Shown here: piece by piece, positions 1 to 40,036 of the stretch
Layout of the letters: every line of letters begins with the position of its first letter
Numbering within the stretch: position 1 is the first letter of the stretch
Source: a virus
IMG/VR virus record: IMGVR_UViG_3300037189_018556
Coordinates: 1 to 40,036 of that record
Length of the DNA stretch: 40,036 nucleotides
Strand: one strand, 5' to 3'
Made by a program: the position numbers and the translations under genes
Notes under the pieces: generated by a model
What the model was told of the DNA's origin: nothing
The model's input: only the letters and a program-made list of their open reading frames with translations
The model's database searches: none

Positions 1-1
1 A

Positions 2-1084
2 GATTCCGCCCAGGCCAATGAACAGATAATTCCGGCCGACCAGGTAACCCCCAATGAATTCCAGGAATCTGGCAACACCGACGGCTATGGTTCACAAAAT
101 GAAATCGCTGTGCCAGCTTCGGATATCAAGTATTCGGCCGAGGATTTGGATGCCTTGGCAGCGGCCAATGGTGTCAGCCAGGGCGAACCTGACATTGAAG
201 TTGGCATAACAGACGCACAGTTGTTTGAGGCAGAGAGGGTATTCGGGGGTGCTCCTAGACAAAGTGAGGTGACCACTGGCGTGATCCAGGCACAGAATCA
301 AGAGACCAATTCCAGCCTCGCACAGATGCCAGTCAACACCGACTGGCGTGTTACCTTGAGATTGGCACCGGGTGCTACTTATTTGTATAATGCTCCGGAT
401 GCAGGCATATTGCAACCATTGAAAACAACCAATGGAGTAATATTTCCTTTTACTCCTACCATAAGCACAGCCTACAAGGCCAATTACAATCCTTACGATC
501 TTACACACAGCAACTATCGAGGATATTTCTATCAAAACAGTTATACTGATCAGGTCACAATCAATGCTCCATTCACAGCGCAGAGCACAGCAGATGCGGC
601 CTATGTGCTGGCAGTCATACACTTTTTCCGCAGTGTGACCAAGATGTTTTATGGCCAAGATGCGCAACGCGGCAGTCCGCCACCCTTGGTTTTTTTCAGT
701 GGCCTAGGAGATTATCAATTCAGCAATCATCCTTGCTTGGTAACGCAATTCAATTATACCCTGCCTGCTGATGTTGATTATATAAGTTCTGGAAGCCCCA
801 ACAATCTGGGCTTGAATCTACAACCTTTGCAAAATCTTTATTCCACCACACTCAATGCTGTCAGTCCAACAGTCACGCGATTGGCAGCTGCTTTCTTGCC
901 ACGCGGAGCCGAAAACGAAGTGGCTGCCCCATTGCGAAGTTTATTAAATAATCCTACCTACGTGCCCACCAAAATCGACATGCAACTGACATTGTTGCCG
1001 GTGCAGAGCCGAAGCCAGGTAAGCAAACAGTTCAGTCTCAAGAACTTTGCCAACGGTAACTTGTTGAAAGGAGGATTCTGGTAA
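2..1084 (+). CDS. Virion structural protein, baseplate/tail-tube-proximal (5' truncated)
   Basis: The reading frame is open to the left edge of the window, so the N-terminus is missing. A GTG at 110 is an internal codon rather than a supported start. The first ~100 visible residues are polar and Q/E/N-rich. A globular part follows, with the motifs VFFSGLGDYQF and LPADVDYI. In my memory this pattern (surface strand, then a D-Y-I turn) recurs in phage hub or tail-tube-initiator-like proteins, but I cannot name the family securely. Its stop codon overlaps the gp53 start (TAATG), so the two are translationally coupled. The position directly before gp53 and the hub/spike genes supports a baseplate role. 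A gp48/gp54-like tube cap or initiator is one possibility, at low certainty. Confidence 0.6.
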   Translation, partial: DSAQANEQIIPADQVTPNEFQESGNTDGYGSQNEIAVPASDIKYSAEDLDALAAANGVSQGEPDIEVGITDAQLFEAERVFGGAPRQSEVTTGVIQAQNQETNSSLAQMPVNTDWRVTLRLAPGATYLYNAPDAGILQPLKTTNGVIFPFTPTISTAYKANYNPYDLTHSNYRGYFYQNSYTDQVTINAPFTAQSTADAAYVLAVIHFFRSVTKMFYGQDAQRGSPPPLVFFSGLGDYQFSNHPCLVTQFNYTLPADVDYISSGSPNNLGLNLQPLQNLYSTTLNAVSPTVTRLAAAFLPRGAENEVAAPLRSLLNNPTYVPTKIDMQLTLLPVQSRSQVSKQFSLKNFANGNLLKGGFW

Positions 1085-1386
1085 TGGCCGGCAATTACAG
1101 CGCGACGAGTCCTTATTTTACTACAGGTTACAGCCAATTCTTTTTGGATGTCATGAACAATCGGCCTATACCCAAGTCAGCCGACGACATCTTGTTTACG
1201 ATCAATACCACTTTTCAATACCGACCCGATCTATTGGCCTTTGACCTTTATGGGGATGCCGGCTTGTGGTGGGTGTTTTATCAACGCAACCCCAATACTT
1301 TGACTGAACCACCCATGGATTTTGAAGCAGGAACAGTGATATACCTGCCTAGATTGAGCACTCTCAAATCAGTGTTGGGATTCTAG
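1084..1386 (+). CDS. 53: Baseplate wedge subunit gp53-like
   Basis: This is a 100-aa protein with the gp53 signature: a YRPDLLAFDLYGDAGLWWVF segment around residues 46-65, followed by RNPN and an FEAGTVIYLP turn near the C-terminus. In T4, gp53 is a wedge component that links wedges around the hub. The T4 protein is about twice as long, so this is a minimal version carrying mainly the conserved core, whose aromatic YGD...WW and ..G..IYLP pattern is LysM-like. The ATG overlaps the preceding stop (TAATG). The next gene starts 1 nt after its stop. Family assignment is firm. Direct contact with the neighbouring hub proteins is inferred from family and position. Confidence 0.88.
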   Translation: MAGNYSATSPYFTTGYSQFFLDVMNNRPIPKSADDILFTINTTFQYRPDLLAFDLYGDAGLWWVFYQRNPNTLTEPPMDFEAGTVIYLPRLSTLKSVLGF

Positions 1387-1387
1387 C

Positions 1388-2695
1388 ATGGCACAAGGAG
1401 AATTCCCGTCATTTTATCGTTATGTAGGGCCGTCGCCGTCGGGCGGATACTACTACGATGATCCAAGCACAGGTCAAATTCTGGATCTTGCGGCCGCACC
1501 TACTCCAGAACAACAACAAGCCTATGAGGCAACAAATCCCAAAACAGGCACAATCGAGCAGACCCAAGCCACTACAGAATTAGCCGAACCAACACAAATC
1601 TTGGGCGGTCCTGCACAAGCCGGTGCACAAGAAGATGCACCTGTTCAAACTCCTAAAGCTCCTACCTCATCTGGAGTAGGTGCCGGAACCTCATCTGATC
1701 CTTACGGAGCCCGAGGCAATGATGATACTCCACCCAGATCCAGCACCAGCAACCAGCAGGTCATCAATCAGACCTTTGCCAACCAACCTATAACACCTCA
1801 GCCAAATGTGCTGGATCAGTATGCCAGTTATACCTACGCTATTTCTTGGTGGTTGTTGACCCCGGATCAATACAACAATCTTACCACAGGACTTGCGCCA
1901 GCGCCCGGCACTGGCAATTGGAGCCTGCTCATGCAAAGCGGAGGGGCACCTACCGGCGGCCGCAATCAATATTTTCCCTATGACTACTATCTAGATGATT
2001 TGGAAATAGAAACCGTGCTCATGGGCAAAGGCACCAACATGAGCAACAATGCCACAGAAATAAGATTCAAAGTTGTGGAACCCAATGGGTTGACTTTGAT
2101 ACAAAATCTTTACAGTGCTTTGCAAACAGCCTACAAAAACCCCACAGCAGGCAGTGGTGCTCAGGCCACAACCACCGCCAATACTACAGCAAATCAGACC
2201 AGTCAGGCCCCCAATTATGGAGCCGCGCAGTATTGTCTGACCATAGAATTCTACGGTTACGACAGTCAAGGCAATTTAGTGGCTCCTGCACGCGGCGGTG
2301 TTTCTGGATCGACCAGTCAAGCAGTAATCAAAAAATATTATCCTTTCCTTATAGAGAATCTAACTTTCAGGACTGTGGCCAATCAGATCGAATATAACAT
2401 TGTTGGAAAACCAGTGCCTTACTCCACAGGCACCAGTCAAGCCAGAGGCACCATACCATTTGCCTTCCAATTTTCTGGTCAGACCGTGGCACAGATTCTA
2501 CAAGGCAGTGCTGCAGGAGCCCCTGCTGTTCAACAAGAGTCGGGTGCTCGCACAGAATCTCCCAGTCCGGCCCAGATCTTTACTCCAACCAATCCTGGGG
2601 CCACAGTCAATGATATCCGTGCCAGTGCCGGAGTAGATGCCTTGGGTAACTTCACAGGCGAGACCGAAAGTCCTTTTTCAATAGTGGCACCATAG
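1388..2695 (+). CDS. Putative baseplate hub structural protein (hub-like 1)
   Basis: This 435-aa protein lies between gp53 and the spike gene. Residues 1-140 are low-complexity (P, Q, T and A rich, probably disordered). The ordered part starts near the YASYTYAISWWLL segment (~residue 146) and contains an IEFYGYDSQG strand (~282) and a KYYPFLIENLTF strand (~317). These are patterns I associate with hub or spike-adaptor proteins of large myophages. The final ~60 residues are again polar. No signal peptide or membrane segment is visible. It starts 1 nt after the gp53 stop and ends 9 nt before the next gene, so it sits in the same operon. The role as a hub or spike adaptor is inferred from gene order and these motifs. 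No enzymatic motif is seen. Confidence 0.5.
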   Translation: MAQGEFPSFYRYVGPSPSGGYYYDDPSTGQILDLAAAPTPEQQQAYEATNPKTGTIEQTQATTELAEPTQILGGPAQAGAQEDAPVQTPKAPTSSGVGAGTSSDPYGARGNDDTPPRSSTSNQQVINQTFANQPITPQPNVLDQYASYTYAISWWLLTPDQYNNLTTGLAPAPGTGNWSLLMQSGGAPTGGRNQYFPYDYYLDDLEIETVLMGKGTNMSNNATEIRFKVVEPNGLTLIQNLYSALQTAYKNPTAGSGAQATTTANTTANQTSQAPNYGAAQYCLTIEFYGYDSQGNLVAPARGGVSGSTSQAVIKKYYPFLIENLTFRTVANQIEYNIVGKPVPYSTGTSQARGTIPFAFQFSGQTVAQILQGSAAGAPAVQQESGARTESPSPAQIFTPTNPGATVNDIRASAGVDALGNFTGETESPFSIVAP

Positions 2696-2704
2696 AGAGA
2701 AATC

Positions 2705-4339
2705 ATGCCTGGAATATCAAAATCTCGTATTCAACAACAAAATCAAGTTCAAGCTGCTTTGGATGCCGCCGGCAATACCGGTCGTGGTGCTGTGAGAATT
2801 TACGGTGGCGACACGCCCGGCACAATAGCAGTCAAAAACAAATTGTTTGACCAAATCGCCAATCCGGGCTCGGCCGCTCCCAAGGCTCCTGATGCCCCTA
2901 GCAAAGGCAACAACAATATTTTCACTGGCCTATGCGAGGCCTTAAATCAATACCAAAAAGATTTGGTCAAACGTGGCACTTATGCAGTGGCCGACGAATA
3001 TGCCATAGAATTTGCCCCGGCATCCATAGGAGCCTCAGAAGTTGTCAAGCCCGGCCCTGTTATCTATAGAAACACTGCACCAAAAAATGTCAACACAGCG
3101 GCTGCCAAACTGGATCAAAATACTGATTCTGTCAACAAAAACAGCCAGATCTGGCAGGTGTTGGCCGGCACGCAGATAGTGCAGTTCATAGATCAGGTCA
3201 TGCGTAGCAGCAAATATATTACAGATCAGCAAAAAGTAAATTTTGATGAGGACGGTCAACAAACCAAGAATGCCAAGGCCAACAGCGGGGTCACTGCTTG
3301 GTACAAGATCAGTGTCAATGCCAAACAATTGGCCTATGATAACAAACGCAGAGATCATGCCTATCGCATGACTTTTGTGATCTCGCCATATTCTATCAAC
3401 CAGATGGCCAGTCCTTATTTTCCCAACAGCAACTATCGTGGCGCTCACAAGGCCTATAACTATTGGTTCACCGGTTTGAACAATGCCATATTGCACTATG
3501 AACAAGAATACAATCAGGCCTATTATGTCACACTGAGTGGTAACGCCAGTGCCTTGGCAGTTCCTCCCCCCAAAGGAAGAGATCAGTTCAAACAGTTCCA
3601 CATGGCTACCAGTGAACAGAGAGGACAAGGACAACCCAACTACATCAATGAGCCAGCCGACAACGCTGCATCTTTTCTCTACAGTGTGAGTGATTTCAGC
3701 GAAGTAAGGTTGCGCATTGTGGGCGATCCGGCCTGGTTGCAACAAGGCGAAGTGGCTTTTGGCGTCAATGCACGCAGTTTTGAATTCAAGCCTTTCAATG
3801 CCGATGGCAGCATAAATTATGACAGTCAAGAAGTGACATTCACAGTGAGTTTTAATCGACCCACTGACTATGATTTCAACACAGGTATTATGAACACAAA
3901 TTCAGGATCCGGAGCTCCCCAGGAAACGTTTGCATTTATATCCAAGAGCTGTAAAAATGTTTTCAGCAAAGGTCAGTTCACACAAGAACTGGTAGGCAGT
4001 CTTCTGCCATTGAGCAATTCTGTAAATCCTTCCCAGACAGCACAGGGTCGTCCAACACCGACCAGCACTGCTACAGGATCTCGTTTGCCCAGTCGTGTAG
4101 AGGATGCCAATGTTGGTTTTGAAAATGAACCCAGCAGGGTGGCCGATGCCAACATAGGTTTTGAACCCAGTCGCATTGATGATGCCAACATAGGTTTTGA
4201 GTATCCCGAACCACAGCCAGCACCACCACCCGAAGATCCTACCTCTACCGGTGACATTGATTATGCCGCAGGATTGGCCGGCACCGATGGCGGAACAACC
4301 AACGAAGCACCTCAAATAATTGCAAGGGATGATGCATAA
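2705..4339 (+). CDS. Putative baseplate hub protein with C-terminal DANxGFE repeats (hub-like 2)
   Basis: This is a 544-aa protein. The central part (~residues 195-400) is globular, with KRRDHAYRMTFVISPYSIN, SEVRLRIVGDPAWLQQG and VTFTVSFNRPTDYDF. The GDPxxLQQG turn resembles those in gp27/gpD-type hub proteins. That fits its place immediately before the spike gene, as gp27 partners gp5 in T4. Residues ~450-544 form a polar tail with three tandem SRxxDANxGFE repeats (see repeat entry) and a Pro-rich stretch. The ATG is preceded by an AGAGAGAAATC stretch that may serve as a weak ribosome-binding site. The stop overlaps the spike start (TAATG). Hub function is inferred; family membership has not been proven here. 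Confidence 0.5.
   Translation: MPGISKSRIQQQNQVQAALDAAGNTGRGAVRIYGGDTPGTIAVKNKLFDQIANPGSAAPKAPDAPSKGNNNIFTGLCEALNQYQKDLVKRGTYAVADEYAIEFAPASIGASEVVKPGPVIYRNTAPKNVNTAAAKLDQNTDSVNKNSQIWQVLAGTQIVQFIDQVMRSSKYITDQQKVNFDEDGQQTKNAKANSGVTAWYKISVNAKQLAYDNKRRDHAYRMTFVISPYSINQMASPYFPNSNYRGAHKAYNYWFTGLNNAILHYEQEYNQAYYVTLSGNASALAVPPPKGRDQFKQFHMATSEQRGQGQPNYINEPADNAASFLYSVSDFSEVRLRIVGDPAWLQQGEVAFGVNARSFEFKPFNADGSINYDSQEVTFTVSFNRPTDYDFNTGIMNTNSGSGAPQETFAFISKSCKNVFSKGQFTQELVGSLLPLSNSVNPSQTAQGRPTPTSTATGSRLPSRVEDANVGFENEPSRVADANIGFEPSRIDDANIGFEYPEPQPAPPPEDPTSTGDIDYAAGLAGTDGGTTNEAPQIIARDDA
4091..4201 (+). repeat. Three in-frame 33-nt repeats encoding SRxxDANxGFE
   Basis: Units lie at 4091-4123, 4133-4165 and 4169-4201, separated by 9 and 3 nt. 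Each encodes S-R-(V/I)-x-D-A-N-(V/I)-G-F-E. Units 2 and 3 share an identical run, GATGCCAACATAGGTTTTGA. Unit 1 has diverged mainly at synonymous or conservative positions. The array sits in the disordered C-terminal tail of the hub-like protein. Confidence 0.9.
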
Positions 4340-6213
4340 TGGCCGGAGAAAATCTAGGACGCAATCGCGGACAACCTACCAATTACAAGTTTGATCGTGG
4401 AGGCATGCCCACAGAATTTGGGCCATTCGTAGGAACAGTTACCAACAATGTAGACCCCACCAGATCCGGACGTCTACAGGTATACATCGAACAGTTTGGT
4501 GGACCCAATCCAAAAGACTCTAGCCTGTGGCGCACAGTCAATTACTGCCCACCATTTTACGGAGCCACACCCGCTGGAAAAAGTGCCGGGACCGGGGCCT
4601 TTGAACAGGGTAATCCTCAAAGCTACGGCATGTGGTTCACTCCACCAGACATAGGTGTGCAGGTGCTGTGTTTTTTTGTTGGTGGCGATCCCAATCAAGG
4701 CTACTACATAGGATGCATACCCGAGCAAGGAATCACACACATGATTCCAGCCGTTGGATCGGTAAAAAAATCAGAGGCTGTCACACAGAACAAAACACAG
4801 GCCAGCTATTTTGCTTCGGCTGAAAAACTGCCAGTCACTGAGATAAATGCCCGCAATCCTAACATAGCTGACAATCCTAAATATTTTGATCAACCCAAGC
4901 CTGTTCATAGTTATGTGGCCGGTATCCTGTTTCAACAAGGTCTTATCAATGATGACATACGTGGCACCATTGGCAGCACTAGTCAAAGAGAAAGTCCCAG
5001 TGGATGTTATGGTATCAGCACACCGGGTCGAGCCATTTATCAAAATGTTGGCGGAGCCAACGAGGCCGAAGAAGACATAAATCCACAGTCTTTGGCCTCA
5101 CGTCCGGCCTCAGCAGCCACAGTAATAGCTCGCCGTGGCGGACACAGCTTGGTCATGGACGACGGTGATCTCAATGGCAATGATAATCTAATAAGAATAC
5201 GCACCAGTAAGGGTCATCAGATAACCATGAGTGATGACGGCAATTGCTTTTATATCTGTCATGCCAACGGACAATCCTGGATTGAGTTGGGCCAGGAAGG
5301 AACCTTGGATGTTTACACCACTAACAGTGTAAACATACGCACTCAAGGAACTATCAATCTACATGCCGATGAAGACATCAACATGTATGCTGGAGGCAAG
5401 ATCAATACCAAAAGTATCAAAGGCACAATTTTGCAAAGCGACAGCGACATGAGCTTGTCAAACAAAGGCAAGCTGACTTTGTTCAGCCAAAACAGTGTAG
5501 GCATAAAAACTCCTGGCACACTGGCCATCACCAGTCAATTGGGCAGCTGGGCAGCTGACAGCAGTCTCAGTTTCAACAGCGGACAAATACAGCTCAATGG
5601 CGGTCCGCGTATTGATGTAGAAACACCACCGGGTCTTACCAAGTATCTGCACCCCAAAGTTGAATTCAATGCCAGTGTGGGTTGGTTGGCCACTCCAGCA
5701 ACAACCGAAAGCATAGTGACTCGAGCACCCACACATGAACCTTATCCTTATCACAATCAAGGCGTGTCTACATCAGTCAAATTGTCTGATGCCACACCGA
5801 CACCGCCACCTGATGCTCCCGAAGTGCCCGAAAATGTAACCATAACGGCCACTGCACCCAGCTTGCCTACTGGTTTACCCAGCATACCTGGCTTGCCTAG
5901 CTTGTCTGGCATTCCCGGGGCAGGAGCCATCACCGGCGCATTGTCCAGCATACCCGGAGCCGGGGCCATAACCAATGCCTTGCCGTCTGGGTTGGGTTTT
6001 ACCAACGGTGCAGTGTCGCCCGCAACAGCTAGTTCCGCCACGCTTGACCGGGCTGCACAGCGAGTTTTAATCAATGATATAGAAGCCAAACAGAATGAAT
6101 ATGAAAAGCTGGTAGCAGAGTTTGGTCGTGATGACCCCCGTGCGGTGGCTGCCTTGGAAGCCTTCAAAGCCATGAATGCCAGATTAGGCGCATCTGTAGG
6201 ATACAACGGTTAA
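4339..6213 (+). CDS. 5: Baseplate central spike, gp5/VgrG-like (OB-fold plus beta-helix)
   Basis: This 624-aa protein has an N-terminal OB-fold signature (~residues 28-55: FGPFVGTVTNNVDP, then SGRLQVYIEQFGG) and a GVQVLCFFVGGDPNQGYYIG strand pair typical of gp5/VgrG spikes. A repetitive beta-helix follows at ~322-425 (alternating short strands: VNIRTQGTINLHADEDINMY and similar). No T4-lysozyme-like catalytic domain is evident between the OB-fold and the helix, unlike T4 gp5. A lytic function, if any, may lie in the next gene. Residues ~500-560 are Gly/Pro-rich with a duplicated IPGAGAIT unit. The last ~50 residues look helical. In the particle such proteins form the membrane-piercing trimer below the hub. 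The start overlaps the previous stop. Confidence 0.8.
   Translation: MAGENLGRNRGQPTNYKFDRGGMPTEFGPFVGTVTNNVDPTRSGRLQVYIEQFGGPNPKDSSLWRTVNYCPPFYGATPAGKSAGTGAFEQGNPQSYGMWFTPPDIGVQVLCFFVGGDPNQGYYIGCIPEQGITHMIPAVGSVKKSEAVTQNKTQASYFASAEKLPVTEINARNPNIADNPKYFDQPKPVHSYVAGILFQQGLINDDIRGTIGSTSQRESPSGCYGISTPGRAIYQNVGGANEAEEDINPQSLASRPASAATVIARRGGHSLVMDDGDLNGNDNLIRIRTSKGHQITMSDDGNCFYICHANGQSWIELGQEGTLDVYTTNSVNIRTQGTINLHADEDINMYAGGKINTKSIKGTILQSDSDMSLSNKGKLTLFSQNSVGIKTPGTLAITSQLGSWAADSSLSFNSGQIQLNGGPRIDVETPPGLTKYLHPKVEFNASVGWLATPATTESIVTRAPTHEPYPYHNQGVSTSVKLSDATPTPPPDAPEVPENVTITATAPSLPTGLPSIPGLPSLSGIPGAGAITGALSSIPGAGAITNALPSGLGFTNGAVSPATASSATLDRAAQRVLINDIEAKQNEYEKLVAEFGRDDPRAVAALEAFKAMNARLGASVGYNG
5911..5988 (+). 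repeat. Imperfect tandem repeat encoding IPGAGAITxAL
   Basis: Two adjacent ~36-nt units in the spike gene encode IPGAGAITGALSS and IPGAGAITNALPS, preceded by related IPGLPS and LSGIPG steps. The codons differ between copies, so the duplication is not recent or has been diversified. It probably forms a flexible linker beyond the beta-helix. Confidence 0.6.
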
Positions 6214-6222
6214 CAAAATAAC

Positions 6223-7830
6223 ATGAGCCAGTTCAAATATACTCTTCCTTCCGGCGCAAAATTTACCATGCAAACTCCTACAGGAACTACTCAAGAGCAG
6301 GCAGATCAGATATTTTACAGTCAGGTTGCTGCTGGTGCTTTGGTAGGATTTGTGCCAGGACAAAGTATATCCGGAGCAAGATCTTCCTTGGTCAAATTTG
6401 AGTTGAGTCGCTTGGACCGAGGCACAGCAGGTGTAGACGACACTGTTATATTGGCCATAATAAATGGCCTGCCAACTGTGGCCAGTGTGCCACCTTTGGT
6501 TGATGTGCCGTTGCAGAATCCCATTGACCAAGCCGACATAGCCTCCATTACTTCCACAGGATTTACACCTCCGGCCATTGGGTCATTGACCAGTAATCAA
6601 ACTCAGGCTCTCATGGCACAGGTAGCTAACACCGTGGATCAGCCGGCCACGGTCATTACCAATGAAAAAGGAGTAGGACAATATGGTCTGAGTTGTCAAC
6701 AGTTGGAAATGTCAGGATATGTCAAACCCGGAACTTGGCAACAGTTTCTGAAATCAGGATCTAACAACTTGGTTGATGTTTTGAAAGCACCAGGTATCTG
6801 GACCGGCAAAGATGGAATCAACACCGCTGACCAATTCCTCATCAACCCAACGGCTCAAAATACTGCTCAGAGCACCCTCATGGTCAATGGCTATGACAGC
6901 TTGCAAGCAACTGGAGTAATAACAACTCCTGCGGCACAAAGTATCGCCGCTGTGAATGGACAGATATTCATGGGGTCCAATCAGCCAGTCAATGCTATCA
7001 CATCTACTTTGACCAACAATGTTAATGGTCAAATAGCAGCCTTGGTCAACAATGCCAGTAGATTTGGCACCCAACTCACAGCCCAATGGGCACAGGGTTT
7101 GCCAGGACTGACCAATCTTACAACAAATCTGGTCAATATCAAAGGTTTGTCTTCTCAAGTGTTTTCAGGATTGCCGGGACTAGGCAACTTGACCTCAGGA
7201 ATTACACCCAGTCTTGCGTCGGTGCAGACAGCCATGAACAGTCTTGGCAAAGTCAGCCAATTTGCATCCGGTGCCGCCAGCACTTTGACCAATGGTCTAA
7301 GTAATTTGTCAAACCTCAGTCTAAGCAATTTAACTTCAAATCTGCCCAGCGTCAGCAATTTACTGGGTCAGGCGCAATCAGCAGTAACTGGCCAGGTCAC
7401 AGCCTTGGCCGGACAACTACAGGGACAGGCCACAGCCTTGTTGGGACAGGCCCAGGCTCAGCTGGGTTCATTGACTGGACAATTGGGAAGTTTCAATGTG
7501 ACCAATCTTTTTGGTGGGGTTGGCGACAGTTTGGTAGCATCGGTGCAAAAAGCCGCAGGTTTTTCAAACACTGTGAATCGCGCCACAGTAGACGTGGCCA
7601 TGATCAAAGTTTTTGGCAGCAACAAAATTCCTGTGCCCAGTTTTGAGCCCAAGTTGCCGGATTCTGCCAGCCTCGGTGCTGCTTTGGACATAGCCAAAGC
7701 ACAAAATGTTTTAAAAGATTTGCAGGGAAGAGCCCAGGGGGCATTTTCTAATTTGTCATCATTAAACAGTGGCTCATTGGCCAGTGTGGGAACCACAGTT
7801 TTTAATCCAAATTCTTCTACGCTGATATAA
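6223..7830 (+). CDS. Baseplate-associated protein with possible lysozyme-like segment
   Basis: This 535-aa protein follows the spike gene. Residues ~146-235 contain NEKGVGQYGLSCQQLE, a GYVKPGTW turn and a WTGKDGINTADQFL segment. This arrangement (Glu followed by G-Q-Y-G, then an L..xGY.kPGT helix and a WTGKxG loop) resembles phage tail lysozyme/transglycosylase-like modules. Glu148 would be the candidate acid. Residues ~240-470 are low-complexity and rich in N, L, S, Q, G and A, with runs such as QVTALAGQLQGQATALLGQA. They could form a long helical or fibrous part. There is no signal peptide. The gap upstream is only 9 nt, with no clear Shine-Dalgarno. Peptidoglycan hydrolysis is a hypothesis; a purely structural role is equally possible. 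Confidence 0.45.
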   Translation: MSQFKYTLPSGAKFTMQTPTGTTQEQADQIFYSQVAAGALVGFVPGQSISGARSSLVKFELSRLDRGTAGVDDTVILAIINGLPTVASVPPLVDVPLQNPIDQADIASITSTGFTPPAIGSLTSNQTQALMAQVANTVDQPATVITNEKGVGQYGLSCQQLEMSGYVKPGTWQQFLKSGSNNLVDVLKAPGIWTGKDGINTADQFLINPTAQNTAQSTLMVNGYDSLQATGVITTPAAQSIAAVNGQIFMGSNQPVNAITSTLTNNVNGQIAALVNNASRFGTQLTAQWAQGLPGLTNLTTNLVNIKGLSSQVFSGLPGLGNLTSGITPSLASVQTAMNSLGKVSQFASGAASTLTNGLSNLSNLSLSNLTSNLPSVSNLLGQAQSAVTGQVTALAGQLQGQATALLGQAQAQLGSLTGQLGSFNVTNLFGGVGDSLVASVQKAAGFSNTVNRATVDVAMIKVFGSNKIPVPSFEPKLPDSASLGAALDIAKAQNVLKDLQGRAQGAFSNLSSLNSGSLASVGTTVFNPNSSTLI

Positions 7831-7832
7831 GA

Positions 7833-7840
7833 GTAAATAA
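7833..7840 (+). promoter_or_regulatory. Candidate late-promoter core (GTAAATAA)
   Basis: This TAAATA core lies in the 14-nt gap before the gp25-like gene. It matches the 3' six bases of the T4 late promoter TATAAATA. Other gaps in the structural region carry the same core. Short motif, so the individual call is weak. Confidence 0.3.
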
Positions 7841-7844
7841 CAAC

Positions 7845-8219
7845 ATGCCTACTTTTATTGGATTCAATACCATAAATCAGAACAAAAAGTTTACCGCTGT
7901 GGACTTTGATCTGATCAAGATCGATTTGTTAAATGCCTTCAACATCAGACAAGGAGAGTTGCCAGGCCGTCCTGGATATGGCACAGTTATTTGGAACTAT
8001 TTGTTTGAAAATCAAACCAGCGAAACACAGGCTGCATTGTATCAAGAAATACAGCGAGTATGTGCCGGCGATCCTCGAGTCTATGTCAGTGGTCTGCAGA
8101 TATTTCCACAACAAAATGGTATCTTGATCCAACTGGGCCTAGCCGTGGTTCCCAGCACCAATGCGCAATTGTTGAGTATATTTTTCGACCAACAACAACG
8201 TTCGGCCACCTACGTTTAA
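7845..8219 (+). CDS. 25: Baseplate wedge subunit gp25-like (GPW/gp25 family)
   Basis: This 124-aa protein is close to the usual gp25 length (~130 aa). It shows the family pattern: DLIKIDLLNAFNIRQGELPG, then YGTVIWNYLFENQ, then a helix, then GDPRVYV in place of the usual E-P-R turn, and a final strand ILIQLGLAVVP. In contractile tails gp25 forms part of the sheath-baseplate joint and starts sheath polymerisation. It is followed by the only sizeable gap of the structural region before gp6 (45 nt), which holds a stem-loop and a TAAATA motif. Assignment is firm from sequence. The Asp-for-Glu change in the EPR motif is a mild deviation. Confidence 0.9.
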   Translation: MPTFIGFNTINQNKKFTAVDFDLIKIDLLNAFNIRQGELPGRPGYGTVIWNYLFENQTSETQAALYQEIQRVCAGDPRVYVSGLQIFPQQNGILIQLGLAVVPSTNAQLLSIFFDQQQRSATYV

Positions 8220-8222
8220 CTA

Positions 8223-8257
8223 CCCAGTTTATAGCAAAACTAAATATTAGAACTGGG
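8223..8257. other. Inverted repeat CCCAGTT/AACTGGG around a TAAATA motif
   Basis: CCCAGTT (8223-8229) pairs perfectly with AACTGGG (8251-8257) across a 21-nt A/T-rich loop that contains CTAAATAT (8240-8247). There is no T-tract after the stem, so this is not a classic rho-independent terminator. It could be an operator-like or mRNA 5'-end structure before gp6. Confidence 0.35.
8240..8247 (+). promoter_or_regulatory. Candidate late-promoter core (CTAAATAT)
   Basis: A TAAATA core lies 17 nt upstream of the gp6 start, in the 45-nt gap after gp25. Position and sequence fit a T4-type late promoter or sigma-gp55-like site. No -35 would be expected for that class. Confidence 0.4.
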
Positions 8258-8264
8258 AACCCAT

Positions 8265-11200
8265 ATGGCTACAACATCAAGACAAACAGCGATTTTTGGC
8301 GTAGAAGACTGGAAACAAATCTATCAGGTCTATCAAGAAGCCGACTTCCAAAGTTACGATTTTGAAACTCTACGCAAAAGTTTCATAGATTATCTGCGCC
8401 TGTATTACCCAGAAACTTTCAACGACTACATTGAAAGTTCAGAATTCATTGCCTTGCTGGACGTCATGGCTTTTATGGGTCAAAGCCTGGCATTTAGAAC
8501 CGATTTAAACACCCGAGAAAACTACTTAGACACCGCCGAACGCAGAGACAGCGTGGTAAAATTGGCCAATTTGGTCAGCTATACACCTTTGCGCAATACC
8601 TGTGCATCGGGATATCTCAAAGTTTTTTCTGTGACTACCACTGAGAATATCATTGATTACAATGGCATCAATCTGGCCAATATCACCGTGAACTGGGCAG
8701 ATCCTACCAATGCCGACTGGCAAGAACAATTTATAACTATACTCAATGCCAGCCTGGTTAACACACAAAAATTTGGGCAACCATCCAGCAACAAAAGCAT
8801 CATGGGTGTTGACACACAAGAATATACCATAAATCTCATACCAGGCTATATTCCTGTGGTTCCGTTCACGGCCACCATTGACACAGTCAATATGCCTTTT
8901 GAAGTGGTCAATTCCACCACAGCCGGCGAAGATTATGTGTATGAACCACCTCCTCTGCCGGTGGGACAATTCAATATAATGTATCGCAATGACAAACAAG
9001 GTTTCCTCAGCAACAACACAGGTTTTTTCTTTTTGTTCAAACAGGGAGTATTGCAAAATCAAGACTTCAATTTGCCAGAAAAAATCATCAATCGTGCAGT
9101 CAACATCAACATAGAAGGCATCAACAATACCGACGTTTGGTTGTATAGATTAAACAACTTAGGCAACGTGGCCGGGTATTGGGAAAAGGTTCAGAGCGTA
9201 TACGCAGCTGCCGTGGAACAATTGGCTCCGGGCACCAGAGATATCTACAGTGTGACCAGTCGCACCAATGACCAAATCACATTGAATTTTGGAGATGGAA
9301 TTTTCAGCACCATACCAGTTGGAACCTTTAGGACCTATGTGCGTGCTTCAAATGGATTGAGCTATATCATTAATCCTGTCGAAATGCAGAGCGTGACTGT
9401 GCCCATCAACTATGTGAGCCGAACAGGTCAGATCGAAACCATCACGTTCACCTGCGGCATCACAGAGCCGGTGACCAATGCACAGGCACGCGAAACCATA
9501 CAAGAAATAAAACAACGTGCTCCTGCTCAATATTATACTCAAAATCGCATGGTCAATGGCGAGGACTACACCCAATTTCCTTTTACTCAATACAACAGTA
9601 TTTTAAAAAGCAGCGCTGTCAATCGTGCCAGCATAGGAACCAGTCGATATCTCGATTTGGTGGATGGCACAGGCAAGTATTCCAGCACAAATATTTTTGC
9701 CAGCGATGGTGCTATCTATCAAAATTTTGCACTGCCGGCATTTCAATTCAGTTGGTTGACTATCAATGACATCTCTGATGCTGTGATAAATCAGATCAAT
9801 CCTTTGTTGCTCAAGGCCGGTCTGCAACAATTTTATTTTGCCAACTACACACGCCCAGATTTGAGTGTGCTGAACTACAGTTGGAATCAGAGCACTGTGT
9901 TGGTCAATGAATGCACAGGGTATTTTCAAAATGCCGCACGCAATCCTCAGGCCATAGGCAATTATGCCAGCAACAATGCCAAATATATCACAGAAGGCAG
10001 CTTGGTAAAATTTGTTGCACCCACCGGCCGTTATTTTGATTCTGACAATCGTTTGGTTGTTGGGGTGCCAACACGGCCTGATGAAAAACTGACCATATGG
10101 GCCAGCCCCACAGCAGTCTATACATCCGGCACTGCAGAAGGACTTGGCAACTTGCCTTCCGGCGAAGGTCCAGTGGTCTTAAACAACTTTGTTCCCACAG
10201 GAGCCTTGCCCACACAGGTAATTCCTACATTTGTCACAGACATTCCTGTAAGTTTACAACAACAGATGGTGCAACAAATCTATCTCAATCAAAACTTTGG
10301 TCTGGGCTATGATAATCTCACTGCTACCTGGTATCTGATCACTTCAAACAATCTAGCTGTCAATGCCAGCTGGAATCAAACCTATGCTCAAAACACATCT
10401 GGATCCAATCTTGACGCTTCCTGGCTGATCCAGGCCACATTCAATGGATCTACCTACACAGTTGTATACAGATCTCTGAATTATTATTTTGGCAGCGTTC
10501 TACAGACCAGATTCTTCTTTTATACCGCCGATCCTATCTATGACAGTAGATCTGGAACTGTGATACGCGATTATGTAAACATCTTGAAAATCAACAGTAG
10601 ACCCGATGCCAGCGTGCCTTTGGGATCCGATACTGTGGTTACCATTATTGATCAGCCAGTCCTGAGTGATGGCTTGGTTGACGATTTCCAGGTGGAAGTC
10701 AGTTATACTCGAGCCCTAGGCGATGGAATTCCTATTAATCCAGATTTCTTTGATGAAATTGTAGCTCCTAATGTGAACAGCAATCAAAAATATGTCTATT
10801 TCCAACAAACAGTGGATTTTGACAATTTGCAACGCTATCTATTGATTGATGCAGGAATTGTCAACAGTGATTACCCTACCTTGGCCAGCATCCAAGCAGT
10901 CCAAACACAATACGAAGTTGGCCAAGTGTTTTATGCCTATCAAACACAGCTTTTTTATGTGTTAGGAGTTGATATCTTGGGTAATCCCACATTGACTCAA
11001 GATAATTCCTATCTGGCCAAAGTAGGACGTCAAGGTTTATATTTCCAATATCGACACAACAGTCCTCTGACCAGTCGCATTGATCCTGGAAGCACAAACA
11101 TCATTGATGTGTATTTGGTAACCAACGCCTACTACACTTCCTATATCAACTGGTTACAAGATACCACAGGCACAGTTTCCAAGCCCAGCGCACCTACATT

Positions 11201-11669
11201 GGATGATCTCAACACAGCTTATCAAGGTTTGCAAAATTACAAAATGATTTCAGACAACATGATTCTAAACAGTGTGTCTTTCCAACCATTGTTTGGTCAA
11301 AAGGCCGACCCAGCTTTGCGTGCCACTATCAAGGTCATACGGTCTGCCAACAGCACAGCCAGTGTCAGTGCTATAAAAAATCTTGTGGTGGCCAACATGA
11401 ATGCTTACTTTGATTTGGCCAATTGGAATTTTGGAGACACGTTTTATTTCAGCGAGCTGGCAGCCTACATACATCAAAACATAGGTGACGTGGTCAGCTC
11501 GGTGGTGTTGGTTCCTTTGAATCCACAGAAAAGTTTTGGTGATCTATACGAGATAAGATCGGCACCCAATCAGATTTTTGTAAATGGCGCCACAGTCAAT
11601 GATATAGAAGTTATCACTGCCTTGACCAGCACGAATCTACAAACTGCACCTGGTAGTGGAGTAATCTAA
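8265..11669 (+). CDS. 6: Baseplate wedge protein gp6-like
   Basis: This is a 1134-aa protein. The N-terminal ~100 residues carry the gp6 hallmark: FIDYLRLYYPETFNDYIESS, then FIALLDVMAFMGQSLAFR, DLNTRENYLDTAERRDSV and KLANLVSYTPL. gp6 forms the iris-like wedge ring of T4 baseplates (gpJ relative in simpler myophages). T4 gp6 is 660 aa, so this one is much longer. The extra length lies in the middle and C-terminal half, beta-rich and without recognisable enzymatic motifs. ERRDSV-type helices are followed by an INFGDG-like loop (LNFGDGIFSTIPVGTF, ~residues 343-358), another gp6/gpJ trait. It begins 45 nt after gp25 and its stop overlaps the start of the giant gene (TAATG). Family assignment is firm. 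Confidence 0.92.
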   Translation: MATTSRQTAIFGVEDWKQIYQVYQEADFQSYDFETLRKSFIDYLRLYYPETFNDYIESSEFIALLDVMAFMGQSLAFRTDLNTRENYLDTAERRDSVVKLANLVSYTPLRNTCASGYLKVFSVTTTENIIDYNGINLANITVNWADPTNADWQEQFITILNASLVNTQKFGQPSSNKSIMGVDTQEYTINLIPGYIPVVPFTATIDTVNMPFEVVNSTTAGEDYVYEPPPLPVGQFNIMYRNDKQGFLSNNTGFFFLFKQGVLQNQDFNLPEKIINRAVNINIEGINNTDVWLYRLNNLGNVAGYWEKVQSVYAAAVEQLAPGTRDIYSVTSRTNDQITLNFGDGIFSTIPVGTFRTYVRASNGLSYIINPVEMQSVTVPINYVSRTGQIETITFTCGITEPVTNAQARETIQEIKQRAPAQYYTQNRMVNGEDYTQFPFTQYNSILKSSAVNRASIGTSRYLDLVDGTGKYSSTNIFASDGAIYQNFALPAFQFSWLTINDISDAVINQINPLLLKAGLQQFYFANYTRPDLSVLNYSWNQSTVLVNECTGYFQNAARNPQAIGNYASNNAKYITEGSLVKFVAPTGRYFDSDNRLVVGVPTRPDEKLTIWASPTAVYTSGTAEGLGNLPSGEGPVVLNNFVPTGALPTQVIPTFVTDIPVSLQQQMVQQIYLNQNFGLGYDNLTATWYLITSNNLAVNASWNQTYAQNTSGSNLDASWLIQATFNGSTYTVVYRSLNYYFGSVLQTRFFFYTADPIYDSRSGTVIRDYVNILKINSRPDASVPLGSDTVVTIIDQPVLSDGLVDDFQVEVSYTRALGDGIPINPDFFDEIVAPNVNSNQKYVYFQQTVDFDNLQRYLLIDAGIVNSDYPTLASIQAVQTQYEVGQVFYAYQTQLFYVLGVDILGNPTLTQDNSYLAKVGRQGLYFQYRHNSPLTSRIDPGSTNIIDVYLVTNAYYTSYINWLQDTTGTVSKPSAPTLDDLNTAYQGLQNYKMISDNMILNSVSFQPLFGQKADPALRATIKVIRSANSTASVSAIKNLVVANMNAYFDLANWNFGDTFYFSELAAYIHQNIGDVVSSVVLVPLNPQKSFGDLYEIRSAPNQIFVNGATVNDIEVITALTSTNLQTAPGSGVI

Positions 11670-14600
11670 TGGCCAAGCAAGTGCGCAGTGTAGAATTCTT
11701 ACCAGAAATTTTTCAAACTCCCATCAATGAGCAGTTTTTGTCAGCCACCCTGGATCAGTTGATCCAAAATCCAAGATTCACACAATCGCAAGGATTTATT
11801 GGTCGGCGAGTTGGCCCCGGAGTCAATGCCAACGACAATTATGTTGTTGAACCTACCAAAACAAGAACGGACTATCAACTTGAGCCCGGAGTGGTCCAGG
11901 TTGATCCAAAAGATTTTCATCGGGTGGTTGATGCCATAACTTATCCGGGAATCACAGATGCTTTGCAAATGCAAGGTTCTTATGTTGACAATGCTCAACG
12001 ACTCTACACTAGTGATTATTACGCCTGGGATCCATTTGTTGATTTTGATAAATTGATCAACTATGCACAATATTTTTGGTTACCTGGAGGACCGCTGGCG
12101 GTAGACGTAAGTGCCACTGGCATACCATCGACCGACAGTTTTGATGTGACCAGAGAAAATGGTGTGTATACTTTTTCCGGAGTAAGTGGCAACAATCCAA
12201 TATTGACTCTGGTTCGCGGCGGCAGCTACACTTTCAATGTAGCCCAAAACGACAAGGAAACAGTCAACTTTAGAGTGACCAACAACGGAACCAGTAGTTG
12301 GAACATAGACTATCAGCCAAACCCCACTCTTACTTTGGTGCGCGGCAATACCTATGTTTTCAACCTCAGTCAGACATTTGATTGGTCTTTCTACATTAAA
12401 ACACAGATCAGTCTTGGCACTACCAACATATATTCCAACGGTGTTTTCAACAATGGTGGTGCGCAGGGGCTTGTTACTTTTACTGTGCCACAAGATGCGC
12501 CTGATACCTTGTATTATTGCAATGATGTGCAAATAAATTTACAAGGCCAAATCAATATTGTGGATGGCACTCCTGGCAATGGCCCTGGATTCTGGATACA
12601 GACAGACCCTGGAGTAAGTGGACGTATTCCAGCCACTCCAAACATCAGTGGTCGAGATGTATTGGGAGTCGTCAACAATGGCGAGGATCTTGGAACAGTG
12701 ACTTTTGATGTGCCTTTGTCAACGGCACAAAATTTTTATTATGACCTGCCCAGCATAGGTTCTGTGGATTTGATAACTGACCTTCAATTTGATCAAATCA
12801 ACAATCAATTCGTCGACAACTTTTTCACACAATATCCCAACGGCATAGACGGTATTACCAATCTCAACGGTAGAACCATTGTGTTTATGAATCAAGGCAC
12901 AGATCCTGTCACCGGCGGCTGGCAACAAACAACATTTTTTGATCCGTTGCCGGCAGGCGATCCTCCAGGGCCCGGTGGCTTTGATTCTGTGACCTTTGAT
13001 CAGACAACCCCTATCACTGATCCAGCGGTGCAATACAGTGTTTGGCAGATACAGTATGAAATAGCTGCCGGTGGTGGGGTCTATATGAGCCTCAAAAGTA
13101 TTTTGCAAGTTGACGCTCTCAACAAGTTTTCAATAGCATTTGGCGATCAGTGGAGCAACACCGGATGGTACAAAAATGAATCTGGTTTCTTTGAACAGAT
13201 TCCATTGTTGACAGCAATCAAAAATATTTTATGGTATCAGGATGGAACTGACCCAGAAATTTTTGGTCAGATACGTATCATTGATCAAACCCAGGCCGAC
13301 ACACTCAATGTCGAAGAAATCATAGGTCAAAAAAACTATGTGAGCCCCAACGGAGTGACTTTTACCAACGGACTCAAAGTAATATTTAGAGGCGATGTTT
13401 TTCCAACTCAATATAAGAATAAATCTTACTATGTTCAAGGTGTCGGAACTGCCATACAGTTGTTGCCCACTTCTGATTACATAACTCCAGAAACTTACAC
13501 TAAAAGTGCGTCAATACCCTACGATACCACGCCCTATGATTTGGGCAATTATGATGCCAGTTTGAATCAACCCTTGACGCCTGATTACATAACCATATCG
13601 CGAGATTCGCCGGATCTAAATCCATGGTCGCGCAGCAATCGATGGTTCCATATCGACGTTATCACAGCATCTGCTTTGTATAACAATACCCAACCAGTAA
13701 TAGACAATCAACTCAGAGCCAAAAGACCTATTTTGGAATTCCGTGGTGGCACCAGGTTATTCAATTTTGGAACACAAAGCAAACAGCCTGTTGACATCAT
13801 TGATTTTCGACAAACTGACGCATTAAGTGTGGTCAATGGCAGCACCGGTTACAGCACCGATGGTTACACAGTGCTGGACGGCACCAGGATTATATTTGCA
13901 GCAGATCTAGATGCAGATGTCCGTAAAACCATATACGAAGTGCGGTTCGTAACACCAGATTCAGTTCCGCCTTTGATAACTCAACCCATTATTGCACTGA
14001 TACCAGTCACTGATGGCACAGCCTTGGTCGATCAAAATGTTGTGGTTCTCAGTGGCCTGATAGAACAAGGACTCACATACAGATATGACGGTGTAGATTG
14101 GATCAAAACTCAACAAAAAAACAATGTCAATCAACCTCCATTGTTTGACATCTATGATAGAAATGGTGTGAGTTTTGGCAACAGAGCGATTTATCCCAGC
14201 ACGGATTTTGCAGGTAGCCCCTTGTTTAGTTACGCCATTGGAGATGCTGTACCAGATATCGTATTGGGATTCCCCCTCACTTATCTGAGTCTCAGCAACA
14301 TAGGGGACATAGTATTTGACAACAATTTTTACAAGGATTCTTTCAACTACACTGTAGAAGGAACAGGACTGACTGTGCCTCTTAGCACAGGTTTTGTGCG
14401 TCAATATCGTGACCGGGTTGATTTTGTAAGAGAGATAGGTTGGCAAACGGCTGTGACCTCTAGCTTGGTGCGGCAACAATTTCAGTTCAGCTACGACGGT
14501 GGTCCTTTGTTGCTGGATGTTGCTGTAAATGACAATAACACAGTGCCAGCCATACAGATTTTTATCAATGGAGAATTCCAGGAGTCCTATAATTATCAAT

Positions 14601-17600
14601 ATACAGTAGGCACCGACACTACCACTATCAATCTCTTGACCACTTATGTGCCCGGTGATCAGATCATTGTGGCAGTGTTGAGCGATCAGATAAGTCAACA
14701 AGGATTTTATCAGGTTCCTATCAATCTCCAAAACAATCCTCTCAACGAAAACAGCCAGCAATTCAGCCTGGGCACCATACGCAATCATTATGTTACCATA
14801 GCCCAAAATCTTATTGATTTGTCCGGACCTCCCATTGGCCCCAACAACGTGAGAGACCTGGGCAATGTGATACCTTATGGCTTGCAAATATTACAGCAAA
14901 GTTCGCCTTTGACTTTGACTGGATATTTCATGCGAGATCCCAACTATAACATTTTTGGTGCCTTGCAATACAACAGTTCTGAATATATCAAATTCAAAAC
15001 ACAATTATTAAACACGGTGACCACATTTGGCATAGCTGACTACGATAATTGGACCGTGTCCCGCCTGCTGGATGAATCAATATCACAGATCAATCTTGGC
15101 AAAACCAGCGTAAATCCATTTTACTGGAGTGATATGTTGCCTACGAGTCCAACATTCACTTCCAATTCATATGTAATCAATCCTGTTACCACAAGAACAT
15201 TCAATCTCACACAAACTTACAGTTATACCGAATCAAACTACCAAGGATTGTGTGTTTACATAGACAATGTTCTTCTGACACGAGATACAGATTATGTTGT
15301 GTCAACTGAAGGACCCACATTGACCATTGAACCGCAGGTGCCTTTTGCTGTCGGGTCTACCGTGACAATCAATGAATATACCAGCACCGTGGGAAATTTT
15401 GTCCCCAACACACCTACCAAACTGGGTTTGTATCCCAAATATCAACCAAAGATATTTTATGACACAAATTATGTGAATCCAACTTTGGTTATTCAAGGAC
15501 ATGATGGATCTATTACCACAGCATTTGGTGACATCAGAGATCGGGTGTTGTTGGAATTTGAGACCAGAATTTATAACAATTTAAAAAATGATGGTAACCC
15601 ACCGCCTTTGGTAGCTGAAGATGTTATTCCAGGATTTTTCCGCACTACCGATTACAATCAACAAGAAATAAATCAGATATTGGGCGAACAATTTCTGGCC
15701 TGGGTAGGAGCCAACAAACTGGATTATACGCAACAAACTTATCTGGCCAACAATGAATTTACCTACAACTACAGTCAGGCCGGTAATAGAATCAATAATC
15801 AGCCACTGTTGGGAGCCTGGCGTGGCATATATCGTTATTTCTATGACACCACTTCGCCAAATACCACACCTTGGGAAATGTTGGGTTTAAGCGAAGAACC
15901 AAGCTGGTGGGCAGATCGCTATGGTCCAGTGCCTTACACCAGTGACAACTTGGTGCTTTGGGGTGATCTTGAACAGGGATTGGTGGCTGACCCGGTAGCT
16001 CCTTATGTGATTCCAAAATATCGTAGACCTGGACTCACACAAGTTATTCCTGTGGACAATCAAGGAAATCTTTTGCCTCCGTTGCAGAGTGTGGTAGGTC
16101 CATACGATCCTCAGGGATTTGTTGCCAGTTGGAAAGTGGGAGACGGTGGACCGGTAGAAGCTTCGTGGTGGTCAAGTTCCAGCTATCCTTTTGCAGTCAT
16201 GCGCTTGCTGATATTGACAAGACCAGCAGAATTTTTCAGTCTGTTTGCAGACAGAGATTTGTACAAATACAGTCCTGAGTTTGACCAATATCTTTATGAT
16301 GGTCGTGGTCGCATACAACCCAAGCAGATAGAAGTTTATGGCAACGGAATCAGCAAGGCCAGTTATATTGACTGGATAGTTGATTACAATCAGCAACTAG
16401 GAATAGACAGCACCGATGCTTTGACCACAGACTTAGACAACATAGATGTGCGTTTGTGCTATAGATTCGCCTCGTTTGTGGCCGAATCAAATCTAGCGGT
16501 TTATCTAGAAAAAGGCAGCGCTCAAAGTCAAAACACCAGTTTGCTGGTGCCGCCCGAAAGCTTCAATCTGTTGCTGTATAAAAATCAACCTTTCAATCGT
16601 TTAGATTACAGTGCGGTCATTGTAGAGGTAGTTGAAGACGGTTACAGCGTATATGGTTACAGTGCTATCAACCCTTATTTTTCTATATTGACCAGCCAGG
16701 TAGCAGGATCCAGCCAAACTTTGACAGCCGGCAATGTCACTGTCACTGTTCCTAGTTCTTATACCAACAAGGTCGCACAGATACCGTATGGTTATACATT
16801 TGCAAATCTTACCGGTGTAGTGGACTTTTTGTTGAGTTATGGACAGTTTTTGGCAAGCCAAGGATTGTCATTCACAGTGCAAGAAAATGGATACACCTTG
16901 AACTGGATACAGATGGCCCAGGAATTCTTGTATTTTGCCAATCAAGGATGGGCACCAGGCACTATAATCAATCTCAATCCATCGGCCACGCAAATAACAT
17001 CTTTCCGTCCTGGTGCAGTGGTAGATTCCATAGTGACTTATACACCAGAGAATCTACTGCTGGATCAAAATCGCAAGGCTTTTGACTCGAGAGATTTGAT
17101 TATACGTCGCCAAGGCAATGTGTTTTCCTTGAATCCCGATCCGGCCGGCAGTCAAACCATCAGTTATTTGCAACTAAAATATACCGATTATGAAAACATG
17201 ATGGTGTTGGACAATCGCACCATTTTTAATGACTTGATCTATGACACCATCACAGCAGAAAGACAAAATCGTCTCAGACTCATGGCCAGTGTCAGCACCG
17301 GTTGGAACGGAGTGCTTAATGCTCAAGGATTCATACTCAACCAAGACAATGTGGTTGATTGGCAGACCAATACCAAGTATACCAAGGGTGACATGGTTTT
17401 ATACAAAAACAGTTACTGGCAGGCCATTGACATCATACAACCCAAGGCAAAATTTGAATATGGTGACTGGTATAAGAGCAACTATGACCTAATAGAACAG
17501 GGGCTTTTACAAAATTTGGCAACCAAGGCTGAACAACTTGCCAACAGTTATAACACTCAGACTGCCAATTTAAACAACGACAACGATCTTTTGGCCTATG

Positions 17601-20600
17601 GATTGATCGGATTTAGGCCAAGACAATACATGACTGATCTGGATCTTAGCAGTTCCAGCCAGGTCATGATTTATCAACAGTTTATTAAGACCAAAGGAAC
17701 CACACAGGCCACCGATCTGTTTACCAAAGTAAACTTCAACAAAGAAATCGGCGAATACAATATTTTTGAAAACTGGGGTATATTGGTTGGAACGTATGGA
17801 GCCAATGCCAATCGCAGTTGGTTTGACATAGCATTGAATGAAGCTTTGCTAAACGGAAATCCCAGCACAGTGCAGATAATCCAACCAGGACAATCCAGCG
17901 TGGCCAATCAAACTATTCTGCTCGAAGATCTCTGGGCCGAAAGTTATGTTACCCCCTCCACAGACATACTACCTACTACCTACGTGACCAATTCTGATAG
18001 TGCGTTGCCATCGGCTGGATACGTCAATATCAATGATGTTGACATCACGGTTTTCAATCTCAATAATCCTAGTGCTATTGCCAGAGACATTGGAACCATA
18101 GGCAATGGCACAAGTATCTGGGTTGCACAAATCAATGGATATGATTGGGCAATATATCGTTGTGCCCAGGTTCCAGGACGTCTTATCAGACTGACTGACA
18201 ACTTAAATGGAACCAGTCAAGCACAATTTTCACAAACCACTAATCTTGAACGCGGTGATTTGATAATTGTAAGGTATTTTGATTCGGCAGTAGATGGTGT
18301 TTATCGAGTGATCAGTGTGCCGGCTATAGATACTGTGGTCATTGAGTATGCATTTACCAATTCAAATCAAACTTCGATCAGCGGCACAGGGTTGGTGTAT
18401 TATCTGCAGTCTATGAGAGTCGCCCAGGCCAGCGATGTGGCCGAGCTGTCTTATGCCAACGACTTGCTACCTGGAGCCCGAGTGTGGGTAGACAATGACG
18501 GGTCGGGACACTGGCAGGTCATTGAAAAACAAAGTCCGTTTGAAGAATTACAACAAATACAGCCCGAAAATCTCGATCCCAATTCGTATTTTGGTTCCAG
18601 CGTGTCGCAGAGCAATGATAATTACTCCTTGCTGGTAGGTGCTCCAAACACTTTATCTGGCACAGGAGCTGTTTACAGCTATTTTGTCGATCAAGACAAT
18701 CAATTTGCTCAAAGTTTGGTATTGACTCTGACAGCCCCAGGCACGCAGGGATTTGGCAACAGTGTTGACTTTGGCAATAGATCTTGGGCCATGGCCGGAG
18801 CCAGTGCCAGCAACTCAGCTGCAGGTTATGCGGTAATACTTTATCAGCAACCAGGAAGTCAGGCATTTGTTCAGACACAATTGCTGACCGCACCAGATCT
18901 TGATTTCTCGGCCATTGGGTTTGGTGCATCTGTGATTGTGTCAGATGATGAGCGCATGGCCTACGTGGGGGCGCCCGACGGTAATCGGGTATATGCTTAT
19001 GGAAGAGTTGACATACCCACTCAAATTATAACTTATGTTGCTAATGGCGTCACAGCAACTTTTACTTACAACACGCAGATAGCCATCAATTCGGCACAGC
19101 CAGAACAGTTGGTAGTGTTGGTCAATAATTTGGAATGTGTTTATCTCCGAGATTATACCATTTCTGGAACTTTGGTGCAACTGACTTTTGTTCCTGTTGC
19201 AGGGCAACGAGTGATCATAGCTCGTAAACAAGTTGCGCAACTGGATTTTGCCATATATTTTGGTGTCACACAAGATTTTGCTTCTGGATCTGGCACTGGT
19301 GCTGTGTTCACAGTGAGCAATACACGAGGACAATACAGTGTCTCGATCACATCACCGGGTATCAACTACAACATCGGTGACACACTGACTGTATCCTACA
19401 CGCAGATTGATCCGTCTGGCAGCGTGGCCAATGATCTAACAATCACGGTGACCGAAGTTACATCTGGAGGCATCACTGATTTTACTATTTCTGGATTTGG
19501 TGTCAGCAACACTGCTGTGTTTTCTTTGGCACAATTTCTTTACACTGCCACCAGCATTGATGCATTCACTTTGTCTGTGAACGGAGTGTTGCAACGTCCC
19601 AACATTGACTACATTTTCAGTTATCCTAATGTGACTTTTTTAAATGTTCCTCCTGCCGGCGCTATCATAGGAGCCACTGCTGGGACCTATTGGCAATACA
19701 TTGACACCATCACTGTTTCGGGCGTGGACATCAATGCCAAATTTGGCGCCAGCATAACCACTGATCAAAATGGTCGACAAGTGTTAATTGGAGCACCTTT
19801 TGATACAGCCTTGGACTCTCAAGGTAGTCCGGTGGTCTATGCCGGAGCGGTCTATGCCATAGATCGTGGAGTGATCAAATATATTGTTGACAATCCTGGT
19901 CAACTGACCTATGCTATTCCAGGATCATTTGTAGAACCCATACAAGTAACCTTGAACAATCAATATCTCACCAATACCGACCAATATATCAATGGGCAGT
20001 ATTCAGTTGTTGGATCAAATATTGTTCTCAACACTGGACTGACTTTGAACATAGGGGACAGTATAGAAATTGAAACCAATCAGTTCCAACTTGTGCAAAA
20101 AATAACAGCCAATACTGTCATAGACGAGTCTGAATTTGGGTATGCCTTGGACATCTGCTCCAACAATTGCAGTGTATACATAGGAGCTCCCTTGGACAGC
20201 TATGTCAGCCAGGTGCATCAATCGGGCATGGTGCAACGACAAGTGAATCAATCCAGAGTCTATGGAATTATAACCACCACCGCGGCCAACCCCGCCCTGG
20301 TGCCTCAAAACACCATACGCATCAATGACATGGAGGTGTCGGTCCCGGCCGAACCCAACAACACTGTGGCCGGGCTGGTCGGAGCAATTAATTCAGCACA
20401 GATACCCAATGTGGTAGCGTCTTTGGTCCCCAATGTGATCTTGCAAGGCACAGGTTCCCGACAAGTTTTTGATATTGGAAATATCTATTCTACGGCATCT
20501 TCTTACACGCCGATTGTGTATGTCAACAATGTTTTACAGATATTAAACATTGATTACACCTATAACAATTCAACTCAACAGATATCTTTTGTGTCGGCCC

Positions 20601-23600
20601 CAGCAGCACGTGCCCGTATAGAGGTCGTAGCTGGAAGAATGACCATCAGCGTGATCAATGCCAATGCAGCACAAGAATTCAACAAGCTCACAGTATTACC
20701 TGGTATTTCGTCCAACGACAGTGCAGAAATTTCTGCATTTTACGATTTAGGATTCGTTACCTACGCCTACACTCAATCTATCAGCAGTCCAAATCCCACA
20801 GACTATGCTTACTTCGGTTCCAGTGTCAATGTCAACACTGGATCGATCAATCTCGTGATAGGAGCTCCCAATGGAGAGGTTTATGAGGCCACTACCTTTG
20901 ACAACAATCTTACCTATTTCGATGACCGTAGCACCACCTATTTCAACACCATAGCTAATTCAGGAGTGGTCTATACATTTGATTATTTGCCTAGTGCAGA
21001 TTCCAGTTTAGAAAATCCAGGTAAATTTGTGTTTGGTCAACAGGTTTACAAAAATAGCGTGCAGACTAATGATCAATTTGGTCATTCGGTGAATTATCGC
21101 CGTGGTCGTTTGGTGGTAGGCACCCCCGGCGACGAAATCAACAACAGCGACACCAACTATGGTTCAGTGACTGTGATTGACAATGCCGGCGATGCACCGG
21201 TATGGACAGTGATCTATAATCAACTACCCATGGTTGATGTTAATTTGCTTAATTCTGTCTATTCCTACGACAAACTATTGACCAACACACAAACCTATTT
21301 TGATTACATTGACCCTTTGCAAGGCAAAATATTAGGGGTTGCACGCAGAAACATAGACTACATAGGTGCTGTGGATCCGGCCAGTTATAATGCAGGTCTG
21401 ATTCATAATGTTGGAACCAGTTGGGGATCTGCACATTTGGGACAGATTTGGTGGGACACCAACCGGGTAAGATTTATAGATGCCAATCAGGACAATCTCA
21501 TATATGCAAGTCGGCGTTGGGGCCAAGTGTTTCCTGGCAGTGAAGTAGATGTATATCAGTGGATTGAAAGTTCAGTGCCCCCTGTCAATTATACCGGCAG
21601 TGGCACCCCCTTTAGCACAGTGAGTTATACTGTAAGTTCCTTGATCAATGACCAAGGAATATTGGTTACCAATTATTATTTCTGGGTTCGAGGTCTAACC
21701 ACCGTGGCAACTGAGGCAGGAAAAACTCTCAGTGTATCAGCAATTGCATCCTATATTCAAAATCCCTTAGGCAGCGGGTTGCCTTACATAGCCGCACTCA
21801 GTGCCAATGCTTTGGCTCTCTACAATGCCAATGGTTTGTTGTCGGCCAACGACACCATCCTACATGTAGAATACGACCGCCAGATCCTAGGAGGAAATTC
21901 AAACATACATACCGAATATGAATTTATTACCGACGGCAAACCATCCAGTTTTCTAAATGCCAACTTGTATCGTAAATTCATTGACAGTTTTTGTGGTATA
22001 GACACTTTGGGCAATGCAGTTCCGGACCCAACTCTAAGTCCAGGCATGCGTTATGGGGTGCAATTCCGTCCGCGCCAGAGCATGTTTGTAGACAGATTGT
22101 TGGCCTTGAAAAATTATCTGCAATATGTCAACAAAATCCTGGCGCAATTTCCTATATCAGAAACTAAAAGTTTTTCTTTGTTGAACAGTGCTCAGCCAAT
22201 TCCTGCAGCAAATACCGGGGCTTGGAATTTAGAAGTGCCAAATTTAGAAATCTTGGCCTACCAAAATATTGCCGCAGTGCCGCTGGGCTACAAATATTTG
22301 GTAATGTCAGATGCCAGCTTGAATGGATTATGGAGTATCTACACAGTAACAGACATCTCGGGCGGGCAACGTGAACTTAGTCTCACACTGGTTCAAAATT
22401 ACTATACACCAGCTTATTGGAACTATATCAACTGGTATCAGCCAGGATACAACAGCAGCATCACGCCCATAGCCACTGTGGCCAACACAGCAGGATTACA
22501 GACCTTGAGTCTGCAAACAGCTTCAGTGGGCAGCAGCGTTAAAGTGGCTGCCAATGGCCAGGGCAAATTTGAAATCTATGTTAGAACCGACACAGGATGG
22601 AACAGGGTAGGATTGCAAGATGGAACCATAGAATTCAGTGCCAAGCTATGGGACTATGCATTGGGACGATTTGGTTTTGATGCTGAGGTTTTTGATTCAC
22701 AATTTTTTGATCAAGAGCCAACGATTGAAACCAGACAGATCATACGTGCCATCAACGAGGAACTGCTCATAGATGAATTATTAATTGAAAGAAATCGTGC
22801 TCTCATACTGATGTTCCAGTTCATCTATACAGAGTTAAACAGCCCAGAATGGTTGGTAAAGACCAGTTACATCAATGTCAATCATGTGATCCGGGGATTA
22901 TTGCCAATACAATTGTATCAGCCTGACAATCAAACCTTTGTGCTGGATTACCTAAACGAAGTCAAACCATATCATGTTCAAAATCTTGAATTCAATTTGG
23001 TCTATGATGGACTAGATCGTTATCCAGGTGCTTTGACTGATTATGATGTGCCAGCCTATTATAATACCTCGCTGGAATCACCACAATTTACAAGTCCAAT
23101 ACTTTTACCATACACCTATTCGGACAGTATCAATCAATCTTTTGTAAGCGATGCACCAGCCAACGCACAGATTTGGTTGGAAAGACCGTGGAGTGATTGG
23201 TTCAACAATTATTTGTTGAGCATCCAAGCAGTAGAAGTGTTAGATCAAGGAAGCGGATACACCACAGCACCAACAGTGTCGGTATCGGGCGAGTGTGTGC
23301 GACAGGCACAAATGACCGCCATCATAAACAGCGCAGGAAAAGTTGTGGCTATAACAATAGATGACCCGGGCGAAGGATATACTACTACCGCCGTTCTTAC
23401 TTTGGTAGGTGGCGGCGGCACCGGAGCCACAGCACGAGCACAGATGGGCAACAATCTTGTGCGTTCTTTCAAGACCACAATAAAATATGATCGGTATCAA
23501 TATCGCAGCACAATCGTAGATTGGGAACCCAATGTGGTTTATGTGGCCGGGACTCGAGTGCGTTGGTCCAATTTGGTTTGGTCGGCCAACAGCACACTAT

Positions 23601-26326
23601 CGGGCCCGGTATTCATACCATCTGACTGGACCCGTGTTTCTGCAGCATCTCTCAGTGGCGTAGATCGCACCATGGGCTTCTACTTGCCAGGTCCCAACAT
23701 GCCAGGCCTAAGCCTGCCACTGCTGGTGGATGGTGTTGACTATCCTGGAGTTCAAGTAGATGCTCCGGATTTCAATCAGAACACTGGGTATGATGTTGGA
23801 AATTTTGATATCAATCCCTTTGATAATCTTTCTGTGGATCGCGAAGGTCGACCAACCTATGACTATGGTATTTTAGATGTGCAATATGCCAGCAGCTATC
23901 TTGATCTATATCTGGGAACTAGACCTACAGACATCAACGTAGATGGCGGTGCTTACATAGACACATTCAGCAGCCATGCTCCTGAAGAACTCATACCCGG
24001 CAGCGAATTTGATACTTTGGATTTTAGAGTTTACACTACACCCGGAAGTGATTGGACCGGTGGCGGACATGGATTTCCAGCAGGTAACCGTAGATATGTG
24101 TATGACTCGGCCAACCCCACTGTGAGCTTTGCTGGCATAATTGATTTGCCGTTTACAGTGCAGGTTTTCAATGCCACCTTGGGCATAGCCATAGAACCGG
24201 TCAGTTATGACTGGGCCAACTATGAAGTCACCCTAGGGCTGACCGAAACTGATGGCGATATCATCAATGTCTACGTAACTGGAGTTGGTGGTGGAAATCA
24301 GCTTTACAATCGCACTTATCTGGGCAATGAAGTTGGCGATACTATCACGGTGCCATTTCCTTATAATTCTATCTATGAATTCTTGATCTACAATGGTGAA
24401 ACACGACTAGAGCCCGGTGTTGATTACACCTGGGCATCACAAACTCAAACGTCTACTCGAATAACATTTGTTAACACCTATGGAGCCTCAGATCGCATAA
24501 ATCTTTGCACCTTGGGATATGCTCCTCCTGAACAGACCACACATAGCTGGAGTCTGCCAGTGTTTCAGACAGAGATATCTGATGGTAGTTTGAGTATTCC
24601 TTTAGTTAATAGTCTGCAAGGAACAAATCCTGTGAATTTGATAGTGGTCAGCAACGGAGCACGTCTAAGACCATCAGAAGGTATGGAGCACATGGGCGAC
24701 GGAACCACCGTGACATTTGATTTGCCTATGAATGGTGGATATAGTCAAGGCCTTATTTCTGACAACGATGTTTCAGTATATGTTGACAATCAACCAACTA
24801 TTCAAGGAATTAATTATCAAGTTGATGCATGGGATGGATCCTCTGCACGAACAATTACATTTTTTGATGCTCCGGCAATGGGCAGTGTGATATTGATCAG
24901 TGTGAGAACCAAGGCACAATATTGGATTTTAGGTGACGAATTGGTATTTCAGCCCGCCAACGGATATTCTCCAACTCCGGGAGATATCATTGACATCGTT
25001 ACATGGAACGATACCAGCCAACAAGGATTGCTTACACAGGTATTTGTAGGCGAAGGGGAATCTCCATATCATACCTATGACACCTCACATCCTATTTCTA
25101 ATCCTGACAGGATTCTTGTTACCTTAGACGGAGAATGGTTGTTTGCTGGATTGAACTTTGTTACTGTGGGCGAAACCAAGATTAGAATCACAGGACTACC
25201 TATAACTTCTAATTCGGTGATAGCTATTACTTGTCTTACCCAAAGTGTTGTCCCAGGAGCCATGGCATTCCGTATCTTCCAAGACATGCGTGGGCTACAA
25301 GCCACTTATCGTATCACCTCAGAAACTACCACATCAATCACTGCCCCGGTGTCTATTACCGACGACGTGATCTATGTCAAAGATGCCAGTGCTTTGAATA
25401 CACCAGATTTTGAAATCAATTCATGGGGTGTGGTAACCATTAATGCTGAACGTATTATGTATCGTGAACGCAACATCCTCAACAACACTATCAGCAGTCT
25501 GTTGAGAGGAACTGCAGGAACTGCTGTTGCTGCTCATGAATCTGGTGCCACAGTCTATGACATGAGTCGCGAAAACTTATTGCCAACTCTGTATCAAGAT
25601 TATATCAACAGCAACACTTTTATGGCAGATGGAGCCACTAGCACTTATGTAACTGACATAGTCGTAGACAATCGACCATTGGTTTATCTTGGTGGCATAG
25701 TGCAAGTGACTGTGGGCGGAAATCTACAAGATCCTTCTACCTATGTGGTGACACAGGTTGAACCAGTGGCCATAGAGTTTGTTGCTATTCCGGCTCTGGA
25801 TCAACAGGTTATTGTGACTGTGCTATATCTAGACTCCACAGAACAACAGCAGGTGTTTACTGCCACCGGCAGCAGTGCCAAGTTTGTGACATCGCTTGAC
25901 ATTGGACTGCAAGAACAAGCCTCTAATACCTATGTGCTAGATGACTTCAATCCAGTCACTGTTACGTTCAACACTGCACCTTTCCCTGGTCTTTGCGTTT
26001 ATATAAGAACCCAACAAGGAGCCGAAGATCAATTTTATTTTACGTTTGCAGATGGATCAACCACGACATTTGTCACCAACATAGATCTTTCAATCCCGGT
26101 GCGTGTGTTGATTGGTGGCATTGAACAAGATCCTAGTACTTATTTGGTTACCTCATTGGACCTAGTCACTGTTCAATTCGCCCAATCAATACCCGCAGGA
26201 CTGGAGGTTGTCATTTATGTAAGACAGGGCATATCCTGGTATCAGCCAGGGCCAACCACAGCCAGCGACGGTGTTCCTTTGCAAGATACCAACACACAAC
26301 CAGCAAGGTTTTTGAGGGGCCTTTAA
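11669..26326 (+). CDS. Giant modular tail/baseplate protein (4885 aa)
   Basis: One uninterrupted frame of 14.66 kb directly follows gp6 (TAATG overlap), in the slot of gp7 and the later wedge genes of T4. The N-terminus (VEFLPEIFQTPINEQFLSAT) and later landmarks such as PWEMLGLSEEPSWWADRYGP (~1400) and NEVKPYHVQNLEF (~3764) recall very large structural proteins of aquatic T4-like phages, sometimes labelled VrlC-like. That label is from memory and unverified. In order: an N-terminal attachment domain; a cupredoxin-like module (~174-300); a long beta/alpha body; seven FG-GAP repeats (~2305-3174) interrupted by beta modules; an aromatic-rich stretch; two GxGY-type units (~3860-3926); repeated VxVNG-like beta modules (~4230-4860), one interrupted by an RGTAGT segment (~4585-4630). 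No transmembrane segment, signal peptide or protease motif was noticed. It probably forms extended baseplate appendages. The exact role is inferred from position. Confidence 0.85.
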   Translation: MAKQVRSVEFLPEIFQTPINEQFLSATLDQLIQNPRFTQSQGFIGRRVGPGVNANDNYVVEPTKTRTDYQLEPGVVQVDPKDFHRVVDAITYPGITDALQMQGSYVDNAQRLYTSDYYAWDPFVDFDKLINYAQYFWLPGGPLAVDVSATGIPSTDSFDVTRENGVYTFSGVSGNNPILTLVRGGSYTFNVAQNDKETVNFRVTNNGTSSWNIDYQPNPTLTLVRGNTYVFNLSQTFDWSFYIKTQISLGTTNIYSNGVFNNGGAQGLVTFTVPQDAPDTLYYCNDVQINLQGQINIVDGTPGNGPGFWIQTDPGVSGRIPATPNISGRDVLGVVNNGEDLGTVTFDVPLSTAQNFYYDLPSIGSVDLITDLQFDQINNQFVDNFFTQYPNGIDGITNLNGRTIVFMNQGTDPVTGGWQQTTFFDPLPAGDPPGPGGFDSVTFDQTTPITDPAVQYSVWQIQYEIAAGGGVYMSLKSILQVDALNKFSIAFGDQWSNTGWYKNESGFFEQIPLLTAIKNILWYQDGTDPEIFGQIRIIDQTQADTLNVEEIIGQKNYVSPNGVTFTNGLKVIFRGDVFPTQYKNKSYYVQGVGTAIQLLPTSDYITPETYTKSASIPYDTTPYDLGNYDASLNQPLTPDYITISRDSPDLNPWSRSNRWFHIDVITASALYNNTQPVIDNQLRAKRPILEFRGGTRLFNFGTQSKQPVDIIDFRQTDALSVVNGSTGYSTDGYTVLDGTRIIFAADLDADVRKTIYEVRFVTPDSVPPLITQPIIALIPVTDGTALVDQNVVVLSGLIEQGLTYRYDGVDWIKTQQKNNVNQPPLFDIYDRNGVSFGNRAIYPSTDFAGSPLFSYAIGDAVPDIVLGFPLTYLSLSNIGDIVFDNNFYKDSFNYTVEGTGLTVPLSTGFVRQYRDRVDFVREIGWQTAVTSSLVRQQFQFSYDGGPLLLDVAVNDNNTVPAIQIFINGEFQESYNYQYTVGTDTTTINLLTTYVPGDQIIVAVLSDQISQQGFYQVPINLQNNPLNENSQQFSLGTIRNHYVTIAQNLIDLSGPPIGPNNVRDLGNVIPYGLQILQQSSPLTLTGYFMRDPNYNIFGALQYNSSEYIKFKTQLLNTVTTFGIADYDNWTVSRLLDESISQINLGKTSVNPFYWSDMLPTSPTFTSNSYVINPVTTRTFNLTQTYSYTESNYQGLCVYIDNVLLTRDTDYVVSTEGPTLTIEPQVPFAVGSTVTINEYTSTVGNFVPNTPTKLGLYPKYQPKIFYDTNYVNPTLVIQGHDGSITTAFGDIRDRVLLEFETRIYNNLKNDGNPPPLVAEDVIPGFFRTTDYNQQEINQILGEQFLAWVGANKLDYTQQTYLANNEFTYNYSQAGNRINNQPLLGAWRGIYRYFYDTTSPNTTPWEMLGLSEEPSWWADRYGPVPYTSDNLVLWGDLEQGLVADPVAPYVIPKYRRPGLTQVIPVDNQGNLLPPLQSVVGPYDPQGFVASWKVGDGGPVEASWWSSSSYPFAVMRLLILTRPAEFFSLFADRDLYKYSPEFDQYLYDGRGRIQPKQIEVYGNGISKASYIDWIVDYNQQLGIDSTDALTTDLDNIDVRLCYRFASFVAESNLAVYLEKGSAQSQNTSLLVPPESFNLLLYKNQPFNRLDYSAVIVEVVEDGYSVYGYSAINPYFSILTSQVAGSSQTLTAGNVTVTVPSSYTNKVAQIPYGYTFANLTGVVDFLLSYGQFLASQGLSFTVQENGYTLNWIQMAQEFLYFANQGWAPGTIINLNPSATQITSFRPGAVVDSIVTYTPENLLLDQNRKAFDSRDLIIRRQGNVFSLNPDPAGSQTISYLQLKYTDYENMMVLDNRTIFNDLIYDTITAERQNRLRLMASVSTGWNGVLNAQGFILNQDNVVDWQTNTKYTKGDMVLYKNSYWQAIDIIQPKAKFEYGDWYKSNYDLIEQGLLQNLATKAEQLANSYNTQTANLNNDNDLLAYGLIGFRPRQYMTDLDLSSSSQVMIYQQFIKTKGTTQATDLFTKVNFNKEIGEYNIFENWGILVGTYGANANRSWFDIALNEALLNGNPSTVQIIQPGQSSVANQTILLEDLWAESYVTPSTDILPTTYVTNSDSALPSAGYVNINDVDITVFNLNNPSAIARDIGTIGNGTSIWVAQINGYDWAIYRCAQVPGRLIRLTDNLNGTSQAQFSQTTNLERGDLIIVRYFDSAVDGVYRVISVPAIDTVVIEYAFTNSNQTSISGTGLVYYLQSMRVAQASDVAELSYANDLLPGARVWVDNDGSGHWQVIEKQSPFEELQQIQPENLDPNSYFGSSVSQSNDNYSLLVGAPNTLSGTGAVYSYFVDQDNQFAQSLVLTLTAPGTQGFGNSVDFGNRSWAMAGASASNSAAGYAVILYQQPGSQAFVQTQLLTAPDLDFSAIGFGASVIVSDDERMAYVGAPDGNRVYAYGRVDIPTQIITYVANGVTATFTYNTQIAINSAQPEQLVVLVNNLECVYLRDYTISGTLVQLTFVPVAGQRVIIARKQVAQLDFAIYFGVTQDFASGSGTGAVFTVSNTRGQYSVSITSPGINYNIGDTLTVSYTQIDPSGSVANDLTITVTEVTSGGITDFTISGFGVSNTAVFSLAQFLYTATSIDAFTLSVNGVLQRPNIDYIFSYPNVTFLNVPPAGAIIGATAGTYWQYIDTITVSGVDINAKFGASITTDQNGRQVLIGAPFDTALDSQGSPVVYAGAVYAIDRGVIKYIVDNPGQLTYAIPGSFVEPIQVTLNNQYLTNTDQYINGQYSVVGSNIVLNTGLTLNIGDSIEIETNQFQLVQKITANTVIDESEFGYALDICSNNCSVYIGAPLDSYVSQVHQSGMVQRQVNQSRVYGIITTTAANPALVPQNTIRINDMEVSVPAEPNNTVAGLVGAINSAQIPNVVASLVPNVILQGTGSRQVFDIGNIYSTASSYTPIVYVNNVLQILNIDYTYNNSTQQISFVSAPAARARIEVVAGRMTISVINANAAQEFNKLTVLPGISSNDSAEISAFYDLGFVTYAYTQSISSPNPTDYAYFGSSVNVNTGSINLVIGAPNGEVYEATTFDNNLTYFDDRSTTYFNTIANSGVVYTFDYLPSADSSLENPGKFVFGQQVYKNSVQTNDQFGHSVNYRRGRLVVGTPGDEINNSDTNYGSVTVIDNAGDAPVWTVIYNQLPMVDVNLLNSVYSYDKLLTNTQTYFDYIDPLQGKILGVARRNIDYIGAVDPASYNAGLIHNVGTSWGSAHLGQIWWDTNRVRFIDANQDNLIYASRRWGQVFPGSEVDVYQWIESSVPPVNYTGSGTPFSTVSYTVSSLINDQGILVTNYYFWVRGLTTVATEAGKTLSVSAIASYIQNPLGSGLPYIAALSANALALYNANGLLSANDTILHVEYDRQILGGNSNIHTEYEFITDGKPSSFLNANLYRKFIDSFCGIDTLGNAVPDPTLSPGMRYGVQFRPRQSMFVDRLLALKNYLQYVNKILAQFPISETKSFSLLNSAQPIPAANTGAWNLEVPNLEILAYQNIAAVPLGYKYLVMSDASLNGLWSIYTVTDISGGQRELSLTLVQNYYTPAYWNYINWYQPGYNSSITPIATVANTAGLQTLSLQTASVGSSVKVAANGQGKFEIYVRTDTGWNRVGLQDGTIEFSAKLWDYALGRFGFDAEVFDSQFFDQEPTIETRQIIRAINEELLIDELLIERNRALILMFQFIYTELNSPEWLVKTSYINVNHVIRGLLPIQLYQPDNQTFVLDYLNEVKPYHVQNLEFNLVYDGLDRYPGALTDYDVPAYYNTSLESPQFTSPILLPYTYSDSINQSFVSDAPANAQIWLERPWSDWFNNYLLSIQAVEVLDQGSGYTTAPTVSVSGECVRQAQMTAIINSAGKVVAITIDDPGEGYTTTAVLTLVGGGGTGATARAQMGNNLVRSFKTTIKYDRYQYRSTIVDWEPNVVYVAGTRVRWSNLVWSANSTLSGPVFIPSDWTRVSAASLSGVDRTMGFYLPGPNMPGLSLPLLVDGVDYPGVQVDAPDFNQNTGYDVGNFDINPFDNLSVDREGRPTYDYGILDVQYASSYLDLYLGTRPTDINVDGGAYIDTFSSHAPEELIPGSEFDTLDFRVYTTPGSDWTGGGHGFPAGNRRYVYDSANPTVSFAGIIDLPFTVQVFNATLGIAIEPVSYDWANYEVTLGLTETDGDIINVYVTGVGGGNQLYNRTYLGNEVGDTITVPFPYNSIYEFLIYNGETRLEPGVDYTWASQTQTSTRITFVNTYGASDRINLCTLGYAPPEQTTHSWSLPVFQTEISDGSLSIPLVNSLQGTNPVNLIVVSNGARLRPSEGMEHMGDGTTVTFDLPMNGGYSQGLISDNDVSVYVDNQPTIQGINYQVDAWDGSSARTITFFDAPAMGSVILISVRTKAQYWILGDELVFQPANGYSPTPGDIIDIVTWNDTSQQGLLTQVFVGEGESPYHTYDTSHPISNPDRILVTLDGEWLFAGLNFVTVGETKIRITGLPITSNSVIAITCLTQSVVPGAMAFRIFQDMRGLQATYRITSETTTSITAPVSITDDVIYVKDASALNTPDFEINSWGVVTINAERIMYRERNILNNTISSLLRGTAGTAVAAHESGATVYDMSRENLLPTLYQDYINSNTFMADGATSTYVTDIVVDNRPLVYLGGIVQVTVGGNLQDPSTYVVTQVEPVAIEFVAIPALDQQVIVTVLYLDSTEQQQVFTATGSSAKFVTSLDIGLQEQASNTYVLDDFNPVTVTFNTAPFPGLCVYIRTQQGAEDQFYFTFADGSTTTFVTNIDLSIPVRVLIGGIEQDPSTYLVTSLDLVTVQFAQSIPAGLEVVIYVRQGISWYQPGPTTASDGVPLQDTNTQPARFLRGL
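12184..12567 (+). other. Cupredoxin-like domain with missing copper ligands (in giant protein)
   Basis: Residues ~174-300 of the giant protein carry two LTLVRGxxYxFN strands, SFYIKTQ, then GLVTFTVPQDAPDTLYYC and LQGQINIVD. This is the layout of the plastocyanin-like module common in aquatic phage and marine proteins, which usually reads HPFxI and YxCxxHxxMxG. Here the first His is replaced (WSFYIKT) and the second motif reads YYCNDVQINLQG. The Cys remains, but the two His and the Met are gone, so copper binding is unlikely. Confidence 0.6.
18581..21190 (+). repeat. Seven FG-GAP-like repeats (predicted beta-propeller) in giant protein
   Basis: Repeat starts: residue 2305 (nt 18581), 2360 (18746), 2415 (18911), 2689 (19733), 2819 (20123), 3045 (20801) and 3134 (21068). 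Each has F/Y-G-x-S/A-V or a similar strand, ~10-14 residues, then a V/I-G-A-P or close variant, usually followed by a G-x-V/A-Y strand: FGSSV...LLVGAPN; FGNSV...AMAGASA; FGASV...AYVGAPD; FGASI...VLIGAPF; FGYAL...VYIGAPL; FGSSV...LVIGAPN; FGHSV...LVVGTPG. The first three are back to back. Large beta modules are inserted after blades 3, 4 and 5. The calcium-binding DxDxDG loops of integrin-type FG-GAP repeats are not evident. Confidence 0.7.
23246..23446 (+). repeat. Two GxGYxxxP-type glycine-rich units in giant protein
   Basis: Residues ~3860-3926 read DQGSGYTTAPTVSVSG ... GKVVAITIDDPGEGYTTTAV ... VGGGGTGATARAQM. This is a pattern of alternating GxGY turns and G-G-x-G-A-x-A strands found in many phage fibre and tail proteins. 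A weaker relative lies near residue 2545 (nt 19285-19500). The function is probably a structural beta-solenoid-like spacer. Confidence 0.55.
24352..26245 (+). repeat. Array of VxVNG/xxxDYxV beta-sandwich modules in giant protein C-terminus
   Basis: At least six consecutive modules of ~60-90 residues share a plan: a strand such as FLIYNGETRLEPGVDYTW or VRVLIGGIEQDPSTYLV, then a VTFxxxP strand, then G-x-x-V/I-x-V. Starts are near nt 24352, 24760, 25105, 25680, 25870 and 26050. Related copies occur earlier, near nt 14545, 15240, 19075, 19565, 19935 and 20515. An inserted segment (~25330-25570) holds GVVTINAERIMYRE and LLRGTAGT...H..GATVYD, another motif known from tail proteins. Spacing is irregular and nucleotide identity low, so these are old duplications. 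Confidence 0.6.
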
Positions 26327-26331
26327 ACAAG

Positions 26332-26339
26332 GTAAATAC
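26332..26339 (+). promoter_or_regulatory. Candidate late-promoter core (GTAAATAC)
   Basis: It lies in the 16-nt gap between the giant gene and the 48-aa gene. The ten bases GGTAAATACA (26331-26340) recur exactly at 27115-27124 before the fibre gene. Confidence 0.4.
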
Positions 26340-26342
26340 AGC

Positions 26343-26489
26343 ATGAACAAAAGTGTCTCATCTACAGCAACCAATCGCACAGCTAGTGCTACAAAAAAAC
26401 CCAATGAAACTGGATCGATCTCGGTGCAGGGATTCATCAAGATTTTTGACCCTGTGACCAAGAAAGTTTTTGTGGAGAAACGAGCATGA
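26343..26489 (+). CDS. 48-aa mini-protein sharing the N-terminal motif of the next protein
   Basis: This short ORF runs from ATG 26343 to TGA 26487-26489 and overlaps the next ATG as ATGA. The first ~28 residues are polar (S, T, K, N). The rest contains VQGFIKIFDPVTKKVFVEK. That matches the start of the following protein (IQGFLKIYDPNSGEVFVDKK), including both GF-K-DP and VFV-(E/D)-K blocks. The short reading frame sits tightly between two structural genes with ATGA coupling, so I think it is real. It may be a stand-alone copy of an assembly or attachment motif, or a remnant of a duplicated gene. Function unknown. Confidence 0.65.
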   Translation: MNKSVSSTATNRTASATKKPNETGSISVQGFIKIFDPVTKKVFVEKRA

Positions 26490-27094
26490 TTCTCACGCCC
26501 AGTTTTACTACCATCCAGGGTTTTCTGAAAATCTACGACCCTAATTCTGGCGAAGTTTTTGTGGACAAAAAGAACGCCATACATTACGAAAACATCAGCA
26601 TCTGCATGGCCAATACCTTGGCTGATCGCACAGTTGGATACATCTACAGCATGGCCTTTGGCAACGGTGGCAGCACAGTAGATCCCACTGGAGTTATTAC
26701 CTATTTGCCGCCCAATACCACTGGGCAAAATGCCAGTCTTTACAACCAAACCTATAGCAAAGTTGTTGATGACAATTCAGCAGCAAATTCGGATCCGGCC
26801 AACAACTACATGACAGTGTTGCATACTTCAGGCAATGTATACACCGACATCGTGACAACTTGTCTTTTGGACTACGGCGAACCCTATGGACAACAGGCCT
26901 TTGATAATTCCACCAACTTCAATGGCGAATACGTATTTGACGAGCTAGGATTACAGTGCTGGAATGGTTCATCTACCAATCTTTTGTTGATTACTCATGT
27001 GATTTTCCATCCTGTGCAAAAGAGTTTGAATCGGCAGATACAGATAGATTATACTCTGCGCATACAAACATTGACAAATCTCAGTGTAACATAA
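26486..27094 (+). CDS. Virion structural protein with GFLKIYDP N-terminal motif
   Basis: This 202-aa protein begins with TIQGFLKIYDPNSGEVFVDK followed by NAIHYENISICMANTLAD. I have seen this head motif in baseplate or appendage proteins of large myophages. The central part has short G/N/S/T-rich loops (NTTGQNASLYNQTYSKVV). The C-terminal ~60 residues are beta-rich (LLLITHVIFHPVQKSLNR, then QIQIDYTLRIQTL). No signal peptide or catalytic motif was noticed. It is coupled to the 48-aa gene by ATGA. Its stop codon lies within the ATAAATA promoter-like motif of the next gap. A baseplate-periphery or fibre-attachment role is inferred from its place between the giant wedge protein and the fibre genes. 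Confidence 0.6.
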   Translation: MILTPSFTTIQGFLKIYDPNSGEVFVDKKNAIHYENISICMANTLADRTVGYIYSMAFGNGGSTVDPTGVITYLPPNTTGQNASLYNQTYSKVVDDNSAANSDPANNYMTVLHTSGNVYTDIVTTCLLDYGEPYGQQAFDNSTNFNGEYVFDELGLQCWNGSSTNLLLITHVIFHPVQKSLNRQIQIDYTLRIQTLTNLSVT

Positions 27095-27097
27095 ATA
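27091..27097 (+). promoter_or_regulatory. Candidate late promoter (ATAAATA)
   Basis: CATAAATAT matches seven of eight bases of the T4 late consensus TATAAATA. It overlaps the stop codon of the preceding gene and lies 44 nt before the fibre gene ATG. Confidence 0.5.
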
Positions 27098-27115
27098 TGA
27101 GCATATTACTACCTG

Positions 27116-27123
27116 GTAAATAC
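27116..27123 (+). promoter_or_regulatory. Second candidate late-promoter core (GTAAATAC)
   Basis: This is a second TAAATA core in the same 47-nt gap, within the ten-base string GGTAAATACA also found before the 48-aa gene. A GGAG ribosome-binding site follows at 27132-27135, 6 nt before the ATG. Confidence 0.4.
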
Positions 27124-27141
27124 ACGAATACGGAGCAATAA

Positions 27142-28422
27142 ATGGCATATACAATTAACTTAACAGATGGAACCTTGTTTGCCACCATTCCAGATGGCAC
27201 TATCAATACATCAAGTTCCATGACCTTGATTGGTAAAAACTATGCTGGCTATGGTGACTTTCTTGATACCAACTTTATACATCTGTTGGAAAACAGCAGC
27301 AATACTACCCAGCCGGCTAATCCACTGACCGGACAACTTTGGTGGGATTCGGGCAATTCTCTGCTCAAGGTCTATAACGGAATCACATTCAAGACCATTT
27401 CAGCCGCAACCAGCAGTGGCACAGCTCCAACCAGCAACAGCACCGGCGACCTATGGTACGACACTGTTAATCAACAGCTCAAAGTTTGGACTGGCACCGC
27501 GTGGTTGTTAGTCGGTCCACAATTCAGTGCCGGCGAGGGAACCACTGGCGCTATCGTAGCTACTATTGTAGACAATGTTTCAGTGAGCCATGTGGTCATT
27601 GAATTGTTTGTCAATGACAGCATCGTGGGCATCGTCAGCAAAGATGCAACATTTACTCCAGCTGTAGCCATACCTGGTTATACCACAGTGCGCCCAGGTA
27701 TTACATTGGCCACCAACATAGGAGGTCAAGTTCCATTGTTCCAGGGCATAGCTACTTCTGCACAAACCTTGGTCGGCTACAATGCCAACGCATTCATGCG
27801 CACCGACACCAATACCAGCACCACAGGAACGTTGGGTGTGCTCAACAATACCGGCCTGTCGGTTGGTGTAAACAGTGATTTCCGTGTAGGCGTGAGCGGA
27901 ACCAATGTCTCAGTATATAATCAAACCAGTGGCGGCAACATGTCCTTTTCTGTAAACGTTGGTGGCACACCCACAACTGCCATGACCATATATGGAGCCA
28001 ACGGAACAATAGCAGGCAATCAAATCAATGCCAATTATGCTGACGTAGCTGAAAGATTTGCAGCCGATGAAGTTTTGACTCCTGGAACTGTGGTTGAACT
28101 GGGAGGCCCAGCAGAAATAACCAAAGTATCTGCCGCACTCAGCGAAAATGTGTTTGGCGTGATAAGTACACGAGCAGCATACTTGATGAACAGCAATGCC
28201 GGCACAGACGCTACACATCCCCCAGTTGCAATGACTGGACGAGTGCCGGTCAAAGTTGTAGGACAGGTGCGCAAAGGTGACAGGCTGGTATCAGCTGGCA
28301 ATGGCTTGGCCAGATCTGCTGTAGCCGGAGAAGCCACAGCATTTAATGTGATTGGTCGCGCATTGACTGATAAATTAGACAACAGTGAAGGCACTGTTGA
28401 AGCCATTGTAACGATCAAGTAA
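27142..28422 (+). CDS. Tail fibre-like protein with C-terminal YADxAE domain
   Basis: This is a 426-aa protein. Residues 1-90 (SSMTLIGKNYAGYGDFLD, then FIHLLENSS and NPLTGQLWWD) match an N-terminal module of fibre-like proteins of aquatic myophages, and a second GDLWYDTVNQQLKVW unit follows at ~106. The middle is repetitive and rich in G, T, N and S. The C-terminal ~130 residues start at NYADVAERFAADE (~299), followed by PGTVVELGG, SENVFGVIST and GRVPVKVVGQVRKGD. This is the layout of the peptidase-G2/intramolecular-chaperone-like end domain of many phage fibres, which folds or trims trimers. I cannot tell whether it self-cleaves. GGAG at 27132 and the promoter-like motifs support the start. 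Likely a receptor-binding or short side fibre. Confidence 0.72.
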   Translation: MAYTINLTDGTLFATIPDGTINTSSSMTLIGKNYAGYGDFLDTNFIHLLENSSNTTQPANPLTGQLWWDSGNSLLKVYNGITFKTISAATSSGTAPTSNSTGDLWYDTVNQQLKVWTGTAWLLVGPQFSAGEGTTGAIVATIVDNVSVSHVVIELFVNDSIVGIVSKDATFTPAVAIPGYTTVRPGITLATNIGGQVPLFQGIATSAQTLVGYNANAFMRTDTNTSTTGTLGVLNNTGLSVGVNSDFRVGVSGTNVSVYNQTSGGNMSFSVNVGGTPTTAMTIYGANGTIAGNQINANYADVAERFAADEVLTPGTVVELGGPAEITKVSAALSENVFGVISTRAAYLMNSNAGTDATHPPVAMTGRVPVKVVGQVRKGDRLVSAGNGLARSAVAGEATAFNVIGRALTDKLDNSEGTVEAIVTIK

Positions 28423-28441
28423 TAGATAGGAACTAGAAAAA

Positions 28442-29443
28442 ATGACATATTCCGTAGGCGGATTAATACAAGCAACAGACTACAATACATTTGTGGCCAC
28501 TGGCGCAAACAACATCAACACGGTTTGGGGCACAGGTTCTGGCGATTATGGTTGGGGGCAAACCAACATCAGCCAGGTCTCAGTTGGTGGCACAGTAACA
28601 GCCACGCAATGGGACACTTTGGTAGCCAACTTGGCAACTGCTGGAAATCAGACCAATTCGACCTTGACCAGCCGCACACAACCCGTGGCTGGAAACACCA
28701 TTGCAATCTTGGCCAACGTGGCCACAGATATCAACACTATCACCAATAATCGTGGAAACGCAGCAGCCAGCGGAACAACCATTGGCACATTTTCGGGTTC
28801 TACAAGCAAGACCACGGCCACTGGAAGTGGCCAGAGCTCATGGACCATAACATTCACCCACACAGTCACATTCGCAGATGCAAACTCGGCCAGATATTTC
28901 TGGAACGCAGGTGGCTTGGTCAAAATCATGTATGGCAAAACCAGTACCGGCACTGACCATGACCCAGACTGGAACACTCTGGCCGGCTACTGCGGAAACA
29001 TATTCATTTCCGGCCGCGTCAACGGCACTAGCCAGACCATAGCCAGCCAGGTCTATACAGGAACTACACGGCTTAATGACACAGGTGGCACCCAAACCGC
29101 TCTAGCAACCACCACAGGATGGTATAACCTTACTCCAGGTGGAGCAGCCACTACCTTGTTCCAACTTAACAATCCCACTAGTCCATACACGCCAGAATAT
29201 ATCCAAACCACAGCAGCTGTCGATGCAGGCGCTACGGTTTTGACCTTGGTCACTACCTGGTACGATGATGGATCCAGCGGCGCTGGGGTCAGCTCCGACA
29301 TTTCTGGCGGAACAGACACTACCAGCCCGGCTACTGCCATCACTGGCACGGCTCCTACTACCTTGGTCAATGTGATACCACCCAGCACCACATATCTTAC
29401 CAACAGCTGGGGCACACCCACAATCGCAGCTTCAGTGGCCTAA
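28442..29443 (+). CDS. Virion appendage/fibre-associated protein
   Basis: This 333-aa protein is rich in T, G, A, N and S, with almost no Lys or Arg in the second half, as in beta-rich fibre proteins. The N-terminus (GLIQATDYNTFVATGANNIN, then GSGDYGWGQTNI) and the mid-region SARYFWNAGGLVKIMYGKTS match a recurring phage tail/fibre family in which a Y/FFNAGG strand is followed by a glycine-containing loop. The C-terminus ends in PPSTTYLTNSWGTPTIA. An AGG stretch precedes the ATG by ~11 nt. It is the last gene before a strong terminator, so it closes the structural transcription unit. Whether it is receptor-binding or a fibre cap is unknown. Confidence 0.6.
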   Translation: MTYSVGGLIQATDYNTFVATGANNINTVWGTGSGDYGWGQTNISQVSVGGTVTATQWDTLVANLATAGNQTNSTLTSRTQPVAGNTIAILANVATDINTITNNRGNAAASGTTIGTFSGSTSKTTATGSGQSSWTITFTHTVTFADANSARYFWNAGGLVKIMYGKTSTGTDHDPDWNTLAGYCGNIFISGRVNGTSQTIASQVYTGTTRLNDTGGTQTALATTTGWYNLTPGGAATTLFQLNNPTSPYTPEYIQTTAAVDAGATVLTLVTTWYDDGSSGAGVSSDISGGTDTTSPATAITGTAPTTLVNVIPPSTTYLTNSWGTPTIAASVA

Positions 29444-29463
29444 TAGGCAGTTTTGCTTTACCA

Positions 29464-29489
29464 AAAGCCCCGCAAGGGGCTTTGTTTTT
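29464..29489 (+). terminator. Rho-independent terminator closing the structural unit
   Basis: AAAGCCCC (29464-29471) and GGGGCTTT (29476-29483) form a perfect 8-bp stem with a GCAA (GNRA) tetraloop, followed by GTTTTT. It lies 20 nt after the stop of the last fibre-like gene. Confidence 0.93.
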
Positions 29490-29503
29490 CTCACTTTTCC
29501 TTG

Positions 29504-29509
29504 TATAAT
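29504..29509 (+). promoter_or_regulatory. Promoter -10 box TATAAT, 6 nt before a start codon
   Basis: A perfect TATAAT is preceded by TG one base upstream. A weak -35 candidate, TTGTTT (29482-29487), lies 16 nt upstream and overlaps the terminator. Transcription would begin about at the A of ATG 29516, giving a leaderless mRNA for the accessory operon. Confidence 0.6.
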
Positions 29510-29515
29510 TAACTT

Positions 29516-29824
29516 ATGGACACTGACCAATTGATCGCCCACAGCCGTGCCAGATTCGAGCACGAAGCTGCACGCAGGACCTTGCGTGAAAAATATCAAG
29601 CCAAACTTACGTTTGCCTACCGCGGTGGCATGTGGCGTGCCGGCCCAGAACTCAATGCCACAATCTTTACCTGTGGACGCATGGGAGAAGTGGTCTTGGA
29701 AGATCTCTACGGAAACCCGGTGCGTATTGACACCAATGAACTCATGCAGATGAGTCAAGCGCGGCACAATGAGCAAATGAACGCATGGCTACTGGAATAC
29801 GAACAGATCAACAAGAATAGATGA
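29516..29824 (+). CDS. Conserved phage protein of unknown function (102 aa)
   Basis: This is the first gene after the terminator/promoter. It is charged and largely helical: RARFEHEAARRTLREKYQAK, FAYRGGMWRAGPELNA, VVLEDLYGNPVRIDTNEL and QARHNEQMNAWLLEYEQI. I recall this layout (REKYxAK, GGMW, LxDxYxNPV, EQMNAWL) from small proteins located between fibre and accessory genes in aquatic phages. No function is known to me. The ATG is 6 nt after a TATAAT box, so the message may be leaderless. The next in-frame ATG (residue 39) would remove the conserved first helix. The stop overlaps the next start (ATGA). Confidence 0.7.
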   Translation: MDTDQLIAHSRARFEHEAARRTLREKYQAKLTFAYRGGMWRAGPELNATIFTCGRMGEVVLEDLYGNPVRIDTNELMQMSQARHNEQMNAWLLEYEQINKNR

Positions 29825-30576
29825 CCACAGGGGCTTTGATATTTGCTCGCAACAACGAGCACACAGATTATGTAGCCATGGCTCACTGGAGTGCCAAAAA
29901 CATTGAAAGACATCTGAGTATACCAACTCACATAGTCACAGATGATTCTCGCACAGATTCTGGAATAAGAAGTTTTGCCAATCTAGGCACAGTATCATGG
30001 CATAACACCAATCGCATGGATGCATATCAAGCGAGCCCTTGGGATTGCACCTTGTTACTTGATGCGGACTATGTGGTTGCCACAGATCAGCTCAAGGTAT
30101 TGTTGGATGTTGATCAAGATTTTTTAGCACATAGATGGTCCTATGATGTGACCCAGAACAACGATTTTTCTGGATTGAATTATTTTGGAGCCAATTGTAT
30201 GCCTCAATGGTGGGCCACCGTTGTAGTGTTTAGACGCAGTCGGCATGCAGAATTTATATTTCAAAGCATGGCCATGATACGAGACCATTGGTCGCACTAT
30301 CGAGATCTTTATAAGATTTCTGGATCTTTGTATCGAAATGACCATGCCATGAGCATAGCCCTTGGCATGGTCAACGGCCATGTCACGAATTCACCAGGAA
30401 TACCTTGGCAATTGGCAACAGTCATGCCGGACCATCAATTGAGTCAACTCGACACAGATAGATATCGCATAGATTATGTCAATACCCAAGGGCAGACTCG
30501 TTGGGTGGAACTAAGACAAGATTTTCACTGTATGAACAAAAAACATCTAGGAGACATAGTTGCCAGTAACACATGA
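29821..30576 (+). CDS. GT-A-like glycosyltransferase 1
   Basis: This 251-aa protein starts with a beta-alpha-beta unit (GALIFARNNEHTDYVAMAHW, then THIVTDD) and has a DxD motif, LLLDADYVV with Asp81 and Asp83. That is the usual metal/nucleotide-sugar site of GT-A enzymes. Later segments RNDHAMSIALGMVNGHV and GIPWQLATVMPDH fit the acceptor-side half of such folds. No membrane segment is seen, so it is probably cytoplasmic. It overlaps the previous gene (ATGA). The next gene, a relative with a similar layout, starts inside its 3' end. Donor and acceptor cannot be told. The neighbourhood suggests action on a phage protein or a host surface sugar. Confidence 0.6.
   Translation: MTTGALIFARNNEHTDYVAMAHWSAKNIERHLSIPTHIVTDDSRTDSGIRSFANLGTVSWHNTNRMDAYQASPWDCTLLLDADYVVATDQLKVLLDVDQDFLAHRWSYDVTQNNDFSGLNYFGANCMPQWWATVVVFRRSRHAEFIFQSMAMIRDHWSHYRDLYKISGSLYRNDHAMSIALGMVNGHVTNSPGIPWQLATVMPDHQLSQLDTDRYRIDYVNTQGQTRWVELRQDFHCMNKKHLGDIVASNT
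30549..30553 (+). promoter_or_regulatory. Shine-Dalgarno AGGAG deciding a TTG start
   Basis: AGGAG lies 6 nt before TTG 30560, inside the 3' end of the upstream glycosyltransferase gene. No in-frame ATG lies near, which makes TTG the likely start. Confidence 0.6.
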
Positions 30577-31285
30577 AAGAGGATATTTGATTCCGGCCAT
30601 TGGGCAGATATACCAAGAATGTGCGGAACAGTTGGCAGACAGCATAAGGCATTTTCATCCAGATGCTCACATCACTATTGTAACCAAAAATATGTTACCG
30701 CATGGAGATCAAGGCGGCTTTGCCAATGATTGGCAAATGTTTTGGATTAGTCCTTACAGACAAACCATAAAGCTCGAAGCTGACATGATTGTTGCCAGCG
30801 CCATAGATCATTGGTGGACCTTGTTCGAATTGCGAGATGTTGTGGTCAGCCAAGGAGCCAGAAACTTTTATGATGAACCAGTGACGTCAAGACATTATAG
30901 AAAAATCTTTGATCAAAACAAACTGCCTGATGTTTATAACGCCATAACCTATTGGAGACTAAGTAAAACAGCACAAGAATTTTTCCAACTAGTAAGGAAC
31001 ATATTTGAGCAGTGGAATGATTATAAAAAATTGCTGAAATTTCCAGATGATCAACCCACCACTGATGTTGTTTATGCCATGGTTGCACAGATCATGGGTC
31101 CAGATTCTGTGACTTTGCCAACCGGATTTGGACCAACGATTGTGCATATGAAGCAACATGTCAATCCTATAAAAACTCCAGATTGGACCAAGGAGTTGAT
31201 TTGGGAAACTGATCCACTAAGGATCAACACAGTGACACAGTGGGGCCTGGTGCACTATCACATCAAAGATTGGAGGATGCAATGA
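30560..31285 (+). CDS. GT-A-like glycosyltransferase 2 (TTG start)
   Basis: This 241-aa protein is related in plan to the preceding gene: an N-terminal unit (YLIPAIGQIYQECAEQLADS, then ITIVTKN) and IKLEADMIVASAIDHWW in place of LLLDADYVV. The DxD becomes E73-A-D75, an ExD variant that may weaken metal binding or change the donor. Other segments include PDVYNAITYWRLSKTAQEFF, DDQPTTDVVYAMVAQ and a C-terminal WGLVHYHIKDWRM that may be the end helix. TTG 30560 is chosen because of AGGAG 6 nt upstream. It overlaps the previous gene by 17 nt, and its stop overlaps the next ATG. A nucleotidyl-sugar transferase is the best guess; substrate unknown. Confidence 0.5.
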   Translation: MPVTHERGYLIPAIGQIYQECAEQLADSIRHFHPDAHITIVTKNMLPHGDQGGFANDWQMFWISPYRQTIKLEADMIVASAIDHWWTLFELRDVVVSQGARNFYDEPVTSRHYRKIFDQNKLPDVYNAITYWRLSKTAQEFFQLVRNIFEQWNDYKKLLKFPDDQPTTDVVYAMVAQIMGPDSVTLPTGFGPTIVHMKQHVNPIKTPDWTKELIWETDPLRINTVTQWGLVHYHIKDWRMQ

Positions 31286-31548
31286 GCAACGACATTGATA
31301 AAATCAAACACAGCAAACGTATAAGCAAAAAAAGATCAGCCACAATCAAGCAGGTCAAAATTGCACAAGCACATGGTATCACTGTAAGAGAATATCACAG
31401 ATATGCCAAACATCACAGCATGAACTGTGGCCGGCCACACTGTATGTTGTGTAGTAATCCACGACGCATCTGGAAAGAAAAAACCATACAAGAACAGCGT
31501 TTTGAAAAACAAATTATCGCCGATCAACGCAACAAAAATGACCAATGA
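31282..31548 (+). CDS. Small basic protein with C-x4-C-x2-C knuckle (88 aa)
   Basis: ATG 31282 is chosen over an upstream in-frame ATG at 31240 because GGAGG (31272-31276) lies 5 nt before it and it makes an ATGA overlap with the previous stop. The protein is very rich in K, R and H. Residues 10-40 are basic and helical (SKRISKKRSATIKQVKIAQA). Cys49, Cys54 and Cys57 with His44, His45 and His53 could form a small zinc site (MNCGRPHCMLCSNPRR). A charged helix with IQEQRFEKQ follows. I recall similar small proteins (CGxPxCxxCxNPR) in aquatic phages but no known function. RNA or DNA binding is plausible from composition only. Confidence 0.7.
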   Translation: MSNDIDKIKHSKRISKKRSATIKQVKIAQAHGITVREYHRYAKHHSMNCGRPHCMLCSNPRRIWKEKTIQEQRFEKQIIADQRNKNDQ

Positions 31549-31891
31549 AACCACAGAAAACTTTTTAAAAGTCATGGCCGAATTTGTCTGGCCAGAACCC
31601 AAACCCATCACATATCGACTCTACTACAACACCGACGGAAGTCCTTGTTGTTATACCATGGAGGATCTGCCAGGAGATTTCATAGAAGTTGATCAGCAGA
31701 CCTATATTAATCATCGTATGGATGTGCGAGTGGTAGAAGGAAAATTAATAAAACTCAAACAAACAAGAATTTCCAAAAAATTAACCCCTTCGGAATCGGG
31801 CACAGCCTGCGATCCTCGAGATGTTTGTGTGGTGGTAGCCGACGATCGGGATCATACAAAATGGAGTAAAAAAACATATGAAATCAGTTGA
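31538..31891 (+). CDS. Conserved phage protein of unknown function (117 aa)
   Basis: ATG 31538 is preferred over an in-frame ATG at 31427, because the longer version would overlap the upstream gene by more than 100 nt and its extra residues resemble an out-of-frame translation. The core reads ITYRLYYNTDGSPCCYTMED, LPGDFIEVDQQTYINHRMD and VRVVEGKLIKL. This is a compact beta module I recall from small proteins in T4-like aquatic phages. The C-terminus has SGTACDPRDVCVVV with two Cys eight residues apart. It overlaps the previous gene by 11 nt and the next by 14 nt, so it lies in the same operon. No function is known to me. Confidence 0.7.
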   Translation: MTNETTENFLKVMAEFVWPEPKPITYRLYYNTDGSPCCYTMEDLPGDFIEVDQQTYINHRMDVRVVEGKLIKLKQTRISKKLTPSESGTACDPRDVCVVVADDRDHTKWSKKTYEIS

Positions 31892-32807
31892 CATAGCAGA
31901 TCTTGATTGTATCTACTTGACCTATGACGAACCTCAACGCGAAGAGTTTTGGGTCAAAATACGCAACATGGTTCCATGGGCCAAACGTGTGGACGGAGTT
32001 AAAGGATCGGATGCCGCTCATAAAGCCGCAGCCCAGGCGTCTGACACCGAACGTTTTATTTTGATCGATGGTGATAATTTGCCAGATCCTGGTTTTTTCA
32101 ATCTCACACTGCAAACGCCAGACGAGGCATGGGAATCTGCTGTGTTCCGTTGGCGTGCCAGGAATCACATCAATGGACTCATGTATGGCAACGGAGGTCT
32201 GAGTTCATGGACCCGAGCCTTTGTCAACAACATGCGCACTCATGAAGCCACAGATGGAACTGTAGAGACAGAGGTAGAATTCTGTTTTGACCCTTTATAT
32301 TGGGCCATGCATGATTGTTATAGCACCACGTATCCCAATGGATCGGCTTTCCATGCATGGAGAGCTGGATTCCGAGAAGGTGTCAAGATGTGCTTGAGCC
32401 GAGGTGCCAGACTCACCGCGGCTGAATTTAAGGATCAGGTCCATCAACGCAATCTAGATCATTTAACTATCTGGCACAACATAGGGCGAGATGTAGAACA
32501 TGGAATTTGGAGCATGGCTGGCGCCAGGATGGGAACATATATGACCATGATCACTCCACAGTGGAATCATCGAGTGGTTCAAGATTTTGATCAGTTAGAA
32601 AAATTATGGTCAACTGTGTGTGATTCTAATCCAGAAATCTTGGCCGGAAGAGTAGCTGAGGATCTAGCCACACAATTAGACTTGCCCATGCTCACAGTGC
32701 TTGGCCCAGAAAGTAGGTTTTTCAAACAGCACTTCCGGTCAAATTGGCACAATCAAGGTCTAATGATCAGAGAAATAGACATCATTCGTGGCCAGGAGGG
32801 TTGGTAA
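31878..32807 (+). CDS. GT-A-like glycosyltransferase 3 (phage family with LIDGDN)
   Basis: This is a 309-aa protein: CIYLTYDEPQREEFWVKIRN, PWAKRVDGVKGSDAAHKAAA, FILIDGDNLPDPGFF (Asp64-Gly-Asp66 as DxD) and INGLMYGNGGLSSWTRAFV followed by a THE triplet. This sequence plan is a widespread glycosyltransferase-like family of cyanophages and other aquatic myophages, usually single-domain and cytoplasmic. The middle has FHAWRAGFREGVKMCLSRG and the C-terminal third is helical. The DxD suggests a metal-dependent nucleotide-sugar transferase. It overlaps the previous gene by 14 nt, and the next gene begins at its 3' end. Substrate unknown. Confidence 0.68.
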   Translation: MKSVDIADLDCIYLTYDEPQREEFWVKIRNMVPWAKRVDGVKGSDAAHKAAAQASDTERFILIDGDNLPDPGFFNLTLQTPDEAWESAVFRWRARNHINGLMYGNGGLSSWTRAFVNNMRTHEATDGTVETEVEFCFDPLYWAMHDCYSTTYPNGSAFHAWRAGFREGVKMCLSRGARLTAAEFKDQVHQRNLDHLTIWHNIGRDVEHGIWSMAGARMGTYMTMITPQWNHRVVQDFDQLEKLWSTVCDSNPEILAGRVAEDLATQLDLPMLTVLGPESRFFKQHFRSNWHNQGLMIREIDIIRGQEGW

Positions 32808-34614
32808 AATTTTGTTGACAAACGACAATATAGATGATTTTTTTTCGCTTCCCACGGATCGCACTTCGGCAGTGGTAGCAGGAACTAATCCTTATAATTT
32901 TATCAAATACAATACCAACAGTGAGACCTTATTGGTCACCATTGGTGATAGTTGGACTTGGGGTGATGACTTGCATGACGATCACACAGTGCGTTTAAAT
33001 TACGTTTATGGTGGAACCGTGTCCGGGGTAATGAAAGCAGATTTTTTAAATCTTGGCGAGCCCGGTGCTGGCAACTGGCACATAGCAAGAAAGATAAAAG
33101 AATTGGCCAAAATATCAAGTGATTTAGATTACAAACAAATCATTGTGATTTCAATTTTTACCGAAGTTGGCAGAGATTTTGACAGCGACGATGACCGTCA
33201 TATCGATTATAGATCCTGGCTTATTGACAATATCAACACTTACCGAGACTACTATAGCTTCTTGAAATTCATAAATGAACATATAGCCGATGCCATCCAT
33301 TCGCAATTGGCAAAATTTGATCAAAGGTATAGTTTTTATTTTGGAACAAATTTTGTTGATGCCATTGGCATGGACAAGTTAAAACCTTATTTTTTTGATA
33401 AATCCTGGTTAGAGGTGATCTGTGACCGCAGAGGTGTGCCCAAAGATACCAATATGTGTTATCTGGTATCCCCTTGGATCATTGAAAAATTGCAAATCGC
33501 ACAAGATTTAGCTCCTGAACTAGGAAAAAATGTTTGGTTGCATTGGGCCAATGAGTTAGCAGACACTGCCAACGACCGTGCTGAAATGTGTAAAAATGAT
33601 CAAGAAAATTTCTTAGAACTCATGCACCCAAGCATAAAATGTCATGGATTTTTTGCCGAGTATGTTTTAAGAAAAATCAACAACTTCTATGAAGTAAAAC
33701 TTGAGAATGATAGATTGCTGGAAGTGGATAAATTTGTTTCTTTTTGTCATCACAGTGAAAATCAAAACATTGTTTTGCAGATTAACAATGAAGCTCATTG
33801 TTTGACTTACTGCGGTGTGTATGACATACTGGATCAATTCACTCACAAATCAGTCATTATCAAAACCAGTAATAGATTAGAAACTCATGACAAATATCAA
33901 GTAGAATCAGTGTCATGGTTGGACTGGATGCAGAACTTATCTGGATTTGATCAGGCCCGCCGTCGAGACTGGAATCAAAATAAGATATTTGGATGTTTTT
34001 ACGGTCGGCCCAGCGCACCAAGGCTGGGCATCGCAACGCATCTTGCCAGGAACCATTCCGCTATTTCTTACATACAGCACAAATTTAATTTTGATAACTT
34101 CGATTCCAGAAATTTATTTGATATTCAACGATTGTTCAGCTGGGACCCTGAAAGTGTGCAGTATCTCAATCTTTTGCGAGATCCAAAATATCACAGTGAC
34201 ATTGATTACAAAAAGGGCTATTATGATTGGACAAATACACTGGTTGATCTCTACGATAATATTCTCATTGATTTGGTAGCTGAACCAGTCAGCCAGGGTT
34301 TGAGTTTTTATCCCACAGAAAAAATTTGGAGACCCATACTAGCCCGTAGGCCTTTTATAGTCATGGGCAGTCGAGACTATCTGGAATATTTACGTCAAAT
34401 GGGTTTTGAAACCTTCAATGATTTTTGGGACGAAGATTATGATGGGTATGATGGTGCGTATCGCTACTATAAAATTTTAGATCTGATCAATAAATTGGCC
34501 AGCCAACCATTAAGAAATTTTACAGAAATCTATAAATCAATGACCAAAAAATTACAGCATAACTACGACATGTTGATCAATCAATCATATGCAACCAATA
34601 TTAAAAAAATCTAA
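32788..34614 (+). CDS. Fusion of SGNH-type hydrolase and glycosyltransferase-like domain
   Basis: This 608-aa protein has two parts. Residues ~45-305 look like an SGNH/GDSL hydrolase: TIGDSWTWGDD (Ser55 as nucleophile), LNLGEPGAGNW (Gly/Asn block) and H280-PSIKC-H286 as the His-containing block. The usual Asp two residues before the His is not obvious. Residues ~310-608 match the whole 349-aa protein at 36468-37517, ending in YPTEKIWRPILARRPFIVMG and GFETFNDFWDEDYD, a GT10-like TEK layout. The frame opens with GTG 32788. AGGAGG (32794-32799) may instead serve TTG 32812, whose 12-nt spacing is long, so the start is uncertain by eight residues. It overlaps the epimerase gene by 26 nt. Removing an acyl group and adding a sugar on one glycan is a plausible combined job. 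Confidence 0.62.
   Translation: MARRVGKILLTNDNIDDFFSLPTDRTSAVVAGTNPYNFIKYNTNSETLLVTIGDSWTWGDDLHDDHTVRLNYVYGGTVSGVMKADFLNLGEPGAGNWHIARKIKELAKISSDLDYKQIIVISIFTEVGRDFDSDDDRHIDYRSWLIDNINTYRDYYSFLKFINEHIADAIHSQLAKFDQRYSFYFGTNFVDAIGMDKLKPYFFDKSWLEVICDRRGVPKDTNMCYLVSPWIIEKLQIAQDLAPELGKNVWLHWANELADTANDRAEMCKNDQENFLELMHPSIKCHGFFAEYVLRKINNFYEVKLENDRLLEVDKFVSFCHHSENQNIVLQINNEAHCLTYCGVYDILDQFTHKSVIIKTSNRLETHDKYQVESVSWLDWMQNLSGFDQARRRDWNQNKIFGCFYGRPSAPRLGIATHLARNHSAISYIQHKFNFDNFDSRNLFDIQRLFSWDPESVQYLNLLRDPKYHSDIDYKKGYYDWTNTLVDLYDNILIDLVAEPVSQGLSFYPTEKIWRPILARRPFIVMGSRDYLEYLRQMGFETFNDFWDEDYDGYDGAYRYYKILDLINKLASQPLRNFTEIYKSMTKKLQHNYDMLINQSYATNIKKI
32794..32799 (+). promoter_or_regulatory. AGGAGG Shine-Dalgarno inside the start region of the fusion gene
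   Basis: This perfect AGGAGG is 12 nt before TTG 32812 and lies just inside the frame opened by GTG 32788. It suggests that the true start is downstream of GTG 32788. Confidence 0.45.
34315..34365 (+). repeat. 51-nt exact direct repeat, copy 1 (in fusion gene)
   Basis: These bases are identical to 37194-37244. The in-frame part encodes TEKIWRPILARRPFIVM in both proteins. Flanking DNA on both sides differs by many substitutions. Confidence 0.97.
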
Positions 34615-35635
34615 AACAGTTCTTGTCACTGGCGGTGCCGGTTTTATAGCCCATCACATGATAGCACATATCATACGACACACTGATTGGTCGGTGATCA
34701 GTTTGGATCGACTGGATTTCAGCGGAAACCTCAACCGCTTGCAGGATATCATGATGGAATTCTCTCCACAGGATCGAGCCCGAGTGCGTGTGATATATCA
34801 TGACCTGCGAGCCGAAATCAATTCTATGTTGTCGGCCGACATCGGTCCGGTTGATTATATCCTGCATCTGGCAGCCAGTAGCCATGTTGATCGCAGCATA
34901 GCCCGTCCCATGGAATTTGTTATGGACAATGTTGTAGGAACAGTAAACTTATTACAGTTTGCCAGAACTCAACCTGCCCTGGAAAAATTTGTTTATTTTA
35001 GCACGGACGAAATATTCGGCCCAGCGCCCATTGGAGTGGCCTATTCCGAAAGGGATCGCTACAACTCAACAAATCCCTACTCGGCCAGCAAAGCAGCCGG
35101 TGAAGAAATGTGTGTGGCTTTTGAAAACACTTATAACTTGCCTATCGTGATAACGCACACCATGAATGTGTTCGGCGAACGTCAGCATCCAGAAAAATTT
35201 GTCCCGTTGTGCATTCGTAGAATACAGGCCGGTGAAGAAGTGCTGATACATTCCAACAAAGAACGCACGGTGGCCGGGTCAAGACATTATATCCATGCCG
35301 AGGATGTGGCTGCCGGTGTCATGTTTATTCTTGCTTTGGATCTATTAATGTTACCGCAAGATTTTGGCGGCGCCAAATGCCCTAAGTTTAATCTGGTGGG
35401 GCCCGAGGAAATTGATAATTTGACTTTGGCACAGACCATAGCACAAGTTATAGGCAAACCATTGAATTATCAATTGGTAGACTTTCACAGTAGTCGCCCT
35501 GGACATGACTTGCGTTATGCACTCAGTGGGGAATACATGCTCGATCTGGGTTGGCACCCACAATTTAGACTACAAGATAGAATAGCACAAGTAGTAAATT
35601 GGACTTTGGCTAACAACCGCTGGATAAAAATATGA
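34589..35635 (+). CDS. Nucleotide-sugar 4,6-dehydratase-like (extended SDR, RmlB type)
   Basis: This 348-aa protein has the usual length for this family. It has the Rossmann glycine motif VLVTGGAGFIAHHM (~11-24), an LHLAASSHVDRSI loop, STDEIFG with Thr139, Asp140 and Glu141 (the catalytic triplet of dTDP-glucose and related 4,6-dehydratases), Y164-SAS-K168 as the catalytic pair, and SRPGHDLRYAL near residue 300, typical of RmlB. All dehydratase residues are present, so it probably makes a 4-keto-6-deoxy sugar nucleotide. dTDP-glucose is the best guess; related UDP, CDP or GDP substrates cannot be excluded. It would feed the neighbouring glycosyltransferases. ATG 34589 lies inside the previous gene (26-nt overlap), and the stop overlaps the next start (ATGA). 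Confidence 0.87.
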   Translation: MQPILKKSKTVLVTGGAGFIAHHMIAHIIRHTDWSVISLDRLDFSGNLNRLQDIMMEFSPQDRARVRVIYHDLRAEINSMLSADIGPVDYILHLAASSHVDRSIARPMEFVMDNVVGTVNLLQFARTQPALEKFVYFSTDEIFGPAPIGVAYSERDRYNSTNPYSASKAAGEEMCVAFENTYNLPIVITHTMNVFGERQHPEKFVPLCIRRIQAGEEVLIHSNKERTVAGSRHYIHAEDVAAGVMFILALDLLMLPQDFGGAKCPKFNLVGPEEIDNLTLAQTIAQVIGKPLNYQLVDFHSSRPGHDLRYALSGEYMLDLGWHPQFRLQDRIAQVVNWTLANNRWIKI

Positions 35636-36471
35636 CAAAACCAGTTCTTCCTTTTATTGAGATTATGGTCACACAGGCGTGTAATCTCAGTTGCACAGGC
35701 TGTACAAACTATAGCGATTTAAAACATGCTGGATACTTAACCTGGGCAGAAGGAAGAGCGCAACTAGAGTCGTGGTTGGCCCGTGTTGACCTTCCTGACT
35801 TTGGCATATTAGGTGGTGAGCCATTGATGAATCCTCGCATACGTGATTGGATTGTTGGGTTACGTGAACTTATGCCCACAACGCAAATTAGATTTACAAC
35901 CAATGGATTGTTGTTGGAAAAAAACTTTGATATTGTAGAACTATTACATGAAATTGGCAATTGTGTTTTTAAAGTGGCTGTGCATCAACACGATGAACAG
36001 TTAGAACAAGTTATACAAAGAATATTAAACATGTACAATTGGCAACCGGTGACAGAACACGGAGTCAATCGCTTACGCACTGATAATAATTTTAGATTTC
36101 ATGTGCGCAGACCTGACATTTTCTGGAAGACCTTCCAAGGCACCTATCAGGATATGCGGCCGCATACTAGCGACCCTGCACAGGCATTTTCTATTTGTTG
36201 CCAACAAACTTGTCCTTTGTTATACAACGGTCGCATTTATAAATGCAGCACCAGCGGACTACTTAGAGAAACATTGGAAAGATTTGGTCGTCCAAATTGG
36301 GAACTATGGCAACCGTATTTGCAAAATGGCATAGGACCGGATTGTTCTGATCAAGAATTAGAAAATTTTTTACACAATTTTGGCCGTCCTGCATCGGTCT
36401 GTGCCATGTGCCCTACAGTGCAAGATACTCAATCCAAATTGATACATTTAGAAAACGTCAAACTAAAATGA
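35632..36471 (+). CDS. Radical SAM protein 1
   Basis: This 279-aa protein has Cys17-x3-Cys21-x2-Cys24 (ACNLSCTGC), the 4Fe-4S-binding motif of radical SAM enzymes, and GGEPLMNP near residue 61, the usual SAM-contacting block, then IRFTTNGLLL. The C-terminal part has several Cys (CCQQTCPLLYNGRIYKCS, then DC and VCAMCP), as in proteins with an extra SPASM/twitch-like cluster. Such enzymes modify peptides, sugars or cofactors. The reaction here cannot be inferred, but the operon position between the dehydratase and a glycosyltransferase-like gene suggests a sugar or a glycosylated peptide. It overlaps both neighbours by ATGA. Confidence 0.85.
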   Translation: MTKPVLPFIEIMVTQACNLSCTGCTNYSDLKHAGYLTWAEGRAQLESWLARVDLPDFGILGGEPLMNPRIRDWIVGLRELMPTTQIRFTTNGLLLEKNFDIVELLHEIGNCVFKVAVHQHDEQLEQVIQRILNMYNWQPVTEHGVNRLRTDNNFRFHVRRPDIFWKTFQGTYQDMRPHTSDPAQAFSICCQQTCPLLYNGRIYKCSTSGLLRETLERFGRPNWELWQPYLQNGIGPDCSDQELENFLHNFGRPASVCAMCPTVQDTQSKLIHLENVKLK

Positions 36472-37517
36472 CCTTGAGTGTACAAACGCTTGACAGGAAA
36501 ATTTGGCGTAAGGATCTTGTGATTTCCTATTTGCATCATCACCAGGCAAAAAATCTGCCTGCGGTCATTGATTTTGGGCCCGAAGGAAGTTGTGCAGAAG
36601 CCCTGGGCTTGTATAGACTACTGGATGAATTTTGCGGATCAACAGGATATAACAAACAACATATCACTGTGCGAACTGCCAATGCTCTAGAGCAACATGA
36701 TCATTACCGAGTGGTGTTTGATTCTAATTATTGGTATGAAATTGATGAGATTAACCACTGGGCAAAAGATAAAGTAATCAGCAACCATACGCATCCCGGT
36801 TGGCACTTTGCAAACTTTGTGAGTCGGAGCAATTGGTTTAGATTATGGATTGCTACCATCCTAGATACCCAACATAAAAATAAAACTTTACAAACTTATC
36901 ATTATGATCCGACACGAGAAAACTATAATGCCAATGGTTATTTGGGATTGGATGATCTTTTTCAATTTGGTTGCAACATAGTGTCAGAATCGGCAAAGTT
37001 TTTAACCACTTGCCCAAGAACTTTAGATCTTGAATTTTTAAAAAATCGTGATTATTCTGATTCTTTGTTTCAGCATGTCAACAGTTATTATCCTATACAA
37101 CATCCTGCTAATTTAAATTTGTTACAGTATTACAACAAAATTTTTGTTGATATAGTATGTGAACCAAATGCATCAGGGCGTTGTTTTTTGCCTACAGAAA
37201 AAATTTGGAGACCCATACTAGCCCGTAGGCCTTTTATAGTCATGTCTAATTTTGAATACTTACAAAATCTACGCCGTTTAGGATTTAAAACATTCAATGA
37301 TTATTGGGACGAAAACTATGACGATTATTGCGAAGGAGATAGAATTCGCATGATTGAACAGGTGCTAAAAACTATAAGTTTGTGGACGGTTCAAGAACTT
37401 CATAACAGTTTAATAGACATGCAGTCAATACTAGATCACAACTATTATACATTTAGAAATCTTACCAATCAACAAATTCAATTGGCATTTACCCACTCCA
37501 CCGCTGACTTGAATTGA
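36468..37517 (+). CDS. Glycosyltransferase-like protein (TEK family), paralogue of the fusion C-terminus
   Basis: ATG 36468 gives an ATGA overlap with the previous gene and 349 aa. An upstream in-frame ATG (36408) would add 20 residues read out of frame within the radical-SAM gene and is not favoured. N-terminal VIDFGPEGSCAEALGLYRLL and NALEQHDHYRVVFDSNYW match the fusion protein's VLQINNEAHCLTYCGVYDIL and NRLETHDKYQVESVSWLD. The C-terminal part (IFVDIVCEPNASG, PTEKIWRPILARRPFIVM, GFKTFNDYWDENYDDY) is close to the fusion and has the layout of GT10/GT-B-like C-domains. The local DNA is A+T-rich compared with the structural genes. It ends tail to tail with, and overlaps by 40 nt, the minus-strand gene. 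Confidence 0.58.
   Translation: MTLSVQTLDRKIWRKDLVISYLHHHQAKNLPAVIDFGPEGSCAEALGLYRLLDEFCGSTGYNKQHITVRTANALEQHDHYRVVFDSNYWYEIDEINHWAKDKVISNHTHPGWHFANFVSRSNWFRLWIATILDTQHKNKTLQTYHYDPTRENYNANGYLGLDDLFQFGCNIVSESAKFLTTCPRTLDLEFLKNRDYSDSLFQHVNSYYPIQHPANLNLLQYYNKIFVDIVCEPNASGRCFLPTEKIWRPILARRPFIVMSNFEYLQNLRRLGFKTFNDYWDENYDDYCEGDRIRMIEQVLKTISLWTVQELHNSLIDMQSILDHNYYTFRNLTNQQIQLAFTHSTADLN
37194..37244 (+). repeat. 51-nt exact direct repeat, copy 2
   Basis: These bases are identical to 34315-34365, 2.88 kb upstream. The identity is to the base, including third codon positions, while flanking codons of the paralogous genes differ widely. Confidence 0.97.
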
Positions 37518-38623
37518 TCTCTGGCCCGTTGATGAATTGTTTTATACATACTGTGCCTCACAAAGTCTACATTTTTTAAAAATCTTTGCTGATTTGCTTG
37601 CCAACAAGATTTGGCATAATCAACATCAACTAACAGGCGCTGGTTAAGTTTGAGTGCTTGGGTCATACGGTCAAACACATTAGTCAATTGATCATAGCTA
37701 TGGTCTATTACATCATCAAACATGTCTAGTCCTAAATTTCTTAGATACCCTACTAGATTTGGTGTGGCCAGGAAAATAGGAAAATTACAACCATACACAC
37801 TGTTGAGAGTTTTTTCTGTAAGCATACTGGATGGTTCCGCAAAATAAGTTTCAGGGACAATTTCAACAAAACTATTTTGATATCTTGGTATAAGATGTTG
37901 TTGATAATTGTTAACATTTTGATGTGCAATTTTTACATATTCGTCATTGTAATTGGGATATGTTTGTAATTGCTTAAACCCATCTAACAAAATTGGTTTG
38001 ATCGTTGATTCTTGTTCTGGACTAAATTGCCATCCTACAAAATCTAAATATGACTCATATTTGTTTACGTGATCGTGAAAAAACTTGCTTATAGTTATCA
38101 GCCCGTGTTTGTCCCAACCGTGATATAATAGATAACCTACAGCAGATACTCTGTGCGCAGCTGGCCTATTGTTAAGAAAAATATAGCTCTTGTCTGAATT
38201 AAAATTTTTATCTGCCACTGCTGGAAGGTGTTGATACTGCTCGTGTTCGGTTGTTATAAATTCAGTTTGGACCACACGCAAATTTGACACATTTTTAATT
38301 TCTTGCTGTAGGTCAATAACATCAGTAATTATTACAAATTTTTTATCTAGGTGCCGATTCACAATTTCAAGTATGGCACGAACACCCATGGTAATTGATT
38401 CAGTCCAGGGATTAAAGTCGTATAAGTTAAGATCTTCGGGTATAAATATAAAAACGTTGGCATTGTTGTATTCCAAACCATTCAAAATAGGTCCAATGTT
38501 TTCTGCAGGGTCTGACCAAACATAATATACATCTGACTGCTCCGGGATCATTGGAACGCATTCAGAAAAAAAGTCAAAAGTCCATTGATCAAATGGTGCT
38601 CTGGCTAGGATTTTTGCATTCAC
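37478..38623 (-). CDS. Distant glycosyltransferase-like paralogue (only minus-strand gene)
   Basis: This 381-aa protein starts at GTG (38623-38621), 28 nt downstream of a TATAAATA on the minus strand. N-terminal half: VYYVWSDPAENIGPILNGLE and FVIITDVIDLQQEI. Middle: YIFLNNRPAAHRVSAVGYLL, similar to the N-R-P strand of these phage families. C-terminal: SFVEIVPETYF, then MLTEKTLNSVYGCNFPIFLA and NLGLDMFDDVIDHSYDQL, the same TEK-type layout as the two + strand genes but much more diverged. It ends inside the + strand neighbour (40-nt convergent overlap). A GT-B-like glycosyltransferase is the best guess. Reverse orientation and low GC suggest separate acquisition. Confidence 0.6.
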   Translation of the reverse strand: MNAKILARAPFDQWTFDFFSECVPMIPEQSDVYYVWSDPAENIGPILNGLEYNNANVFIFIPEDLNLYDFNPWTESITMGVRAILEIVNRHLDKKFVIITDVIDLQQEIKNVSNLRVVQTEFITTEHEQYQHLPAVADKNFNSDKSYIFLNNRPAAHRVSAVGYLLYHGWDKHGLITISKFFHDHVNKYESYLDFVGWQFSPEQESTIKPILLDGFKQLQTYPNYNDEYVKIAHQNVNNYQQHLIPRYQNSFVEIVPETYFAEPSSMLTEKTLNSVYGCNFPIFLATPNLVGYLRNLGLDMFDDVIDHSYDQLTNVFDRMTQALKLNQRLLVDVDYAKSCWQANQQRFLKNVDFVRHSMYKTIHQRARDQFKSAVEWVNAN

Positions 38624-38650
38624 GTGTGGATTATTCTTGTATCGTGGAAA

Positions 38651-38658
38651 TATTTATA
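38651..38658 (-). promoter_or_regulatory. T4-type late promoter TATAAATA on the minus strand
   Basis: Read on the minus strand, 38658-38651 is exactly TATAAATA, the T4 late consensus, with the start of the lone minus-strand gene 28 nt downstream. This is the best single promoter match in the window. Confidence 0.68.
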
Positions 38659-38659
38659 G

Positions 38660-38665
38660 TATAAT
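38660..38665 (+). promoter_or_regulatory. Promoter -10 TATAAT facing the SGNH gene
   Basis: A perfect TATAAT with a weak TTGTAT -35 (38637-38642) lies at the ideal 17-nt spacing, 8 nt before ATG 38674. The mRNA would have almost no leader. It lies next to the divergent TATAAATA. Confidence 0.5.
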
Positions 38666-38673
38666 AATATGAT

Positions 38674-39573
38674 ATGAATAATAGACTGTTTACTTTTGGT
38701 TGTAGTTTTACCAATTATTGTTGGCCCACATGGGCTGACATAGTAGGAAGCGAATTCGATCAATTTGAAAATTGGGGCATGAATGGCGGCGGTAATTTAT
38801 TCATATTAAATTCATTGACCGAATGTGTTAAGCGTCGGCAAATTAACAAAGATGATACTGTAATTATCATGTGGTCTGGTATTACTCGCGACGACAGATG
38901 GATCAACGGCAATTGGCAATTAGAAGGCAGCGTGTATGGTAGAACTGATTATACTCCAGACTATATTGAACAGTATGTAGATCCCACTGGTTATCTTATT
39001 AGAGACTTGTCTATAGTATCTGCCACAGTTACTTTATTAAAATCCATTGGATGTCGTTGGTATTTTTTATCCATGGTGCCTTTTACATATCATGACAATA
39101 ACATAGACATTGAAGACTGTCGTGAATATAATTTTGATCAGCAAATTATAGACCTGTATCAGTCTGAATTTGAAATGATACGTCCTAGTGTGTATGAAGT
39201 AATCTTTAATAAGGATTGGTATAGCAGACCCGGACACGTAGACTGGAGCCACTGGAAACAGTCTTATGCAAATTTAGAAGGTCCAAGCTGGCCAAGTTGG
39301 AAAGATTTTATAGTTCAGAATTTTAAAGGTATCAAATCTAATATTTGGAACGAAATTAACGGACATTTTAAATTAGATAAACGTCTTATACGCACAGATC
39401 CTCATCCTACTCCAGCTGAACATTTAGAATATCTGCAAAAAGTTTTAACAGAGATACAACTAAGTGAAGATACTGTGCAGTGGGCACTAGAGTATGATAA
39501 AAAAGTTATGTCAAAAGAACAACCCTACGACATGAAAGAATGGTCTACTGTTTGGCCAGAAAAGAGATTTTAA
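38674..39573 (+). CDS. SGNH-hydrolase-like protein
   Basis: This is a 299-aa protein. FGCSFT (Gly9-Cys10-Ser11) is the GDS-like nucleophile block with Cys in place of Asp, NWGMNGGGNLFI gives the Gly/Asn oxyanion block, and D242-P-H244-P with TPAEHLEYL is the Asp-x-His block, so all four SGNH positions have candidates. This is a well-populated family of aquatic phages, usually beside glycosyltransferases. It probably acts as an esterase or acyltransferase on a glycan. It lacks a signal peptide, so it acts in the cytoplasm or on virions. The ATG is 8 nt after a TATAAT box. The gene is transcribed divergently from the minus-strand gene with a 50-nt gap. The target is not inferable. Confidence 0.72.
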   Translation: MNNRLFTFGCSFTNYCWPTWADIVGSEFDQFENWGMNGGGNLFILNSLTECVKRRQINKDDTVIIMWSGITRDDRWINGNWQLEGSVYGRTDYTPDYIEQYVDPTGYLIRDLSIVSATVTLLKSIGCRWYFLSMVPFTYHDNNIDIEDCREYNFDQQIIDLYQSEFEMIRPSVYEVIFNKDWYSRPGHVDWSHWKQSYANLEGPSWPSWKDFIVQNFKGIKSNIWNEINGHFKLDKRLIRTDPHPTPAEHLEYLQKVLTEIQLSEDTVQWALEYDKKVMSKEQPYDMKEWSTVWPEKRF

Positions 39574-39610
39574 AATTACAAAATCAAAATTTTTAAGTTC
39601 AGCAGAAGAA

Positions 39611-40036
39611 ATGAAAGAGCAGTTAGGTCATGCTCTCTGCCTTGCTAAGTGGAAACAAGTAAGCCTGCACTTGCCTACTGGGCTCAACAACTCGTGTTAC
39701 CATCCGCCATTACACGCTATAGACGCAGACTTGTTAAAAGATAATCCAGGCGCACTACACAACACTCCTTACAAGAAAGAACAACGTAAGATCATGCTCA
39801 AGCAAGAACGCCCTAGTGAGTGCGGCTACTGTTGGGCCATGGAAGATAACAATAAATTAAGCGATCGACACTATCGATCGGGTGAGCCCTGGGCCGCCAA
39901 GGACTTTGATGTTATAGTAAATTCAAATGGAGAAGAAGATGTTATCCCTAGTTATGTTGAAGTCAATTTTAATCATGCTTGTAATCTTGCTTGTAGCTAT
40001 TGCAGTCCGCAGTTTTCGAGCACCTGGCAACAAGAA
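39611..40036 (+). CDS. Radical SAM protein 2 (3' truncated by window end)
   Basis: 142 residues are visible before the window ends. The first ~115 residues include ALCLAKWKQVSLHLPTGLNN, CYHPPLHAIDADLL, NPGALHNTPYKKEQRKIML, ERPSECGYCWAMED (Cys71-x2-Cys74) and SDRHYRSGEPWA. Then the radical-SAM core begins with Cys124-x3-Cys128-x2-Cys131 (ACNLACSYC). This long N-terminal extension with its own CxxC is characteristic of a phage radical-SAM family I recall from T4-like aquatic phages. There is no obvious strong Shine-Dalgarno. The frame stays open for a further stretch upstream but has no ATG there, so ATG 39611 is the chosen start. It lies 37 nt after the SGNH gene. Confidence 0.82.
   Translation, partial: MKEQLGHALCLAKWKQVSLHLPTGLNNSCYHPPLHAIDADLLKDNPGALHNTPYKKEQRKIMLKQERPSECGYCWAMEDNNKLSDRHYRSGEPWAAKDFDVIVNSNGEEDVIPSYVEVNFNHACNLACSYCSPQFSSTWQQE

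Follow-up and report, generated by a model that had tools for sequence, protein, structure and literature searches.

Results

The baseplate locus and its giant protein

The window (the whole 40,036-nucleotide stretch analysed here, from IMG/VR virus record IMGVR_UViG_3300037189_018556) contains an open reading frame for a 4,885-residue giant virion protein of the baseplate locus (11669..26326, + strand). The protein belongs to phrog_10938 (virion structural protein; profile match E=8e-296), and blastp revealed conserved, co-linear flanks shared with named phages. In tblastn searches its core region matched 86 named phage records, among them PA5oct, 121Q, Atu_ph07 and SCTP-2, each of which encodes a homologue. 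The giant is preceded by genes for a gp53-like wedge protein, a hub/lysozyme, a gp25-like baseplate wedge protein (7845..8219, +; phrog_261 and phrog_43) and, directly upstream, a gp6-like baseplate wedge protein (8265..11669, +; phrog_10646, E=1.3e-282, and phrog_219), and the same gene order leads up to the giant in PA5oct and 121Q. Since the contigs that carry related giants reach 317-344 kb, we take these viruses to be jumbo phages.

In T4, gp7 comes after gp6, and the giant likewise directly follows the gp6-like gene. Orthology with T4 gp7 was nevertheless rejected, as it gained no support from hhalign (homology probability under 1% across ten segments) or from the fold of residues 1000-2110, whose model matched no PDB fold at E<=1e-3. 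The giant is a baseplate-locus protein at the gp7 position, and is not gp7.

Some further features of the locus can be recorded here. Two CBM_5_12-like chitin-binding stretches lie at 17360-17425 and 23522-23587 (residues 1898-1919 and 3952-3973), just below the Pfam cut-off; the core model also gave local matches to chitin-binding domains, and one PA5oct-type record carries the same annotation. The C-terminal part of the giant (23516-26326, residues 3950-4885) is its most length-variable portion among relatives, and in two of them (L004 and L005) it is shorter by several hundred residues. Nucleotide-sugar epimerase and radical SAM genes follow downstream of the tail genes, at 34589-36471.

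Seven FG-GAP repeats predicted to form a closed propeller

Residues 2285-3178 of the giant (18521..21202, +) make up a predicted propeller domain. The FG...GAP motif occurs at residues 2308, 2362, 2418, 2692, 2823, 3049 and 3137 (blades 1 to 7 respectively), which are the only seven matches in 4,885 residues, and the offset from FG to GAP is 14-16 residues in all seven blades. Shuffled versions of the giant gave a mean of 0.024 matches and a maximum of 2 (3,000 shuffles), for a pattern whose spacing was fixed after inspection of these same seven repeats. The Pfam profile FG-GAP_2 (PF14312), which is independent of the window sequence, scored 43.7 bits against the whole protein and 58.8 bits against the region, where the cut-off is 23. 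Scans of viral contigs gathered 250 loci, some of them overlapping, and yielded a non-redundant set of 92 sequences with the propeller, in which every one of the seven FG columns is kept, the G of the FG being present in 88-92 of the 92 at each blade. Across this set the number of blades is held and the length of the inserts is not, the successive blade-to-blade spacings being 52-129, 54-72, 188-349, 121-216, 148-270 and 88-164 residues. Motif scan, family profile and conservation together bear out the original prediction of seven FG-GAP repeats, made from the sequence alone, and the positions that it gave (residues 2305, 2360, 2415, 2689, 2819, 3045 and 3134) are correct to within 2-4 residues.

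No match to the propeller was found by tblastn against 50,697 named phage records, the propeller profile found nothing significant among PDB sequences, and a scan of genome contigs confirmed no cellular relatives. We make no claim for a Phage_T7_tail match, which was seen in only one of eight relatives, or for a Gp18_dom_I match that fell below its cut-off.

AlphaFold2, supplied with an alignment of 90 natural relatives, modelled residues 2288-3196 with a mean pLDDT of 92.1 and a pTM of 0.90. DSSP applied to this model gave 28 strands that fit 7 x 4, arranged as seven A-B-C-D sets, and the best PDB folds found by Foldseek were integrin-alpha propellers (4wk4_A, E=1e-8, probability 1.00; 160 matches at E<=1e-3). 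The accompanying TM-scores are low (0.2-0.3 when query-normalised, with an rmsd of about 20 A), which we think is due to the alignments crossing about 460 residues of inserts. The model thus gives good support to a seven-bladed propeller of the integrin-alpha type, as originally predicted, and showed neither a non-propeller fold nor a periodicity unlike that of four-strand blades. Foldseek against a viral library returned an uncultured Caudovirales protein (E=1.3e-28), together with giant-virus FG-GAP proteins, a virion protein of cyanophage S-TIM5 and gp320 of Atu_ph07, so FG-GAP-type propellers are not new to viruses. Atu_ph07 gp320 (L177:7019-8200, 393 aa, annotated as 'hemagglutinin') is a stand-alone FG-GAP propeller adjoining tail sheath genes, and has a homologue in Sinorhizobium phage Phosso.

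The motif scan and DSSP allow the parts of the predicted ring to be mapped along the + strand. Blades 1 (18560..18727, also an FG-GAP_2 stretch) and 2 (18728..18895) are uninterrupted. Blade 3 is split into strands A-C (18896..19009) and strand D (YWQYIDTI; 19682..19717), blade 4 into strands A-C (19718..19873) and D (20075..20107), and blade 5 into strands A-C (20108..20251) and D (20756..20785). Blade 6 (20786..21049) has a 33-residue B-C loop. Blade 7 (21050..21184, also matched by Pfam) shows just three strands, A-C, and an extra strand precedes blade 1 at residues 2290-2297 (18536..18559). In the model this strand is likely to be the fourth, outer strand of blade 7, a pairing we infer, and would close the ring in the manner of a 'velcro'.

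The A-B loops are 2-5 residues long and the window protein has no DxDxDG in its blades, so integrin-type calcium sites are absent. The prediction had described these sites as lost; their absence stands, but a loss does not follow, because FG-GAP_2 blades may never have had them. The A-B loop of blade 5 contains a conserved CxxxC (20156-20170; residues 2830 and 2834), with its two cysteines present in 86 and 85 of the 92 sequences respectively. This loop corresponds to the one that holds calcium in some integrin blades, and the CxxxC is possibly a staple or a metal site.

Modules inserted within blades 3, 4 and 5

Large beta insertions had been predicted to lie between blades. They are present, but DSSP places each of them inside a blade, between strands C and D: 224 residues of beta modules in blade 3 (19010..19681), a beta module of 67 residues in blade 4 (19874..20074) and 168 residues in blade 5 (20252..20755), the last with a nested beta module at about residues 2925-2988. 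By alignment, the blade 3 insertion is partly missing from three relatives (L003, L005 and L006), and the nested module of blade 5 is absent from these and from L002. The C-D and A-B loops of integrin propellers lie on one face. By analogy with that geometry, and from the strand assignments in the model, the three large insertions should crowd one face of the ring.

A joint profile built from four insert stretches matches its sources by construction and found one weak match elsewhere in the giant, at residues 1175-1219; from their similar appearance the inserts may be akin to one another. No sugar-binding family was detected in the inserts, and the idea that the blade 5 insert is flagellin-hook-like had no Pfam match behind it and was dropped. 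Some basal members have compact propellers free of large inserts; L256, which falls in the other main half of the propeller clade, carries seven blades at spacings of 60-100 residues and no large inserts. Given this compact seven-blade version in L256, the inserts probably came after the ring.

Among close relatives, identity is 74% in the core, 41-74% in the blades, 51-59% in the inserts and 49% in the C-terminal part (3950-4885). The most divergent parts are that C-terminus and blades 1 and 7, which are neighbours at the closure (41-45% identity), with blade 6 the least variable. The inserts do not vary more than the loops on the opposite face.

Insertion site and distribution among relatives

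The domain boundaries are set by relatives that lack the propeller. On the left, blastp homology to L235, L203, L257, L178 and L219 ends at a host strand ...HWQV (residues 2281-2284; 18509..18520, +), and on the right, homology to L235, Atu_ph07 and SCTP-2 resumes at the strand WTV (residues 3179-3181; 21203..21211, +). In L235 the left-flank homology stops at the match to residue 2284 (...GTWAV) and the right-flank homology starts at the match to residue 3179 (WTVARQQ), leaving a gap of about 7 residues, and L203 is alike. The 894-residue propeller thus occupies what reads, in the sequences of L235 and L203, as the turn of a hairpin. In a ring that closes on itself the two termini would be side by side, and such a domain can be accommodated in a hairpin turn without necessarily disturbing the host hairpin.

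Homology between the giant and its named relatives covers roughly residues 1-150, 520-2090 and 3179-3800, and no FG-GAP repeats were found at the propeller site in PA5oct, 121Q, Atu_ph07 or SCTP-2. Further lineages hold different material at this site, as in the Atu_ph07 giant, which has about 1,500 residues without FG-GAP there. A GSGYT-type repeat module of the window protein (23219-23446; residues 3851-3926) has matches at several points along the Atu_ph07 giant, largely where the window phage has its propeller.

Across 123 non-redundant giants, the propeller is present in 101, absent in 20 and unclear in 2. On the core tree (FastTree, unrooted, long branches present), its distribution takes 2 changes against a shuffled mean of 18.8, and a branch with 100% support divides a side on which 101 of 104 rows carry it from a side on which it is absent from all 19. 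The blade counts are lower bounds in distant giants, where the blade HMM from the window's clade finds 4-6 blades and 7 are readable, as judged from lengths and from L256. L218 is the lone propeller-less row within the propeller side. L218 and L237, both in the propeller clade, have almost no FG-GAP blades and long gaps of 1405 and 1480 aa; here the propeller has perhaps been replaced by something else.

We favour a history in which the propeller was inserted, probably once, in an ancestor from which a large clade of uncultured phages descends. Since the tree is unrooted, a gain is favoured rather than proven, and the two changes would also fit if the propeller had been ancestral to all giants and lost on the branch leading to PA5oct, 121Q, Atu_ph07 and SCTP-2; that L218 lacks it within the propeller clade also fits such losses. 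We consider an ancestral propeller unlikely, given that the propeller-less giants span longer and more diverse branches and that in some of them the site is still a short, clean hairpin. The insertion site and the clade pattern can be read directly from the comparisons, and the history as a whole is well supported.

Discussion

The domain described here has recognisable counterparts. Like other Pfam FG-GAP_2 propellers it has seven copies of a repeat scoring above the curated cut-off and short A-B loops, but it differs from them in the large C-D insertions of three blades and in being nested within a 4,885-residue phage protein. With the integrin alpha propeller it shares seven FG-GAP blades and its best solved-fold matches, but not the DxDxDG calcium loops. 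The alpha-I domain of integrins is inserted between blades 2 and 3, whereas the inserts of the window protein lie inside blades 3, 4 and 5. PA5oct gp355, 121Q gp582, Atu_ph07 gp180 and SCTP-2 gp140 belong to the same gene family as the giant but lack the propeller; Atu_ph07 gp320, in contrast, has FG-GAP_2 repeats and a compact propeller by fold (TM 0.65, target-normalised) but is a separate gene without large insertions.

Propellers are also known from other phage tails, which we compare here by description. Those of the T7 gp12 and SU10 nozzles are seven-bladed, velcro-closed structural cores in the tail (PMC6702177, PMC9509320), and that of SU10 docks a short fibre, is nested in a platform domain and has Ig-like domains inserted between its blades (PMC9509320). 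The window propeller resembles them in blade number and may do so in its closure; theirs, however, belong to short-tailed phages, lie in another gene neighbourhood and are not described as FG-GAP (PMC6702177, PMC9509320). The contractile-tail baseplate genes around the giant speak against a hexameric nozzle of this type below a portal or adaptor. The jumbo myophage phiKZ has a seven-bladed propeller, gp131C (PDB 4GBF), at the periphery of its baseplate, with unproven roles in recognition or as an enzyme (PMC4901313). It forms the C-terminal domain of a different protein, and was not among the 50 PDB matches listed by Foldseek. No description of FG-GAP propellers in phage tails was found in the literature searched. 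FG-GAP propellers are in themselves known; the variant described here stands clade-wide in a giant of the baseplate locus and has modules internal to its blades.

Judging from gene order, the propeller most likely sits on the baseplate periphery, and we favour, at a probability of about one half, a role there as a rigid docking platform. An FG-GAP_2 seven-bladed ring would have entered the hairpin turn of the giant in the ancestor of the clade, where it may place neighbouring baseplate or fibre proteins, and blades 3, 4 and 5 would later have gained beta modules that extend one face for further protein contacts. We prefer this role to direct recognition of the host since the pattern of variation is unlike that of a hypervariable receptor tip and since the T7 and SU10 propellers serve as structural cores. 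The original prediction had suggested that the insertions contact a receptor or glycan, which the moderate conservation of the propeller, the unremarkable variability of its inserts and the lack of a detected sugar-binding family leave possible but not established. A recognition device binding a cell-surface sugar or protein is a tentative alternative, in keeping with the recognition roles proposed for the propellers of phi11 gp45, PRD1 P2 and phiKZ gp131C and with the gain and loss of inserts among relatives. The fast divergence of blades 1 and 7 also counts in its favour and against a docking platform, since surfaces in contact with host receptors might diverge in this way. The low Foldseek TM-scores and the lack of homology to T4 gp7, a wedge protein encoded at the equivalent position, also weigh against the explanation that we favour.

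Hydrolases and lyases are common among seven-bladed propellers, so the fold class would permit an enzyme or an enzyme-like relic, and a cell-degrading enzyme is one guess for phiKZ gp131C. We regard this as very improbable for the window protein, in which FG-GAP_2 is the only repeat family found, no enzyme family was detected in Pfam or NCBIfam, and the top folds are integrins.

A further, tentative reading is that this clade of uncultured jumbo phages bears on its baseplate an integrin-like headpiece contained in one giant protein. A closed ring would have been inserted once in a hairpin turn, and its blades 3-5 would afterwards have become sites where exchangeable modules land and tune contacts with host or fibre.

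The giant illustrates clearly how a whole ring domain can occupy a turn of seven residues in a virion protein and go on to gather modules itself, with the empty, compact and elaborated states all visible in natural relatives. The propeller marks a large branch of uncultured phages and provides a concrete, testable part of their baseplate.
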